Positions 1 to 64,000 of a stretch of 64,000 nucleotides of DNA are shown in pieces; within the stretch, counting starts at the first letter, position 1; each line of letters starts with the position of its first letter. The notes beneath the pieces are model-generated. The model made no database searches. It was not told the origin of the DNA and saw only the letters and a program-made list of their open reading frames with translations. The DNA comes from Aureliella helgolandensis. Lineage in GTDB: Bacteria > Planctomycetota > Planctomycetia > Pirellulales > Pirellulaceae. The translations under genes were made by a program, and so were the position numbers. The DNA is taken from contig NZ_CP036298.1 of assembly GCF_007752135.1 (NCBI RefSeq), positions 4,650,001-4,714,000 on the forward strand, given 5' to 3'.

Positions 1-1057
1 CGCGGTACTGCGCCAGAGGGGTGATGGCTTCGTTCGCAATCTTAATCAACTGCTGTAGTGTATTTGTCCCCTCAATGGGAAGTCTGGCCGTGAGCAGCTC
101 GTAGAGTAAGACTCCCAGGCTATAGACATCAGCTGGTGGTCCAATTTCCTCGATTCTGCCTGAGGCTTGCTCAGGAGACATGTAGGCAGGAGTCCCTAGG
201 ATTTGCCCATACCGTGTCAGCCGTGAGTTGTCGCCACTATCGCTCGCCGATAAGGCTAGTCCAAAATCCATTACAATTGGCTCATTGCGTTTATCAATCA
301 TAATGTTCTCAGGCTTCAAGTCGCGGTGCACAATGCCTTGACTGTGAGCCTCGCCAACGGCGATGGCAATTTTGCGGACAAGCCGTATCGCAACTTTGGG
401 ATCATATTGTCTCTTCTGTAGCAAGTATTCGGACAGCGGCTTGCCCTCAACAAATGCCATGACCAAATATGGTAGATTGCCTTCGTCTGAAACTTCATAT
501 ACCGGGCAGATATTGGGATGGTGAATGGCCGCAATTGAGCGGGCTTCCCTAATGAATCTCTGCCGGAGTCGCATGGATGAGCCATGATCAAATCGCGGAA
601 CTTTAATTGCGACCAATCGCTTTAGAAGAGGATCTTCCGCCAGGTAAACAGCTCCCATCCCTCCAGTACCCAACAATTTCAAAAGCTCGTAGCGTCCAAG
701 TTTCTTGGGTACAACAGAAGGTTGCGAAACATCGCCAACCTCGTCTACTGCCAAAGTGCCGGGAGGAATTAACGTACCGGTCTTGTTTGGCGACTTGCGC
801 GCAGGGAAGAAGAATTCTTCAACAGTTGTGCCGCACTCAGGAAATCGTTCACGATATTCACGCAACTCAGGTTTTTCGCCTGCAGACCTTCGCAACTCCA
901 CTTCCAGCTTTAAAAGCTCAATGAGGAGGCTCGGGCGGAGTGAGAGTTGTTGTGATAAAAGGAATTGTTCAATCCTGGGTTTCTTGCCAGCTTGAAATTC
1001 TTGTTCAAACTGTTCCGCTAGTCGGTCAATCAACAATTGATCCTGCAGACTATCCAT
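1..1057 (-). CDS. Serine/threonine protein kinase, 3' end cut by window edge
   Basis: Reading leftwards from an ATG at 1057, the frame stays open to the window edge (about 352 codons). An N-terminal region of about 115 residues, of the kind found in planctomycete kinases that work with ECF sigma factors, precedes a Hanks-type kinase domain. Visible motifs are the glycine loop GTGGMGAVYLAE, the lysine in VAIKVPR, the catalytic loop HRDLKPEN, DFGLA, and the activation-segment end GTPAYMSPEQA. All catalytic residues are present, so an active kinase that phosphorylates Ser/Thr is expected. The C-terminal part, where sensor repeats or a membrane segment would be, lies outside the window. No sigma factor gene is visible directly upstream. 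Confidence 0.9.
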   Translation of the reverse strand, partial: MDSLQDQLLIDRLAEQFEQEFQAGKKPRIEQFLLSQQLSLRPSLLIELLKLEVELRRSAGEKPELREYRERFPECGTTVEEFFFPARKSPNKTGTLIPPGTLAVDEVGDVSQPSVVPKKLGRYELLKLLGTGGMGAVYLAEDPLLKRLVAIKVPRFDHGSSMRLRQRFIREARSIAAIHHPNICPVYEVSDEGNLPYLVMAFVEGKPLSEYLLQKRQYDPKVAIRLVRKIAIAVGEAHSQGIVHRDLKPENIMIDKRNEPIVMDFGLALSASDSGDNSRLTRYGQILGTPAYMSPEQASGRIEEIGPPADVYSLGVLLYELLTARLPIEGTNTLQQLIKIANEAITPLAQYR

Positions 1058-1630
1058 TGATAATTCAACTCTCCGAGACAATTTTCTTTTTCCAGCAGTC
1101 TACCACATCGGAATGGAGAAGGTTGCGTCCCATTGATCGTATCATTCTGAAAGATAGTCTCTCAAAGGGAAGCATCTAGTTTTCGCGAAATCGAAACCGA
1201 GCTGCTACTTCACTACTATTGAAAGACGGAAATCGACTCGCCTTCAGCGACAACTCAACCGCCTCACTGGTCGGCGGTTTCGATCTACGGGCGTTTAATC
1301 GTCTATGAAAATCAGCCGTTCCGCATTGATCTAATGTGACGGCTCATTGCGACTGCACATCGCACAGTTAGCTCACCGACTGGCTGTACCGCTCTAGGCA
1401 GTTTAGTAGAGTTTGAAAAGATATCGCGGGCGTCCCCACTAAGGGTGCGTATCAATGCATGAAACGTCCTCGAGTTTCCCAATGATGGTACTCCATACAT
1501 TGCCTGGACTGCGTCTATGGTAGATCCCAATGGCTTAGTCGGATTGCATTGTGCAGGCATCCAATGGGTCTGTGCAAACACCAATTGGCCATCATTGATT
1601 GCTGACACCATTGTTGACCTTGGTTGCTTC
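1058..1630. other. Intergenic region, no gene supported
   Basis: About 570 bases between two leftward genes. Short frames exist here, including one on the minus strand at 1312-1611, but none shows a recognisable domain or a convincing ribosome binding site. It presumably carries the promoter of the kinase gene on its left. Confidence 0.5.
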
Positions 1631-2356
1631 CTACCAGAAGGGGTGTTCGACGATTGATTTCTTTTCAGGGAGGCCGCCGAAGAGCGTGGCGGTAAGTTCA
1701 ACCATCGCGCATCCGGCAAAGGCCAACGCCACCATGAGCACGATTACTACTGGATACCGGGCCCAATGCGATGATTGCTCTGAACGCACGGTAGAGCCTG
1801 CGCCAGTCACGGTATTCTCACGAAGAACTGGAGTCAGCGCAATTGCAACGATCGATCCATGAACCAGAAATACGTAGAACCCCAACACGACCGAGACGAC
1901 CGGGGTCGTCGCGAACATAGCGACCATCAACAGGAAAACGGCCCCCAACTGCTCAAAGAAAATCCCCTGAAACCCCGTGACGACAAATGCTTCTGCGACA
2001 CTAAACCGAAACCACTGCAGAGCAACCAACCACGCAAACGCCCATCCACCGTAAAACCCCAAACCGATCATCAGATCCGGAATCAGCTGAGGGTGAAACA
2101 GCGCTGGCTGCTCCACGGCTTTTAGATAGTTGTTGGACCACGCAAGAACTTCGGTAGTCATCCCTGCTGCGAGGAATAGAACCACTACCTTGACTGAGCG
2201 ACTTACGGAAACCCGATCATAGAGTCGCCGAAGACGACTGCGAAATATCCAAACCAATCCAAACAGGGAATACAGCAGTGCCATTGTCTCTGGCGGCGAC
2301 GATGCCAGACCGAGAAGCGGGATTGCAAACGACAGGCAAAGCAAAGCTCGCTTCAT
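1631..2356 (-). CDS. Multi-pass membrane protein, unknown function
   Basis: A protein of about 241 residues if translation begins at the ATG at 2356 (MKRALLCLSFAIPLLGLA); an upstream TTG at 2407 would add 17 residues without hydrophobic character. Six or so hydrophobic stretches are visible (for example KVVVLFLAAGM, GGWAFAWLVALQWF, LGAVFLLMVAMFA, VSVVLGFYVFLV, VVIVLMVALAFAG), so it should be an inner-membrane protein. No family motif was recognised. The first segment could be a signal peptide instead of a membrane helix. It stands alone, with long gaps on both sides. Confidence 0.65.
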   Translation of the reverse strand: MKRALLCLSFAIPLLGLASSPPETMALLYSLFGLVWIFRSRLRRLYDRVSVSRSVKVVVLFLAAGMTTEVLAWSNNYLKAVEQPALFHPQLIPDLMIGLGFYGGWAFAWLVALQWFRFSVAEAFVVTGFQGIFFEQLGAVFLLMVAMFATTPVVSVVLGFYVFLVHGSIVAIALTPVLRENTVTGAGSTVRSEQSSHWARYPVVIVLMVALAFAGCAMVELTATLFGGLPEKKSIVEHPFW

Positions 2357-2735
2357 CAGTGTGTCCGTTCCGACTATGATTTCACTGCGACTTGTGATGC
2401 CGGACAAGAATCGGTGAGCTTATATTTGGAGCCCCCCGATAGACTCTTCTTAACCTAGCTGGTAGCCATTCGCTGATGCCCCTTATTTATTGAAAGTCGC
2501 GCTCGACTTTTCAGCGCCGAAAACAATTGGAACACCAATCGCTACCGTCACAAGCGGGCACACTAATGATTTGCGGAGGCGTGCACAAGCACCTGGAAAA
2601 CGACAACACCTGGAAAACGACAATGTCTCCGGCTTGCCCAGGGGGGATGATCGGCACTTGGTATCACTGCAGGCTCACACAATCCGCGGTTATCAGGTCT
2701 GCTCGGGCAAGAGGTCAGCCTCTCACTCACCTGAG
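2357..2735. repeat. Gap with a 17-bp tandem duplication at 2591-2624
   Basis: No gene is supported here. A 17-base unit (ACCTGGAAAACGACAAC) occurs twice in a row at 2591-2607 and 2608-2624 with one difference. It may be simple slippage. The rest shows nothing clear; it lies between the ends of two leftward genes. Confidence 0.5.
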
Positions 2736-4175
2736 CTAGGAAAGAATCTCTTGGATTACGTCGCCGGCCACGTCGGTTAGTCGGTAACTGCGGCCGTTGT
2801 GGAAGTACGTTAGTCGCTCGTGGTCTAGGCCAAGTAGGTGAAGAATGGTGGCGTGCAGATCGTTTACGCTGACCGGGTTCTCAACGGCCTCATAGCCGAT
2901 CTCATCCGTCTCACCGTAACTGACTCCACCCTTAATGCCCGCACCGGCCATCCATTGCATAAACCCTTTCGGATTGTGATCGCGTCCCTTTCCGTTTTGC
3001 GAAATCGGCATGCGGCCAAACTCACCACCCCAGATCACCAGTGTAGAGTCTAGCAGTCCGCGGGCTTCTAAATCGCTCAACAGGCCAGCTACAGGAACAT
3101 CAGTAGCCGCACAATGATGCGTGTGATTCTCCTCAAGATTGTCGTGCGCGTCCCACTCACCGTCACTGTAGACCTGCACAAACCGAACACCACTTTCGAC
3201 GAGTCTCCTGGCCATCAAGCACTTCGATCCAAACGACTTGGACCTTGGATTGTCGATACCGTAAAGCTCCTGGGTTGACTGCGTCTCTCGCGAAAGATCC
3301 ACGACTTCGGTAGCCTCCTTCTGCATGCGAAAGGCCAACTCAAAGGATTGCATTCGGTTTGCAAACTCAGCATCGCGCGTGTGCAGCCGCATGTGCTCAT
3401 CGTTCAGCTTCGCCATCAAGTCGAGTTGCGCACGTTGGTCTTGCTTGGTGATCGTCGGTTGTCGACTGAGATTGAGAATCGGAGCCCCCTGTGAGCGAAA
3501 CAGAGTTCCTTGGAACGTCGAAGGCAGAAAACCAGCACCCCAATTGTGCGGCCCCCCCTTGGCCCCCTGGGTGTTGCCCATCACCACGTAGCCAGGCAAA
3601 TTTTGGTTCTCACTGCCCAGGCCGTAAGTCACCCAAGCGCCCGCGGTGGGAAACCCAGGGCGAGGCAGTCCGCTGTTGATTTGGTAGATCGCCGGTACGT
3701 GGTCATTCGATTCGCTGTAGCACGATTTGATGAATGCCATTTTGTCGACATGCTTGGCGACGTTGGTGTACTTGTCGCAAACCCACTGTCCGCATTCACC
3801 ATATTGCTTGAACGAAAACGGTGATTTCATCAATGGTCCAGGATTGCCAAAGAAAGCCTGGATGTCGGTAGTGTCGCCATCCCGCTTGTCGAGCTCCGGC
3901 TTGCGGTCGAACATATCGACCGCGCTAGGGGCACCTTCCATGAATAGCCAGATTACCGACTTTGCTTTGGCGACAAAGTGTCCAGGCCGCGGAAGCAGAG
4001 AGGTCACGGGATCGGAGGAACTGTCCGATTGTGGTGCGCCCAGCAGATTTTGCTCGGCCATCAGGTTGGCAAGACCAATCGTGCCGGCTCCGGCACCAGC
4101 TCGGCAGAGCCACTCTCGACGACTGAGCATGTTGGCAACGCGACCGCAGGGAAACAACTGTGAATTTTCAGTCAT
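2736..4175 (-). CDS. DUF1501 family protein, Tat-type signal
   Basis: About 479 residues from the ATG at 4175; another ATG at 4208 would overlap the upstream gene. The N-terminus MLSRREWLCRAGAGAGTIGLA matches a twin-arginine (Tat) leader, so the folded protein is probably exported. The body matches the DUF1501 family, distantly related to sulfatases/alkaline phosphatases and very abundant in planctomycetes: RHLVFLF-like opening (SVIWLFMEGAPSAVDMFD), FIKSCYSESNDHVPAIYQINSG, VIWGGEFGRMP and GRDHNPKGFMQWMAG. Its substrate is unknown. It follows the DUF1549/DUF1553 cytochrome by 10 bases, the standard planctomycete pairing, so the two should be co-transcribed and work together outside the cytoplasm. 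Confidence 0.92.
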   Translation of the reverse strand: MTENSQLFPCGRVANMLSRREWLCRAGAGAGTIGLANLMAEQNLLGAPQSDSSSDPVTSLLPRPGHFVAKAKSVIWLFMEGAPSAVDMFDRKPELDKRDGDTTDIQAFFGNPGPLMKSPFSFKQYGECGQWVCDKYTNVAKHVDKMAFIKSCYSESNDHVPAIYQINSGLPRPGFPTAGAWVTYGLGSENQNLPGYVVMGNTQGAKGGPHNWGAGFLPSTFQGTLFRSQGAPILNLSRQPTITKQDQRAQLDLMAKLNDEHMRLHTRDAEFANRMQSFELAFRMQKEATEVVDLSRETQSTQELYGIDNPRSKSFGSKCLMARRLVESGVRFVQVYSDGEWDAHDNLEENHTHHCAATDVPVAGLLSDLEARGLLDSTLVIWGGEFGRMPISQNGKGRDHNPKGFMQWMAGAGIKGGVSYGETDEIGYEAVENPVSVNDLHATILHLLGLDHERLTYFHNGRSYRLTDVAGDVIQEILS

Positions 4176-4185
4176 GACAGCTAAC

Positions 4186-6558
4186 TCAATTGACGTAGAT
4201 GAATTCATTTAAACCGAACAACGTCTGACAAAAATCGGTCAGCGCTTCGATGCGTGGAGCTTCTTCTGCGCGCTTGGTGCGTGCTTCGGTCTGGGATTCG
4301 ATAAATTGGATCGAGGTTTCTATTTCTCGGTCTGTCGGCACGCGTGTGAAGGAGGTTCGAAACGCATCTTCAATCAGCGGCTTGAGGTCGAAATCCATCG
4401 AATCCGACTCTCCGGCTTGCCGTTGAACCAGCAACTCCGCAAAGTCATGAGCCACAGAGCGAACAAAGAGATCGTTCAGAATCACCATGGCTTGGGGGGC
4501 CACGGTTGTGTTTTGCCTACGCGCACAACTGGTCATTAGATCCGGGCGGTCAAACGCCTGAAACATCGGATAAGGAATGAGACGTTTATGAAACATGTAG
4601 ACGCTGCGCCGCCGGGTGGACGCGTCATCTTTCGCGTCTTTGGGATAGCCCTCGCCTTGAATGTTTCGGGCGAGGTTGGCCTCAGGGGAGATGTAGGGTT
4701 TAAATCCAGGCCCACCGGCTTCCAGGTTCAGCGTCTCGCTAACCGCCAGCATCGCGTCCCGCATAGCTTCGGCTTCGAGGCGTAGCGGAGTCATTCGCCA
4801 AAGCAAATTGTTGCCTGGATCGATCTCCGCGCCCCGTTGGTCGGCTGCACCTCGCGTGCTGGCCTGCTGCCATACGGCGCTGGTTAGTATCATTCGATGC
4901 AGCGCTTTGATTTCCCAACCTCCGTCGACGAACTCGTTGGTCAAGTATTCGAGTAACTCTGGATGCGACGGCGCGTCGCCATTGACGCCAAAGTCGCTGG
5001 TCGTCTGCACGAGGCCTTTGCCAAAGTGATGGTCCCAGACGCGGTTGACAAGGACTCGAGCCAGCAGCGCTCCGCCGCCTTGTTGCGTGTCTGTAATCCA
5101 ATCGGCCAGGGCGCGACGCTGTAAAGTGCTTTTCGCCTCTCCAAACTCACCATAAGCTTGTTTGGCCTTCTGCCAGTAGTCAGTGGCTTCGACACCATCG
5201 GAGGACAGCATCGCAGGAAACCCAATATCAACTTCGATTTCTCGATCGTAGAAGTCGCTCCGTCGAAACAACCAAGTGGTCCGACGCTGGTCGTCAAAGT
5301 CCTGAAAAAAGAAGCCGTCTTTGCCACTGGGCAACTTCGCTGTCACGCGATCACCGCTGTGAAAGACGCCCATCAATTGGTAATATTCTTTCGCCGAAAA
5401 TGCATCGTATTTATGATCGTGACAGCGAGCGCAGGCCACCGTAATTCCCAAGAGTCCGGACCCCAACGTTGAGATCACGTCGTCCATCTCATTGTAACGA
5501 TTCGCTAGTCGTTCGCTTTCGAGGAACGAATCAGGCAACTTGAAGGCTGGGCCAGCGGTCAGAAAGCCAGTGGCTGAAACCGCGGCGTCTTTGTTTGGTT
5601 CAAATTCGTCACCGGCAATTTGCCAGCGCACAAATTGGTCGTACGGCATGTTGCCGTTAAACGCTTCGATCACAAAATCGCGATAGTGATACGCGTGCGG
5701 ACGGTCCATATCCGCTTCTTGTCCATCGCTGTCGGCATAACGGGCCACGTCCAGCCAATGCCTCCCCCAACGCTCACCATAACGCGGTGAGTCCAAGAGT
5801 TGGTCCACAAGAGTCCGCACGGCCAAGTCGGGATCCTTCGAATGCGCACTTACAAATTGCTGGGTCTGTTCTAGAGTAGGTGGCAACCCCGTCAGATCGA
5901 AATACAGTCGTCGCACCAACGTGTCGGCATCAGCAGGCTGCGATGGCCGGAGCCCAACCTCAACCAGTCGCTGTAGCACAAATCGGTCAACGGCTCCTTT
6001 CGACCAATTGTCAGTGGACTGACGCGAAGGCGCCGCTGGCTTTTCGAGTCGTTGAAAGGCCCAGTGCGATTTGGCTTGATCCAACTTTGGATCAAAGACG
6101 TCCGCCTCTTCGGGCCACGCCGCCCCTTGATCAATCCAGGCTCGGAGTAGGCTGACTTGAAGTTCGGTAAGCGGCTGATTTCCATCGGGCGGCATCAAAG
6201 GGTCGCCGTCCCCCCCGGATACGGCTTGAATGAGCAAGCTCTCTTCGCTCTTACCGGCGAGAATTGCCGCATCACTGTCGCCTCCTCGAAACGCTTTGGC
6301 TTTGATCGCCAGATTCAAGCCGCCCTCTTCGGTGGTCCCTGCGTGACACTCGTAACAATTGTCCCGCAAGATCGGTTGGATATCGCGCTGGAAGTCTATC
6401 GTCTCAGCACGTGCACTCTCGGATTGCGTGCTCGAAGCACCCTTTTCAGCAGTTGATTCTGGATGCTGCGCGAACGCAAAGCTGTTCAACAATCCAAGGC
6501 AGATGGCCATGAACGTGGAGCGACGATCAAACGGAGAAGTCAAAGAAAGGACCTTCAT
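4186..6558 (-). CDS. Planctomycete cytochrome C / DUF1549-DUF1553 protein
   Basis: About 790 residues from the ATG at 6558; an ATG at 6603 gives 805. A signal peptide (FMAICLGLLNSFAFA) is followed by a PSCyt1 cytochrome domain with the haem-binding motif CYECH near residue 80, then DUF1549 (including CARCHDHKYDAF, a second CxxCH) and DUF1553 near the C-terminus (YPMFQAFDRPD, QALVILND-like segment). The family is nearly restricted to Planctomycetes and relatives and is believed to be periplasmic or membrane-associated, with an unknown redox role, often in polysaccharide-rich growth conditions. It is the first gene of a two-gene unit with the DUF1501 gene. The start is uncertain because neither ATG has a clear ribosome binding site. 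Confidence 0.92.
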   Translation of the reverse strand: MKVLSLTSPFDRRSTFMAICLGLLNSFAFAQHPESTAEKGASSTQSESARAETIDFQRDIQPILRDNCYECHAGTTEEGGLNLAIKAKAFRGGDSDAAILAGKSEESLLIQAVSGGDGDPLMPPDGNQPLTELQVSLLRAWIDQGAAWPEEADVFDPKLDQAKSHWAFQRLEKPAAPSRQSTDNWSKGAVDRFVLQRLVEVGLRPSQPADADTLVRRLYFDLTGLPPTLEQTQQFVSAHSKDPDLAVRTLVDQLLDSPRYGERWGRHWLDVARYADSDGQEADMDRPHAYHYRDFVIEAFNGNMPYDQFVRWQIAGDEFEPNKDAAVSATGFLTAGPAFKLPDSFLESERLANRYNEMDDVISTLGSGLLGITVACARCHDHKYDAFSAKEYYQLMGVFHSGDRVTAKLPSGKDGFFFQDFDDQRRTTWLFRRSDFYDREIEVDIGFPAMLSSDGVEATDYWQKAKQAYGEFGEAKSTLQRRALADWITDTQQGGGALLARVLVNRVWDHHFGKGLVQTTSDFGVNGDAPSHPELLEYLTNEFVDGGWEIKALHRMILTSAVWQQASTRGAADQRGAEIDPGNNLLWRMTPLRLEAEAMRDAMLAVSETLNLEAGGPGFKPYISPEANLARNIQGEGYPKDAKDDASTRRRSVYMFHKRLIPYPMFQAFDRPDLMTSCARRQNTTVAPQAMVILNDLFVRSVAHDFAELLVQRQAGESDSMDFDLKPLIEDAFRTSFTRVPTDREIETSIQFIESQTEARTKRAEEAPRIEALTDFCQTLFGLNEFIYVN

Positions 6559-6770
6559 GCTTACTCGCTGAGAGGGGAAGGCGGGCGGGAGACCCAAAAA
6601 CATCGCGATTCAACGCACAAAGCACCGCGATGAACAGAACCACAAACGGATCCTATCGTCACTGATGATAACTTTACCAAGTTGACTGTTTTGGGCAGGA
6701 TGCCAACTACCGGCTTCCTGCCCAGTCGTGGTTGTGACCATTACAATATAAGTGCACTGGGACGCACAGC

Positions 6771-6790
6771 AATTCGCAAATGCGCAAATT
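6771..6790. promoter_or_regulatory. Imperfect palindrome rich in TGCGCA, after the regulator gene
   Basis: The 20 bases AATTCGCAAATGCGCAAATT match their own reverse complement at 14 of 20 positions. They sit 27 bases beyond the stop of the AraC/XylR-like gene. They share the TGCGCA and AATT elements with the stronger palindromes in front of that gene at 8027-8050, so they could be an auxiliary site for the same regulator. This is inference. Confidence 0.3.
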
Positions 6791-6816
6791 GCTTTCGATT
6801 TTTCGCCAGCGTTAGC

Positions 6817-7974
6817 TTAAGTTGCTCGGTTTCGCCGTCGATATTCACCCGGTGCGACGCCAAAATGCTGGCAAAAAGCTTGCGACAGCGAGGCGCTCGT
6901 AGCAAAGCCAGCTTCCGCTGCGATCGTTGCCACGGGTTTGTCAGAATCAAGCAGCAGGCGACCGACATGAGCCATGCGAACGCGACGGATCTCTTCGGCC
7001 GGGCTACGATTGAGTTCCGCGCGGAAACGCTGCTCCAATCTTCTCCGGGAAATCGGAAACCGCTTTAGCAAGTCAGCGACACTAATGCCGAAAGGGGCTC
7101 TATCGCGAATGTACCGTAAAACATCTGCGACCTCGTCGTCCGACATTGCTAGAATATCAGTCGAATGCCGGGCCCGCACTCGCAGCGGCGGGATAAGTGT
7201 TGCCAAGTTCGCCGCGGCCCCTCCATTCATCATCCGCTCCAATATCTGCGCGGCCGTCTCACCAATCCGATGACTTGCCAATTCGACCGCCGAAATCTGA
7301 GGGGATGCCACCTTGCAAAGCAATTCATCGTCGTCTCCGGACAGCACAGCCACTTCATCTGGAATACGAATCGATTCAACCGAACAGATCTCAACAAGTT
7401 GCCTAGCGGGATACGGATCAGCTGCGAAGATTCCTAACGGACGTGGAAGCGTCGCCAGCCAACGACACACATTTGAGTAATTCGTCAACCAACCAGCAGC
7501 GTCATCGCGAGTCGCTTCGTACATCGCGCATTTGTACCCACCGTCCGTCACAGCGTCTGCGAAAGCCGTAGACCGCACGTCCGAATAACGGCCGATCGGC
7601 GGCGCATAACATGCAAAGTGAGTGAGACCTCGATCGCGAAGATGCTCAAACGCCATTTTCGCACGAGCTGCGTCATCGGTTGCAACTCGCGCCAACCAGT
7701 CATACTTGGGCACCATGGTGCCGACATCAACCACTGGCAGGTTTAGGCTCTTTACATGACGGACCGAAGAAGTGGTTCGCAACGAAGCGATGATGCCGTC
7801 CCCATTCCAGACCTTTGGCAATCGCAAGCGTCCTTGCGAGTCGCGCGGCGCGATAAGAACAGTCCAACCACTTGAACGACCAAATCGACAAACGGCCTCA
7901 ACGATATTTCGGCCCCAGGAATCGTCGGTCTCCACAAGAATGCAAACATGTTGGGGGCGTTTGTTGGGTGGCAC
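6817..7974 (-). CDS. AraC/XylR-like transcriptional regulator with sugar-binding domain
   Basis: From a GTG at 7974 the protein has 385 residues, the usual XylR length; the frame stays open to 8241, but the extra 89 residues cover the divergent promoter region and match nothing. The first 270 residues form a periplasmic-binding-protein-like ligand domain (HVCILVETDDSWGRNIVEAV at the start; RDRGLTHFACYAPP; GIFAADPYPARQLVEIC; IPDEVAVLSGDDDELLC). The last 100 form an AraC-type double helix-turn-helix (VRMAHVGRLLLDSDKPVATIAAEAGF, FCQHFGVAPGEYRR). Divergent placement beside the threonate operon suggests that it senses a four-carbon acid sugar and controls that operon. The ligand is inferred, not shown. 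Confidence 0.85.
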   Translation of the reverse strand: MPPNKRPQHVCILVETDDSWGRNIVEAVCRFGRSSGWTVLIAPRDSQGRLRLPKVWNGDGIIASLRTTSSVRHVKSLNLPVVDVGTMVPKYDWLARVATDDAARAKMAFEHLRDRGLTHFACYAPPIGRYSDVRSTAFADAVTDGGYKCAMYEATRDDAAGWLTNYSNVCRWLATLPRPLGIFAADPYPARQLVEICSVESIRIPDEVAVLSGDDDELLCKVASPQISAVELASHRIGETAAQILERMMNGGAAANLATLIPPLRVRARHSTDILAMSDDEVADVLRYIRDRAPFGISVADLLKRFPISRRRLEQRFRAELNRSPAEEIRRVRMAHVGRLLLDSDKPVATIAAEAGFATSASLSQAFCQHFGVAPGEYRRRNRAT

Positions 7975-8026
7975 TGAGCATGGTCCCAGGGGACGTTCCA
8001 AGGAAAGTTTCGCAATGCGCAGTATA

Positions 8027-8050
8027 GCAATTAAATTGCGCAGCTGCGCA
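8027..8050. promoter_or_regulatory. Double palindrome in the divergent promoter region (candidate operator)
   Basis: Two palindromes overlap: GCAATT-A-AATTGC at 8027-8039 (6-base perfect arms) and the perfect 14-base palindrome TGCGCAGCTGCGCA at 8037-8050. They lie between the regulator start (7974) and ltnD (8265), just upstream of TACAAT (8073-8078), a candidate -10 box for the rightward operon. The position fits an activator or repressor site for the AraC/XylR-like protein. No good -35 box was found, which would suit activator-dependent transcription. Confidence 0.45.
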
Positions 8051-8264
8051 GGCACGGCTGAATCATCTCGTGTACAATTCAGCGAAAATCGCCTGCTCAG
8101 CAATACCCGCTGAACAGCGCAGCGAACGAGATCAAAACCGCAAGCATTCAACGAGGTGATCGGCTGATCTAATGGGGGACACCCGACCTGCACATTCATC
8201 CACCGCATGGCGTCCAGATCCATGAACCGAACCACCGTCAAGTATCGCCGTTAGGAGGGCGCCA

Positions 8265-9164
8265 ATGACAAATAGTGCACAGATTGCTGTGATTGGATTG
8301 GGGGCGATGGGCTATGGCATGGCCTCTTCTTGCCTACGAGCTGGGAACAAGGTGTGGGGCGCAGATATTGCGACTGCACCGGTAGAGCGATTCCGTGCCG
8401 AGGGTGGCCAACCCGGCAACGTCGCGGACGTGGCAGCGCGACTCGACATCGTGGTTGTTTCAGTCCTGAACGCAGACCAGACAGCGGCGGTACTGTTCGG
8501 CCCCAAGGGAGTCGCCCCCTTGCTGAGAAAAGGGGCGGCGATCGTGGCTTGCGCAACGGTCTCTCCCGATTTTGCTCGAGAGATGGCGCGCAAGTGCGAT
8601 GAATACGGTTTGCATTACCTGGATGCCCCGATCTCTGGCGGGGCTGCTAAAGCCGCCAGCGGGCAACTTTCGATTATGGCCGCCGGCTTGGAGGCGGCTT
8701 TCGATGCGTCGGCACCCGCTCTGGATGCGATGGCGGCCACGGTGTTCCGACTGGGAGACGTGGGCGCTGGATCGGCCATGAAAGCGGTCAATCAACTACT
8801 GGCTGGGGTGCATATTGCAGCCATGGCCGAAGCGTTGACCTTTGGCATGACTCAGGGGGTATCGCCGGACAAGTTTCTGGAGGTGATTCCCCAATGTGCC
8901 GGCACCAGTTGGATGCTGGAAAACCGGGCCCCCCACATCGCCGCCGGAGATTACACCCCATTAAGCCAGGTGAATATCTGGCCCAAAGACCTGGGCATTG
9001 TTCTCGACATCGCACGCGAGGCAAAATTTAGCGCTCCACTGACGGCTGCAGCGTTGCAACAATTTCTGGCTGCCGCGGGTATGGGACTAGGAGGGCAGGA
9101 TGATGCAGCCATCGCCAAGGTCTATGCTCGTAACGCCGGGCTGACCCTACCGGGGGATGTGTGA
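8265..9164 (+). CDS. ltnD: L-threonate dehydrogenase-like 3-hydroxyacid dehydrogenase
   Basis: A 299-residue beta-hydroxyacid dehydrogenase with an ATG preceded by a strong TAGGAGG site. The N-terminus carries the NAD-binding fold (IGLGAMGYGMASSCLRAG), followed by the family signatures DAPISGGAAKAASGQL and GAGSAMKAVNQLL, which holds the catalytic Lys. LtnD oxidises L-threonate to 2-oxotetronate (2-dehydro-L-erythronate) with NAD+ in the cytoplasm. The assignment within this broad family comes from the three following genes, which encode the rest of the threonate pathway. First gene of the operon; its TGA overlaps the start of the kinase gene. Confidence 0.88.
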   Translation: MTNSAQIAVIGLGAMGYGMASSCLRAGNKVWGADIATAPVERFRAEGGQPGNVADVAARLDIVVVSVLNADQTAAVLFGPKGVAPLLRKGAAIVACATVSPDFAREMARKCDEYGLHYLDAPISGGAAKAASGQLSIMAAGLEAAFDASAPALDAMAATVFRLGDVGAGSAMKAVNQLLAGVHIAAMAEALTFGMTQGVSPDKFLEVIPQCAGTSWMLENRAPHIAAGDYTPLSQVNIWPKDLGIVLDIAREAKFSAPLTAAALQQFLAAAGMGLGGQDDAAIAKVYARNAGLTLPGDV

Positions 9165-10393
9165 TGCTGCTGGGTTGCATTGGCGACGATTTCACCGGCT
9201 CTTCCGATCTGGCCAATACGTTGGCTAAGGGCGGCATGCGGACGGTTCAATACACCGGTATTCCACACGCTCCGGCCGCGCAAGAAGTTCAGGCCGGTGT
9301 CATTTCACTCAAATCCCGCTCCATTGCTCCGGAGCAGGCGGTGACGCTTTCGCTGCGGGCGTTGGATTGGTTGCGTCAACAGGGATGCCAACAGTTCTTC
9401 TTTAAATATTGCAGCACATTCGACAGCACCCCCCAGGGCAACATCGGTCCAGTCGCGGACGCCCTGGCTGCGGCGTTGGAGACCGACCGAACTATTGTCT
9501 GCCCCGCGTTTCCGGGCGCCGGGCGGACGGTGTTCCAGGGGCACCTTTTTGTCCATGACCGACTACTAAGCGAAAGCGGCATGCAAAACCATCCGCTGAC
9601 GCCAATGACCGATCCGGATATCCGCCGCTGGATGGCGGCGCAATCCGCGCGTCCCGTCGGGCATATCGCTGCGGAAACGGTTTTTGCCGGCGCTGGCGCC
9701 ATCCGCGCCGCCCTCCACGACGCACCGGCCGGCCATCAGGTTGTCGATGCCCTTCGCGACGAAGACCTAGTGGCCATTGGGCGGGCCGCAAGGGACTTGC
9801 CATTGATCACCGGCGGATCCGGGATCGCGTTGGGCCTACCGGAAAACTTTGGCTGTACATCGGGCGACGTTCCCTGGAACGGACAAGCAGGGCAGGCTGT
9901 GGCTATGTCGGGATCTTGTTCGCGTGCTACGCGAGAACAGGTGGCGCAGCATGCAGCCCGGCATCCAGCCCGCGAAATAACGGCGGACGCAGTGATCTCC
10001 GGCCAATTAGCCCTGGGCGAAGTGGCCAACTGGCTAATGCAACAGGAAGGTGTACCGCTGCTCTACAGCTCGGCCGATCCAGACGTGGTACGGGACATTC
10101 AGACGCGTCTGGGGAGCCAAACGGCATCAGCCGCATTAGAAAACTTCTTTGCAGAAACGGCTCGCGCCGTCGTCGGCATGGGGGCTACGCGAATCATCAC
10201 CGCCGGGGGCGAAACCTCAGGCGCGGTGGTCGAGCGTCTCGCTCTGTCACAACTGGCCATCGGCCCCGAAATTGATCCGGGTGTGCCTGCCCTCCGCGCG
10301 CATCCGAATCTGGTGCTGGCGCTCAAATCCGGCAATTTCGGAGCAGCGGACTTTTTCGAAAAAGCTGCAAATGTTTTGGAGGGCAAGTCATGA
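9164..10393 (+). CDS. otnK: 3-oxo-tetronate kinase (DUF1537 family)
   Basis: About 409 residues, beginning at the ATG at 9164 inside the TGATG overlap with ltnD (a GTG three bases earlier is also in frame). The N-terminal DUF1537 substrate domain begins GCIGDDFTGSSDLANTLA and contains KYCSTFDSTPQGNIGPV; the C-terminal nucleotide-binding domain contains ITAGGETSGAVVERL and a glycine-rich stretch. The four-carbon acid sugar kinase family was biochemically assigned to ATP-dependent phosphorylation of 3-oxo-tetronate at O4. The gene is directly coupled to ltnD and otnC. Typical length; nothing is missing. Confidence 0.92.
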   Translation: MLLGCIGDDFTGSSDLANTLAKGGMRTVQYTGIPHAPAAQEVQAGVISLKSRSIAPEQAVTLSLRALDWLRQQGCQQFFFKYCSTFDSTPQGNIGPVADALAAALETDRTIVCPAFPGAGRTVFQGHLFVHDRLLSESGMQNHPLTPMTDPDIRRWMAAQSARPVGHIAAETVFAGAGAIRAALHDAPAGHQVVDALRDEDLVAIGRAARDLPLITGGSGIALGLPENFGCTSGDVPWNGQAGQAVAMSGSCSRATREQVAQHAARHPAREITADAVISGQLALGEVANWLMQQEGVPLLYSSADPDVVRDIQTRLGSQTASAALENFFAETARAVVGMGATRIITAGGETSGAVVERLALSQLAIGPEIDPGVPALRAHPNLVLALKSGNFGAADFFEKAANVLEGKS

Positions 10394-11037
10394 GCGACAC
10401 CACCCTCCGCGAACAGATCTGCCTCCTGGCCCAATCGCTGTTTGACCGTGGATTTACCCATGGTAGCACGGGCAATATTTCAGCCCGCTGCGACGACGGC
10501 GGATTGCTGGTCTCGCCGACCGGCACTAGTTTCGGGCGGCTGGATCCTGCGCGGCTAAGCCGGATTGACGCTAACGGCATTCATGTTGGAGGTGACAAGC
10601 CCACTAACGAAATGCCGCTTCATTCGGCGTTCTACGACACGCGTTCCACCGCCGGAGCGGTCGTGCATCTACATTCCTGTCACTCTGTGGCCCTATCGAT
10701 GCTGTCCGATGTAGATCCGGAGAATTTTCTGCCCCCGGCCACACCCTACGCCATCATGAAATTGGGGAAGGTAAAGCTCTTGCCATTTTTTCTACCTGGC
10801 GATCCCGCCATGGGTGCAGCAGTCCGTGGACTGGCCGGAAAACGCACCGCTGTCATGCTAGCCAATCACGGGCCGGTTGTCGCCGGTAAGGATCCGGAAG
10901 CAGCGTGCAATGCCATCGAAGAGCTCGAGGAAACCGCAAAACTGGCCTTGATGCTGCACGGTTTGCCTGCCCGTATGTTGGACGCCGCACAGGTACATTC
11001 GGTTGTAACCCGTTTTAACGTGGAGTGGGAGGCATGA
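10390..11037 (+). CDS. otnC: 3-oxo-tetronate 4-phosphate decarboxylase (class II aldolase family)
   Basis: A 215-residue class II aldolase/adducin-family protein starting with an ATGA overlap on the kinase gene. Visible motifs are GSTGNISARCDDGG, the metal ligands in HLHSCHSVAL, and LANHGPVVAG with the third His. Family members in this context decarboxylate 3-oxo-tetronate 4-phosphate to dihydroxyacetone phosphate and CO2, which feeds glycolysis. Its end overlaps the start of otnI by four bases, so all four enzymes should be made from one mRNA with coupled translation. Confidence 0.9.
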   Translation: MSDTTLREQICLLAQSLFDRGFTHGSTGNISARCDDGGLLVSPTGTSFGRLDPARLSRIDANGIHVGGDKPTNEMPLHSAFYDTRSTAGAVVHLHSCHSVALSMLSDVDPENFLPPATPYAIMKLGKVKLLPFFLPGDPAMGAAVRGLAGKRTAVMLANHGPVVAGKDPEAACNAIEELEETAKLALMLHGLPARMLDAAQVHSVVTRFNVEWEA

Positions 11038-11798
11038 CCCGTTTTTCTGCAAATCTTGGGTTCTTATGGACAGATCGCCCTTTGCCCGACGCCATCCGCG
11101 CCGCCAAGACAGCCGGTTTTGACGCTGTCGAATGCCACTGGCCCTATGACACCCCAGCCAGCGAGGTAAAACTGGCGCTGGCGCAAACCGGACTTTCCAT
11201 GCTGGGTCTGAACACGGTGCGGGGCGATGTGGCTGCAGGCGAAATGGGACTCAGCGCTCTGCCCGGCCGTCGAGACGACGCATTGTCTGCCATTGTGCAG
11301 GCGGTGTCCTATGCCGACGCAATTGGTGCCCAGGCGGTGCATGTCATGGCTGGGAAATGCGACGGCGTCGAGGCCGAGGCGACGTTCATCGAAAATCTGT
11401 CGGCCGCGTGCGAGATCGCAAGACGCAGTGGCTTGACCATTTTGATCGAACCCTTAAACGCCTTCGACGCACCGGGGTATTTTCTGGGAAACACCCAGCA
11501 GGCGAGCACTTTGATTCGCCAGATTGACGCGTCGAACCTCAAATTGATGTTTGACTGCTATCATGTTGGACGCACCGAAGTTGACGTAGCTGCCACGCTC
11601 CAAAAAATGCTCCCGATTATCGGGCATATTCAGTTTGCCGCCGTTCCGGATCGCGGGGCGCCCGATCACGGCGACGTGGATTTCCGCAGGATCTTCTCCC
11701 TAATCACCGAGCTCGGCTGGGAGCACCCCCTGGGCGCCGAATACAGGCCCGCGGGCGACACCGAGTCCTCGCTCGGCTGGATGGCAAAACTTCGCTGA
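11034..11798 (+). CDS. otnI: 2-oxo-tetronate isomerase (hydroxypyruvate isomerase-like)
   Basis: About 254 residues from the ATG at 11034, which overlaps the otnC stop (ATGA) and has GGGAGG just upstream; a GTG at 11025 is also in frame. It is a TIM-barrel sugar isomerase of the AP-endonuclease-2 superfamily, with metal/substrate residues in ILIEPLNAFDAPGYFL, LKLMFDCYHV, IGHIQFAAVPDRGAPDHGDVDF and LGAEYRPAG. OtnI converts 2-oxo-tetronate to 3-oxo-tetronate, linking the dehydrogenase to the kinase. Last gene of the operon; no clear terminator hairpin follows. Confidence 0.9.
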   Translation: MTRFSANLGFLWTDRPLPDAIRAAKTAGFDAVECHWPYDTPASEVKLALAQTGLSMLGLNTVRGDVAAGEMGLSALPGRRDDALSAIVQAVSYADAIGAQAVHVMAGKCDGVEAEATFIENLSAACEIARRSGLTILIEPLNAFDAPGYFLGNTQQASTLIRQIDASNLKLMFDCYHVGRTEVDVAATLQKMLPIIGHIQFAAVPDRGAPDHGDVDFRRIFSLITELGWEHPLGAEYRPAGDTESSLGWMAKLR

Positions 11799-12743
11799 TT
11801 GGCACCAAATTAAACCATTGGACGCCCATTCCTACCCAGAATTATCAGACGTCCTTGTTTCCTCTCGCCTGCACTCTTGCACCCCCCCCGCGGATGGAGA
11901 GTCGACTCCAAGCAAGCCATCCGGCGACCGAGCGCCAGCTGCCTCCGAGCCAGTTGGACTGACCTCTTCAAGCTCCCACGCGCAGCCATGATCCTGTTGT
12001 GATTCGCTGGTTCTTGCCGTGAGGGTAGGGTAGGGAAGGGGGGAGCAGTTTTGAAGTGGTGGAAGGGAGCCAGGAGCAAGGTAACTTGAGCCCCGTGCAT
12101 GACGATGTTGCCAACGATGTAGGAATTGAAATTGTTAAGAGCAGATGTTGCGAGGCTAGAAACCATCCTTCAAGCTACCACGTTCAACGGGGCACTTCCG
12201 CAGTGACACTACTCGGGGCTTTTGTAGTCCAGGTATTGGTACAGGCGCTGACCGGGATTCTAATAATGGTTCCCCGACAGGTTCGAGCGATTACTTACTG
12301 CTGTGCCAGCGACTACGAAGACGGCAGCTTTCACCCGGCAACTCCTCCACTTTCACGACTACAATCTATAGTCGCGTTGCGCGAATTGTTAAATTTCGGC
12401 ACCGAGGGCTTAGCTAACCAGATCGGTCCGGACGGAAAAGTTGAGCGAGCGTGGTGCGTTTACAGCCTTGTTAGGAGCACAGGCATTTGTACCCTTTCGG
12501 TCATTGCACCGGTTGCCGAACAATTTTGTGCAGTTTCCCCGTCGTAAGAATTCCCGTCGTAAGAAAGCTGGAACCACCCAGCAGGGCGATCCATCTCCCG
12601 ATTTCCCAAGTGGCTTGCAGTAGGTATAACGGATCCAAGTGCGCGAAAAAATGCCTTCATTTTTGCGTGACACTCGAGGCTCGTGCGGCACTTCTTTTAT
12701 ATGGGAAGAAAATATTCTTAATTCATTCGGTAGCTGATTCTCG
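11799..12743. other. 945-base gap between the threonate operon and the FG-GAP kinase
   Basis: Two frames over 100 codons exist (11810-12166 minus, 12056-12547 plus), but they overlap, lack recognisable motifs and have no good ribosome binding sites. The right end (12685-12740) is AT-rich (TTTTATATGGGAAGAAAATATTC) and probably holds the kinase promoter. Nothing else was recognised. Confidence 0.4.
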
Positions 12744-15700
12744 ATGACGAATTCCCCCGCAGATCCTCCCGGTCATGCCACCACATGTGCTTTGCCCCTT
12801 GATGCGGTTACTGCAGAAATACTGCGGATCCTAGATCAACATATGGAGGATCTTCAAGCGGGAAGAGCGGCGACGCGCGCGGAATTGGTTGCGCGTCATC
12901 CTCATCTGGCTTCGCAGCTCGACGCCTGCCTAGCAGGCTTGGAGTTTATCCATGGAAGCGGCGCACCGCTTCCGGGAAATGACCAGCGGTTGGGGGACTT
13001 CCAAATCATCCGTGAGGTTGGGCGTGGCGGAATGGGCGCCGTGTATCAGGCGGAACAGATTTCGCTTCGTAGAATTGTCGCGTTAAAGATTATGCGATTC
13101 GGAAGCGTTTCCGACCCGGAAGCGATCGAGCGATTCCAGCGGGAAGCGGAAACGGTTGCCAACTTTCACCACACAAATATTGTTCCAATCTTCGCGGTTG
13201 GTGTCGACCATGGTGTCAATTACTACGCGATGCAGTTCATCGAGGGGCAGAGTTTAGCCCAAGTCTTGCAGGAGCGCCAGCAGTCAATCGGTGCAAATGA
13301 AGTCGCTGAATGGGGGTTGCAGGCCAGCGAAGCGCTCAGCCATGCCCATGCCCGTGGAGTCGTTCATCGAGATGTAAAACCGTCTAATTTGCTATTGGAT
13401 GCGGAGAGTCGGATTTGGTTGACCGACTTCGGCTTGGCTCGCAAATTGGACAATGTCACGCTGAGCATTGCTGGGGCCATCATCGGAACGCCAAGGTATA
13501 TGAGTCCGGAGCAGGCGGCTGCAGCGATCAAACGAGTCGACTATCGCAGTGATATCTTCAGCCTAGGGGCGACCCTCTATGAATTGCTAACGGGCGTCCC
13601 TGCGTTTCGCGGCGATACTCCCATAGAGGTAATCCAGAACATTCTGACCGTAGAGCCGGAGCCTGTTCGGCAATTAAGTTCGGCCATAGATCGCGATCTC
13701 GAAACCATCGTGATGAAGTGCTTAGCCAAAGAGCCTCACGAGCGATACGATTCGGCCAGTGCTCTCTCCGCCGATTTGCGAGCGTTTATCGATGGTCGCC
13801 CCATCCAAGCCCGTCGCGCAAATGTACTGGAAAGATCCGTTCGTTGGTTGCGACGGCAGCAAAAAAGCGTCAAGCTGTCGGTGGCGGTCGCCGCCGTGAC
13901 CGTCCTAGCGACCTTTGCCAGTATCGCTGGATGGCTGGCCTACGATGCATCACGCCAGGGTACGCTTCAATTCAGCGCAGTCACGCCACCACTGTTGGTC
14001 GAGATATTGGACCAGGCTAACCAACCGCTCCGTATCGAGACCGCGCCGATGCAAAATCCCGCGAAATTGCCGGCTGGGGACTACCGAATTCGCGTTTCGA
14101 CCGAAGGCGAATTGAGCGAATCTTACGATGTCGCGCTCGCCCCAGGACAGGACCTGAAGTTTACGCTCGATCCGCACGATCAACTGCTTTGGCGAGAGCA
14201 TCCAATCGAGCGCAGCTTCGATATTGCCCCCTTCGAAAATAGCCACGCAATCATTGCCTGGACTAAAACTGGACTCGATATTTGGAAGGGATTTCCGAGG
14301 CAGACTCTATCTATTTCGCTGGAACCGGAGAGCCTTCCACGCCCGGCCGAGGCACCGGGGCTCTCCTGGGTCTGGAATGCCTTCGGATCCACTTACGCGG
14401 GCTACGGTCCCTTCGACCTTCGCCCCTGGGTAGCACAGAAAGATGTCGACGTAGATGGCGATGGTCAGCTCGATTTAATTTTTGCAGCTCGTCATCAGGC
14501 ATGGCTGGCGGCCGTCTCGGTCAGTACGGGGCAAGTTCTATGGCTGGCAGCACGCGGGCGAGACGTAACCTCAATAGTTCCCCCGGTTGGCAGCCCCCCG
14601 TATCCGCCGGTCATCAGCACCGTCATGAATGATCCACTCATGGATCACGATTGTGATGGGGATGGTGTTCCAGACCTCATCGTGATGTTAGCTGAAACGG
14701 AGTCAAGTTCAGACTTGAACTTTGGCCGTCCAGAAGTGAGGAACTGGATCGAAGCGATCTCGAGTGCCACAGGGCAAACAATTTGGCGCTTTGACCTTCC
14801 TGCGGAGTGTCTAACCATGGACGCTAACGAGATGCCCCCCCGCGATCTGCGTTGGTATGTAGGGCTTGAAAGCGGCTACTCCACAGGCGGTACCGGAAGC
14901 GTGCTGATTGGTCGTCATCGAGTCCGATTTGGTGGTTGGAAATTTGAACGTCGAGGTTGGCACGGCTATCGTCCGGCTGGATTTGCGGCGCTCACCATCG
15001 GGTCAATGCCGCGAGTGGGGATCGTCGCCGGAACAACCTTCTTCAGCCTCGATCCTATGACGGGTGTAGAGGCTCACGATCCGATTGACCTGGAAGTGCG
15101 CCCGGGTCGAGCGTGTCAGTGGGGCGACCTCGACGGTGATGGTAACTCGGACATGGTGATGCTTGAGGCCATCTCCACCCCACCTCCAACTCCAACCGCC
15201 AGTATTCGCTTGGTGGCTTGGTCGCCTTCCAAGCGTAAACAACTTTGGACTTTGCCTCTCGACGCGGAGTGGCCGCGGATGCCTGCCGGTTCGGTTGAAC
15301 CACCGAACTGGCCGTTAGTCTGCGATCTCGACGGTGACGGCAAGTGTGAGGTGATCGCACCGGATGGGCGCTCACCCGTAGCGACAGGCAATGGCGCAGG
15401 TCTTTCTCAGATTCCCTGGGGAACACTACGCGTCTTCGACGGAGCTACGGGCCAAACACGCTGGACCCAACGTCTCGTCAACATGGACTGTCAAATCGAT
15501 CATTTCATTGACGGACCGGACATCGATCAAGATGGCTGCCGAGACCTGTTCGTGGCAACCCTGATCGGTGACGAATTTCGCGTTTACGTAGACGCATTCT
15601 CCGGCCGGTCCGGTAATCAACTGTGGACGACTAGTACTCCGCAGAAATTCGAAAACCATTTCAGTGATGAGCTCCACTTGATGCCGCTCAAGTGGTGGAA

Positions 15701-18167
15701 CGCCGGCAATGATGGCTGGCCACAATTGCTAGTACAGGTCGTAGCGGCGCAGCAGGGGAAACGGCCAAATATCGTCCTGGGGGTTGCGGCGCAAGATGGT
15801 CATGTCCTGCGGGTCGGCCACGACATAACCTCCCTGCAAGCGGCAGATATGGACGGTGACGGAGTGGAGGACCTGCTAGTTTACAACTCCAACGTGTCGC
15901 AGTCCTTGACCAATGGCGGATTCCTCCATTGCCTGCGCGGTGTGCGGCTCGAACCTTGGGCAGTCCTAGGAGACCGGGGTGAACCACTAAGTGATTGCAA
16001 TGGGGACGGAGTTCGTGATTTGATCTCGGGCTGGCCCAACGCTGCGGTGGAGGCTACCAGTGGCAGTAGTGGCAAGCGACTTTGGCGTACTGAGATCAAT
16101 AGCGATTGGCGAGAATTCCAAGTTCGATCGGCTGCTGCTAAGTCGGGCGCACCAGGCGACCTAGACGGCGACGGAATTTGCGACTTGCTGGGCTGGACCT
16201 ATGGCTCCCATTACCAAGAAAAAGATCGGCCCTTCTTCGCCCTTTCCGGGAAAACCGGCAAGCGTTTATGGACGGCAAATGAAATAGCGGTGCAAACTGT
16301 GCATAAGGTACTGACCGCTGAAGCTCACGATCTTGACGGAGATGGTCAACTGGAAGTGCTGTTCGTCGCGTCCCTTGACTATGGGTACCACCTCCGATCT
16401 AGTATTTCTACGCAGGACTCGCGGCTCTGGATGTTTGCATGCTCTGGACAAACGGGAAAGCTTCGTTGGGCGATCCCGCTAAGTTCTGCTTACGATGGAA
16501 CTCAAGGCACAGTTTTACAAGTGAATCTTGACGGCCCGCCACTCTCGCCAACGGTAGCGGACCTCGACGGCGACGGATTGCTCGACTTCTGCATTCCCGT
16601 TGTCATGCCCGACGGGCTTGGTTTAAAGACGTCCGCACGTCGCGGAACAGACGGTGGTGAAATATGGTCGCGTCCCTATCCGACAGTTGCTAGTAGCCAA
16701 GTGTCGCTGTCCGATTGGATCCCACCAACGGTTTGCGATCTCGACGGCGATGGAGACATGGAGGTGGTTGCTGTTGAAGCTGACAACGGCAACGCAACAG
16801 AAACGTTGACGGGATCACACCTGCACGTCATCGCCCTAGCTGGGGAAAATGGGAGCGAACTCTGGAATTCACCCTTCAAGATAGCTGTCGACAGTCTACG
16901 TTCTCATTCACACAGTTTCGGGCAAGCTGCTCGAGCACATGTGTTGCGAGCCAACGACAATTGTCATCAGATTGCGGTGATGACACCTGGAGCACCAAGC
17001 GGCGTTTCAGTATTTGATGCCGCTGGGGTGCGGCAAGACTGGGGACCGCTGGCAGGTCGCCAGATCTCCGGACTGTGGGTGTGCGATGCTGATCGAGATG
17101 GACGCGATGATATTGTTATCCTAGAGCAAAACATGCTTGGTGTGGTGACTGCAGCCGCCCCCGAGCGACCGAGATGGACCTACTCGCTTCCGTCGATTGG
17201 TCCGCATCGCGTGCTGGGAATCAAGCCAGCCGACGGTATCGAACCGGCGGTGATCGCCATAGGCTGTGATGCCTCAGACAACAGTGTATTAGGCATAAGC
17301 CTAGCAACCGGCGAACGCGTATGGAGTGTTGCGGGAGTCATCGCGCAGTTTGACGGTGGTGCCTACTTGGCACCAAGACGCCTTGATTGGCTCAATGAAT
17401 TCACCAAGAGCTCGGCAATTGACCGTCCGTACATCTACTGCAGCTACGATTCGGTGTCGCGCGTTCGCAGCGGTGAGGCACCTAGCATGGCAAATCGTCT
17501 CGAGCCGACGCGAGATCTTGGCCGCCAGGTTGCCGCTGGTAATATCGGATCCCCAAGAATCCGACAGCACGTGGATGAACGATGGGCGAGAGACCTTCCT
17601 TGGGTGTCAACGACAATAACCTATCGCGAACTGTTTTGGAACATTGCTTGGTTGATGTCGCTCTCGGCGTTGCTGGTTGTCATACCTCTCTACTTTCTCT
17701 ACCACATCGTTCGCCGGCAGTTTAGTTTGCACCTTCTATTGGGTTTGCCTGTTGTGGCTAGCCTATTCTTGATGGCAATACTCATGAAAATCCCCATCGC
17801 TGAAGATGTCCATACACTCGGCGAGCGTTTCGGGATGGCCGCAATTTACGCACCGCTGGTGGCGTCGCTCGGACTTGTTGTTTCCTGGGGGTTTGGTCGG
17901 CGATGGCGGAGGTTGGCTGCGTGGCTTCTGACTACAATCGTAGCGAGCCTCGCTTCCGCACTGCTTTTGATTTGGGCCGATGCCGTGATCTATAATCCTA
18001 TGCTTCCCGAGGAACGCTATCGCTTCCAGGGTTGGCCTTTGGTCTGGCTGATTGGGACGTACGCAACTGCATGGCTAATGTTGTTAACGTTGCTATTCCT
18101 GCGAGTTTGGCAATGGCTGAGGAAGCGGTTCGGTTCCAGCAGGGGAACCAACGCCTTCGTACCGTGA
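12744..18167 (+). CDS. Giant membrane Ser/Thr kinase with FG-GAP/VCBS repeat sensor
   Basis: 1,807 residues. The cytoplasmic N-terminus has a Hanks kinase domain at about 83-350: GRGGMGAVYQAE, the Lys in VALKIMRF, HRDVKPSN, DFGLA, GTPRYMSPEQA. A single membrane segment (about 378-400, LSVAVAAVTVLATFASIAGWL) leads to an extracytoplasmic region of about 1,200 residues. At least twelve calcium-loop motifs of FG-GAP type can be counted there (for example DVDGDGQLDLIF, DCDGDGVPDLIV, DLDGDGNSDMVM, DLDGDGKCEVIA, DADRDGRDDIVI), alternating with PQQ-like TGQ.LW segments, suggesting beta-propellers. The C-terminus has a further four or five membrane helices. This appears to be a surface sensor that signals through phosphorylation. 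An ECF sigma factor gene starts 31 bases downstream and is a likely target. Confidence 0.93.
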   Translation: MTNSPADPPGHATTCALPLDAVTAEILRILDQHMEDLQAGRAATRAELVARHPHLASQLDACLAGLEFIHGSGAPLPGNDQRLGDFQIIREVGRGGMGAVYQAEQISLRRIVALKIMRFGSVSDPEAIERFQREAETVANFHHTNIVPIFAVGVDHGVNYYAMQFIEGQSLAQVLQERQQSIGANEVAEWGLQASEALSHAHARGVVHRDVKPSNLLLDAESRIWLTDFGLARKLDNVTLSIAGAIIGTPRYMSPEQAAAAIKRVDYRSDIFSLGATLYELLTGVPAFRGDTPIEVIQNILTVEPEPVRQLSSAIDRDLETIVMKCLAKEPHERYDSASALSADLRAFIDGRPIQARRANVLERSVRWLRRQQKSVKLSVAVAAVTVLATFASIAGWLAYDASRQGTLQFSAVTPPLLVEILDQANQPLRIETAPMQNPAKLPAGDYRIRVSTEGELSESYDVALAPGQDLKFTLDPHDQLLWREHPIERSFDIAPFENSHAIIAWTKTGLDIWKGFPRQTLSISLEPESLPRPAEAPGLSWVWNAFGSTYAGYGPFDLRPWVAQKDVDVDGDGQLDLIFAARHQAWLAAVSVSTGQVLWLAARGRDVTSIVPPVGSPPYPPVISTVMNDPLMDHDCDGDGVPDLIVMLAETESSSDLNFGRPEVRNWIEAISSATGQTIWRFDLPAECLTMDANEMPPRDLRWYVGLESGYSTGGTGSVLIGRHRVRFGGWKFERRGWHGYRPAGFAALTIGSMPRVGIVAGTTFFSLDPMTGVEAHDPIDLEVRPGRACQWGDLDGDGNSDMVMLEAISTPPPTPTASIRLVAWSPSKRKQLWTLPLDAEWPRMPAGSVEPPNWPLVCDLDGDGKCEVIAPDGRSPVATGNGAGLSQIPWGTLRVFDGATGQTRWTQRLVNMDCQIDHFIDGPDIDQDGCRDLFVATLIGDEFRVYVDAFSGRSGNQLWTTSTPQKFENHFSDELHLMPLKWWNAGNDGWPQLLVQVVAAQQGKRPNIVLGVAAQDGHVLRVGHDITSLQAADMDGDGVEDLLVYNSNVSQSLTNGGFLHCLRGVRLEPWAVLGDRGEPLSDCNGDGVRDLISGWPNAAVEATSGSSGKRLWRTEINSDWREFQVRSAAAKSGAPGDLDGDGICDLLGWTYGSHYQEKDRPFFALSGKTGKRLWTANEIAVQTVHKVLTAEAHDLDGDGQLEVLFVASLDYGYHLRSSISTQDSRLWMFACSGQTGKLRWAIPLSSAYDGTQGTVLQVNLDGPPLSPTVADLDGDGLLDFCIPVVMPDGLGLKTSARRGTDGGEIWSRPYPTVASSQVSLSDWIPPTVCDLDGDGDMEVVAVEADNGNATETLTGSHLHVIALAGENGSELWNSPFKIAVDSLRSHSHSFGQAARAHVLRANDNCHQIAVMTPGAPSGVSVFDAAGVRQDWGPLAGRQISGLWVCDADRDGRDDIVILEQNMLGVVTAAAPERPRWTYSLPSIGPHRVLGIKPADGIEPAVIAIGCDASDNSVLGISLATGERVWSVAGVIAQFDGGAYLAPRRLDWLNEFTKSSAIDRPYIYCSYDSVSRVRSGEAPSMANRLEPTRDLGRQVAAGNIGSPRIRQHVDERWARDLPWVSTTITYRELFWNIAWLMSLSALLVVIPLYFLYHIVRRQFSLHLLLGLPVVASLFLMAILMKIPIAEDVHTLGERFGMAAIYAPLVASLGLVVSWGFGRRWRRLAAWLLTTIVASLASALLLIWADAVIYNPMLPEERYRFQGWPLVWLIGTYATAWLMLLTLLFLRVWQWLRKRFGSSRGTNAFVP

Positions 18168-18198
18168 CATTCGAGCTTCGTTGCTCCTGAGAATAACC

Positions 18199-18795
18199 AT
18201 GCCGACAATCAATTCAACCGAGGATGGACCATTGCAGGAACGTACGCAATGGCTGATGCGCTATGAGGCCTGGTTGCGAATTCTTGCGCGTTGTGAGATT
18301 GACAGTCGATTTGCTGGCAAGTTTGACGCGTCAGATGCGGTACAGAATACTCTAATCGAAGCCTGGAAAGGCTGGGACCAATTCCGAGGAAGTGAAGAAC
18401 CACAACGACTGGCATGGCTGCGTCAAATACTAGCTTATCAATTAGCGCACCTGGCGCGGCAGTATGCGGGTACGCAGATGCGAGATGTCACTCGCGAGAC
18501 GACCCTCGAGCAGTCGCTGGGGGAGTCGTCCAATCGATTAGATTGCCTTTTAGTGGCTCAAGAACTTTCGCCAAGTCAGCAGGCTATGGCAAACGAACGA
18601 AGCATCCGACTGGCTGCCGCATTGGAGATGCTGCCTGCGGACTATCGCGATGTTATCAGACTGCGACACATCGAAAATCTCTCCCATGAAGAGGTCGCGG
18701 TGCGAATGAATCGCAATAGTGGTGCGGTCCGCATGCTTTGGATGCGAGCGCTCGCTGCGCTCCGTGGTGTCATGATTTCTGGCGATCCTCTCTGA
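18199..18795 (+). CDS. ECF-type RNA polymerase sigma factor
   Basis: About 198 residues from the ATG at 18199; a TTG at 18181 is in frame but less likely. Region 2 is visible as FDASDAVQNTLIEAWKGWDQFRGSEEPQRLAWLRQIL, and region 4 as LEMLPADYRDVIRLRHIENLSHEEVAVRMNRNSGAVRMLWMRAL. The pattern matches planctomycete ECF sigma factors, which lack a classical anti-sigma factor and are encoded next to a Ser/Thr kinase. It sits 31 bases behind the giant FG-GAP kinase, so co-transcription and control by phosphorylation are likely. Confidence 0.92.
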   Translation: MPTINSTEDGPLQERTQWLMRYEAWLRILARCEIDSRFAGKFDASDAVQNTLIEAWKGWDQFRGSEEPQRLAWLRQILAYQLAHLARQYAGTQMRDVTRETTLEQSLGESSNRLDCLLVAQELSPSQQAMANERSIRLAAALEMLPADYRDVIRLRHIENLSHEEVAVRMNRNSGAVRMLWMRALAALRGVMISGDPL

Positions 18796-18803
18796 TACCA
18801 TGT

Positions 18804-19142
18804 TCAGAGCTCATCCCCAATTCGAAGCGCTGGCTCATCATCAAAAGACACTTGCTTCACCCTAGGAATCGGTCGAAAAACTCTGATTTCGTTAATGCTT
18901 CCTTGGTGCGCCCGACGCGATCTCGCCGCCCATTTGGGATCTCCTGCGGCATGGACTCGAATACTCAATTGCTGGCGCTGAGGGAGCCAGAAAAAGATGA
19001 ACCGCACAGATTGATCAGCAGCATATATGGCGGCGACACTCAGCACTTCTTTCGGTACCAGCGATTGCTGCGTGGAGAGCTTGCAAGCAGCGACCGCCAG
19101 CCTAGCTGCCCGTTCTGCGGCCAACCTCCGCATCTCCTTCAA
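18804..19142 (-). CDS. Possible small ORF of unknown function
   Basis: A 112-codon frame from a TTG at 19142 (an ATG follows at 19133 after AAGGAG). It lies 76 bases downstream of the membrane-protein gene on the same strand. The composition looks protein-like (VRFIFFWLPQRQQLSIRVHAAGDP), but no family was recognised, and a competing frame on the other strand (18738-19229) covers the same bases. Weak call. Confidence 0.25.
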   Translation of the reverse strand: MKEMRRLAAERAARLAVAACKLSTQQSLVPKEVLSVAAIYAADQSVRFIFFWLPQRQQLSIRVHAAGDPKWAARSRRAHQGSINEIRVFRPIPRVKQVSFDDEPALRIGDEL

Positions 19143-19218
19143 AAGACATATGATGGACGTACCATTGGAGTGATCATCGATGATCTCGCAGCAAATTTAC
19201 AAATCCACCGATGGATAT

Positions 19219-19647
19219 TCACTGACTGAGTTTTTGTAATTTCGAGACGAGCATTGGACTGAACAGCAACACAAGTAAGCCCAACGGCATCAATCCCCCT
19301 TGGGTGAGGTTGTAATCGGCCCAAATACGCTGCCAAGGCAATCCCACCACGAACCGCCCAAACAAGACCTCGAACACCACTGTCAAAACCAGCCAAAGCA
19401 ATCCGACCAGCAGAAGTTCATTGGGCCGCCGTGCCCCGATCCAGCGGATGGTGAAGTAGGCGATTAGCAAGATAATCGCCGATCCCGTGAATACGCCAAT
19501 TTGATTGGAGCGGAATTCGCCAACGACCGGCACGAGAACAATCACTCGTAGAATGCCATGAACGATTTCGGCTACAATTAGCACGAGCCAAATCGCAAAA
19601 ACACGAGTGATGATTCGCCTTCGAGGTTCAGGGCCTACGTCATCCAC
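19219..19647 (-). CDS. Small four-helix membrane protein, unknown function
   Basis: 142 residues from a GTG at 19647 with GGAGC upstream. Four hydrophobic segments are visible: FAIWLVLIVAEIVHGIL, GSAIILLIAYFTIRWIG, LLLVGLLWLVLTVVFEVLF and MPLGLLVLLFSPMLV. The remaining loops are short. It starts 66 bases after the carbonic anhydrase stop on the same strand, so the two may share an mRNA. No functional family was recognised. Confidence 0.65.
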   Translation of the reverse strand: MDDVGPEPRRRIITRVFAIWLVLIVAEIVHGILRVIVLVPVVGEFRSNQIGVFTGSAIILLIAYFTIRWIGARRPNELLLVGLLWLVLTVVFEVLFGRFVVGLPWQRIWADYNLTQGGLMPLGLLVLLFSPMLVSKLQKLSQ

Positions 19648-19713
19648 TGGACATTTGCTCCACGGGGCTTGTGTGCCGCTTCAGACTTTGAGATGTCGAC
19701 TGAAGCGACCCTA

Positions 19714-20433
19714 CTAGAAATTGCGAAGCACAAACCGTCGGTTGATTGGCTGGACCGCACGTTCGGGCTGATGAGCATAGTTCTTCAATTTTTTGAAGTC
19801 ACTGCTACCAATGCCAACGGGTTCGGCGAGTACAAGCCAACTCACAATCTCGCTATACGGCTCCGAGGTCAACGAGCCCTCATACCGATACCATGGTTTC
19901 TTGTTCGGGTTCTTCGGAACCAAACGACGAGGATCGATTGATACTCTCTTTGAAGCGGTGGTCCCCTTCAGTTTTGGAACGACTTGTTCTGCCCACTTGG
20001 AAAAGAATTTCAGTTTGTCAGCCGAATCCTCTCGATTACCTTCCGATCTAGCCTTATTGAAGAACACGCCGACCACCACCAATTCCGAACCATTCACGGG
20101 ACTGGCGAGTCGATGAATCAAGTGGATTTCACCATCAAGGTCTGCCCCTTGAAGATCATGTTCTGACGGCGTGTGTAAATGAATTTTGATGAGTTCTGCC
20201 GTCATATCGCCCATCACCAGCTTCGGACGATGATCGCCAGCATGAGGCTTATCCAAAACGAAGTTGCCGTGGCCTTTTTCGCCCCTAAATTCACCCGCGA
20301 AAGGGGCGTCCTTGTAATCAAACTTCAAGAACTTCTGCGGGAACTTCAAGTGGATTGAATTCTTCTTCTCCAAATTGATCGGTGACTGCTGTTCCCAGAA
20401 GTGCGTTGGAACGTGATTAGTTGGCGATGACAT
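19714..20433 (-). CDS. Alpha-type carbonic anhydrase, no signal peptide
   Basis: 239 residues from the ATG at 20433, preceded by AAGGAAG. It has the core of the eukaryotic-type (alpha) carbonic anhydrase family: QSPINL near the N-terminus, KIHLHTPSEHDLQG with the first two zinc-binding His, EIHLIHRL with the third His, and YEGSLTSEPYSEIVSWLV with the conserved Thr of the GSLT loop. All three zinc ligands are present, so CO2 hydration is likely retained, although the usual TPPC after GSLT is SEPY. Bacterial family members are usually periplasmic, yet the N-terminus (MSSPTNHVPTHFWEQ) has no signal peptide and the first part of the domain is short. Confidence 0.85.
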   Translation of the reverse strand: MSSPTNHVPTHFWEQQSPINLEKKNSIHLKFPQKFLKFDYKDAPFAGEFRGEKGHGNFVLDKPHAGDHRPKLVMGDMTAELIKIHLHTPSEHDLQGADLDGEIHLIHRLASPVNGSELVVVGVFFNKARSEGNREDSADKLKFFSKWAEQVVPKLKGTTASKRVSIDPRRLVPKNPNKKPWYRYEGSLTSEPYSEIVSWLVLAEPVGIGSSDFKKLKNYAHQPERAVQPINRRFVLRNF

Positions 20434-20839
20434 ATGGGCTTCCTTGAATAGAAGGGGCACTCAACACGCGTGCTTTCATTATCTCCGATCGCTCCGCGTC
20501 ATTCCATAGCCTCCGGCATCTTAGCAAACAGCTACCTCATACTTTTACAAGGGATGAATCCCGAGCTGCTAGAACAGCTGAGGATCTCACTGGAGAAAGC
20601 GCACTGAACAGGCCTTAAAGATCGAAGCGATGGTGGGATCCAGCGACGCTACCGCAGCGTCGCCAGAGCCGTAGGAGGCAACAACCTGCGGCAGTTGATA
20701 ATTCCAGACTGCAAAAGTTGCCCTCTAAGACACGACCTTTTCGCTTTTCCCTGCCTATCCGGATGCTTCCGCAAAATCGCTCGCTGGTCAAGCTTCCTAT
20801 CCTGAATAGAGCTTCCGTCTCAATCTCCTCAAACTCTTC
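20434..20839. other. Gap before the tandem repeat array
   Basis: About 400 bases upstream of the carbonic anhydrase start. A minus-strand frame (20615-20887) runs into the repeat array and has no family resemblance. The carbonic anhydrase promoter should lie near 20440-20520; no clear hexamers were found. Confidence 0.35.
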
Positions 20840-21992
20840 CTTGCGTCTCAGCGTGAGCCCCGCACCAAAATTTTCAAAAGATTTCACGCAAGCCGCAACG
20901 ACGCAAAGTTTCTTACAGTCTAAGAATTCCTAAGAGGCAACCGACTTATGCAACAATGTGATTTGCGGCCAACCGGCGACACCCCAAGCGTTCCCCGCTC
21001 CCTGAATCGCGCGCATCCTCACATTGTCTCCGCTGGCCGAGTTGCGAATCAATCAGCACCGGCTTGCAGCGACCGGTTAAGGCTACCGCTCCTTCCTTTG
21101 CGTCTTAGCGTCTCTGCGTGAGACACACACCAAAACGTCGAACGAGCTCACGCCAAGCCGCAAAGACGCAAAGCTTTTCACAGTCTAAGAAATCCTGAAT
21201 GGCAACCGACTTATGCAACAATGTGATTAGCGGCCAACAGGCGACACCCCATGCACTCCCCGCTCCCTGAATCGCGCGCATCCTCACATTGTCTCCGCTA
21301 GCCGAGTTACGAATCAATCAGCACCGGCTTGCAGCGACCGGTTAAGGCTACCGCTCCTTCCTTTGCGTCTTAGCGTCTCTGCGTGAGACACACACACCAA
21401 AACGTCAAACGAGCTCACGCCAAGCCGCAACGACGCAAAGCTTCTTACAGTCTAAGAAATCCTGAACGGCAACCGACTTATGCAACAATGTGATTAGCGG
21501 CCAACAGGCGACACCCCATGCACTCCCCGCTCCCTGAATCGCGCGCATCCTCACATTGTCTCCGCTGGCCGAGTTGCGAATCAATCAGCACCGGCTTGCA
21601 GCGACCGGTTAAGGCTACCGCTCCTTCCTTTGCGTCTTAGCCTCTTTGCGTGAGACACACAGCTAATCGCCAAAGGAGCTCACGCCAAGCCGCAAAGACG
21701 CAAAGCTTTTCACAGTCTAAGAAATCCTGAATGGCAACCGACTTATGCAACAATGTGATTAGCGGCCAACAGGCGACACCCCATGCACTCCCCGCTCCCT
21801 GAATCGCGCGCATCCTCACATTGTCTCCGCTAGCCGAGTTACGAATCAATCAGCACCGGCTTGCAGCGACCGGTTAAGGCTACCGCTCCTTCCTTTGCGT
21901 CTTAGCCTCTCTGCGTGAGACACACACCAAAACGTCAAACGAGCTCACGCCAAGCCGCAAAGACGCAAAGTTTCTTACAGTCTAAGAAATCC
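20840..21992. repeat. Tandem array of 265-267 bp units, each with a long imperfect hairpin
   Basis: CTTTGCGTCTT begins units at 21096, 21361, 21628 and 21893 (spacing 265, 267, 265), with a diverged first unit from 20840 (256 bases earlier) and a last unit cut at 21992. Units differ at only a few positions. In each unit a 27-base arm (21096-21122) faces an almost complementary 27-base arm (21147-21173) across a 24-base loop. A second small hairpin (ACCGG/CCGGT) precedes it. The units contain no conserved gene; short frames repeat with the unit (21105-21317, 21637-21849). Confidence 0.9.
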
Positions 21993-22500
21993 GTTCTTCG
22001 GGACTTTTAGTGGTAGGTCGAAAATTGATAGCTTTTAGTTATTCTTCTGGGATGAAAGATCTCAACGAATCACCATATCGCATGATTGGGCCTTGATGAT
22101 TCATGGCGGGCGGAAGACGTGGACTTGGATTTGCTTGCAAGCAGATTGCGATTCAGATTTCTCACGTAGGGGCAGGCTAACTCGTCCGGCTTGCGAGGCT
22201 GCTTGCTCGTTCCTGAACGGACATGGCGGCATATAGACACGATACAGCTCATGACGGAGTTGCGGGCACGGGTGTCTAAGCGGCAATTCCTCGAAGGAGG
22301 AATTCAGCTGTACGCACTTGTGCTTACTAGTGTAAGCTGGATTGTTTGACGACTTAGCGGTTGCATTTTGACCAGTTGCCAATCTGGACAAATTGAGAAA
22401 CTCCCGAATTTGGTGTATTGACTCCCGCCAACGCGAGTATTAGATTTCGTCCAAGCACAGCAATCAGCTGAGCAAGTATCTTAGGGATGGGGAGTTTCTC
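21993..22500. other. Gap between repeat array and DUF1559 gene
   Basis: About 500 bases without a supported gene. The last 30 bases provide GGGGAG for the downstream start. Nothing else was recognised. Confidence 0.4.
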
Positions 22501-23457
22501 ATGCCTCGTGATCGTAGACTACGAACTGGCTTAACGCTCGTCGAAACCTTGGTGGTTTGCGTCGTCATTGGCATCCTCCTGACGCTACTCCTAACAGGAG
22601 TACAGGCCGCGCGTTCCATGGCTAGGCGTTCTGCATGCCTTTTCAATTTCAAGCAGGTGGCGTTGGCGCTTCAGAATTACGAAAGTGCCTCGAAGCGATT
22701 TCCGGCTGGCATGATGCGCGGAGAGGGGTGGCTTGTGAAAATCCTCCCGCATATTGAACAAACAGCTCTGCTTGAGGAGGTTCGAAACCACCTGGAGGCT
22801 TCCGATGGTATGCCCTTTAGAACGCCTGTTGCAGTCTATATTTGCCCAGAAGATCCGCAGCATTCCAGACTCGGTGCAAGTACAAGCATGGCAGGCAACA
22901 CAGGGGTTTGGCCTGTGGCCACAGGATTTAGCGGTATGTTTTCACCGATCGGAGAGGCGTTTGCCCGAATGGGATATAGCGGAGCGGGGGAAGTTGCAAT
23001 TGTTGACGTATCGGATGGTCTCTCTGCAACTATCGCAATTTCAGAGATTTTACATGCGAACTACACCCAAGAGCGATTGAGAGTCAATTGGAATCTGCAG
23101 GAGCAATTTGGAGTAGCCGAAGGGGAGGGACTTCGGGCTAAGTGTGAATCACTGCCCCATGCACCTAAATCTAGTGGGTACGTTGGCGATATGAGTAGCC
23201 GCGGAACACCGTGGACTTCAGGTGACATGGGCGCAACTTTGTATAATCATCTGTCTGTTCCCAATAGCCCGAGTTGCTACAACTGCACTGACGTGATGTC
23301 AGCTTCGATCGCAGCGTCTAGCGCACACAGTGGTTTAATAAATTGCGCTTTTGCGGACGGCCATGTTACTCCAATCCATTCTGCAGTCGATCTAAAGGTT
23401 TGGCGAGAAATGGGATCACGCAACGGAGCTGATGAGTTAGTTTCTGATTCGTTTTAG
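22501..23457 (+). CDS. DUF1559 domain protein with type IV pilin-like N-terminus
   Basis: 318 residues, with an ATG preceded by GGGGAG. The N-terminus (TGLTLVETLVVCVVIGILLTLLL) is a prepilin-type cleavage/methylation signal: GLTLVE with the conserved Glu five residues after the Gly, then a hydrophobic helix. The rest fits DUF1559: NLKQ-like FNFKQVALALQNYES, FPAG, VYICPEDP and the C-terminal CAFADGHVTPI. This pilin-like family is greatly expanded in planctomycetes and is believed to be exported and assembled or displayed through a type II/IV pilus-like pathway; its exact role is unknown. It stands alone. Confidence 0.92.
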   Translation: MPRDRRLRTGLTLVETLVVCVVIGILLTLLLTGVQAARSMARRSACLFNFKQVALALQNYESASKRFPAGMMRGEGWLVKILPHIEQTALLEEVRNHLEASDGMPFRTPVAVYICPEDPQHSRLGASTSMAGNTGVWPVATGFSGMFSPIGEAFARMGYSGAGEVAIVDVSDGLSATIAISEILHANYTQERLRVNWNLQEQFGVAEGEGLRAKCESLPHAPKSSGYVGDMSSRGTPWTSGDMGATLYNHLSVPNSPSCYNCTDVMSASIAASSAHSGLINCAFADGHVTPIHSAVDLKVWREMGSRNGADELVSDSF

Positions 23458-23923
23458 GTTGCTCTAAGGCAATCTACGATGACGACGCTTGGTCGAGATT
23501 AGCGGCGATTGCTGATGGTGACTTTACCAACAGAGGGTAGTTTTGCAAACCAAAGCACCCATCGACAAAGATAGGTTGAGGACCTCAACTTCAATTGGAG
23601 CATACGGGAACGCTTCGAAGGACGATGCAGAGACCTCGCAGTTGAGACTTACCGAAAAGCCACAGGAGCAACGAAGGCTCTAGTTCTGGAGTTTCACTTG
23701 CTGGCACGCCTCGCAATTCGGAGCAAAGGGATTTGGCAATAGGAAATGACCACAGGATGTAACTAAGCAGGGTCGAATGTTTTGTGTTACTGCCTTTTTC
23801 CGAGTCGAAGGTCCATGGTGGGACGGCTTGGTCATTCGAAATCCAACTGCACATAGCTCGTAGCGGTTGTAGTTAATGCGGCATAGGCTACAGTCTAAAT
23901 TCTTGCTCGGGAAATGGTTACAA
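23458..23923. other. Gap before the putative lipoprotein
   Basis: No gene supported. Minus-strand frames at 23591-23854 and 23680-24108 lack motifs and overlap the next gene. If the lipoprotein starts at the ATG at 23876, the gap is 48 bases shorter. Confidence 0.4.
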
Positions 23924-24367
23924 ATGCAGTACGTAGTTTTGACCTTGCTCGCTGTTTGTTGCATTGGATGTAGTGGTAAGCAGCCGAAGCAAATGCCACA
24001 CGTAGGCCGCCTCCTTCCAACAGCTCCAACTGTGGATTTTGATTCAGACGCGATGCCGCTACAGTTTCCGAAGATAGAGGTTTTTTGCGCTGAGAGAGCT
24101 GTGTTCACTGGCGACCTTCGATTCGAAACGTCACTTGGCCAAGCTGGCCTTCTCCAAATGCGTGTTACTAGAAAGTTTCGGTCTCAAGACGTAATTCATG
24201 CTACCGGTTCATCAGCACTACTAGAGCCGAATGAAACTCGAACATCGTTTAAATATGAGATAGGGTTCAGCGCACCCAAAGAACCGGGTGAGTACACCGC
24301 ACAATTGAGTTACGACGACATCGTAATTGCCAAAGCACGAGTTAGAGTCAACTCCAAGCCACGCTAA
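23924..24367 (+). CDS. Putative small lipoprotein
   Basis: 147 residues from the ATG at 23924, chosen because the signal sequence (MQYVVLTLLAVCCIGCSG) then starts at residue 1; an ATG at 23876 gives 163. The hydrophobic stretch ends in a Cys context (CIGC-SGKQPKQ) that resembles a lipobox, so lipid anchoring is likely. The mature part looks like one beta-sandwich domain (FCAERAVFTGDLRFET, ETRTSFKYEIGFSAPKEPGEYTAQLSYDD). No named family was recognised. Confidence 0.6.
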   Translation: MQYVVLTLLAVCCIGCSGKQPKQMPHVGRLLPTAPTVDFDSDAMPLQFPKIEVFCAERAVFTGDLRFETSLGQAGLLQMRVTRKFRSQDVIHATGSSALLEPNETRTSFKYEIGFSAPKEPGEYTAQLSYDDIVIAKARVRVNSKPR

Positions 24368-24443
24368 CGCCCGTAAGCCGCTCCCTATTTTGCGGGCGCG
24401 TCATCCTTGAACACGCTCCCTAATTCAGAATAGTTCTGTCGAA

Positions 24444-25259
24444 TTGAATGCGAACTTTCTAGCTGCTGTCATCGCATTGTTGATGAAACAAAAGTCGATC
24501 GCCACGCTCTCCGAAATGGAGCGATTTGCATACGCACTTGAGCGATCAATTCGTCAGCGATCGCTAGCCCGAAATCAGTTTCTAACTGCCAAAGAAGAAA
24601 GCGATATTCTGTTTCTTATGCGCAACTCGGTGTTGGCGGGCGAAACGAACGAAGCGCTTTGGAGATGTTTCTTGGCTGCCCATTGGGGGCGCACTTCCGC
24701 GCGAAATGAGATGCAGATCAGCAGTCCAGCACGGCTACTTTGCGCATTTCAACGCTCACCGGTTTGGACGTGGGAACGTGTTTCGAAATCCCCAATGGCG
24801 TTCAGGGACTGGCTCCAATCCTGCTCAAGTGAACTTGCCCGACTTGCATTCGGCAACCATCGAAAATATGAATCGCGGAAGCCCGAAAAAATTTGGCAGG
24901 TTGTGGAATCGTTCGTACTGCTGGCAACCGCGCACGGCGGCCCCGCTAATCTGGTTGAATGCCGCGACGGTGAGTTCGACGATCCATTTGACGAAGTCTA
25001 CCGTCGGCTGAGACCAGTTTGGCGATTCGGTAGGACAGGGAGGTTTGACTTTCTCGTCTTGCTAATGGATGCTGGATTGATCTCCTATCAACCGACATCA
25101 AGTTATCTTAAAGGCGCTACAGGACCGTTGAAGGGCGCAAGGCTTCTATGGGGCAACGGACTCCCCACCAAGCAAGACGCAAGAGCTGCTGAACTTGCGC
25201 AGCAACTAAGTGTATCTTCAATCGTGGTGGAGGATGCACTTTGCAATTGGCAGAAATAA
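24444..25259 (+). CDS. Uncharacterised protein; possible thymine-hypermodification-related (aGPT-Pplase-like) fold
   Basis: 271 residues from a TTG at 24444 or 258 from the ATG at 24483; neither has a clear ribosome binding site. It is a mostly helical soluble protein. The C-terminal part (RFGRTGRFDFLVLLMDAGLI, then GATGPLKGARLLWG) resembles, from memory, the alpha-glutamyl/putrescinyl thymine pyrophosphorylase-like proteins described from phages and bacterial genomes. That link is weak and needs a profile search. The gene stands alone with long gaps on both sides. The product is real by length and codon structure; the function is unknown. Confidence 0.55.
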   Translation: MNANFLAAVIALLMKQKSIATLSEMERFAYALERSIRQRSLARNQFLTAKEESDILFLMRNSVLAGETNEALWRCFLAAHWGRTSARNEMQISSPARLLCAFQRSPVWTWERVSKSPMAFRDWLQSCSSELARLAFGNHRKYESRKPEKIWQVVESFVLLATAHGGPANLVECRDGEFDDPFDEVYRRLRPVWRFGRTGRFDFLVLLMDAGLISYQPTSSYLKGATGPLKGARLLWGNGLPTKQDARAAELAQQLSVSSIVVEDALCNWQK

Positions 25260-25663
25260 GCACCAAGAGTCAGCCCCCAATATAATGTATTGAGCAGTCG
25301 ACCAGGCCTGGCAAGCGAGCATTTCGGCTGTAGCACCGTTCGCACAACACCCTGCGCTGCACGCAAAGACTTCTCGGCGGCAGAGAATACCTTATGACTA
25401 AACCGGAAAGTAGGTTGCCTGTTGAACGGGTGCTTGCCTCGGACTCCACGATTCTGCGCCAGGCTCCTTGGAACAGTTCCAACAAATGTAGGCCCCCCAT
25501 AGTTTCCCCCTAATCTGCCACGGGAGCAGCCTAGCTTATTGCCGACAAAACCGTCGATCCCGCGTTGGCCCAGATGTGACGATCATTCGTCGACAGTCCT
25601 CGCTTTCCGTATCGCAGTAGGGCTGGGTCTTGCCACCTGCTTGCCAACTATTTCCCTTGTCGA
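25260..25663. other. Gap between convergent genes
   Basis: About 400 bases between the 3' ends of a rightward and a leftward gene. No hairpin terminator or gene was recognised; a 76-codon minus frame (25270-25500) has no motif. Confidence 0.4.
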
Positions 25664-26386
25664 CTACTTCACCGCAGCCTTAACAGCAGCAATGACGTCG
25701 CTCGGTTCTGCTCGCTTCTTGTAGTCAGCGTCGAGGAATGCGTAGGTGATCTTACCGGAAGAATTGATGACGTACGTTGCCGATAATGGCAGTTCCATTG
25801 CGTCGTTGCCGTTGTACTTAGGCAATCGCGACTGATACATCGGTGCGATCACATCGGGCAGCTCGAAGACGATTCCATACAGCTTGGCGAGTGCCAAGTC
25901 TTTGTCGTGGAGGGCAACGATTGAAATACCGCTTGCTTCAGCGGTCTCCTTGGCTCTCTCGGGCAACTCGGGGGTCAAGACAATCAGCTTCGCACCCGCG
26001 TCTTCGATCTTGTCCAGTGATTGTTGCATGGCTCGCAATTGGAGGTTGCAGTATGGGCACCAGCCACCGCGATACCACATCAAAACGACCGGGCCTTCAC
26101 TCCACAACTTGCTGAGCGTGACCGAATTCCCCGTCCACCCCTGCAGGGTTCCGTCAACGGCGTCATCACCGACTTGCTTGGCGGACTTCTCGATGCCACT
26201 ATCGCGAACACGTGAAATTCCCTTGGCGAAGGTCGCCAGTCGATCCGCCGGGGCTTGCTTAGCGAAGCCGGCGGCTTTTTCAGCCAACTGTTCCGAGAGT
26301 GTTGGAGTGGTCGATGTTTCTTGTGCCATCGTGGGGATCGCCAATAGAGATGTCAGGAAGAAGGATCTTGTGAGTGCTTGAAACAT
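25664..26386 (-). CDS. Exported peroxiredoxin-like protein (AhpC/TSA family)
   Basis: 240 residues from the ATG at 26386 (MFQALTRSFFLTSLLAIPTMAQ, a cleavable signal peptide). The frame runs on to 26482, but the added residues belong to an SDR pseudogene. The thioredoxin-fold domain carries RGGWCPYCNLQLRAM, with a CxxC in the peroxidatic position as in the peroxiredoxin-like family, then VLTPELPE and TYVINSSGKITYAF. It should reduce peroxides or act as a thiol oxidoreductase in the periplasm. Single gene. Confidence 0.85.
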   Translation of the reverse strand: MFQALTRSFFLTSLLAIPTMAQETSTTPTLSEQLAEKAAGFAKQAPADRLATFAKGISRVRDSGIEKSAKQVGDDAVDGTLQGWTGNSVTLSKLWSEGPVVLMWYRGGWCPYCNLQLRAMQQSLDKIEDAGAKLIVLTPELPERAKETAEASGISIVALHDKDLALAKLYGIVFELPDVIAPMYQSRLPKYNGNDAMELPLSATYVINSSGKITYAFLDADYKKRAEPSDVIAAVKAAVK

Positions 26387-26449
26387 TATCTGGTTCTCTT
26401 GGGTTAAAGTGCTGTGGCTAGTTCTCTTCCGACTCGCCTGCTTCGCAAG

Positions 26450-26940
26450 GCTAGTTGGCCGCGCCGCCATCGTCCCGAACATGTTGACCGGTTATCCGGC
26501 TCGCGGACGTTCCGTGAACTGTGAGGAAATGAACACAATTCGACCGCGGTCGCTCATCCGGCGCAACGCCGCGCAACTCGCTAGGTACATCCCCACGACA
26601 TTGACGCTGACCATCTTAGGAAACGGCTCCAATATAGTGTCCACGCTCGGACCGCACCTGCCGTTCCCTGCTCAAGGTATGAGTCCGTGTTGTTCGCCAA
26701 ACCCTGTTTGCGCGCTATCAAGCAGCCCTGCGACTTCCGATTGATCGGTAAGCTTGTATTTCGCTAGGGTAGCCCTGCCTCTCGCCGGTTCGATGTTGCA
26801 AACGATCTCTTCCGCCGCTTCTTAGCTGGAATAATAGCAAATAATAACGCTCCATCCCTCGCTGGCAAGTTTGCGGCAAATCTCACTTCCAATGCCGCCT
26901 GATCGGCCAACGCGTGCATCGATGCCAGGAACCGCCAGTA
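26450..26940 (-). pseudogene. Decayed short-chain dehydrogenase/reductase (SDR)
   Basis: Read leftwards, one frame gives SDR landmarks interrupted by stop codons: GRSGGIGSEICRKLASEGWSV (Rossmann motif, with Gly-rich loop), a stop, then EAAEEIV, DQSEVAGLLDSAQ, a stop where NNAG is expected, MVSVNVVGMYLASCAALRRM, DRGRIVFISSQ, and another stop near 26490. At least three in-frame stops make it nonfunctional. It lies between the mannitol dehydrogenase and peroxiredoxin genes, and its tail runs into the peroxiredoxin frame. Confidence 0.8.
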
Positions 26941-26949
26941 AATTCAATC

Positions 26950-28464
26950 TCAGATCTGCGGCTTGTCCTTCGCCTCGTCGTTGACCGTTGCTTGCCGCAT
27001 CAAGATCGAAACGTCGGGGTTGCGGTAAAGGTCTTGTACGAAGTGTTCGTAAGTCTCAGCAAAGCGACCGTCCTCGGCAAGATTTCCGAACACCGACTCG
27101 AGCTTGATGAAGGCAAGTGGGTCTCGGATCGTCTTTCTGGCCGCTTGTTGCAATGCGGCTTCCTGTTCGTCAACCACATCGAGCGGGTTTCCGTGTCGAT
27201 CAGTGTGATGCTCGCTGTAGTAGCACCAAGCTGCGATCACGAGCGTTGCATGGGCGATGGGGCCGCCTTGTTCAAGGTTTCTGCGAATCGTGGGCAACAA
27301 AAAGACCGGTAACTTGCTTGAGCTCTCGAGGCAGATGCGTGCCAAGCTGTCTTTGATGTTGGGGTTTCCGAAACGCTCGATCAGCGTGCTTTTGTATTGT
27401 CCCAAGTCGATGCCTTCGACCGCGTCAAGCATCGGCGTGGCCTCGTCATCAAAGAAGCCTCGCAAGAACGTTACGAAGAGTTCGTCGCCCAGGGTTTGGT
27501 CAATGGTTTGATAGCCGAATAGGGAACCAAGCAGACCAAGGACAGAATGGCCAGCGTTGAGTAGCCGCAGTTTCATCGTTTCAAACGGTGTGACGTCGGT
27601 GACAAATTGAGCACCAACTTTTTCCCACTCGGGTCGTCCGTTTGAGAAGTTGTCTTCGATGATCCACTGGCAGAACGGTTCGCAAGTGACTGGCCAGGCA
27701 TCGTCAAGGTCGAGTTGTCTGTGCAAATAGTCGATGTCTGCAGAAGAAGTCACCGGCGTGATCCGATCCACCATCGCATTGGGGAAGCAGACTTCATCTT
27801 CGATCCACTTAACAAGATCCGCATCTTGCATCCGAGCAAAACCGAGCAGCATTTTTCGAGTGAGGTCACCGTTGTGTTGGATGTTGTCGCACGATTGCAC
27901 GGTGATCGCTGGCAGCCCGCGTTCGCGCCGCAAGCGAAGCGCTGCGGTCAGATAGCCGAACACCAACCGGGGTTGCTGCGGATTTTGGACATCGTGAATG
28001 GCGTCGGCGTTCGCGGTATCAAAATCGCCACTTGCCGGGTCGACGTTGTAGCCTCCCTCTGTGATCGTCAATGAAACGATCTTGGTGTCGGAGCTTGCCA
28101 TCTGCTCAATTACCGCCATCGGATCGTCGCAGCCGAGCAAGACATCTACCAGCGATCCGATCACGCGCGTCCGGACATCGCCACCGGGATCTTTCACGAT
28201 CAGCGTGTAAAGACAATCCTGGTTTCGCAACACCTTCGCAATCTTTCGATCGGCCTCTCGCAGCCCAACCCCGCAAATGCCCCAGGCCGACGCATCGCTC
28301 GTATCGCTTGACCGCATTAGTTCGTCGGTGTAGTACGCTTCGTGCGAACGATGGAAGCCGCCAACGCCAACGTGAACGATGCCGGCCTTGATACGAGAAC
28401 GGTCGTAGCTGGGGGGATTCAGCTCTTCAGGGAGCCGCGAGAGATTTGATTGATTCAATTGCAT
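26950..28464 (-). CDS. Mannitol 2-dehydrogenase / fructuronate reductase family
   Basis: 504 residues from the ATG at 28464, which has TAGGAG eight bases upstream; a GTG at 28485 overlaps the previous stop. The family signature GIVHVGVGGFHRSHEAYY opens the NAD-binding domain, and the catalytic region KLRLLNAGHSVLGLLG holds the Lys, Asn and His expected of polyol-specific long-chain dehydrogenases. Length and motifs fit mannitol 2-dehydrogenase (mannitol to fructose with NAD+), but fructuronate or tagaturonate reduction cannot be excluded. It is translated directly behind a permease gene, suggesting uptake and oxidation of one substrate. Confidence 0.88.
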   Translation of the reverse strand: MQLNQSNLSRLPEELNPPSYDRSRIKAGIVHVGVGGFHRSHEAYYTDELMRSSDTSDASAWGICGVGLREADRKIAKVLRNQDCLYTLIVKDPGGDVRTRVIGSLVDVLLGCDDPMAVIEQMASSDTKIVSLTITEGGYNVDPASGDFDTANADAIHDVQNPQQPRLVFGYLTAALRLRRERGLPAITVQSCDNIQHNGDLTRKMLLGFARMQDADLVKWIEDEVCFPNAMVDRITPVTSSADIDYLHRQLDLDDAWPVTCEPFCQWIIEDNFSNGRPEWEKVGAQFVTDVTPFETMKLRLLNAGHSVLGLLGSLFGYQTIDQTLGDELFVTFLRGFFDDEATPMLDAVEGIDLGQYKSTLIERFGNPNIKDSLARICLESSSKLPVFLLPTIRRNLEQGGPIAHATLVIAAWCYYSEHHTDRHGNPLDVVDEQEAALQQAARKTIRDPLAFIKLESVFGNLAEDGRFAETYEHFVQDLYRNPDVSILMRQATVNDEAKDKPQI

Positions 28465-28481
28465 GGGAGTGCTCCTAGGGT

Positions 28482-30224
28482 TCACGCTGCGGCGTCCGGA
28501 CTGAGAGTAACGTTTCGGGCGGATTTGCCTCGGCGAAGTGCCCAGTAGGAAGAGGTGAAGTAAATAATCGTGAAGACGAATCCCCAGGTGTGAAACCAGG
28601 CAACGTTCTTGTCATAGGTCGTCATGTCCGGGCTTCCAAACATCACAATCATTGCCAGGATGAGGGTTAGACCTAAACTGGTCCATGCCAGACCACCGAG
28701 CCCCTTAGAGAGCATGGTCGTGTCCATGACTGGCTGTCCATCGGAAATCGCTTGTCGCCTCTGCATGTTCTTAACCGCCTCGGCTAGCTCTCGATCGGCG
28801 GCTTCTTCAACTGGGTAGGTTTCGGCAGCACCATACAAGCGAGCCAGCACCGTATACAACACAATCGTGAAGGCCCAGGTCGGCAAGAATAAATAGAAAA
28901 ACGACATTACGTTCATCGCCTGCAAACCAAACCCAAACACCAGCCCCGCAGCCCATGAAGCCACCGCTGGCGTGCTGTGGGTCAAGCTGCGGTAGTGCGC
29001 CCAGTAACGCGTCAAACCAATGCGTGGGAAGATAAAATGCTCCGCAAACACGATCGCTCCCACGGGCACCACCAACAGTCCCGCATACGTCAGCAACGGC
29101 AACATCTGGCTGAACACGAATGGGAAACAGGCAACCAGCACTGTGATCACGCCCACGGTAGCCGTCACTTTCATTCGTGAATGGTTGTGAAAGATTGCTT
29201 GTGCCGCCAAGCCAGCGCGATACAGATTCGCATTGGCGGTCGTCCAACCGGCCACGATCACAATGACATAGCCCGAGTACCCGAGGGCTCGAAATGCAAC
29301 ATCGCCGGGATCGAGATCGGCGATCGTTGACTTTAGCAACACTGCGGTTCCTGCCCCCATAATGCCGGCAGCGATCCAGGCGATGTAGTGCCCCAACAAC
29401 ATACCCGCACTGGTACACAGCCCGTAAACGGATCGCTTGGCGTACCGAAGTAGTGCCATATCGATCAGCCCGAAGTGAGTTAGCGTATTGGCGGCCCAAG
29501 CAAAACCGATGACCTCCCAAAGCCCGATGCCCGGCTCACCTTGGTTGTTCACCCCCGTCCAGATCGACCGGTCACCGATGGTAATGAACTCAGCCAGGCT
29601 CTCCAATCGCGTTCGACCGAGAACCGATTCAGCCAGCGCGGGGAACAGCACCAACGCACCGCTGACAAACATGACGACCAACCAGGGACCACACAATCCG
29701 GAGAACTCAGCGACAGCATCGAAACCGTAGATCGCGACAACCACCACAATCGCCCCCACGGCCAAGACCACTGCGACGAACAAGCTATTCGTAGGATACC
29801 ATTCCAGTTGGGCAGGGATATTGAAAAGCAACCGCACCGCCGTGCTGGAAACTGTAATCATTGCCGCAGAGATGACAGTGAAGATCAACACGTTGGCCCA
29901 GTTGTAAAGTCTGGTCATCGAGTCGCCTGCGATCTTTTCAAGATATGTATACAGACTTAACCGCGTCTGAACCGCGATCGGCGCGGTGATGAACGTCCAA
30001 CTCAAGACGGCCAGAATATTCCCAATCAATAGCCCGATCAGAATGTCAGTCGTCGTGGCTCCCAGAGCAACGAACGTCGCACCGATCACAAACTCCGTTG
30101 CCGCAACATGCTCGCCAGCATACAACCCAGCAAAGTGAGTCCAGCCGTGTAGCTTGTGCTCAGCAATCGGCAACTGCTCCGGCTTCATTCCGGCGATGAT
30201 CGCTTCGGTTTTTTCAGTATTCAT
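28482..30224 (-). CDS. NCS1-like permease (nucleobase:cation symporter type)
   Basis: 580 residues with about twelve hydrophobic segments, from the ATG at 30224. The arrangement (HGWTHFAGLYAGEHVAATEFVIGATFVALG at the first helix, WLVVMFVSGALVLF, GLWEVIGFAWAANTLTHFGLIDM, AGWTTANANLYRAGLAAQAIF) fits the purine-cytosine permease-like NCS1 group of the LeuT-fold superfamily. The cargo is not known. Its stop is followed 18 bases later by the mannitol dehydrogenase start, so the two form an operon and a polyol or related sugar derivative is a plausible substrate, which would be unusual for this family. Confidence 0.8.
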   Translation of the reverse strand: MNTEKTEAIIAGMKPEQLPIAEHKLHGWTHFAGLYAGEHVAATEFVIGATFVALGATTTDILIGLLIGNILAVLSWTFITAPIAVQTRLSLYTYLEKIAGDSMTRLYNWANVLIFTVISAAMITVSSTAVRLLFNIPAQLEWYPTNSLFVAVVLAVGAIVVVVAIYGFDAVAEFSGLCGPWLVVMFVSGALVLFPALAESVLGRTRLESLAEFITIGDRSIWTGVNNQGEPGIGLWEVIGFAWAANTLTHFGLIDMALLRYAKRSVYGLCTSAGMLLGHYIAWIAAGIMGAGTAVLLKSTIADLDPGDVAFRALGYSGYVIVIVAGWTTANANLYRAGLAAQAIFHNHSRMKVTATVGVITVLVACFPFVFSQMLPLLTYAGLLVVPVGAIVFAEHFIFPRIGLTRYWAHYRSLTHSTPAVASWAAGLVFGFGLQAMNVMSFFYLFLPTWAFTIVLYTVLARLYGAAETYPVEEAADRELAEAVKNMQRRQAISDGQPVMDTTMLSKGLGGLAWTSLGLTLILAMIVMFGSPDMTTYDKNVAWFHTWGFVFTIIYFTSSYWALRRGKSARNVTLSPDAAA

Positions 30225-30275
30225 TTCGTCCGAACGTCCGCCTCGACTGTAAATTTGAGCTAAAACCAGATGCTA

Positions 30276-30800
30276 CTAGTTGCCAATGATGCTTCGCATC
30301 AGCACCAGACTATATTTCGTATTCAAGGGGGCCGTGTAGAACGTTGGGGCCTTCCAACTCCGATCGGTTAACGCAACCGTTTCGCCAGCTACATCTTTGG
30401 TAACCGCGACCAATCCTGCATCTCCTTGATGAAACGCTGTACTACGGGACGGTTCAAAAGCCAATCCCAGTCGTTCTTCCCAATCGACTCCCATCATTCC
30501 AACGATGAACGGGCGCTGCGTTTCGAACTCGAATTACATTGCTGTTCAGCGGCATCATCGGAACCGGAGCAACTGCCAACAATTTTCCGTTCACCTAGAA
30601 CTCGAAATGGTTATCTCCGAACACCTATGCTGTAAATAGCTCGTCTCCACCGGCCTCTATCACCGGAATCGCTTCCAGATCAACGTCGGTAATCCATCAG
30701 GTCCGACTCCATTGGCTTCATTGTACAGATCCGCCGCTTGATGTGCGGCTTGGAAGGCCGTCTTGGCAGGCACCCTCCATGCGGTGCCATCTCACGACTT
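30276..30800 (-). pseudogene. Remnant of a planctomycete conserved secreted-protein gene
   Basis: Leftward translation in changing frames gives one continuous protein-like path: WRVPAKTAFQAAHQAADLYNEANG, frameshift, DLEAIPVIEAGGDELFTA, stop, VFGDNHFEF, stop, VNGKLLAVAPVPMMPLNSN, frameshift, RPFIVGMMGVDWEERLGL, ending KYSLVLMRSIIGN at 30276. This order of segments recalls a secreted family often seen in planctomycetes. Two in-frame stops and two frameshifts show that it is dead. It abuts the left end of the IS3 element, which may have caused or followed the loss. Confidence 0.7.
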
Positions 30801-31035
30801 GATCGTTCCGACCGTAGCAGTGCGCGGATTGACATGCTTGGTGACGCAATCTTTCGAATCGCTGAACATTCATGGATACCAATCGGTCGAAGCGTTTGGT
30901 AGGGCTTGCATTTGTTGCCATCACCAGATTGATCGGAATTTTAGCCGCAATTGCGTTGGGTGCCAGGCGTGCTCCCCCAAACCTGATCCATGAGTTATGA
31001 AAGTCTATTAGTCCAAATGGCGCAAGGACTTTTTT

Positions 31036-31314
31036 ATGAAGAACCGCAAACGACACTCCCCAGAGCAGATCGTTATGAAGTTGCGAGACGCCGATGCGAC
31101 GCTCGCAGCAGACATGAGCGTCGGCGAAGTGTTGCAATCACTCGAAGTGAGCGAAGCGACTCTGAGCCGCTGGCGAAGTCAATATGGTGGAATGAAGAGC
31201 GAGGAGGCCAAGCGTTTGAAGCTGCTTGAGGAGGAAAATAGTGGCTTGAATAGGATCATTGGCGATCAAGCTCTGGACATTCAGATGCTGAAGGAAATCA
31301 CAAAAGGAAACTGA
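31036..31314 (+). CDS. IS3-family transposase OrfA
   Basis: 92 residues from an ATG. The helix-turn-helix sequence (HSPEQIVMKLRDADATL, VGEVLQSLEVSEATLSRWRSQYGGMKSEEAKRLK) and the leucine-zipper tail (LEEENSGLNRIIGDQALDIQMLKEI) match OrfA of the IS407/IS3 group. OrfA binds the element's ends and normally acts with OrfB made by frameshifting. It appears intact, with OrfB continuing in another frame straight after. Confidence 0.9.
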   Translation: MKNRKRHSPEQIVMKLRDADATLAADMSVGEVLQSLEVSEATLSRWRSQYGGMKSEEAKRLKLLEEENSGLNRIIGDQALDIQMLKEITKGN

Positions 31315-32196
31315 CTAGCCCTCAGTCGCGTCGTGATGCAGTGCAGACGCTTCAGCGGAAGTTTTCCGTTTCGGAGCGTCGCGCATGCGACGTACTCGAT
31401 CAGCCGCGATCGAGCCAGCGATATGTAGGGCAACCGAAGGACGAAGATGCTCGGCTAACCAGGAAGATCCTTGAATTTGTTCGACAGCGGCCACGATTCG
31501 GATACCGCCCAATTGGAGTGTTACTACGCCGAACTGGCGAAGTTATCAACAGTAAACGTGTGTATCGACTATGGAAAGCTGCGGGGCCAAAAGTGGTAAG
31601 AAAACAGCGTAAACGACGATCTTTCGGAGAAAAAGCTAACGCCTGCACCTCGCGCCTGCTGGTTTTAAACACGATGTTTGGGCATGGGATTTCGTGCATT
31701 CTTCGACGACCGATGGACATTCGATTAGATTTCTGAATATCGTCGACGAGTACACTCGGCTCTGCTTGAGTATCAAGGTTTGTCGCAGTATCCCAAGTGA
31801 AGATGCCATCGACACACTGGCGGCGTTATTTACGATGCATGGCGTCCCCAAACGAGTCCGTTGCGACAATGGCCCTGAGTTTATCTCGACGGCCATCAAG
31901 TCGTGGCTGGAGGCATTGGGCGTAGACGTCCTTTATATCGAGCCTGGGTCACCCTGGCAGAACGGCCTGTGCGAGAGTTTTAATGGAAAGCTACGGGACG
32001 AGTACTTGCACCAGGCGGAGCTCCTCAGCGTAGCGGATGCAAGGGTCCAGGCACGAGCCTGGCGCGAAGACTACAACGGCCACTGGCCGCACAGTTCGCT
32101 TGGTTACCTGACTCCCACGGAATTCGCACTTCGCTGTGCCGTTACTTGTTTCCTAAACGACCCTTTCATACCCCCCTGGTACAGCAAATGGGGGCA
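31315..32196 (+). pseudogene. IS3-family transposase OrfB, frameshifted
   Basis: The first part (to about 31660) contains FSVSERRACDVLDQPRSSQRY and FGYRPIGVLLRRTGEVINSKRVYRLW; the second part continues in another frame from about 31661 with DVWAWDFVHSSTTDGHSIRFLNIVDEYTRLCLSI, CDNGPEFIS and SFNGKLRDEYLHQ, giving the DDE triad. One missing base near 31655-31665 separates the halves, so no functional integrase is made. The second frame has lost its stop and runs through the right end of the element into a nuclease-family fragment. Confidence 0.88.
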
Positions 32197-32200
32197 TTCC

Positions 32201-32428
32201 ACCCTCAGTGACGCGTTGCGAACTCGCGGTCTACTCTGCCTGACCGAGGGAAGCAATTCCTCGACCAGTAAACCGAGAATCGACCATCTGTGCATCAGGA
32301 GAAGCATGGTCGAGCCTACCGCTAAGCCTGCGGTAGAGTCCTGGCCAGTTCCTTTCATACGCGGACGCCCAATTAGCGACCGTGCTGGCGTAAATATTCA
32401 CCTGAATTCGCCGCCCAATGAACGCTAG
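32201..32428 (+). pseudogene. C-terminal fragment of an endonuclease/exonuclease/phosphatase (EEP) gene
   Basis: The frame SDALRTRGLLCLTEGSNSSTSKPRIDHLCIRRSM... ending ISDRAGVNIHLN is about 90% identical to the last third of the intact EEP gene at 43504-44256. Similarity begins within five bases of the right end of the IS3 element and the 5' two thirds are missing. It is fused in frame to the broken transposase. DNA similarity continues past the stop to about 32612. Confidence 0.85.
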
Positions 32429-32764
32429 GCAAGCGTGCAGTAAGCAGACGCTACATAACCACAGGGCAATCCCAGCTGCAACAATTGCGAGAATTGGTAG
32501 GGTTGTTCGCCAGCAGGGATTGCCCAGTCTGTGCACACGCTATGATCCAGTGACACAACGCTGCTGTCGGTCGATTCCGCCAACTCGCAAAGGAGTGAGG
32601 TAGGCTAAGTTAGGCTTGCACGACCGAAAGATCTCTGGCGCGTGTCTGCGTATATCTCGCCTTCGCAATTCACCAGCCTCCGACTTGTGGCGTCTGCTTG
32701 AAGAGCAGTTTCCCCATCCAGCAAATTCGACACCAAGCACTTCCCTTTAGTGATCAAACTGACC
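32429..32764. repeat. Noncoding tail of the duplicated EEP segment
   Basis: Positions 32429-32612 match 44257-44432 downstream of the intact EEP gene at roughly 80-85% identity, including CAATCCCAGCTGCAACAATT and CCAACTCGCAAAGGAG. The remaining 150 bases up to the end of the VCBS gene show nothing. Confidence 0.7.
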
Positions 32765-35700
32765 TCACGTTCTCGATGTCCATTTAGAGAATCGGGTGAA
32801 CCAACGGTATCGCAACCTGTCCTTGTCCTCCTCTTCCCATTCAGAGCGGCTGAATATTGAAGGAACGGGGGTGGCTGAACCTGCTTCAATAGAATGGACT
32901 GCGGAGACTTCGCCTTCAGACTCGTTCGAATTAAGGAAGTTGACTACTAACAGGACATCAACTGGCGAAACGAAACCATCATTGTTAGTGTCGATGTAAC
33001 CTAAGGACTGAGGTCGCTGGCCCACTAGAGCTCGACTGCCATTTTGATTCAAGTTATTGATTATTATCAATGCGTCGAGGGGCGCAACGATTCCGTCATC
33101 TGTTACATCCAGCGGCCAATCGAAATTATGCCAGTTGAGATTGCTGCGTTGAACCAACACGCTGGCGGATAGCACATCGCTCATCAGGCCTTCGCTGTTG
33201 GTCGCCATCCATTGCAACGGATGATAACCTGCGGACAATCTCCGCTGCAGCAACATCGTCCACGTACCATTGGAATTCACGGTGGCTTGGGCGATTTCGG
33301 CGTCTCTTTCCCAACATACGATGACTGCGCCTACAGGGCCGGTACCTGCGAGCACTTGCACACCCTCAGGAAACGTGAGAGGACTGGTAAGTTTCACAGC
33401 TCCTAATGAAGCTACGAGATCCACATTTGCTGTACTGGGCCATTCGTACTTGGGATAGCTGTTCAGTGTTCCGGGTGCTGCGCCAAGAGTCAATTGCTGC
33501 CCCTGAGCGAAGCGCCCGGTGCCATCGTTCGCAAAAAATGTAACGTTATTCATATTCTCATTAATATCGGAGATCCAGTGACTCGATTTGGAAGCCGCGA
33601 CATCCGCGATGCCATCTCCGTTGAAATCCGCAGTGGAGATCGCAGCAAAACGATAACTGGAGCCGGCGGGCTCAGTCAAAGAGCCATACAAAGCATTAGT
33701 GTAACCCTCGGCAAGCGTGAAATTGCCCATTCCATTTCCTAAGAACAGTTCGACTACCAAATCACTGTAGCCAAGCACATCTAGATTGCCGTCACCATCA
33801 AAATCCGCCGCCTGGTAACCATAGACGTGAGTATAGCCGGGTTGAACCGTCGATACGGTTGGTTTGAAGGTTCCATTCCCTTTGCCGCTGTATACCGTCA
33901 ACGTCGTAAGCTCGTCTTGGGTGGTTGCCACCAAGTAATCTAGTTGGCCGTCGTGGTCATAGTCCAACAGCAACGGTGCATAGTTGGGATGGGAAGGCGT
34001 GCTAGCCGGAATTGGGAAATCGTACCCCTCTGGAAACTCCAAGAAAGTATTGCGATTGAAGAATAAATTTCCGGAACCGTCACCAAAGAACGTTACCCAG
34101 CCTATTGGCGTCTCATAGTATCCTTGCAGCTCTGACACAGTCGCCAACAGGTCCAGATTGCCATCTCCGTTCAAGTCAGCAAGTGCGCCTGGTTCCTTCG
34201 TATTGAAAAACGCAAAATCTCCAAACGCAAAGGGGGACCCGTTGACGGGATTCAATTCCCCCGAACTTGTACCGAGCCATACTGCGGGCCCGTCGTTGGT
34301 AGCAACCACCACATCCACATTACCATCGTTATTGAGATCACCCGTTGTCAACCAACCATAAACAGTACCGCTTGGCAACGGATAGAAGGCCTCGACCTTT
34401 AAGGCCCCCTCCGAGGTTGCCAAGAACACTGCCAATTGCGCTGGACTTCCGACTAAAGCCAACAGGTCGTCCAAGCCATCGTGATTGATGTCCACGACAG
34501 ACCGAAATTCATTTTCCGGATGATCCGCCAACCGTGGCGAAATCAAGATATCTTTCCCGACTGCCCCCAGTTTTCCAGATTGATCATTTAAGAGGGGGCG
34601 AACTTGAAAGGAATCGCGGCTTCCCAACACGACGTCTGCCCAACCATCCGCGTTCAAATCATCGATCACTATCGTTGACAAAGAACCCAATTCTCCGGCG
34701 CCCGCCGAAATCGGTTCCGCGGTTGCCGGGTGAAACTGCCCCTGCCCATCGCCATTCAATACCCAGGTAGAAGTCTGTTCGAGTCCCGGAAAACCGCCTA
34801 CATAATCAAAGGGCCACGGCGAGGCGGTCAGTAAGAGATCTTGCTTTCCATCACCGTTGAAATCTGCCATCCCAGCCAGAGAGAGAGCACGTCGGTTCAG
34901 CAGTTGCTGAGGTTGTTCAGTGAAACCTCCCTTTCCATCACCTGCAAGCACGGTGACTACGTTTCCATCATTGATACCATAGCTATTGCGATAGTAGTCG
35001 TGCAAGATCGCCACATCCAGCTTGCCATCTCCGGTGAAATCTCCTGCGGTAATACTTCCACTGCCGGTGCGCTCGTATTCAATAGTCATGGCAGCACCCA
35101 AGCCCGTGGGTGTACTCATGTAAGCCACAATTCCTTGGTCGAATACGTAGTAACCTGTATTGGAGACCACCAAGTCCGGCCGTCCGTCGCCATTGAAATC
35201 GCCAGTAATCGCAGTGTAGGGATACCATTCTGCTTTTAAAGTAGACAGGACCTTTGTTTGCGAATAGCCCAAATACCGATCCTTGGCATAGATCGACACC
35301 GAGCCTTTAGCGCTGTAGTTGAATATAGAACCGTCTACGGGAGGGCCCACTACTGCCAAGTCCGGTTGTTCATCGCCCGTGAAATCCGCTACAGCCAAGA
35401 TGGTGCCCTCTCCCGCCTCCAACAAAATCGGTGTCTCGACTGCATCGGTTAGCCCGAATTTTCCATCGTTAAGCAGGATGTGCACCTTGACCTCCACCGT
35501 GCTCCCCAACCCCATGACGCGTTCATGAACTAACAAATCTAGCAGACCATCGACATTCCAATCTGCTACAAACAACTGTTCAAGCAACGACTCTTGGTCC
35601 ACGCCGTTGTTCGCGACTCTCTTGCTGACTGGATCTCTATACCCACCGCCCGACTGGGCTTCGTAAATCACTATTTCGCCACCAGAAGAATTGACTGTCA

Positions 35701-38700
35701 CGATATCCGGTAGGCCATCGGAGTTCAGGTCAAGCGTCACCATGTCTGCTGGCAGATCGAAACCTGGGATTTGTTGCGACGATTCGATGATGGGCACACC
35801 ACCTGGCGTTTGCCCAAGTTTCACAACTTCGTTGCTGTTGGGATTGATGACAAACAAATTCTTATTGTCACCGTCGAGGGACTGGCCATGCGTATCGCGA
35901 ATTAACAATCCATTGGCCCGCAGGGTAACCCCTCCGGGGCGCATGGTAATCGAATTGTCCAAGGTAAGATGCACACGATACACTCCACCTTGTTGGGTAT
36001 AGTTGGCTGAGGTAAGCGGAAGGACTCCTAGACTCTCATGCTGTACCAAGTAGTGGCTGACGTCGGTCACGGAGTCCTCATCCATTGCTCGCGAGAAATC
36101 GACGTCGATCGACTGTAGACTTGTAACGGCGGAGTTACCATCGGGAGAGATCCCGATAATTCGCGGACGGTCCTGAACCGTGATTCTTAGCTCGGCAGTT
36201 GCCTTCGCGCCACGGGAATCGCGGATCGAATACTGTACTGAATCGATTCCGACAAAGTTCTTGGGCGGCGTGTATGCGATCTGCCCTGTTGGCGTGATGC
36301 TCACGGTTCCTTGTGTGCGCGTGCTCTCCAGTTCGGTGACTTGGAGAGCATCCCCATCTGGATCGCTATCGTTGACCAGCACGTTGAAGCTCGCTGCCAA
36401 GCCACTGTACGCCAAACCTTCATCGTTGTTTGCCACAGGCAGTTGATTCGCCGAAACCACGACAGTAACGTCAGCAAGAGTCGAATAGTTGCCCGTCGAC
36501 GCATCACTCATCTGCAAGAACCAAGTTTTGGTTCCAAATTCGGGGTAGAGCACTACACCTTCTTCGACAAAAGGATCACCGCTCGCTAAGTCGACATCGA
36601 AAGTGCCATGGGGCTTGGACGCTGCGAACAGCCTGAGACTCTGTCCTTCCTGCAAGTGCACGGGAAGTTTGGCAAGTTCCTCTAAGCTGATCGCATCGTA
36701 GTGTGCCAAGGTTTGCAAGTCATCAATCCCGTACCCAGCTTTGATGTAGACATCGTAGAGTTGTATATTGCTAGGACTGGTGCCGTCCTTGAGCTTGAAA
36801 GCGAATTCGACAGGCAGGTAGCTATACGTCCAACTTGGAAGATCCCATTCGCCAGGCTCAAGCCCTTCTGCAACGAGGAGATCATGTGAATCGCCTTCCA
36901 AGAATCGTCGCAAATGATAGACATTGTTGTGGCGATCTGCGGCGATCACGGCTTTAGGGTTACCCGTCTCTGGTGGTTCCACAATGAAGACTGGAACTGA
37001 GCTGAACAACTCAACGTCGTTTTTCGCGGAATCGTAGTCCATGACGTCGATGGCGCTAGCATCCGGATTGATGTGCCTGAGCCCCAGTGCATGTCCGATT
37101 TCGTGTGTTGCAGTTTCCGCATCCAATTCAACATTACCAGCTGCATAAACGAGCACAATGTCTTCTGGGCGCCGATTGAATCTGTCGATGCTGTCGCCAA
37201 CTGCATAGCCAAGCAAGTCTGAATTCGCAAGTGTGAAATAGACCGTAGTAGCTCCGCGTTCAAAATTAGGCGCATTGGCCGGTTCATCGACGATTTCAAC
37301 GCGAGATATCCCGGATTGCACGAATTGTTGTTCGATATGGTTCCGTAAAGCCCTGCGATAGTCAGGTTGTGACATGTAGGCAGGAGTACCTCCAGGCTTA
37401 ACCACGTACTCCGGATGGCCACTGTCGGTAACGACTAGTTCTACCTTGACCGGGGCCACTTGTCCCCAGTAGAGTACGACACGGTGCATCGGCAGTTCTG
37501 TGCGAACGATGGCCTGACCGCCAGCGGTGCTCACCCAAAACGCGGCGGTTCCGAGATTATTCAATGAATCATGAACAGCGACATCTTTGATGGTGCCTAC
37601 TCCGGGGATCTCTTCTCCTTGGAGGATCACACTCGTAGGAGTACTGACTACAAAATCCTCAATAAACGTCCCAGTGTCCCGATCGACTTCGAATTTCACT
37701 TGAGAGCGAAATACGCCCACTTTGCCTTGGTTGTCGATTGCCTGAAACAAGAACGACGAAGAGATCGTGTCTGTATTGATATTGGTAGCACTTACATATT
37801 GATCGATTGCAAACTCGCTAAACCCGTCTTTAAGACTAGCAATGCGCACCAGTTCCCGTGGCTCATTGGAATTGGCGACACTTGCGAACAATCCTGGGCC
37901 AGTAATTCCATCGCCATCCACGTCCTTATTTTCATACTCTTCACCATAGAAAGTGACGATTGATCCATCATCGCTGATGCCTGGACGCATTCCGAGATTC
38001 TTCCATTTACCTTGCGCTGTGGATGCAATCGCTGTGGTACCTCCCTTGCCAGTGCTGTTATGTAGCACGATCTCCTTGGGGCCTTCGGATCCCTTGCGTA
38101 GGGCGACTACCACTTTGTTACCATCCGCGGCTTTGAATCGGAAGAATGCGGGAGCCGCTGGAAGCGTAGAAACCTCGCTCCCGCTCCCCCAAGTTGGATT
38201 GCTGGCCGTGTCTCGGGCATCGACGAAGTTTTCACTGAGATGAATCTCCCAATCGGTGTCGCCTGCATGCTCCCCACTCCGTTCATCCCAGTATTCGTAA
38301 CCCGCAAAAGCGAGTTTGCCATCGTTCGCAATGCTGACAGAAGTTGCCAACGTGTCGAAGTATTCTCCGTCCATTTCAGGACTGAAGGCATGAGCGACGA
38401 TATTCTCGCTCGCGCCGGGATTGTAAACGTTCCAGATTCTCGCATCCCAACTGATTCCATCCGGCAGGGAGGCTCGATCCACGGCTGCAACCTGACCAAT
38501 GTTGTTGAGTTGCAGCTCTCGTCCGTATGTGCGAGATGGGCTGGGACTCTCAAAACTCATGCGTTGAATAAACAGAGGCTCTTCAGTATGCCAGATGCTT
38601 TGCCCCGCAGAAGTGGCTCCTACCAGGGCAACGCCTCCCGAGTCATTGATGGAGACAGCTGGCTCTATGTTTTGTAGCGTGACAATTCCATTGGCTCCGG

Positions 38701-38890
38701 TTTGAGCCATGATGTCAAACTTGTAGAAGGAACTTAGGCATTCGCGACTCTCGAGTAACTCCAGCTCCAGATGATGTCGCAAAACACGTCGGTTGCTTGG
38801 ACCAATGGCTGTGCCTCGAGTTCGCCTATCGCCCGTTACCAATTGCCCGATTCGCCAGACCATCGCCGATGCTCTAGACCTGTCCTTCAT
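32765..38890 (-). CDS. Giant secreted metzincin/VCBS-repeat/dockerin protein
   Basis: 2,041 residues. Near the N-terminus LELELLESRECLSS resembles the LExR-type motif of planctomycete extracellular proteins; no ordinary signal peptide is visible. A zinc metalloprotease core lies about residues 590-625: HEIGHALGLRH (HExxHxxGxxH) and the Met-turn VMDYD, as in metzincins. Then comes a cadherin-like/Big segment (NDSDPDGDALQVTELES, AYTPPKNFVGIDSVQYSI), a long FG-GAP/VCBS region with many calcium loops (DLNSDGLPDIV, DFNGDGRPDLVV, DFTGDGKLDVAI, DLNADGWADVVL, DLNNDGNVDVVV, DFDGDGNLDVLG), and a C-terminal dockerin-like pair (WPLDVTDDGIVAPLDALIIINNLN and DTNNDGFVSPVDVLLVVNFLN). It probably acts at the cell surface on proteins. 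The ATG at 38890 is accepted. Confidence 0.93.
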   Translation of the reverse strand: MKDRSRASAMVWRIGQLVTGDRRTRGTAIGPSNRRVLRHHLELELLESRECLSSFYKFDIMAQTGANGIVTLQNIEPAVSINDSGGVALVGATSAGQSIWHTEEPLFIQRMSFESPSPSRTYGRELQLNNIGQVAAVDRASLPDGISWDARIWNVYNPGASENIVAHAFSPEMDGEYFDTLATSVSIANDGKLAFAGYEYWDERSGEHAGDTDWEIHLSENFVDARDTASNPTWGSGSEVSTLPAAPAFFRFKAADGNKVVVALRKGSEGPKEIVLHNSTGKGGTTAIASTAQGKWKNLGMRPGISDDGSIVTFYGEEYENKDVDGDGITGPGLFASVANSNEPRELVRIASLKDGFSEFAIDQYVSATNINTDTISSSFLFQAIDNQGKVGVFRSQVKFEVDRDTGTFIEDFVVSTPTSVILQGEEIPGVGTIKDVAVHDSLNNLGTAAFWVSTAGGQAIVRTELPMHRVVLYWGQVAPVKVELVVTDSGHPEYVVKPGGTPAYMSQPDYRRALRNHIEQQFVQSGISRVEIVDEPANAPNFERGATTVYFTLANSDLLGYAVGDSIDRFNRRPEDIVLVYAAGNVELDAETATHEIGHALGLRHINPDASAIDVMDYDSAKNDVELFSSVPVFIVEPPETGNPKAVIAADRHNNVYHLRRFLEGDSHDLLVAEGLEPGEWDLPSWTYSYLPVEFAFKLKDGTSPSNIQLYDVYIKAGYGIDDLQTLAHYDAISLEELAKLPVHLQEGQSLRLFAASKPHGTFDVDLASGDPFVEEGVVLYPEFGTKTWFLQMSDASTGNYSTLADVTVVVSANQLPVANNDEGLAYSGLAASFNVLVNDSDPDGDALQVTELESTRTQGTVSITPTGQIAYTPPKNFVGIDSVQYSIRDSRGAKATAELRITVQDRPRIIGISPDGNSAVTSLQSIDVDFSRAMDEDSVTDVSHYLVQHESLGVLPLTSANYTQQGGVYRVHLTLDNSITMRPGGVTLRANGLLIRDTHGQSLDGDNKNLFVINPNSNEVVKLGQTPGGVPIIESSQQIPGFDLPADMVTLDLNSDGLPDIVTVNSSGGEIVIYEAQSGGGYRDPVSKRVANNGVDQESLLEQLFVADWNVDGLLDLLVHERVMGLGSTVEVKVHILLNDGKFGLTDAVETPILLEAGEGTILAVADFTGDEQPDLAVVGPPVDGSIFNYSAKGSVSIYAKDRYLGYSQTKVLSTLKAEWYPYTAITGDFNGDGRPDLVVSNTGYYVFDQGIVAYMSTPTGLGAAMTIEYERTGSGSITAGDFTGDGKLDVAILHDYYRNSYGINDGNVVTVLAGDGKGGFTEQPQQLLNRRALSLAGMADFNGDGKQDLLLTASPWPFDYVGGFPGLEQTSTWVLNGDGQGQFHPATAEPISAGAGELGSLSTIVIDDLNADGWADVVLGSRDSFQVRPLLNDQSGKLGAVGKDILISPRLADHPENEFRSVVDINHDGLDDLLALVGSPAQLAVFLATSEGALKVEAFYPLPSGTVYGWLTTGDLNNDGNVDVVVATNDGPAVWLGTSSGELNPVNGSPFAFGDFAFFNTKEPGALADLNGDGNLDLLATVSELQGYYETPIGWVTFFGDGSGNLFFNRNTFLEFPEGYDFPIPASTPSHPNYAPLLLDYDHDGQLDYLVATTQDELTTLTVYSGKGNGTFKPTVSTVQPGYTHVYGYQAADFDGDGNLDVLGYSDLVVELFLGNGMGNFTLAEGYTNALYGSLTEPAGSSYRFAAISTADFNGDGIADVAASKSSHWISDINENMNNVTFFANDGTGRFAQGQQLTLGAAPGTLNSYPKYEWPSTANVDLVASLGAVKLTSPLTFPEGVQVLAGTGPVGAVIVCWERDAEIAQATVNSNGTWTMLLQRRLSAGYHPLQWMATNSEGLMSDVLSASVLVQRSNLNWHNFDWPLDVTDDGIVAPLDALIIINNLNQNGSRALVGQRPQSLGYIDTNNDGFVSPVDVLLVVNFLNSNESEGEVSAVHSIEAGSATPVPSIFSRSEWEEEDKDRLRYRWFTRFSKWTSRT

Positions 38891-39274
38891 GATGCTATTC
38901 TGCCTAGTTCAAATTGCCGCTAGTTCCGGAGAAACGAATAAAGCCCGTGTCCCTATGCCGACCAGATTTTTAAGCTGCAGAGTATACCCGAAGATTCAAC
39001 ATCCCTTTCGGGCTAGTGCTTATCCGAGTTTTACTTCTACTAACCATTTCCGACGCAACAACAACCTAGCTATCATAGACAAGAGTGATCCAATTGCAGC
39101 GATGGAACTGTTGCAACTCGCGTAGGATGATTTAATAAGAAGATTTCCAGTCCGTCTCTCAAACAGCATTGCTCATTTTGCAAGTGTGTCATGAAGCGCG
39201 TGGTAGAGTATAGCGGTTCCATTAAGGGTATCGCGGAATTTCGGAAGCGTCCGAATCGTTGTTAAAAGTTGAAA
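38891..39274. other. Gap between the VCBS gene and the IS256 element
   Basis: About 380 bases holding the VCBS-gene promoter, if local. No gene supported. It does not continue the integrase that lies on the other side of the IS256 element, so sequence has been lost or moved. Confidence 0.4.
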
Positions 39275-39351
39275 GGTGGTCTCCCAGAAGGCAATATATT
39301 GCCTTCTGCATTTTCCAATTTACGTCGGTTACCGCCGACGGGGAGACCACC
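39275..39351 (+). promoter_or_regulatory. Three-way-junction leader ending at the transposase ATG
   Basis: An 11-base outer stem (GGTGGTCTCCC at 39275-39285 with GGGAGACCACC at 39341-39351) encloses two inner stems: a 24-base perfect palindrome at 39285-39308 (arms CAGAAGGCAATA/TATTGCCTTCTG) and CGTCGG/CCGACG at 39323-39328/39335-39340. The structure ends one base before the ATG at 39352 and includes the only ribosome-binding-like sequence (GGGGAG). It should hide the start site in readthrough transcripts, limiting transposase synthesis. Confidence 0.7.
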
Positions 39352-40557
39352 ATGACTGAATCTAGTTTGTTGCGCGAGCTTGGGCAAGTTTCGAACGCTG
39401 AAGTTGGCGAAGTGTTTCGCGAATTCTTACGGGGCTCGATCGTGAAGATGGCCTGTGAGGTAATGGCTGCCAAAGTGGCTGAACTGTGCGGCCCTAAGCA
39501 CTCCCCGAGCGATTGTCGGACCTATCGAGCTGGTAGCGCCGCGGGACGCATCTTGGTCGAAGGTGAACGAGAGTCGGTGACGCGTCCGCGAGTTCGCGAG
39601 CGTCAGGAGGCGGGTGGAAGCCGCGAAGTGGAGCTGCTCAGCTACGCCGCCGCCAACAATCCTGAGCAGCTTGAGAAGGCTGTAATTCAAGCGTTGAAGT
39701 CTGGGGGCAGCACTCGTCAGATGTCTGTGGTGAAGCCGAAGTCGCCAGGCGTAAGCCGCTCGAGCGTCTCGCGTCTATGGCAAGAGGCGGGAACACGATT
39801 GATCGACGAGCTACGCAGCCGTGATCTGTCGGGGCATACGTGGTGCATTCTGATGCTCGATGGTATCCGGCTAAGCTCAGACCAGACGGCAGTGGTTGCT
39901 CTCGGTATTGATTCTGAAGGCTGCAAGCATGTGCTCGACTTTGCTCTGGGCAGTAGTAAAAATGCCGTTGTATCCAATGAATTGCTTGCTCGCTTGGCTC
40001 GTCGCGGCTTTACTTGCTCGCAGCGTTTACTGGCAGTCCTGGATGGCAGCGATGTGCTTCGCAGAGCGGTCAAGGAGCACTTCCCCGACTCGGTCATCCA
40101 ACGCTGCTTAGTTCACAAGGAACGCAACATCCGTGGCAAGCTATCGAAGCGTCATACGGGCGAACTCGCTCGACTGTTTAGACGACTCCGTAGCGTGCAG
40201 GGCTATACCGCCGCACAAGAGGTCGTCGGCGAGCTAGAGGCATTCCTTGAGCCTCTCAATGCCGAAGCGTTTAAGAGCCTTCATGAGGCCGGTGAGGACC
40301 TGCTAGCCCTACACCGACTCGAAGTGCCAAACACGCTCCATCGTTCACTGCTAAGTACCAACGCGATTGAGAACTCCTTCCTGAACACGCGTCGCCGCTT
40401 GGGGCGTGTAACTCGCTTCCGAGCCGACACGGATCAGGCGAGTCGCTGGCTGTCGTACGCACTGCTTGAGGCCGAAAAGGGGTTCCATCGAATCAGCGGC
40501 CACCAGGAACTACCTAAGCTGATTGCCGCCCTAGCGAGAGAACACGAGGCTACACCA
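39275..40557 (+). mobile_element. IS256-family insertion sequence (ends approximate)
   Basis: The element is defined by its transposase. The right end is placed near 40557 because the minus-strand integrase homology stops at 40557-40566. The left end is placed at GGTGGTCTCC (39275), which partly matches the right end read inwards (GGTGTAGCCTC). No 8-9 base target duplication was found, and the left flank is not integrase sequence, so a deletion next to the element is likely. Confidence 0.55.
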
Positions 40558-40629
40558 ACAAAGCCGCTGCAGTTTGACCATCGCTTGAACCATCCCCGGC
40601 ATGTGGGGCAGGACGGCTTCCACCTCTGA
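39352..40629 (+). CDS. IS256-family (mutator-type) transposase
   Basis: 425 residues from the ATG at 39352; the frame opens earlier (39259) but through the structured leader. The DDE residues are in ILMLDGIRLS, LLAVLDGSDVLRRAVKEHF and STNAIENSFLNTRRRLG, with the family motif RCLVHKERNIRGKL between. The C-terminal domain ends EKGFHRISGHQELPKLIAALAREHE. The last 25 residues (PTKPLQFDHRLNHPRHVGQDGFHL) are encoded by DNA antisense to the neighbouring integrase, so the transposase reads past the element's right end. The catalytic core is complete and the protein may be active. Confidence 0.9.
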   Translation: MTESSLLRELGQVSNAEVGEVFREFLRGSIVKMACEVMAAKVAELCGPKHSPSDCRTYRAGSAAGRILVEGERESVTRPRVRERQEAGGSREVELLSYAAANNPEQLEKAVIQALKSGGSTRQMSVVKPKSPGVSRSSVSRLWQEAGTRLIDELRSRDLSGHTWCILMLDGIRLSSDQTAVVALGIDSEGCKHVLDFALGSSKNAVVSNELLARLARRGFTCSQRLLAVLDGSDVLRRAVKEHFPDSVIQRCLVHKERNIRGKLSKRHTGELARLFRRLRSVQGYTAAQEVVGELEAFLEPLNAEAFKSLHEAGEDLLALHRLEVPNTLHRSLLSTNAIENSFLNTRRRLGRVTRFRADTDQASRWLSYALLEAEKGFHRISGHQELPKLIAALAREHEATPTKPLQFDHRLNHPRHVGQDGFHL

Positions 40630-41207
40630 ATCGGCAACCGGCTCAACTGGATCCGTCTCCCGGGCACCGCTACTGCCTACCATCTCGCCGCCAACCGATT
40701 GGAGTCGGCGAAGTACGGACTCGTCAACCAAATCCTCTGAAACACCCCACTTTACCATTTGCTTGATTTTGCCGACCCCCATATTGATGTAGGTACGACT
40801 GCAATCGGCGTCAATCATCGACTTAATCAGCTCTTTGAGCGCCAAGGGTCGGAAGTCGGCAACGTCGTAATCACCATAGCGGGCGCGCAGTCGCTTCATA
40901 ATCGCCTTGATTGTCTCAATGGAACCGGTCTGGCTGCCATCATCACGACGATACCGCTTCTCGCAATGCTTGCGGAATCGGTTGATAAGGTCGGCAACGG
41001 TGATTCCCCCGGCCTCATGCTCGGGGAGTCCAAAGGTCGTATCACGACCGGTGACCAGCCATTGGTTGATAAGCCGGCGTATTCCAGCTTGCTGGCTTTG
41101 GTCCCATGTGGGCCTAGATAGTGGTCCCTACCGTTGATTGAAACGACGGCTTGGCCACTGCGGCGATGCTTGCGATATTTGGGGACCGCTGTAATCAGTT
41201 TGGGCAT
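40558..41207 (-). pseudogene. Truncated, frameshifted tyrosine integrase
   Basis: It starts at the ATG at 41207 with AAGGAGG eight bases upstream. The N-terminus (KYRKHRRSGQAVVSINGRDHYLGPHG) and core-binding domain (ADLINRFRKHCEKRYRRDDG, YGDYDVADFRPLALKELIKSM, RTYINMGVGKIKQMVKWGVSEDLV) match planctomycete phage-type integrases. A frameshift near 41080 (after EYAGL) splits it, and the catalytic half (all Arg-His-Arg-Tyr boxes) is missing beyond VKLQ, where the IS256 element begins. It lies 120 bases from a tRNA 3' half, in the usual integrase position. Confidence 0.85.
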
Positions 41208-41229
41208 GTGCGAACGCCTCCTTTGGGCT

Positions 41230-41251
41230 CAAAACGGTATGTACCGTTTTG
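41230..41251. promoter_or_regulatory. Perfect inverted repeat upstream of the integrase gene
   Basis: CAAAACGGTA and TACCGTTTTG flank two central bases. The site lies 23 bases upstream of the integrase start codon, where an excisionase or repressor operator or the -10 region would be. It is a good candidate for a regulator-binding site left from the integrated element. Confidence 0.45.
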
Positions 41252-41327
41252 TGCTGTTTGGAAAACGCCGCACTTCCGAACACCAGAAGGCAACCTAAGT
41301 CCTTATTCGGCAACGATTTAAGAGAAG

Positions 41328-41373
41328 TCGGGCTGGCGGGATTTGAACCCACGACCTCTACCACCCCAAGGTT
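41328..41373 (-). tRNA. 3' half of tRNA-Pro(GGG); probable attachment site
   Basis: On the minus strand the sequence carries an anticodon loop TTGGGGT (41363-41369, anticodon GGG), the 3' anticodon strand GGTAG, variable loop AGGTC, a T-arm GTGGG-TTCAAAT-CCCGC (41336-41352), the acceptor strand CAGCCCG and discriminator A at 41328; no CCA is encoded. The 5' half is absent: upstream sequence does not form the D-arm or the matching acceptor strand. A 3' tRNA fragment beside an integrase gene is the usual product of site-specific integration into a tRNA gene. Confidence 0.75.
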
Positions 41374-43503
41374 GCAGCCCCCCGTTTCTTCACTAGCAAA
41401 AACCAGGGCAAACGCTCTAGTGCGTGAACCGTTGCACCAAATGTTGCACCAGATGTTCCAAGCCAGCGAATCCGGCGTAGCCGTGCTGATAGTCGAGGCT
41501 TTGGGGGAAAGTGCCTCTGTTCGGCTTGTTGCGCAGATAGCGAAAGAGCTGAGTCAACGCAATTCTTCAGGCATGTCGTAGAGGACGACTGCAGCAAAGA
41601 GCACTCCATCCGCGGGAACTTACGTGAGTCATGTCCTTTGAACCCGATAGAACCTCTGCTGGAGCGGCAGTCTACGGCGCTAAAGCGTTCACAGACAGTC
41701 AGCAGAAGAACTTGGCCGCACCTTTTAGAGGTGCGCAGCTGCGCACCTAAGCGCAAAAGCGTTTACGGATCATCTGAAGAAGAACTGGTAGACGGTAAGG
41801 AGACAAAAAAGAGGATTGGTAATGCGGCTGGAGACTGCTCGCTGGCCGTAGACCGGGGTAAGCAACGCTGCGGTTCGCAATTGCCTGAGCGAGGTCAAGA
41901 CTGCACAGTCTGCGCAGTCTGTGCAGTCCCCTGGATTGGTAAGCCTGGGCGATGAGTGCTCAATCGCTGAGTCTCCTCACCGCGACTCTGGCTCTAGCAT
42001 TAGTGGGTTGTGCTAGCAGCCTGGCCGGATCAACTGAGTGCTGTCGTCCCCCCTTGCTCTTGGCAACCCGATGAGTGCCCCTCAAACACTCCCAAACAGT
42101 CGTCTAGATGGCGTCTAATTCCACGACCAATCCCCTTCAAACCTCATTTTGGTTCACATGTGGGCCGTTTCGCCTCCAACACAATCAGAACTAGTGAAGC
42201 CTACTTGAGTGTTTGAACTCGAGAAGCAACTTCTATCCGTATATTGCCCGTGTTTCGGATGGATCTACAAGGCAAACTGCGGGCTAAGTAACTGCTGAAG
42301 GGGACGCGCGACGTTAATCGCTCCCAATCGATCGGAAAAAGCAAAATCTTGGCACCGCAGCGACTTCTGGCACGTCGTAAAGTTTCCAGCCCGCAGCTGC
42401 TTAGGCTTAGCAATGTCCGCAAGCCGAAGGATCGACCATGGCTCTACGCGTCGTTTTCCGTGGAAATACAGTGCTATTGAGCTTTCCCAGGCAAGTGCGT
42501 CGGCCATCAAACTAGCAGCTTGCGGCTCATCAAAACCTGCAAAACGCAATTTTCATCGTTTGTGTTACTGCGGGCGAAAATTGTCGCTCGCGCGCGTCAA
42601 ACCGTGCGTCCGAGGTGCCCCAGCAGCCGCTTGGAGCGTTGGAAGAGCCTTGGACGCAGGGTATTGAATCGATCAGCCCTCCGAAACGACAAACGAACAG
42701 CGATTCACAAACTCAGTTTTGACATAGCGCAGGAATCTGCGACAGCTGACGGTCGGCCGGCAAGGTTTTAGGCGTCGAGTTGGACCTAAATACTTAGCCA
42801 AATTCGGCAATTTGACTTAGTCAGATGCAAGCTACGGGCAATGCCGTCGGCTGGCCTTGATCAGGTGACCGATCGTGGATCGGTCCATCTTTCCAATCAC
42901 TCGCTTGATGCTCACGCGTGAGCCACTCTCACGCAGTTCCCCTTCTTCCCAAGCAGACTCACCACCGACTCAAAGGCGGAGCTAATAACTTCGCTACCAG
43001 CGATAGGCGACCATATCTCGAAACTCAACGGAAACACGCCAGAATGAGGCGTAGACGCCGCGAGGTGCCATTCTACAGTTAAGCCGGCAATGTCGCCGGC
43101 TCGCCTCCTAAGCTACCCAAGGTAACGCATTGGCGTGTAAGCGAACAACACGAATATTGCGATGCCGACAATCAGTTTCCAAGCCGACGACGAGATGGCA
43201 AAACTAAGCCGCTTGAGGCAAGAAACAGGAGCATCGTCTTGGCCGTGGGCTAAAAATGCGACAGTCTACTATTGATTGAGCCTGAATCGCCGGATTCGCT
43301 CCACCGCTTCGCACCTTCATCCCGAACTTTGAAAGGGTTGATCAACTATCTGAGAAAAGTAGTCGGTCACATTGAGTAAAATGGCTGCCAAGCGCCCGCT
43401 CAGCAACCAGACTCGAACCACTGTCCTATTATTCCGAGTAGGCTAGTGCGGTGGTTAGCAGGCCGCGTCATAATTCGCCCCCCAGTGCAAGCAGGTTTTT
43501 CCC
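41374..43503. other. 2.1-kb noncoding stretch with palindromes and a coding scrap
   Basis: No intact gene is supported. Visible items are: a perfect 20-base palindrome AGGTGCGCAGCTGCGCACCT at 41729-41748; a near-perfect 30-base palindrome at 41899-41928 (arms GACTGCACAG/CTGTGCAGTC); a GCCGGC-6-GCCGGC hairpin at 43083-43100; and on the minus strand around 42840-43010 a frameshifted coding scrap (SEVISSAFESVVSLLGKK, then GELRESGSRVSIKRVIGKMDRSTIGHLIKA and a stop) of unknown origin. The stretch fits a decaying integrated element. Confidence 0.45.
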
Positions 43504-44256
43504 GTGAAATTAGCAACTTGGAATCTGGAGTCCTCCAGAAGTCTTTCGCCTGAACGGGCAGCAGCATTCCGAGAGGCAATTAAAGAGGTCGATGCCGACG
43601 TCTGGGTGCTTACAGAAACATGTGCGAGATTCTCCCCGGGAGATCAGTATCACCTCGTGGCCCAGTCCGGCCCTGCTACGGATTTGAAGGCGTCGTCTGA
43701 TCGGCGTTGGGTCTCGATCTGGTCACGGTTCGATGGCTCGCCATTGGAAATTCAAATACAGACAGACCGCATGGCTTGCGTATTGCTCCAGGAGCCTAAC
43801 GGAAGAGACACGCTAATCGTGGGGACGCTACTTCCGTGGCTAAGCGACTCCCTCTGGCCCGGTGCTAAAGGATTTTGTGATGCTCTTGGTGAACAAGTCG
43901 ATGAGTGGACCAGGCTAAATGCGATGCATCCCGGTTCAGATCTGGTTGTTGCAGGCGACCTCAACCAATCACTTCCCTACCAGCAATATTACGGCTCGAT
44001 AGCGGGGGCGAGTGCCCTCAGTGACGCGTTGCGAACTCGCGGTCTACTCTGCCAGACCGAGGGAAGCGATCCCTCAACCAGTAAACCGAGAATCGACCAT
44101 CTGTGCATCAGGAGAAGTATGGTCGACACTACCGCTAAGCCTGCGGTAGAGTCCTGGCCAGTTCCTTGCATACAGGGACGCCCAATTAGCGACCATGCTG
44201 GTGTTAGTATTCACTTGAATCCACCGACCAATGAACGCCAGGAAACCGTGCAGTAA
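43504..44256 (+). CDS. Endonuclease/exonuclease/phosphatase (EEP) family protein
   Basis: 250 residues from a GTG at 43504 with only a weak ribosome binding site. Family motifs occur in the expected order: KLATWNLESS, VWVLTETCARF (the metal-binding Glu), VVAGDLNQS (DxN), RIDHLCIRRSM and SDHAGVSIHL (catalytic SDH). All active-site residues are present, so a metal-dependent phosphodiesterase or nuclease is likely; the substrate is unknown. Its last third and downstream noncoding DNA are duplicated at 32201-32612 beside the IS3 element. Confidence 0.85.
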   Translation: MKLATWNLESSRSLSPERAAAFREAIKEVDADVWVLTETCARFSPGDQYHLVAQSGPATDLKASSDRRWVSIWSRFDGSPLEIQIQTDRMACVLLQEPNGRDTLIVGTLLPWLSDSLWPGAKGFCDALGEQVDEWTRLNAMHPGSDLVVAGDLNQSLPYQQYYGSIAGASALSDALRTRGLLCQTEGSDPSTSKPRIDHLCIRRSMVDTTAKPAVESWPVPCIQGRPISDHAGVSIHLNPPTNERQETVQ

Positions 44257-44502
44257 GCAAGTGCTACACAGTCACAATTCAATCCCAGCTGCAACAATTG
44301 TGAGAATTGGCAGAGTTCACCAGCAGGGAGTGCCCAGTCTGTGCACCAGCGATGATCCAACGACGCGACGCTGCTGAGGGTCGATTCCTCCAACTCGCAA
44401 AGGAGCGACGCTGGCTAGGTTCGCTCGTCATCCCCAAGCATCTCAGGGCCGCGTGACTGCGTAAGGACACGCCCTCATTTGTGACTTCGGAGGATCGCGT
44501 TC
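44257..44502. repeat. Downstream half of the EEP duplication
   Basis: Positions 44257-44432 match 32429-32612. No gene is supported. Confidence 0.6.
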
Positions 44503-45331
44503 GTGACTCAGGTCGCTTTGGTGGCACGGAAAAACTGGATGGGGCATTTAACTTTGCAAGGCGGTTGGAAAAACAAGCTGCTAAACGAGGACTGTAAGCG
44601 AATTCACGAGGAGAGGCACGAGTTGAATCGGCTCGTATTTGCATACAGGTTCGGTATCACGTCAACCCCAAAAGATGCGGTTAAGCAAGGGGGCTTCAAG
44701 CAATTCGGCTGGACACTGGAACCATACGATCTGGATCGCCTACGAACCCGGCTCGCTCGCGATCTTCGTCATCTGATTGCGCAGCAGCCTGCCATTTTCT
44801 GTCGACCGTTTTTCCCGACGCGTGGTGAGCATTCTATTTCTGAGTGTCGCGACACGCTCGTGATCGAATCACCACTGCGACGTCCATGCGTTGGCAACCT
44901 GGTTGGCGAGACGACTGCAACTGGTCGGCTATCGGATCTGGTTCTACGGAACGGCACCGCTGACCGGCGAAGCTGCCGACGACTCGCTTTGCGTCTTGAT
45001 CGAACAGCGGGCACGGCGGTTCTTACCCATCTGCCGCACGACGATCCAGGGATTTGCCGGATTGCCTGTACGAAAGTGTCGGCCGGGCGAAGTTTGTCGA
45101 CGTTGCCGAGCAACGCGCTTTAACCTGCGTCACTCAGCCGATGGGATGCAACTTCGGCGACGTGGACAACGGCGGCTACCTGGAGTTTTGCTTGGGGCGG
45201 GCAACTTGGACTATCAGGGACTAATGCCGGACCTGATGTTTCACAATGTCGAAGGCCGCCGGCGGCTCCCGTCACATCAGACGGGGCACGCCCTAGCCTT
45301 TACATCTAAGCCATCTGATTCACACCGGTAG
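44503..45331 (+). pseudogene. Degenerate gene with TIR-like segment
   Basis: The first frame (GTG at 44503) encodes about 115 residues of unknown type (HELNRLVFAYRFG, YDLDRLRTRLARDLRHLI), then CRDTLVIE. A second frame carries on with DVHALATWLARRLQLVGYRIWFYGT, LTGEAADDS and RARRFLPICRTT, which resembles bacterial TIR domains (W-L-x-x-x-L-x-x-x-G-Y-x-V-W-x ... L-x-G-E). The switch of frames near 44870 indicates a frameshift, and the expected FISHA-type start of the domain is damaged. It is a probable remnant of a TIR-domain protein, but the assignment is tentative. Confidence 0.4.
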
Positions 45332-45359
45332 TTTCGCTCGTGCCGTTGTGCCGGCTCCG

Positions 45360-48300
45360 TTATTTTGTTTCTTGGGTGCTTGTTAGTAGAGCAGAGACCT
45401 GTGGACGTGCCCCCACAGGAACGCTTTCGTACGATTCTACCGCAGCGAGAAACGTGTCCAGAGCTCTGTGGACAACACTTGCGCGAGTCACGCTTTCTCC
45501 ACCGCTAGTCTCGTTGCCCACAAACCAAGTTTTCTTACAATGCGTGCCGTCCTCTGCTGGAAGCCTCTCGAAGTCTTGACCTCCTCGCACGAGAATTCCG
45601 ACCAATTCATGGGATTGGCTGGAGAAGACGGGAGAACCCGAATTACCACCATATGTGTCGAGGTTTGCCTGAAAGTAGGCGTCGGGCGAGTTGTTGGTGA
45701 CCGCGGCGTTATCAGCAATCTTCGTGGGTAGCCCGATCGGGTTCCCAATCACGTATACTTGATGGTTGTCAGGGATTTTCCCGTTGAAGAAGTTCACATT
45801 GTCCCGACCGGGGATTTTGCGATCAATCTGAATCAGTGCCCAATCGCTTCCCGTTGCGGGAGCTTGTTCCCTGTCAAGAAGCGTCTTCCCGAAGAAAACT
45901 TGGTCAGCCTCAAGAATAAGGGCGCTTGTGCTGATGGTACCGCTGTCATCCAGCTGGAATCCGAAGATGAAGCAGGCGTTTTCAGCCTGTGCTTGAGTAA
46001 TTGTACAATGACCTGCGGTAGCAATGATGTCGTCCCGGACGATGAATCCCGTGCAGTAGCTCAACAATGGTTGTTCCGAGAATCGCTCGTCTTTGCACGT
46101 ACCGTGGAGCCTTTCGTACGTGCCGTTCAACTCAACAAGATATTTTCCCGACGACAACTTCTTGACGGCACTCCTGTCTACAACGCAGCAGACCGATTCG
46201 AGATTCTTTAGCTGACCATCAAGCATGTCGATATCCTGTTGCGATCCACCTTGGCTTTGCAGGATGTTCAAAAGGTCCTTCACCCGCGACGGATCCTTGC
46301 GATCGTCAGGGCCGTACACGATTTTCACGCGATCCTGATTTGCCTTATATAGGTCACTCAGAGGCAACCGATCGATGGTATTAGAATCGGGTCTGCTGAG
46401 GCTGCTTGTGCTTGCGTCAAGCTCAAGGATATTGGTCCCAATGTCAATATTCCTTCTGTTTAATAGAGATGCGATTTCTCTGTTTATGGCCGATTTCTCA
46501 TTTTGGATTGCTCGGAATCTCGCCTCCTGTACGAGTTCCCTATTTGGGACACTCTTTAGATCTGTCGTCCCGTCTTGTCCGCTTTTCGGCATGCTCAACA
46601 CACTCGCATTGTCCGCATCCTTGATCACCACGCTTCCGCCAGCACTGATGCCAGGCAGGCTCACGGCACCACCGACGCTCACACCGAATCCCTTGGTCTC
46701 GTCGATCGGCAAGGTCTTGAACAGGTCCTTGACCTCGCGGGCGATCGCCACCGCTGCCGCCACCTCGGCGATGCCGATCTTGTCGACTGACTTCGCACCG
46801 TCGGCCGCTTTGGTTAAATCACGGATCTCGCGTGCCAACGCCACCGCCGCTGCCACCTCGACGATGCCGATCTTCTCTTGGCTCGCCTCGGGCGTTGCCT
46901 TGACCATTTCATAAATGGGGCCGATCGTCGTCAGGAGCCCGGACAGGTCGCGGACCGAAACGGCCTCAGTGGACTTGGTCGTCTCGTTGACTAGGTCGCG
47001 GACCTCGCGGGCCAATGCAATGAATTCGCGGATCTCCGCCGAAGTCACGGTAGCCTTATCCCCATCCGAGGACTTCGGGGTGCTCTTCAGCAGGTCGCGG
47101 ATATCCCGTGCCAAATTCACTATCTCCCGGATGTCGCCCAAAGTCCCCTTCTCGGCGTCCGCATTCTTGATTACCACGCTTCCGCCAGCACTGATGCCAG
47201 GCAGGCTCACGGCACCACCGACGCTCACACCGAATCCCTTGGTCTCGTCGATCGGCAAGGTCTTGAACAGGTCCTTGACCTCGCGGGCGATCGCCACCGC
47301 TGCCGCCACCTCGGCGATGCCGATCTTGTCGACTGACTTCGCACCGTCGGCCGCTTTGGTTAAATCACGGATCTCGCGTGCCAACGCCACCGCCGCTGCC
47401 ACCTCGACGATGCCGATCTTCTCTTGGCTCGCCTCGGGCGTTGCCTTGACCATTTCATAAATGGGGCCGATCGTCGTCAGGAGCCCGGACAGGTCGCGGA
47501 CCGAAACGGCCTCAGTGGACTTGGTCGTCTCGTTGACTAGGTCGCGGACCTCGCGGGCCAATGCAATGAATTCGCGGATCTCCGCCGAAGTCACGGTAGC
47601 CTTATCCCCATCCGAGGACTTCGGGGTGCTCTTCAGCAGGTCGCGGATATCCCGTGCCAAATTCACTATCTCCCGGATGTCGCCCAAAGTCCCCTTCTCG
47701 GCGTCCGCATTCTTGATTACCACGCTTCCGCCAGCACTGATGCCAGGCAGGCTCACGGCACCACCGACGCTCACACCGAATCCCTTGGTCTCGTCGATCG
47801 GCAAGGTCTTGAACAGGTCCTTGACCTCGCGGGCGATCGCCACCGCTGCCGCCACCTCGGCGATGCCGATCTTGTCGACTGACTTCGCACCGTCGGCCGC
47901 TTTGGTTAAATCACGGATCTCGCGTGCCAACGCCACCGCCGCTGCCACCTCGACGATGCCGATCTTCTCTTGGCTCGCCTCGGGCGTTGCCTTGACCATT
48001 TCATAAATGGGGCCGATCGTCGTCAGGAGCCCGGACAGGTCGCGGACCGAAACGGCCTCAGTGGACTTGGTCGTCTCGTTGACTAGGTCGCGGACCTCGC
48101 GGGCCAATGCAATGAATTCGCGGATCTCCGCCGGAGTCACGGCAGCCTTATCCCCATCCGAGGACTTCGGGGTGCTCTTCAGCAGGTCGCGGATATTCCG
48201 TGCCAAATTCACTATCTCCCGGATGTCGCCCAAAGTCCCCTTCTCGGCGTCGGACATGCATGGACACTGAGCGTAGGATGAGGCTAATGACGCGGGGCTT

Positions 48301-48362
48301 GCAACCAAGGCAACGGCCGTAACGCAATAGAGGCAATACTGGATCATGCGGTTAGGGTACAT
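45360..48362 (-). CDS. Exported trypsin-like serine protease with three 182-residue repeats
   Basis: 1,000 residues from the ATG at 48362 (AAAGAGA upstream). A signal peptide (MIQYCLYCVTAVALVASPASLASSYAQC) precedes three nearly identical 182-residue repeats. Each repeat is itself built from helical sub-repeats of the form LAREIRDL (IREIVNLARDIRDLL, IREFIALAREVRDLV, VAAAVALAREIRDLT, VAAAVAIAREVKDLF) followed by a glycine-rich linker (GFGVSVGGAVSLPGISAGGSVVI). After a linker, a chymotrypsin-fold protease has His in IATAGHC, Asp in GSDWALIQID and Ser in YGGNSGSPVF, all intact. The repeats may form an extended stalk or binding surface outside the cell. Confidence 0.9.
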   Translation of the reverse strand: MYPNRMIQYCLYCVTAVALVASPASLASSYAQCPCMSDAEKGTLGDIREIVNLARNIRDLLKSTPKSSDGDKAAVTPAEIREFIALAREVRDLVNETTKSTEAVSVRDLSGLLTTIGPIYEMVKATPEASQEKIGIVEVAAAVALAREIRDLTKAADGAKSVDKIGIAEVAAAVAIAREVKDLFKTLPIDETKGFGVSVGGAVSLPGISAGGSVVIKNADAEKGTLGDIREIVNLARDIRDLLKSTPKSSDGDKATVTSAEIREFIALAREVRDLVNETTKSTEAVSVRDLSGLLTTIGPIYEMVKATPEASQEKIGIVEVAAAVALAREIRDLTKAADGAKSVDKIGIAEVAAAVAIAREVKDLFKTLPIDETKGFGVSVGGAVSLPGISAGGSVVIKNADAEKGTLGDIREIVNLARDIRDLLKSTPKSSDGDKATVTSAEIREFIALAREVRDLVNETTKSTEAVSVRDLSGLLTTIGPIYEMVKATPEASQEKIGIVEVAAAVALAREIRDLTKAADGAKSVDKIGIAEVAAAVAIAREVKDLFKTLPIDETKGFGVSVGGAVSLPGISAGGSVVIKDADNASVLSMPKSGQDGTTDLKSVPNRELVQEARFRAIQNEKSAINREIASLLNRRNIDIGTNILELDASTSSLSRPDSNTIDRLPLSDLYKANQDRVKIVYGPDDRKDPSRVKDLLNILQSQGGSQQDIDMLDGQLKNLESVCCVVDRSAVKKLSSGKYLVELNGTYERLHGTCKDERFSEQPLLSYCTGFIVRDDIIATAGHCTITQAQAENACFIFGFQLDDSGTISTSALILEADQVFFGKTLLDREQAPATGSDWALIQIDRKIPGRDNVNFFNGKIPDNHQVYVIGNPIGLPTKIADNAAVTNNSPDAYFQANLDTYGGNSGSPVFSSQSHELVGILVRGGQDFERLPAEDGTHCKKTWFVGNETSGGESVTRASVVHRALDTFLAAVESYESVPVGARPQVSALLTSTQETK
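46617..48254 (-). repeat. Three 546-bp tandem DNA repeats inside the protease gene
   Basis: Units begin near 46617, 47163 and 47709 and end near 48254. They are almost identical at the DNA level, including third codon positions; the unit nearest the start codon differs at a few bases (for example GCCGGAGTCACGGCAGCC instead of GCCGAAGTCACGGTAGCC). This implies recent amplification or gene conversion. Length variation between strains is likely. Confidence 0.92.
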
Positions 48363-48689
48363 ACGTGTCTCTTTCTTGATTAGAGTCCAATTCCAAAACC
48401 TAAAAAAATTGCGGTCATTGCGCATTCAGCTGTCAGCCATGATCGACTGCCCTGCCAACAGCCTTGGCTTCGGTGCATCCACCTCGACCTACCGCTGCAT
48501 TCAACCTTAGCTGGCGATCATCCGCAGCATCAAAATTGACTGCGGCTTCGACCAGCTAGTTGCAGTTTTGTCAAGGTAAATTCGGTGTCGTCCAGCCACG
48601 GTCCGATTCATAGTTTGAGCAAATGACTTCTATGCATCGTACGGGACAGCTGCGTAACCGCTACGGAATTGGTTGGGAAAACAGATACT
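48363..48689. other. Gap upstream of the protease gene
   Basis: About 330 bases; the protease promoter should be here. No gene or strong structure was recognised. Confidence 0.35.
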
Positions 48690-49260
48690 CAATAAGGGAG
48701 CAAACCGGAAGCGCTTGGGAAGACAACCGGAAGGCGCTGGGACACGTTCGTCGTCGAAACTGTGTCCGTGATTGTGCTCAAAGTTGTAGCCCTGGTTTTT
48801 GAGCTAGTTGAAGGTCTCGTTTTCGATCCGCCATTGGCAACGGCCGCCCGCAGCAATTGGCAACGCGGTTTCTGCGGTGACGTTGTGATCGGTGCCCCAT
48901 TGAACATGGATTTGATATCGCCGTCGACTGTCAGATCGCATTGCCCGACATAGTTCACCAGCACCTCGAGGTTGGTCTTGTTGAGAGGCAGACGCTTCGC
49001 CCACTGGGTCTCACGATAGGAACCTTTCTTGTCAACCTTGGCCGTGCCCGCCTTGTGTAGCTTCGAGTCGTCACGTTCGCTTCGATCAGCAGATCCTGTA
49101 CCGCTTCGAACCGTTGACGCAACAATGAAAAAAGTGCATCGGCGGAGAGGAACTGCCGGGTTCGTGGAGAGGGGGGGGAACTGCCGCCATGATCGTGCTC
49201 CGCATCCGAGGCTTCTGGAGCGCTCAATGATAAGAAACCGAGCGGGTTTTGACATCGCAT
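48690..49260 (-). pseudogene. Decayed DDE transposase with internal deletion
   Basis: Leftward pieces in different frames line up as one transposase: SADALFSLLRQRFEAVQD near the N-terminus (around 49130), then after a gap RETQWAKRLPLNKTNLEVLVNYVGQCDLTVDGDIKSMF (48900-49020), GGRCQWRIENETFN with a stop, and LKNQGYNFEHNHGHS (48770-48810). The last two motifs carry the catalytic Glu region of the family. The DDE core between the first and second pieces is missing. No inverted ends were found. Confidence 0.7.
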
Positions 49261-49397
49261 GGCAAGCGAGCAAGAGGGCGAACTGCTAGCAAATGCAGCT
49301 TCCGCAAATTACGGTGTTTTCAGTGCAGCAGGGAACTGCTGGAACTGCATAGTCCAGTGGACTTTTTCATCCGCTAATCGCGACTTCCTTCCACGTT

Positions 49398-50384
49398 TCA
49401 CACGCTGATTTCCGGAACGAGAACCGATGGGAGAGAAAGCTCGCCCGGGTCGATCCAATCTTTTTTCAGCAGAGTCCAGCAGTCCGTGGCAAATTGCCGC
49501 TCAATGTAGGCGTAGGGTAACCAGCCGTAACCGGCGTCGCCCCACGTTTCGCCCCAACTGTTGCGGATCAGGATCGCGCCCTTGGGCGAGGTGTCTTTTT
49601 CGTCGTCGTAGCCGACCGCCAGCACCGCCTGGCCGCCACGGATCGAGTCGAAGGTTGGGCGATAGAGAATTCTGGACTCGGTGCTTAGCGACTTCGGTAC
49701 GGAGAATCCGAAAGCGACCGGAAAGCCTGCGGCGAGAAAAGATTTTACGTTTCGCAAGGTCTGCGAGCCGAGGGAGTGACAAAGATTATCGTCGGCGAGG
49801 GGGACAGGCACATTTTGCTTTGAAGACTTTGCAAAATAAGCCAGTCCCCGGGCGTCTAACCGCACGTAGCACGCATCCTGATAGGCCAGTGCAAAACCGG
49901 CACAAATCAGGCTCGCGTCTTCCGCGACGTCGTCGAATCGCTCAGCATCGGTGTACCAAAGATCGTATGGAACCGCCCCGAATCGCCGCAGTGATTTGAG
50001 CGTGGTGCGCAGATCGACGCCGCAATCGCCTGACGTGCGACGTAGCTTGCGTGCCATCTTGTACAGACACAATATCGAACCTTCGAACGCGCGGCCGCGG
50101 ACACGACGCTCGAAGTACTCGACCAACCCCAGCACGGCACAAACGGCCGAACAGTTGAGCGTTTGCTGGTCTGCTACTGCGGAGAAGAAAGCGGATGGGG
50201 CGTCGTCCTCGCCCCGCAGGTCGACGCTTGCCGGCACCGATTTCTGCCCGGACTTGTCCGACTTGAGACGCGCCAGTAGACGGCGGACTTCTTTGTGGTC
50301 CGGAGTGTAGTCGCGTGGATCGGGTAGGTCTGGAAACCAGCCCATGCCCGGGGGAATGAATCTTGGCACGGCGAGTCCAAACAA
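49398..50384 (-). CDS. Papain-like (C1A) protein with catalytic His replaced by Gln
   Basis: 328 residues from a TTG at 50384; an ATG at 50345 (MGWFPDLPDPRDYTP) is an alternative start. The fold is that of C1A peptidases: the oxyanion Gln and nucleophile region read VADQQTLNCSAVCAVLGLVEYF, and the Asn region reads ILIRNSWGETWGDAGYGWLPY, both typical. The position of the catalytic His reads RGGQAVLAVGYDD where the family has GGHAV; the codon is CAG. The protein should therefore fold but have little or no protease activity. No signal peptide is visible, so it may be cytoplasmic. It is separated by 114 bases from the next gene upstream on the same strand. Confidence 0.82.
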   Translation of the reverse strand: MFGLAVPRFIPPGMGWFPDLPDPRDYTPDHKEVRRLLARLKSDKSGQKSVPASVDLRGEDDAPSAFFSAVADQQTLNCSAVCAVLGLVEYFERRVRGRAFEGSILCLYKMARKLRRTSGDCGVDLRTTLKSLRRFGAVPYDLWYTDAERFDDVAEDASLICAGFALAYQDACYVRLDARGLAYFAKSSKQNVPVPLADDNLCHSLGSQTLRNVKSFLAAGFPVAFGFSVPKSLSTESRILYRPTFDSIRGGQAVLAVGYDDEKDTSPKGAILIRNSWGETWGDAGYGWLPYAYIERQFATDCWTLLKKDWIDPGELSLPSVLVPEISV

Positions 50385-50498
50385 AAGGGAGAAAACCGTC
50401 CAGCAGCGTATTCCCTTGAAAATAGATTTCTCGCTATAGTATGGCTACGGAAAGGAACAGGAAGCGTTAACAATTCCGGCTCAACATCCGACCGCCCG

Positions 50499-51317
50499 TC
50501 ATGCGAGCTGAGATTTCGCTTCTGCATCGCCGTTGGCCAATTCCCAGATGACGCCTTCACCGGTGCCGTCGCCGCGGAAACGGACGAGCGGATTTTGCTG
50601 CTTGCGGTTCAGACACTTGATTGTGTCGCTCAATCTGCGTTTCGAATCCTGTTCGGGTTGCGGCGGCAACGGATCGTCGATCCTCGCGGGCCAACCTTCC
50701 TCTTGAAAGGAACTCAGCACTAATTGTTGGTTCACCGCCTGCCACTTGTAGCGTTTCACCGTCTTTCCATCCAGACGCAGCTCATGAGATTCTTCGTCCC
50801 AATGCGGGACTAATTCCTGTACAGCTTTGCCATTTGCTTTCCCATTTCCCTCAATCGAATCGGTGTCGTCAGCGGCCGTGAGCGTTTGTCCCCCGGTAAC
50901 TAAGCGGGCTTTGGATATTCCATCCTTGGTGAGCACGAAGCACGTCCGTTTACAGATGACCGATTTACCTTCAGGCCGAAACTGTCGCTTGTTGTCGCCT
51001 GACAATGTTATTTCTCGTGCGTGTTCAACATAGCCAGTCCGCACGAGCCACCGGAAATCGATCTCGCTCAGACCGAGCTTTTGCAAGCTGCGAGTTCCGA
51101 TGGCGAACTCCCACACATCGCAGTTTGCATCGTCAGCGTACTCGAACGCTTCCAGCAATAAAGCGAAGGCAGCTTGTAGTTTTCTGCAGAGCTTGGCGTG
51201 CTTGCCGTTTTCGACGTAACCTGACATGATCTGCCCCGGCTTTAGGACATAGGGAGGCTTCCCTGCCGACGCCTCTGCATCGCGTTGGTTGCCGGCTGGT
51301 ACCCAGTGTGACGCCAT
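50499..51317 (-). CDS. Planctomycete conserved protein with winged-helix-like C-terminus
   Basis: 272 residues from the ATG at 51317, which has GGCAGGGG upstream; the frame runs on to 51518 without family resemblance. The N-terminal half is helical (LCRKLQAAFALLLEAFEYADDANCDVWEFAIG, then LGLSEIDFRWLVRTGYVEHA). The C-terminal segment (QQLVLSSFQEEGWPARIDDPLPP, RRLSDTIKCLNRKQQNPLVRFRGDGTGEGVIWE) recurs in many planctomycete proteins and looks like a winged helix. DNA binding or host-regulatory function is possible; none is shown. It precedes the pseudoprotease gene on the same strand. Confidence 0.7.
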   Translation of the reverse strand: MASHWVPAGNQRDAEASAGKPPYVLKPGQIMSGYVENGKHAKLCRKLQAAFALLLEAFEYADDANCDVWEFAIGTRSLQKLGLSEIDFRWLVRTGYVEHAREITLSGDNKRQFRPEGKSVICKRTCFVLTKDGISKARLVTGGQTLTAADDTDSIEGNGKANGKAVQELVPHWDEESHELRLDGKTVKRYKWQAVNQQLVLSSFQEEGWPARIDDPLPPQPEQDSKRRLSDTIKCLNRKQQNPLVRFRGDGTGEGVIWELANGDAEAKSQLA

Positions 51318-52032
51318 TTTACCCCTGCCAAGTGGGGGACGCAATCTGCCACCCGAACTGCTTTGTGCGCTTTTCACATGACGTGCTTGGCCAACTTTCC
51401 CCCGCTGATCATGTCTGACGCCCCGGATCCAGGGCGAAAGTTGGTGATTTCGCTCGGTTTTGGAAGATGTCCAAATCGCAAAGGACGAACCGTCATTTGT
51501 CAGTTCAAGCCAAGGCATCTTTGTGTCATTCTTCGGCCATTATTCCCAAATACTGGGCCGCTAACACACTCCGGTCAGGACCGTTGCAAGTTGGCTCAAG
51601 AGTCAACCGCTGAGGTTGGACCAACACGTGCATCGGCGCAGGAGCGGTTTGCCGCTTCGGTGCGTTTACCTCTGGCGGTATTGGGAATCCCCTCTGTAGC
51701 GAATTCGAAGCACCGGCGTAGCGACTTACGTCTGACGGCACTATCGATTGGTACCAACTCACTTCATCGGATGAGTCCAGAGCAGTTTTGGAAACCGCTT
51801 AGGACATGTCCCTGAGGGCCAAACCTAACTCAGTTTCATTGGGGACCACTCCCGGCACGCCAAAGACGACGAGAGATCAAGCCGAATGGAGACTTCGAAA
51901 GAGAGACGTGATATCATGCCTGCTCCCCGGCGATGTTGACGGCTCGATCTTTCTGATTCGTTCAGCTCCGCACTGGATCGGCGGTGTCGCTAAATTCCCT
52001 CTTTGTCGATACATCTCAAGGTGTTCGTAAAC
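51318..52032. other. 715-base gap between divergent genes
   Basis: The region lies between a leftward gene and the rightward SEFIR operon, so both promoters should be here. Frames at 51363-51815 (plus) and 51526-51762 (minus) show no motif. Nothing else was recognised. Confidence 0.4.
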
Positions 52033-52263
52033 ATGAGTGACAAAGTTCCCATACGCGCCTTCGTGAGTTACCGCGACGAATCTTCAGAACACACGGAGCG
52101 CGTGAGAGATTTATGCGATCAGCTTCGCCATGACGGTGTGGACGCGATTTGCGACCGCTACGTTCCTGCACCTGAAGAAGGGTGGTCGTGGATGGAACGC
52201 GAACTCGAAAAGGCAGCCGCCGGCGCTGGGCACCCCGGCAAGTCAGGAGGAGTGATTCCGTGA
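52033..52263 (+). CDS. Truncated SEFIR-domain ORF
   Basis: 76 residues from the ATG at 52033 (AAGGTG upstream). IRAFVSYRDESSEHTERVRDLCDQLRHDGVDAICDRYVPAPEEGWSWMERELEKA matches the first half of a SEFIR domain, the TIR-related fold used in immune signalling and found in some bacterial defence genes. After about residue 58 the match ends (AGAGHPGKSGGVIP), so the second half of the domain is missing. Its stop overlaps the GTG of the next gene, so translation may be coupled. It may be a decayed gene or a half-domain still translated. Confidence 0.65.
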   Translation: MSDKVPIRAFVSYRDESSEHTERVRDLCDQLRHDGVDAICDRYVPAPEEGWSWMERELEKAAAGAGHPGKSGGVIP

Positions 52264-53645
52264 ACTGCAATGATACTCTGGCTGAAACTCACATCGAAGA
52301 AGTGGTAGTGCTAGTGCACGGAATACGGACGTTTGCAAACTGGCAACCGCTGGTCGTGCGCATTCTCGAGGAAATTCCGGGCATCAAAGTCGTCCCGATA
52401 AAGTACGGGTACCTTGATGCGATTCGCTTCTGGTGCCCGTTCACTCGTTCCGGGCCAATTGATGATGTTCGTCGCGAAGTTCAAAACGCAAGGAGAAAGC
52501 ACCCGAATGCTCAATTGTCGGTCATTGCACACAGCTTCGGGACGTACGCGATTACTTCGCTACTGCGCGACAATCCAGATCTGCATCTTAACCGTCTATT
52601 ATTGTCTGGTTCGATCGTGAGCAGATCGTTTCGATGGGATTATGTAGACGGCCGGCTGGCTCATGACGTGATCAACGACTACGGCACGCGAGACGTATGG
52701 CCCGTCTTGGCGAAGTGTCTGAGTTGGGGGTACGGCGACACGGGAAGGCATGGATTCGGACGAGCGGCCTCGGTCAGGGACCGTGGGCATGCATATTCAC
52801 ATAGTGACTTCTTCAACGAAGCATTTGTTCGAACTTACTGGAAGCCATGGTTTGAGGAAGGTCGGTTTGTGACTTCTGAGTGGGAGGAATCTTCCCCACC
52901 GTCGCCATGGTTGCTTTCTGTCCTATCGGTCTTCCCTGCCAAATGGCTTACCATAATCGCATTGTTAACTGGTGTCTATTTGATTTGCACCCAACTTCGT
53001 CTCGGAAGCGCGACTACACAGCTAAGCGACTCTCCTCAACATGGCGGTGATAGACATGAAGTGGTCGCACCCTCAGAAGCCGCGACTGAAGGTCAGAATG
53101 ACGCTGTCCTGTCCAGACTGGTACAAGTCTATAGACCGCAATGGACAGGGATTGGTAGCGCGGACGATGTCCACGGCAACACATATAACTATGCCCGGAT
53201 CTTTGATCCGCAAGAACAGTCGCCACGGGAATGGAAAGCGGACGCATGTGTGTTAACATTCGAGCTTGAGAAGCATACAGCGATACCATGGGTTAGGATC
53301 ACAGATGTGTCCGTCATCGTGCATGACTATGAGAGACCCCCGGATTACAGGCGCGCGGTATTTGCAGGTGCCGAGTCTGCCCATGTGTTCTACGTCCTAA
53401 TCGATGACCCCGAACAGTCTGGAACTGACACGTTCTCAGCCGTCTTGCTCGATGAGCACGACCGGCCTTCCGCAACGAAGCTTGTTCGACTTGAAGAGGA
53501 ACTGCCGGACGTAATTTACCTTCGGATAAATGCCGCCCGTCCCGGCCTTTACACAATCAGCTGTCAAGTGACCGTCAGCTACCAGTCAACCGAGATACTG
53601 ATTCCATTGATGAAGCCCACTCTGTTTCTCTTTGGGCAGGATTAG
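52260..53645 (+). CDS. Alpha/beta-hydrolase with transmembrane segment and C-terminal domain
   Basis: 461 residues from a GTG at 52260 with AGGAGG 13 bases upstream; a GTG at 52182 opens the frame earlier but lacks support. The hydrolase part begins EEVVVLVHGIRTFANWQPLV (oxyanion HG), with the nucleophile elbow in VIAHSFGTYAITSLL (Ser in HSFG) and an acid/His region further on. A single membrane helix (LTIIALLTGVYLICTQL) at about residue 240 is followed by about 200 residues of beta-rich sequence (WVRITDVSVIVHDYERPP, VFYVLIDDPEQSGT), probably outside the membrane. It could be a lipase/esterase effector. It overlaps the SEFIR ORF and is followed by a HEAT gene after 44 bases. Confidence 0.75.
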   Translation: MNCNDTLAETHIEEVVVLVHGIRTFANWQPLVVRILEEIPGIKVVPIKYGYLDAIRFWCPFTRSGPIDDVRREVQNARRKHPNAQLSVIAHSFGTYAITSLLRDNPDLHLNRLLLSGSIVSRSFRWDYVDGRLAHDVINDYGTRDVWPVLAKCLSWGYGDTGRHGFGRAASVRDRGHAYSHSDFFNEAFVRTYWKPWFEEGRFVTSEWEESSPPSPWLLSVLSVFPAKWLTIIALLTGVYLICTQLRLGSATTQLSDSPQHGGDRHEVVAPSEAATEGQNDAVLSRLVQVYRPQWTGIGSADDVHGNTYNYARIFDPQEQSPREWKADACVLTFELEKHTAIPWVRITDVSVIVHDYERPPDYRRAVFAGAESAHVFYVLIDDPEQSGTDTFSAVLLDEHDRPSATKLVRLEEELPDVIYLRINAARPGLYTISCQVTVSYQSTEILIPLMKPTLFLFGQD

Positions 53646-53689
53646 GTCGCTTGGCTTGTGTCCCGTACTATTGAACAGGAGTTTACACA

Positions 53690-56600
53690 ATGCAAATGTC
53701 CTGCCGACCCCAATCCGCATGGGGTGTGATGGTAGTCATATCGGTCTTGAGCACATCTTGTCAAAAGCACGAAGGACAGCCGCCCAACGCCCAAAAAATC
53801 ACAGTTTCCGACGACTCCGAACTGGGCAGCGACATTACAGTTGATCGTGTCGATAATCTCGGATCACCGGATATCATTACGCGACTCGCGGCCGTCGACT
53901 CACTTGCTGCACAAGGCACTAATTGCTTAACACTCGTCACGCAGTTGCTCGATGATAAAGCAACCGACGACCTCAAGCTGCAAAGTTGCTGTGAAGTTGC
54001 GGGAAAGCTCGGACCTAGCGCCTCCGAACTGACGCGCAAGTTAGAGTCTTTGCTGAATGCTAAATCGGAGAATGTTCGGTCCTCTGCGCAGTGGGCATTG
54101 CGTCAGGTCGCCACCGTTCGGGCCGCTCGTGCAAGCGACGAAGAGATCGACGCCTTAATTGGTGAGCTAGCCTATCCACCAGAAGGTACAAATGCTGTGA
54201 AGACTCTTGTGGATCTCGGCAAGCCTGCAACCCCTCACGTGTCGGATCTGCTGATTATTGGCGCGTTCGACCAGCGCGCTTATCCCCCAAGTCTTCGGGC
54301 TCTTCCTATTGTTGGCGCGACTGGTAGACAATCGAGAGAATATTCAACTGCACTGGGCTGGATGTTAAGGAACCCAAAGCTCCAGTACGGAAGCCATTCC
54401 GGCAGAGCGGAGGTTATAGAGACAATCGCTCGGCTTTCACGACACGACGAACTTCAAGATAATTTGGTTCCGTTGCTCATTGAAGCCCTTCGCTACCACG
54501 AGATCAATATGAACGTGCCAGCTGTAGAAGCGCTGGTCACAATTGGCCAACCCTCAGTGAACCCGATTGCTGAGGCGATAGAGAACGAAATGAGCAGAGA
54601 TCGCCTGAGCTTCCGACTGATCAAACCGGCCACAGAAATACTAGCTCGTATCGGGCCTGATGCGAAAAGCGCTTTGCCACAGTTGATCAGGGTGTTAGAG
54701 CATCCAACTCTGTACGACTACGCTGCAGTGGCCATTTGCGCAATCGATCCCGTCGACGGAATTACCGCTGTAGAGCCAGTTCTGCTCCGACATCTGCGCG
54801 ATGCCGAACAAGGCGCAAGCGATGCTGCACAAGTCCTGTCCCACGTTTGTCGAGGCACGCCAGCTCTCGCGTCAGCTCTCCTTAGAGCTGCGTTCGCCAA
54901 CCCAGAAGACACGCAGTCCACTCGGGCGTTAGTCCGGGCTGGCGGCGTTGTGTTAGGCGCCCTCAGGTCAGTCTCAGGCGACTCTATTCGCCACCTTCGG
55001 GCAAAACTAAGTGATGACGATCCTTGGATTCGTGGCCGAGCCGCGATTCTCCTAAGCGCCTGCGGCGAGAAAGCGCGACCAGCCGTTCCGGAACTCACGG
55101 CGATGCTACGCACTGATTGTAAAGAGGATGCAAATTGGGAGTCTCTTTGGTACGACAAGTTCTATCCGAACGGCGGCTACGCTTTTCCGCCGAAGGGTCC
55201 GAGTCCTTTCGGCTACCATCAGGACCAGGCGATGCTACGCCACATTTCACCGATTCGCGCCAAGTACGATATTCAACTGTGGACGTATAAGCCGCCGAAT
55301 CTACGTCGCTTAGTCGCAGAGTCGCTCGGTCGCCTTGGATCGTTCGCACAGCCTGAATTGATTAGTATCTTGCGTTCTACAGAAGACGAGGTCACCCGGC
55401 AATTCGTGTTGCATGCCTTTGAGAATTTCGAGAGACTCGACGACACGTTGCTTACTGTACTTCGGAAGTATCTGGACGACCCAACTCATGAACTGCAGGT
55501 AGCTAACATCCTTTCGCAAGAAAAGAACGAAGAGCTCCGACAGGACGTACTCGGCACCCTTCGCGTAGCGTTGGTAGACCCGAGAAAGGCGTTGGGCGCT
55601 GCAGTTATCATCTCCCGAGACTTTCCAGAGCACTCACACGAGGCTGTTGAACCACTACTGATAAGCTTGGCTTCTAACGAAGTCGATGCATCGGAGCATG
55701 CGGCCGCAAAGAAAGTTTTGGACCAGCTTGTTCAGGTAGGGGATGTTGAGCTGTTAGCGGTTCTATTCCGGACCCTCAGTGACTTGAGCCGGGCCTCAGC
55801 TCATGAAACTGCCGGGAGACTACTGGTTAAGGTGGGGGAAGCTTCGGTGCCGCGCCTTGTTGAAGGGGTCGTGTCTAATGAAATGGACCGGCAACTGACG
55901 TTGTGGTGTCTTGCCCAATTCGAAGTTCCAGCCGAACACTGGCCACAGCTGATCTCGACAGCCGTAGAAGTGTTGCAAAGCACAGACGAAAGTGAGAAGC
56001 GATTGGTTCGAGCGATGTTTCGGCAGAGCGGAAGGGAAGCTCGCGCTTACATTGGTGCGCTTCTACCACTTCTGACCGATGAGCGAACAGCGTTGAACGC
56101 GGCGATCTGTATAGGATATTCCGATCCAACAAATGAAGTTTCTGTGGGTGTCTTAGCAGCAATGTGGCGATCTGTTGACAAACACAAGAGATTGAGGGCT
56201 GTCGCTACGGCACAAAGCCTCAAGGGACGCGCGGCGAAAAGGGCATACGAGTCTGCCGTCGCTATTCTCCATGATCACACCGCCGAGGTGGAAATTCGCG
56301 CAAGTGCAGCACTCGTGATGGTTTCGTTGAACACCGACAGCGGAATAGCTTATGTGATGCCGCTTCTCTCGAAGCTTGAGTCGGCGGCGAGTGCTCCCCA
56401 GATTCATTCAACTATTCTGGACCACGCCGATGAGGTCCGGAAAGAAACCTGGGAAGCAGTAGTGCCCTCATTCAAGAATCTGATAGAGGCTGACGACGAA
56501 GAACTTCGTCGTTTCGCATGTACTCTCCTTCTTAGCATTGAACCGCGTATTACCGAAGCGGAAGACTCGCTTGCCAAGTGGCTTGCAGAAGACCCAGAGG

Positions 56601-57340
56601 ACTATTTCGTTGCACGCCAAGTCCGATATGCTCTCATCAAGAGCGCTGCCGACCCGAACATATGGTACGAGCGGTGGCTACAGACTGCGGAGGATGTTGA
56701 TACAGAGGCCGGCTGGGTGCTTGCGGAGGCGGGACCGGGAATCGTGCCGATGCTTTGCGAACTGTTCCAAGACATCGAGCTTTCGGACGAGCGTCGTGAT
56801 CTGTACGGTGACCTGCTGGGGCGATACCGAGGAGGAGCCACTCTAAGCGTGCCTGTATTGTGTTCGGTAGCCAAGCGTACGGACGACCCACTTCGTTGGC
56901 GAGCCATCCATTCACTCGGTCGCCTTGGACCATCCGCGAAAGGCGCGACCGACTTACTGATTACACTACTCTCAGAGAAAGGAGACCGCCTGCAGAAGCA
57001 ACTCGCTGCAGCTGCTTTAGGTCGGATTGGAGAGGGTGCAGTGAAGGCAATTCCAAGTTTGGCCGCCACCGTTCGGGCTGACGATTTAGATCTCCAGTGG
57101 CGAGCCATTCACAGTCTCGGCCAGATTGGCTCAGCGAGTGAAACTGCTCTGACTCAACTCATACATTGCCTGAATGACCCGAACCTTCGCTATTGGTATC
57201 TGGCGGCGATCGCGAAGATCGAAACACGTGACGCAAGTCTCGACGAGGCGGTCAAATTACATTTGTCGGATTCGGATCCTGCGATCCGTCGACTCGCACG
57301 GCAAATACTCACCAAAGAAACTGCGAACGGCCTTCAGTGA
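53690..57340 (+). CDS. 1,216-residue HEAT-repeat protein with lipoprotein-like signal
   Basis: ATG at 53690 with AACAGGAG eight bases upstream. The N-terminus (GVMVVISVLSTSCQKHEGQ) looks like a lipoprotein signal with a Cys, although the lipobox (STSC) is not ideal. The rest is a long solenoid of HEAT-like repeats, for example SPDIITRLAAVDSLAAQG, VNPIAEAIENEM, AKSALPQLIRVLEHPTLYDYAAVAICAID, ARPAVPELTAMLR, LRWRAIHSLGRLGPSAKGATDLLITLL and LQWRAIHSLGQIGSASETALTQLIHCL. Such solenoids serve as protein-binding scaffolds. It is the third gene of the SEFIR/hydrolase unit. No enzyme domain was seen. Confidence 0.82.
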   Translation: MQMSCRPQSAWGVMVVISVLSTSCQKHEGQPPNAQKITVSDDSELGSDITVDRVDNLGSPDIITRLAAVDSLAAQGTNCLTLVTQLLDDKATDDLKLQSCCEVAGKLGPSASELTRKLESLLNAKSENVRSSAQWALRQVATVRAARASDEEIDALIGELAYPPEGTNAVKTLVDLGKPATPHVSDLLIIGAFDQRAYPPSLRALPIVGATGRQSREYSTALGWMLRNPKLQYGSHSGRAEVIETIARLSRHDELQDNLVPLLIEALRYHEINMNVPAVEALVTIGQPSVNPIAEAIENEMSRDRLSFRLIKPATEILARIGPDAKSALPQLIRVLEHPTLYDYAAVAICAIDPVDGITAVEPVLLRHLRDAEQGASDAAQVLSHVCRGTPALASALLRAAFANPEDTQSTRALVRAGGVVLGALRSVSGDSIRHLRAKLSDDDPWIRGRAAILLSACGEKARPAVPELTAMLRTDCKEDANWESLWYDKFYPNGGYAFPPKGPSPFGYHQDQAMLRHISPIRAKYDIQLWTYKPPNLRRLVAESLGRLGSFAQPELISILRSTEDEVTRQFVLHAFENFERLDDTLLTVLRKYLDDPTHELQVANILSQEKNEELRQDVLGTLRVALVDPRKALGAAVIISRDFPEHSHEAVEPLLISLASNEVDASEHAAAKKVLDQLVQVGDVELLAVLFRTLSDLSRASAHETAGRLLVKVGEASVPRLVEGVVSNEMDRQLTLWCLAQFEVPAEHWPQLISTAVEVLQSTDESEKRLVRAMFRQSGREARAYIGALLPLLTDERTALNAAICIGYSDPTNEVSVGVLAAMWRSVDKHKRLRAVATAQSLKGRAAKRAYESAVAILHDHTAEVEIRASAALVMVSLNTDSGIAYVMPLLSKLESAASAPQIHSTILDHADEVRKETWEAVVPSFKNLIEADDEELRRFACTLLLSIEPRITEAEDSLAKWLAEDPEDYFVARQVRYALIKSAADPNIWYERWLQTAEDVDTEAGWVLAEAGPGIVPMLCELFQDIELSDERRDLYGDLLGRYRGGATLSVPVLCSVAKRTDDPLRWRAIHSLGRLGPSAKGATDLLITLLSEKGDRLQKQLAAAALGRIGEGAVKAIPSLAATVRADDLDLQWRAIHSLGQIGSASETALTQLIHCLNDPNLRYWYLAAIAKIETRDASLDEAVKLHLSDSDPAIRRLARQILTKETANGLQ

Positions 57341-58110
57341 TGCAACCACCAGACAACCCATTATCCCCCTCTTTAACATTCGTAGATTACCCACTACGGC
57401 GCAATCGCCCTGCAGTGTAGACACGCTCGCTACCGTCTGAGATCTGAATCTGTATACGTAGATACCAGTGATCCTGCCTGAAGCAAAAGAAAGCGGTCCT
57501 CTGGAAATAACCGTCCGCGAACATTTGCGGTACCGATCCGCGACGCCGTGTGTAAACGGCGGGACCAAGTTCGGCGGCTTGGCTTTTCGCGCAATTGCGA
57601 GCGGTGAAACCGAGAGCTGAATTTGCGCAATCAAATCGACTGTCCTTGCGCAGCAAAGCGATGCCTGACCCGCCTCGTCAACTCCCTGAAAACACACCGA
57701 TGCGAATCGCGTCCCGCTTGAACTTGCTGAAGATGCATCGATTGCTGAAGATGCATCGACTTCTAGCTCGAGGAAACTGTTGTGAAAGGCAGAAGTGCTT
57801 TCCACCGACCGCAGCTAAATCAGACAATTTTGCGGTCAAACTGACATCACCTAGCTTTCAGCGCAGGTCTCCGTTACTGCTCAATGACGAACCGTCATGG
57901 TGCACAATGACGCAAGGTGCTGAGATGACCGAGGTGACGGCGACCGCTGCGGTTTGCCGATTCTGGTAATGCTATCAGCAACAGTCTCGCAATAAGTTGG
58001 CCGTTGCACCTGGGATTAATGATAGAATCCTACGAGGGTGCAAATCATGGAATATGATTGGAAGCACAGGTTACTAAAGTTTAACGCTTGCGAGATTGAA
58101 GGCGCGACAG
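57341..58110. repeat. 770-base gap with an 18-bp tandem duplication at 57724-57759
   Basis: A perfect 18-base direct repeat (TTGCTGAAGATGCATCGA) occurs at 57724-57741 and 57742-57759. Frames on both strands over 100 codons lack motifs. The gap separates the two helical-repeat genes, so the second probably has its own promoter. Confidence 0.5.
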
Positions 58111-60018
58111 ATGTTCATGGCTATTGTTCTGACCGCCGTAATTGTATCTCCGCAGACATCCGGTGAATCGACGATCGACGAACTAATCAGAGCCATTACG
58201 CCTGCGGATCCCGAAGAAGTCGACTCTGGCACCGCTAATCTTGTCACGCAGAGTCGCATCAGCGCATCAAGGCAAAATGCAATCTTTAGATTGGCGTCTA
58301 TGGGCGACAAATCCTCTCCAGCCATTCCAGTTCTCACCCGCCTCGTTGCGGATCCTCTCGAACCGAAACCCTATAGATTGGCCGAGATCGAAGTCCTGCG
58401 TATTCTTGGGCAATTGGCAAGTCTAAGTTTGGATATTCTGCGGCAACTGGGAAACTCGGATGACACTTTAATCAAGGTTGCTGCACAAAGAGCCGCACTA
58501 TTCGTTGACCCCAAGACACAAAATTACCACTCGAAGCAGGCCTTAGATGATGTCTACCGTTCACTGCTACAACTCTCGAAATTTGAAGACGCCACATTGC
58601 TGCGTCATGTCTACGAGTATTGGCAGGAAGGGGACGACAACGTGCGGGGTGTAGCGACACTCGAAGAAGACGACCAAGATCAAAGTAACCCTAACTTTCA
58701 AGTAATTGCGCGAATAGTGTTCGAGAATGAAAACGCAGGTTTGCTAATTGCTGAACTATTTTCAACGCATTGCGGTGTTAAGCTCGGCCAACGTTTGATG
58801 AATCACCCAGTCATAAAAAACTCGGATGATTTTAGACAAATGATCCTAAAACAGGCCTTCGAGAAGAACGCGCCGACAGACGCTGCGAAGATGCCAGCGA
58901 GCGCTGTGATAGGGCTACTGGATTCGAGGGGTCCCTTTTTCGACGGAGAAAGGTCGTCAACCAACCGTCGCATGCTGGGTCTTAGAATGCTTGCAATCAC
59001 TCAAAGCCGGTCGACATATGAGGATTTTCTAAAGGTTGATTCTTTAGATCCTGAGGTCTGGCAGGGCGTATTCGATGCATATGTAACTTACATGAGGTTC
59101 GCCGAGACTGATCCTATGGCAATTGCTTTCGCGGTGTACTTGCGAGAGATTGACAGATGGCCTGATGCGAATGCCAAGGTCGCTTTCCATTGGCTACTAA
59201 AACGGGGAGCTGCTGAGGGAACAAGTCCGGAACTGAGAGCTGAAACACTTAAGACTGTCCTTCATATAGCCAGCAGCACAGGCAGTGGAATTGAGTTGTT
59301 CCTTGCCCCAGATAGCCTCCATGGGGTTCGAAGCCTTCTCTCGCGTTACGAGAGGACTGAAGATGATTTTCAGAAACTTCCGTTGCTGTCGGGGCAACCT
59401 AACCATGTCACCAAGGACATTGCTCTCGATTTTCTACTCCGAACTGCTCCCAACTGTAATTTGCTGATTCAGGGAAGTGTGGACCGAGCTTTGCAATATC
59501 CGCCGTCCGACAACACGCTACTAGATGCAAACCTGAGTCCAGAGGTGTGGCGGCGCATTCGAAATTCTTCAAACTTGCAGGGCCCCATCAGATTATTGAC
59601 TTGGACAGTCGACGATTGGATAGATGAAGGTAGCAGAATGCGTTTTTCCGTATTGCCAGATTCTAGAGGTAATCGACTAATTGTTAAGTTTCATGCTTTT
59701 GACTTCATCGCAGCACTGGAGTGGAATGCTGAAGAATCCGTACTATATCTGGTCCCAATTCATGCCCTCGGTTTATTGAAACTAGTATTTCCCGAAAACA
59801 CCCCAATTCCATTTGAGGTCAGAGGCGATGCCTCGTGGAAATTTAACTTGCTAGAAAACCGTAGATTGGGTGTTCAATTGAAACGCATCGATGCAGATCA
59901 CATCACTGTTACGTTTGAGAGCGGGATCGAATGGTCTCTAGTTGGATCAGCAGCCACAACGTCGCGTGACGCCGAGCATTCTGTCCGGACAGACGATAGA
60001 ACAGAGCGAGCCAAATAG
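58111..60018 (+). CDS. Exported helical-repeat protein, unknown function
   Basis: 635 residues from the ATG at 58111 (GAAGG upstream); a TTG at 58096 is also in frame. A signal peptide (MFMAIVLTAVIVSPQTSGES) is followed by HEAT-like helices (ISASRQNAIFRLASMGDKSSPAIPVLTRLVADP, AEIEVLRILGQLASLSLDILRQLG), a long helical middle part, and a beta-rich C-terminus (MRFSVLPDSRGNRLIVKFHAFDFIAALEW, DHITVTFESGIEWSLV). No known family was recognised. Its organisation (signal plus HEAT) resembles its upstream neighbour, which suggests a shared role at the cell envelope. Confidence 0.7.
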   Translation: MFMAIVLTAVIVSPQTSGESTIDELIRAITPADPEEVDSGTANLVTQSRISASRQNAIFRLASMGDKSSPAIPVLTRLVADPLEPKPYRLAEIEVLRILGQLASLSLDILRQLGNSDDTLIKVAAQRAALFVDPKTQNYHSKQALDDVYRSLLQLSKFEDATLLRHVYEYWQEGDDNVRGVATLEEDDQDQSNPNFQVIARIVFENENAGLLIAELFSTHCGVKLGQRLMNHPVIKNSDDFRQMILKQAFEKNAPTDAAKMPASAVIGLLDSRGPFFDGERSSTNRRMLGLRMLAITQSRSTYEDFLKVDSLDPEVWQGVFDAYVTYMRFAETDPMAIAFAVYLREIDRWPDANAKVAFHWLLKRGAAEGTSPELRAETLKTVLHIASSTGSGIELFLAPDSLHGVRSLLSRYERTEDDFQKLPLLSGQPNHVTKDIALDFLLRTAPNCNLLIQGSVDRALQYPPSDNTLLDANLSPEVWRRIRNSSNLQGPIRLLTWTVDDWIDEGSRMRFSVLPDSRGNRLIVKFHAFDFIAALEWNAEESVLYLVPIHALGLLKLVFPENTPIPFEVRGDASWKFNLLENRRLGVQLKRIDADHITVTFESGIEWSLVGSAATTSRDAEHSVRTDDRTERAK

Positions 60019-60211
60019 TTTACTGCCCACCGAACTGGACGCGGTCGTACACAATTGTTCTTCGACCGCCGCTAAATGCAGCAGTGCCTGTCGCAGACTG
60101 CAACATTCGCCTCGCTCCTTTTTGAACAATTTCATCGAGTGGACTTCGATGGTCAAATTGCCTCTGAACGGAAATTACCCCGGGGAACAACTCCAATGCC
60201 CACTGGCACAT
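60019..60211 (-). pseudogene. Probable N-terminal scrap of an IS256-type transposase
   Basis: On the minus strand FDHRSPLDEIVQKGARRMLQSATGTAAF resembles the N-terminal segment of mutator-type transposases (the LDEL.R.GAR.ML.AAL.AEV region). The frame then runs to a stop at 60020 without the DDE core. It is short and decayed, so this is a tentative assignment. Confidence 0.35.
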
Positions 60212-60317
60212 CAGGCCGTCCTGTTTTAGTCTGGGACGTGGCGTATTGCAGCGGTCTCAGTTCGTGCCCCATGTCGAACCGTCAGTGCCCATCCTTGGGC
60301 ACATAGCACTTCGCTGC

Positions 60318-61367
60318 TCAAGAATCCGCTTCCTCGAATTTTCTTCTGCAACATGGGCATTGTCCTTCGAACCCCCGAGCGAGCGTCTTGAACGATGACG
60401 GCTGCGGCAGGCCCAATATCGCCCGGAATGCCAGTGGAGCTCGATGTGCATAATGGCGGTAGGTAATTCCACCTGCCGAGTGCCCTAGGATCTCGACCGA
60501 TGATTCGGGCACATGCTCGTCATAGTAGGTCGCGCATGTTTTTCTGAGGTCTTTCAAAACCCAGAGACGCTCGTCGCCGGATTCAATATCGCGTTTTGGA
60601 GATATGCCGGCCAACTTACAGAGTTGGCGGAATCGAATATTCGGACGAGTACCGCCACCGAGAAAGACTGGGGCATCGGGATCTGGCTCGTCGGGGCAAA
60701 GGCTCTTCAAGTGGAGCCGAACTGTGCGATTCATCGGACGCCAGAAGGCCTTTCCTGTTTTCACGCGCCGATAATAGAGCCATCCCCAAGGTGATGACTC
60801 TTTGAGCTCCCGGTCAGGCGACTGCCGTCCCCATGAAATATGGCGCCAGCGGATCGGCTCATGGAACGGCAATGTCTTCCAGACCGTTCCTGTATCAACT
60901 CCGTAATTGAAGAAGACAACCAAAGCTGCTCGCCAATATCTCCCCACAGGCCAAGCTTCGTTCCAACCTCGAGGGCTCCTCATCTGATGTGTTGCAAAGT
61001 AGAGAGCATTGATCTCGGATTTCGTTAAATAGTGTTTGCCAGCGACGTCTCGTTGTGGCTTGTGTCTGGGAAATCGCGGTAGAACGTCTAAAATGTCGTT
61101 TTCCCATGCCCAAGATAGAGCTGCTCGCAAATGCGAGCGGACCTTATTCGTAGTGCGTCCCGGATTGGTTCCCGCACGCGATGCAGCGTCTTCGTGAACC
61201 CAATCAAGAAACTCTCGGATCTCTTTCCTGCCAAGACGTTCAAGCGGCACCACTCCGCTCCACCGTGACCACTTGCGGAGGGTCGTGCTGTATTCCTCGC
61301 GGGTTCGCTGTGCCGGGCTACCCGTGCGAAGGTACTTCGTTACTACAGATTCAAGTGTCGTCGGCAT
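60318..61367 (-). CDS. Planctomycete-type tyrosine recombinase (integrase)
   Basis: 349 residues from an ATG at 61367. The core-binding domain (VVTKYLRTGSPAQRTREEYSTTLRKWSRW, NKVRSHLRAALSWAWENDILD) and C-terminal catalytic domain are present: the beta-hairpin Lys in YYRRVKTGKAFWRP, box II as LKDLRKTCATYYDEH, and LGHSAGGITYRHYAH with His and the nucleophile Tyr. The first box, usually TGxRxGE, reads VDTGTVWKTLPF without the Arg. A CPCC motif near the C-terminus (GQCPCCRRKFEE) may bind zinc. It is divergent from the primase-RT gene and is likely the integrase of the element carrying it. Confidence 0.88.
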   Translation of the reverse strand: MPTTLESVVTKYLRTGSPAQRTREEYSTTLRKWSRWSGVVPLERLGRKEIREFLDWVHEDAASRAGTNPGRTTNKVRSHLRAALSWAWENDILDVLPRFPRHKPQRDVAGKHYLTKSEINALYFATHQMRSPRGWNEAWPVGRYWRAALVVFFNYGVDTGTVWKTLPFHEPIRWRHISWGRQSPDRELKESSPWGWLYYRRVKTGKAFWRPMNRTVRLHLKSLCPDEPDPDAPVFLGGGTRPNIRFRQLCKLAGISPKRDIESGDERLWVLKDLRKTCATYYDEHVPESSVEILGHSAGGITYRHYAHRAPLAFRAILGLPQPSSFKTLARGFEGQCPCCRRKFEEADS

Positions 61368-61936
61368 CGTTGGTCTCCAACACCGCCGGCGATCGCTTTA
61401 TTGTCCAATCCGTTCTGACCGGCAGCGCGGTTGTGCGTCCTGCCAGTTGAGTGAAATTGCGGCCACTTGTCAGCTCGGTTGCTTATAGGCCAACACTCAT
61501 AATAGTTCGCGCGCCAGGCCAATGCTTATCTCTTCGTCGCTCAGGACGTCCTCGGACACCCCCACATCTGCGTTTCGGTGCATTGATGGCTGCAGTCGAA
61601 TTGACCGCCCAACTACTCGGAGTTCGGTGGTGCCGGAGGATTGAGCCAAACTCACCCCAGTTTGTTCAACCTCCACAACTTTCCTTTGAAGCCAAACCGC
61701 CAGGGTCTGGGGCTAGCGTTAGCTAGAGGCTCCCCAAAGAGGCACCGGCGCAGGCTGGCGGCGGGCCAAAACGCGCTTGGGGCTGGAACAAATCCGATCC
61801 GAAACAGCTTTCATAGGAGCCTACTGATTAAACCCCCTCCGTTACCAAGGTCGCCTAAGGCCCCAGTGTGAGCTAGAATCTTACTAATCTCAGAAAATGA
61901 AACCGATGAAAAATGTCATAGGCGTGGGCAACGGGC
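61368..61936. other. 570-base divergent region with hairpins
   Basis: The region separates the integrase and primase-RT starts. A nested hairpin at about 61708-61736 has GGGG...CCCC outside CTAGC-GTTA-GCTAG (61713-61717/61722-61726). TAGAAT near 61875 could be a -10 box for the rightward gene. An RNA gene linked to the reverse transcriptase could lie here, but the sequence alone does not show one. Confidence 0.35.
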
Positions 61937-64000
61937 GTGAGCGATCAAGATACCATCGAAGAACTTCATAGAGTAGACCTCCCTCAATTCGCGCGGCACC
62001 TCGGGCTGACTGTAATCAAAAAGGGGAAAAGTAGCTTTGTAAGCTGTCTTTTCCACAAGGATCAAAAGCCCTCGATGTCGCTGTACACACTTCCCAACGG
62101 CGAGTGGCGTTACAAGTGTTTCTCTTGCGGCGAGAAGGGCGATGTCTTCGACTTGGTTCAGAGACACAACAATGTCGAATTCCGTGAGGCCCTCGAATTG
62201 GTTGCTCAGTTCGCGGGAGTTTCACTACCACGAACTTCAAAAGCAAGTCGGTCTCGTTCAGCAGAGTCGATTGCGCTGAAAGCCTTTACGACAAGTACCG
62301 CGTATGAAAAATCAGGCCTACAGACTTGGGCGAAGCAACGCGGTTACAAAATAGCAACACTAGAGCGGTTCGACGTCCGCTTCACCCGTAATCAAAAGCT
62401 CTCAACTGAATTCAACAAAGATCGAGAGACGTTGGCTTCTCTTGAAGACGCTGGACTTGTCGTTCGCGCTGCAGGCGTTGATGCGCGACAACCAGAGCTG
62501 GACCTGGACATTCCGTTTCGCGATGCAATGTTCGGAGATCGAATTGTCTTTCCTGTGAAGGACATTCGAGGGCAGCCAAGGGGCTTTATCGGTCGAGCAG
62601 TCGCAGAAGATGCTCGGCAGCGATACCTTTTCACGAGGTCGTTCCAGAAGAGCAAGCACTTGTTCGGTGCTGATGTCGTGCGTAAAGCAATTGCGAGTGA
62701 TTCGGACGCTGGCGAAGAGGGCACAATTGAACCGCTTGAATACGTCTATGTGGTTGAAGGGCCAACGGATGTACTCAGGCTTGCAGGTTTCGGACTCCAC
62801 GCGGTCGCTGCGATGGGAAGCGATCTTTCTGAAACACAAGCTGAACTCCTCGGCGAACTTGCTCGCGACGCATTGATGCGAAATCGTTCGCCTGTGATAC
62901 GGGTCTTTTTTGATAGTGACGATGCGGGCGTCGAGGGAACACGCCGAGTTCTCGCACAATTGCTTCGTCAGATCGTAAAGTCGGCAAACTTCATGATTGA
63001 AGTTGTGACCTCACAGGGCGGCGATCATGGCTACGTTGGGGCAGACCCAGACAGTTGGCTAAAAGGCGTTGCTAAGCGGACAGCTATTGAGCGAATAAGG
63101 GAGCATGTGACTGCGGTTGGACAATTTCTTTTGTCCCACAGCATTGGATGCAGATCAAGTGAATTGGAATCAAATTGGAAACGCCTCCCATCTTCCCAGA
63201 AGTTTTCTGCGAGACGGCGCGTCGAACTGTTGTTGAAACGCGATGAGTGGAACGATGTTCTCGACCGACTGGGAGATAGCTTCTTTCGCACTTCGTTTTC
63301 AGTAGACGACAACACAGGTACGCGAGGCACCTGGGAATTTGACCTCGAAAACTTTCTATCACGCCGTGAAGACAGTTCTGGCTCAGCGATTGAAGATGGA
63401 AACATTGTTAGGAGCAGCGAGCAACGCAATTTACTTCATGCGATTCAAATAGCGCATTGTTTTTCTCAACGACGAGAATTCCCAGTCGACGCGAAGAGTT
63501 GGGATCGGTTACTGGTCGGTGGTAACGTCATCGTTCCCTATTTCAGAGAGTTACTCGGAACCTCTAAATGCAAGATCGAACCGCTACTCGCCATGAGTGT
63601 GCCCAAGGCGTCAGGCGGGAGCCGACTGAAAGCGATTCCCTGCCCAGAACAACTTTCGATTCAACAGTATCTTCTCAATGAACTGTTGGGTAGCGATGAA
63701 AGTCGCCTACCACCCAGTTTTAGAGACTGTATCCCTGCCATTCGGTACTCCGGCGGTGGTGTTCACGCGACAGGCCTTCCTTCCGGTGCTTCGACTGCAG
63801 CGACTGCAGCGACTTGCTTTTCCTACCAAGTAGACATGTCGATTGCACATGGAGAGAAGACGCCGGGAAATGAAGGCTTTTTCCGCCCGTACCCGGAATG
63901 TTGGTCGGAATTTGTCGATTACCTATCCAACTCGGTACGCGAAAGCAATCGGGACTGGACTGACGATCGCCGGTACTACGTTGCTCGGCTTGACGTTCGA
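61937..64000 (+). CDS. DnaG-type primase (CHC2 zinc finger + TOPRIM) fused to a reverse-transcriptase-like domain, 3' end outside window
   Basis: 688 codons to the window edge from a GTG at 61937, the only start after an in-frame TAG at 61919. A CHC2 zinc finger is clear: C37-x2-H40 (CLFHKDQKPSMSL) and C61-x2-C64 (YKCFSCGEKGDVFDLV). A TOPRIM fold follows: E274 in VVEGPTDVLRL and D326/D328 in FFDSDDAGVEGTRR. After about residue 540 the sequence takes on the character of group-specific bacterial RTs: KAIPCPEQLSIQQYLLNELL, FRDCIPAIRYSGGGV, FSYQVDMSI, GFFRPYPECWSEFVDYL, and at the edge YYVARLDVR, where RTs have the first catalytic Asp motif (xxDIxxFY). The YADD box would be beyond the edge. It is likely a phage-defence or mobile-element enzyme; its neighbour is an integrase. 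Confidence 0.8.
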   Translation, partial: MSDQDTIEELHRVDLPQFARHLGLTVIKKGKSSFVSCLFHKDQKPSMSLYTLPNGEWRYKCFSCGEKGDVFDLVQRHNNVEFREALELVAQFAGVSLPRTSKASRSRSAESIALKAFTTSTAYEKSGLQTWAKQRGYKIATLERFDVRFTRNQKLSTEFNKDRETLASLEDAGLVVRAAGVDARQPELDLDIPFRDAMFGDRIVFPVKDIRGQPRGFIGRAVAEDARQRYLFTRSFQKSKHLFGADVVRKAIASDSDAGEEGTIEPLEYVYVVEGPTDVLRLAGFGLHAVAAMGSDLSETQAELLGELARDALMRNRSPVIRVFFDSDDAGVEGTRRVLAQLLRQIVKSANFMIEVVTSQGGDHGYVGADPDSWLKGVAKRTAIERIREHVTAVGQFLLSHSIGCRSSELESNWKRLPSSQKFSARRRVELLLKRDEWNDVLDRLGDSFFRTSFSVDDNTGTRGTWEFDLENFLSRREDSSGSAIEDGNIVRSSEQRNLLHAIQIAHCFSQRREFPVDAKSWDRLLVGGNVIVPYFRELLGTSKCKIEPLLAMSVPKASGGSRLKAIPCPEQLSIQQYLLNELLGSDESRLPPSFRDCIPAIRYSGGGVHATGLPSGASTAATAATCFSYQVDMSIAHGEKTPGNEGFFRPYPECWSEFVDYLSNSVRESNRDWTDDRRYYVARLDVR

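Follow-up and report, generated by a model that had tools for sequence, protein, structure and literature searches.

The last frame of the window, the 64,000-nucleotide stretch analysed here (C1:4650001-4714000 of an 8.44-Mb single-contig genome), raises the question of whether a DnaG-type primase and a reverse transcriptase (RT) are truly joined in one protein, and what a primase would do there. The initial annotation had read this frame on the forward strand from a GTG start to the window edge, where it was still open, and all of this was as described (Table 1). Beyond the edge, the gene continues as a single open frame of 2526 residues (C1:4711937-4719517; L009:3937-11517), with a primase core at residues 1 to about 400, an RT at about 500-910, a long and mostly helical region, and a nitrilase-superfamily-like part at about 1940-2526, the last lying outside the view of the initial annotation. 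The fusion of a DnaG-type primase core, an RT, and a nitrilase-like domain in one chain is real. An assembly or annotation artefact, in which unrelated genes were joined into one frame, has a practically negligible probability: the length is unusual, but the frame is unbroken in a one-contig genome, and 44 of 53 loci carry one frame of 2388-2636 aa, so that the relatives already refute this explanation.

Table 1. Coordinates of the features discussed, in window positions unless a locus is named.
Feature	Position	Strand	Basis or remark
UG29, N-terminal 688 residues	61937..64000	+	Open frame; gene reaches genome C1:4719517
CHC2 zinc ribbon, residues 24-100 (C37, H40, C61, C64)	62006..62236	+	Pfam PF01807 Zn_ribbon_DnaG, E=3e-13
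DnaG RNA-polymerase N-terminal subdomain, residues 126-246	62312..62674	+	Pfam PF08275 DNAG_N, E=3.5e-10
TOPRIM, residues 271-347 (E274, D278, D326, D328)	62747..62977	+	Pfam PF13155 Toprim_2, E=2.2e-6
DPD motif D370-D372, just past the TOPRIM match	63044-63052	+	Conservation
RT region from its beginning (roughly residue 500) to residue 688, with motif A (RLD686)	63434..64000	+	RVT_1, DRT1 profile match, conservation
Tyrosine-recombinase-like gene, 349 aa	60318..61367	-	Phage_int_SAM_1, E=9.9e-5; 569 bases from the UG29 start
RNase_T-type exonuclease genes beside UG29 in relatives	L053:16133-17062; L049; L050; L051; L052; L055; L057; L074

Domain anatomy of the chain

The Pfam matches to Zn_ribbon_DnaG, DNAG_N, Toprim_2, and RVT_1 all exceeded the curated cut-offs, RVT_1 lying at residues 768-848 (E=1.1e-8). 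When 44 full-length UG29 proteins were aligned, C37, H40, C61, and C64 were found in every row, as were E274, D278, D326, D328, and D370, and position 372 held Asp in 38 and Asn in 6 of them. The initial annotation had placed the first four of these residues, E274, D326, and D328 correctly. We take the TOPRIM positions to equal the metal-binding residues of DnaG. With the zinc ribbon, DNAG_N, and TOPRIM present and the catalytic residues kept, this half appears to retain the DnaG mechanism. In NCBIfam, the dnaG model TIGR01391 matched residues 13-401 with 147.2 bits, below its equivalog cut-off of 283.6, and the remaining five matches were weak RT models. AlphaFold2 models were obtained for the two halves of L044, the nearest relative, with mean pLDDT values of 77.8 and 73.9. 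Among the best 50 of 99 Foldseek matches at E <=0.001, the N-terminal half gave DnaG structures (2au3, E=3.3e-15; 3b39_B, E=2.5e-11, TM by target 0.75), followed by group II, AbiA, AbiK, Abi-P2, DRT4, DRT6, DRT9, and UG15 RTs.

The DnaG core stands upstream of the RT in UG29, presumably a contrast in domain order with retron-Eco2. This retron, according to the accessible part of PMC12405507, carries a TOPRIM effector domain fused to its RT, so that RT and TOPRIM share one chain as in UG29, and it lends some plausibility to a DnaG/TOPRIM half that is no longer a primase and serves as a sensor or a TOPRIM nuclease-type effector. We consider this quite unlikely, because UG29 has the fuller DnaG core: it retains the zinc ribbon, DNAG_N, and a DP motif (370-371), none of which a bare TOPRIM nuclease would need, and the modelled fold matches DnaG catalytic cores. 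No retron or other described ncRNA was matched by Rfam at the gathering score within L009:1900-14000.

For the RT, the initial annotation had expected a YADD/YVDD box 100-150 residues downstream, and a continuation lacking palm motifs would have spoken against it. The palm motifs were present. Motif B (GMPQGP, 769-774) and YARYVDD (810-816) both lie beyond the window end, the YVDD at 813-816 standing 125 residues past residue 688; GFFRPYPECW proved to be a conserved element ahead of motif A, and RLD at 684-686 is motif A itself. D686, Y813, D815, and D816 were found in 44 of 44 proteins, giving an active-looking palm of the kind that a class 3 UG/Abi RT would have. Together, the Pfam domains, the match to the RT_UG29 model described below, and these motifs bear out the claim that one chain holds a primase core of the DnaG/TOPRIM type together with an RT of the UG/DRT type.

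Towards the C-terminus, E2062, K2137, E2146, and C2170, which we take to be the nitrilase catalytic set, form a nitrilase-type E-K-E-C that was found in all 44 UG29 proteins. The C-terminal half of the L044 model gave nothing at E <=0.001 in Foldseek; an amidase (probability 1.00, E 0.028) and a cyanide dihydratase (0.95, E 0.11), with weak E-values, were the sole high-probability matches among the best 50 listed, and both belong to the nitrilase superfamily. HHalign to four DRT1 relatives aligned the nitrilase Glu region with 76% probability over 57 columns, and the Pfam nitrilase model matched neither the window's protein nor any of the 15 members tried. We assign a nitrilase-like domain because the two high-probability, weak-E fold matches and the invariant E-K-E-C residues point the same way. 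Class 3 UG/Abi RTs are described in the accessible part of PMC13275509 as an RT plus a nitrilase or phosphohydrolase, and on these residues and model matches we count the putative C-terminal domain as such a nitrilase.

Membership, origin, and distribution of UG29

By profile match, the window's protein is a member of the catalogued UG29 family and not a new kind. The PADLOC model RT_UG29 (PDLC03767) gave E=0 and 1407 bits, aligning residues 8-2517 with model positions 7-2278 of 2280, and because it covers nearly the whole length, the chain already falls inside the catalogued UG/DRT families. The next UG model, compared on the whole protein, scored 45.9 bits, L044 reached 1445 bits against RT_UG29, and a separate PADLOC model, RTasDnaG-like, matched the primase half. 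In the tests made, no difference between the window's protein and UG29 was seen, and its identity to the 43 other full-length members was 23-35%. Our literature search found no study of, or experiment on, any UG29 member, nor a test of defence by one. The UG/DRT classification of Mestre et al. 2022 reportedly tested four further groups for defence, UG29 not being among them.

A tblastn search of plasmids found two relatives, on Polaromonas naphthalenivorans pPNAP05 (L040) and a Sphingomonas aerolata plasmid (L041), and a profile scan of genome contigs with the plasmid-relative alignment gave 50 loci, named in their records as Planctomycetaceae, Acidobacteriota, Deltaproteobacteria, Pedosphaera, Lachnospiraceae/Oscillospiraceae, and many Pseudomonadota. 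With L009, L040, and L041, these made up the 53 loci. The 44-row alignment excludes nine of them: four whose frame runs off the stretch (L047, L059, L070, L088), two with broken frames (L064, L073), one ending at 938 aa (L078), the split L090, and L092 with its large internal deletion; L041 was kept although its frame leaves the end of the circular record at 2458 aa. The 50 loci were fetched via two peptide patterns at residues 627-634 and 649-656, so that conservation there is partly built in; the catalytic residues fall outside both.

When 392 genomes of the phylum were searched with the UG29 model, among the matches listed only that of the source genome covered the whole model, the others spanning about 340-470 model positions in frames of 466-1057 aa, which we judged to be ordinary DnaG. 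With the RT-to-end part as the query, one of 119 family genomes was positive, the source genome itself, with one UG29. The gene is sporadic. The source genome also has ten RVT_1 matches, the UG29 place being among them (E=1.6e-9); two equal-score pairs at distant places (loci L001-L004) are probably multi-copy retroelements. In viral contigs, the RT-to-end part of the window's protein found no relative, and the alignment query gave six short RT matches (61-114 query residues, E 3e-6 to 1e-4) that were judged to be unrelated RTs. The phage search returned one match, a 2.4-kb contig of 'Cyanobacteria phage AS-1' (L042, DQ115810.1) with a UG29 RT fragment that, by eye, abuts a transposase-like frame; we rejected it as a phage UG29, the record probably being contaminated with bacterial DNA.

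To place the primase half, two trees were analysed. The first (45 rows) set the primase halves of 22 UG29 proteins against 23 DnaG cores, and a 100/100 branch separated them, with UG29 on one side; its bootstrap was not fully settled (0.985), and because only the given strand was read and the zinc motif was required, it drew on 22 of 44 UG29 and on DnaG from 5 of the 17 host loci and 18 of the 29 planctomycete loci. The second, read from both strands, held 20 UG29 and 43 DnaG sequences (63 rows; 43 of 46 DnaG loci, the motif filter having removed L126, L127, and L025), among them DnaG from 15 of the 17 searched genomes that carry UG29, and again put UG29 on one side of one branch, in a FastTree run that warns of long branches. 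This one-sided branch relative to host DnaG argues that the primase was not recruited repeatedly from hosts, and in these sequence comparisons a single old primase-RT fusion is shown. Host DnaG has the same core domains, fold, and active-site residues as UG29; it differs in standing across the 100/100 branch, in the TIGR01391 cut-off that the window's protein does not reach, and in having its C-terminal part where the RT region of UG29 stands. In Pseudoalteromonas L090, UG29 is encoded by two frames that share 4 bases (L090:8492-15891), with primase and RT in 8492-12040 and the nitrilase-motif part in 12037-15891; as the split lies between the RT and the nitrilase part, primase and RT stay together. 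A further frame of 931 aa (L092:4357-7152) joins the primase half of UG29 to its extreme C-terminus and lacks the RT and nitrilase active sites, through either an internal deletion or an assembly effect.

The initial annotation had proposed a mobile defence gene beside an integrase. The neighbouring recombinase-like gene matched in Pfam only N-terminal SAM-like domains, one of them above the cut-off, and copies or pieces 94-98% identical to it were found at C1:1106232-1107277, with pieces at 3215282-3215803 and 3221663-3221857; decayed pieces lie at C1:1896698-1897200. It is a member of a repeat family in the source genome, whose near-identical copies are shortened or interrupted. Neighbouring genes of relatives were scanned in 43 loci, where 192 frames lay no more than 3.5 kb away; taking up to two on each side, picked mechanically, gave 145, of which 3 were left out (142) and the 13 longest were dropped (129). 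Phage_integrase was found in only 5 and RNase_T exonuclease in 7 of these 129 proteins, and on this ground, together with the repeat nature of the gene, we rejected the integrase as a component of UG29. What stands of the mobility claim is weak: no copy was detected in the 118 other family genomes, two members are on plasmids, and in pPNAP05 an annotated tyrosine recombinase lies 1.5 kb upstream. The same facts, with the recombinase-like gene next to ours, would suit a role in replication or spread of a mobile element, served by primase, RT, and integrase, in place of defence. We regard this as very unlikely: the integrase is rare in the neighbourhoods, near-identical copies or pieces of it occur in this genome apart from UG29, replication would hardly call for a nitrilase effector, and the six viral-contig matches span only short RT stretches. 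The GC content, 0.516 in the UG29 gene vs 0.540 in the window, gave no strong sign of foreign origin.

PADLOC models matched among the 129 neighbour proteins included HerA, Mads, Jet, and others, and the evidence for defence from the neighbourhoods, scanned without controls, is mixed. In eight loci, alphaproteobacterial by name, UG29 is directly adjoined by a gene for a 3'-5' exonuclease of the RNase_T type, about 300 aa long, and in the S. aerolata plasmid one (L043:208-1098) adjoins the UG29 of L041 across the record origin. Pfam RNase_T was confirmed in three of the eight and in the plasmid gene. In total, 9 of 11 alphaproteobacterial loci have it, L061 and L064 showing none in that cluster, and among the frames examined next to the window's UG29 no exonuclease was seen. 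It is a possible accessory gene of UG29. Upstream of UG29, the window also encodes a 1216-aa HEAT-repeat protein (53690-57340) and a protein of 640 aa that no Pfam family matched (58096-60018). When the flanks were compared across 15 genomes of the genus to look for insertion borders, the HEAT protein found weak repeat-level matches only, and the downstream helicase had a 79% identical copy in G654 and two others at 42% and 39%. On the P. naphthalenivorans plasmid (L040), a NACHT-domain protein (1-4488) and a DNA/RNA non-specific endonuclease (6907-7851) are encoded near UG29.

Comparison with DRT1 and a candidate priming residue

Next, UG29 was compared by HHalign with four planctomycete DRT1 proteins (L100-L103). 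The RT aligned over 180 columns at 98% probability, with the FRPYxECW stretch of UG29 placed against LYRQYYTDYQ of DRT1, and on this profile evidence the UG29 RT is related to DRT1. The chain is not a full-length DRT1, as the PADLOC model Drt1a was matched at positions 163-330 of 1176 only (E=5.4e-10). With DRT1 (PDB 9yfd), UG29 shares the RT profile, the C-terminal nitrilase-like Glu region, and a serine at a similar place after the RT. Both have a helical middle, to judge from the L044 model for UG29 and the accessible part of PMC13275509 for DRT1; the two middles do not align, and residues 930-1930 of UG29 showed no DRT1 homology in HHalign and were assigned to no family. At 1229 aa, DRT1 has about half the length of UG29, and as its RT lies near the N-terminus, it has no primase half.

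According to the accessible part of PMC13275509, DRT1 and DRT5, both of class 3, carry out protein-primed DNA synthesis; the DRT1 primer is S402, located 77 residues beyond D325, its second catalytic Asp; defence by DRT1 needs both the RT and the nitrilase residues; and conservation of S402 is stated not to extend to other class 3 DRTs. In UG29, position 874, 58 residues after D816, is a serine in 39 of the 44 proteins and a tyrosine in the other 5, in settings such as SGP, SVP, SA, and similar. The DRT1 relatives have SG[PV] at +67, +67, +68, and +76, and a forced HHalign alignment pairs S874 with this serine, with little per-column confidence; in a HMMER alignment, residues 401-403 of DRT1 9yfd fall beside the SGP of UG29, two to three columns off. 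Position 856 carries Ser or Thr in 42 of 44 proteins, whereas the window's protein has Asn there. These alignments make S874 a candidate priming residue, which we regard as a lead.

The same residue bears on the possibility that UG29 is RNA-primed, the DnaG core making a short RNA primer on single-stranded DNA, which the RT of the same chain would extend into DNA with no protein priming. The primase core is complete with its residues invariant, the fusion is old and stable, and the RT follows directly after the primase, which remains with it in the split L090; all of this agrees with RNA priming. Had it been so, no conserved priming residue would have been expected, and this expectation failed: a hydroxyl is found at 874 in 44 of 44 proteins, and its Ser/Tyr exchange fits protein priming. 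In addition, the class 3 relatives DRT1 and DRT5 are protein-primed in the accessible part of PMC13275509. RNA priming is, in our estimation, rather unlikely.

Proposed mechanism and its significance

The reading we prefer, to which we give a probability of about 60%, is that UG29 would abort infection in the manner of DRT1, with a primase built into the chain and working on single-stranded DNA. Its anti-phage role, protein priming, and the manner in which the primase takes part are what we infer. The RT would start DNA on a hydroxyl of its own chain, with S874 as the candidate, and the product would be protein-anchored DNA. This anchored DNA may keep the nitrilase in a poised oligomer, from which phage infection would free it, so that cell metabolism is harmed and the infection aborted. 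Protein-primed DNA, oligomer, nitrilase effector, and abortive infection are all carried over from DRT1. Known DnaG uses a single-stranded DNA template and makes an oligoribonucleotide product. The DnaG core of UG29 would most likely act on single-stranded DNA too, either the RT's own product, to which it may add a second strand of RNA, or phage replication DNA as a trigger.

The second strand as RNA from the DnaG core is proposed by analogy with DRT7. Like UG29, DRT7/UG10 has RT and primase in one chain (accessible parts of PMC13213688 and PMC8934634), and protein-primed duplex-like DNA is reported for DRT7 in a preprint cited by PMC13213688, in the part available. The primase types differ, an AEP primase-polymerase in DRT7/UG10 vs DnaG/TOPRIM in UG29; the UG10_large model gave only 45.9 bits on the window's protein; and, unlike in UG29, no nitrilase is reported for DRT7/UG10 in the accessible parts of PMC13213688 and PMC8934634. 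A bolder version of our preferred reading would make UG29 a two-strand writer, in which the RT lays down single-stranded DNA anchored at S874 and the DnaG core writes RNA on that DNA, the resulting RNA-DNA hybrid adduct restraining a nitrilase suicide effector until phage helicases or nucleases strip it. We offer this tentatively, as a fairly improbable scheme. In the literature searched, as far as the sources were accessible, no DRT with such a hybrid-adduct product and control logic was found, the nearest being the duplex-like DNA of DRT7.

UG29 proteins retain a primase, an RT, and a nitrilase-type site within a chain of about 2500 residues. The family is the DnaG/TOPRIM version of the RT-primase fusion seen in DRT7, and it is related to DRT1. 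The strongest question that UG29 poses is the role of a DnaG primase inside a nitrilase-bearing RT. Through UG29, the reason why primases join defence RTs becomes testable by point mutants, and so does the idea that a nitrilase effector may be under the control of nucleic acid made by the chain to which it belongs, for which S874 is a precise target.
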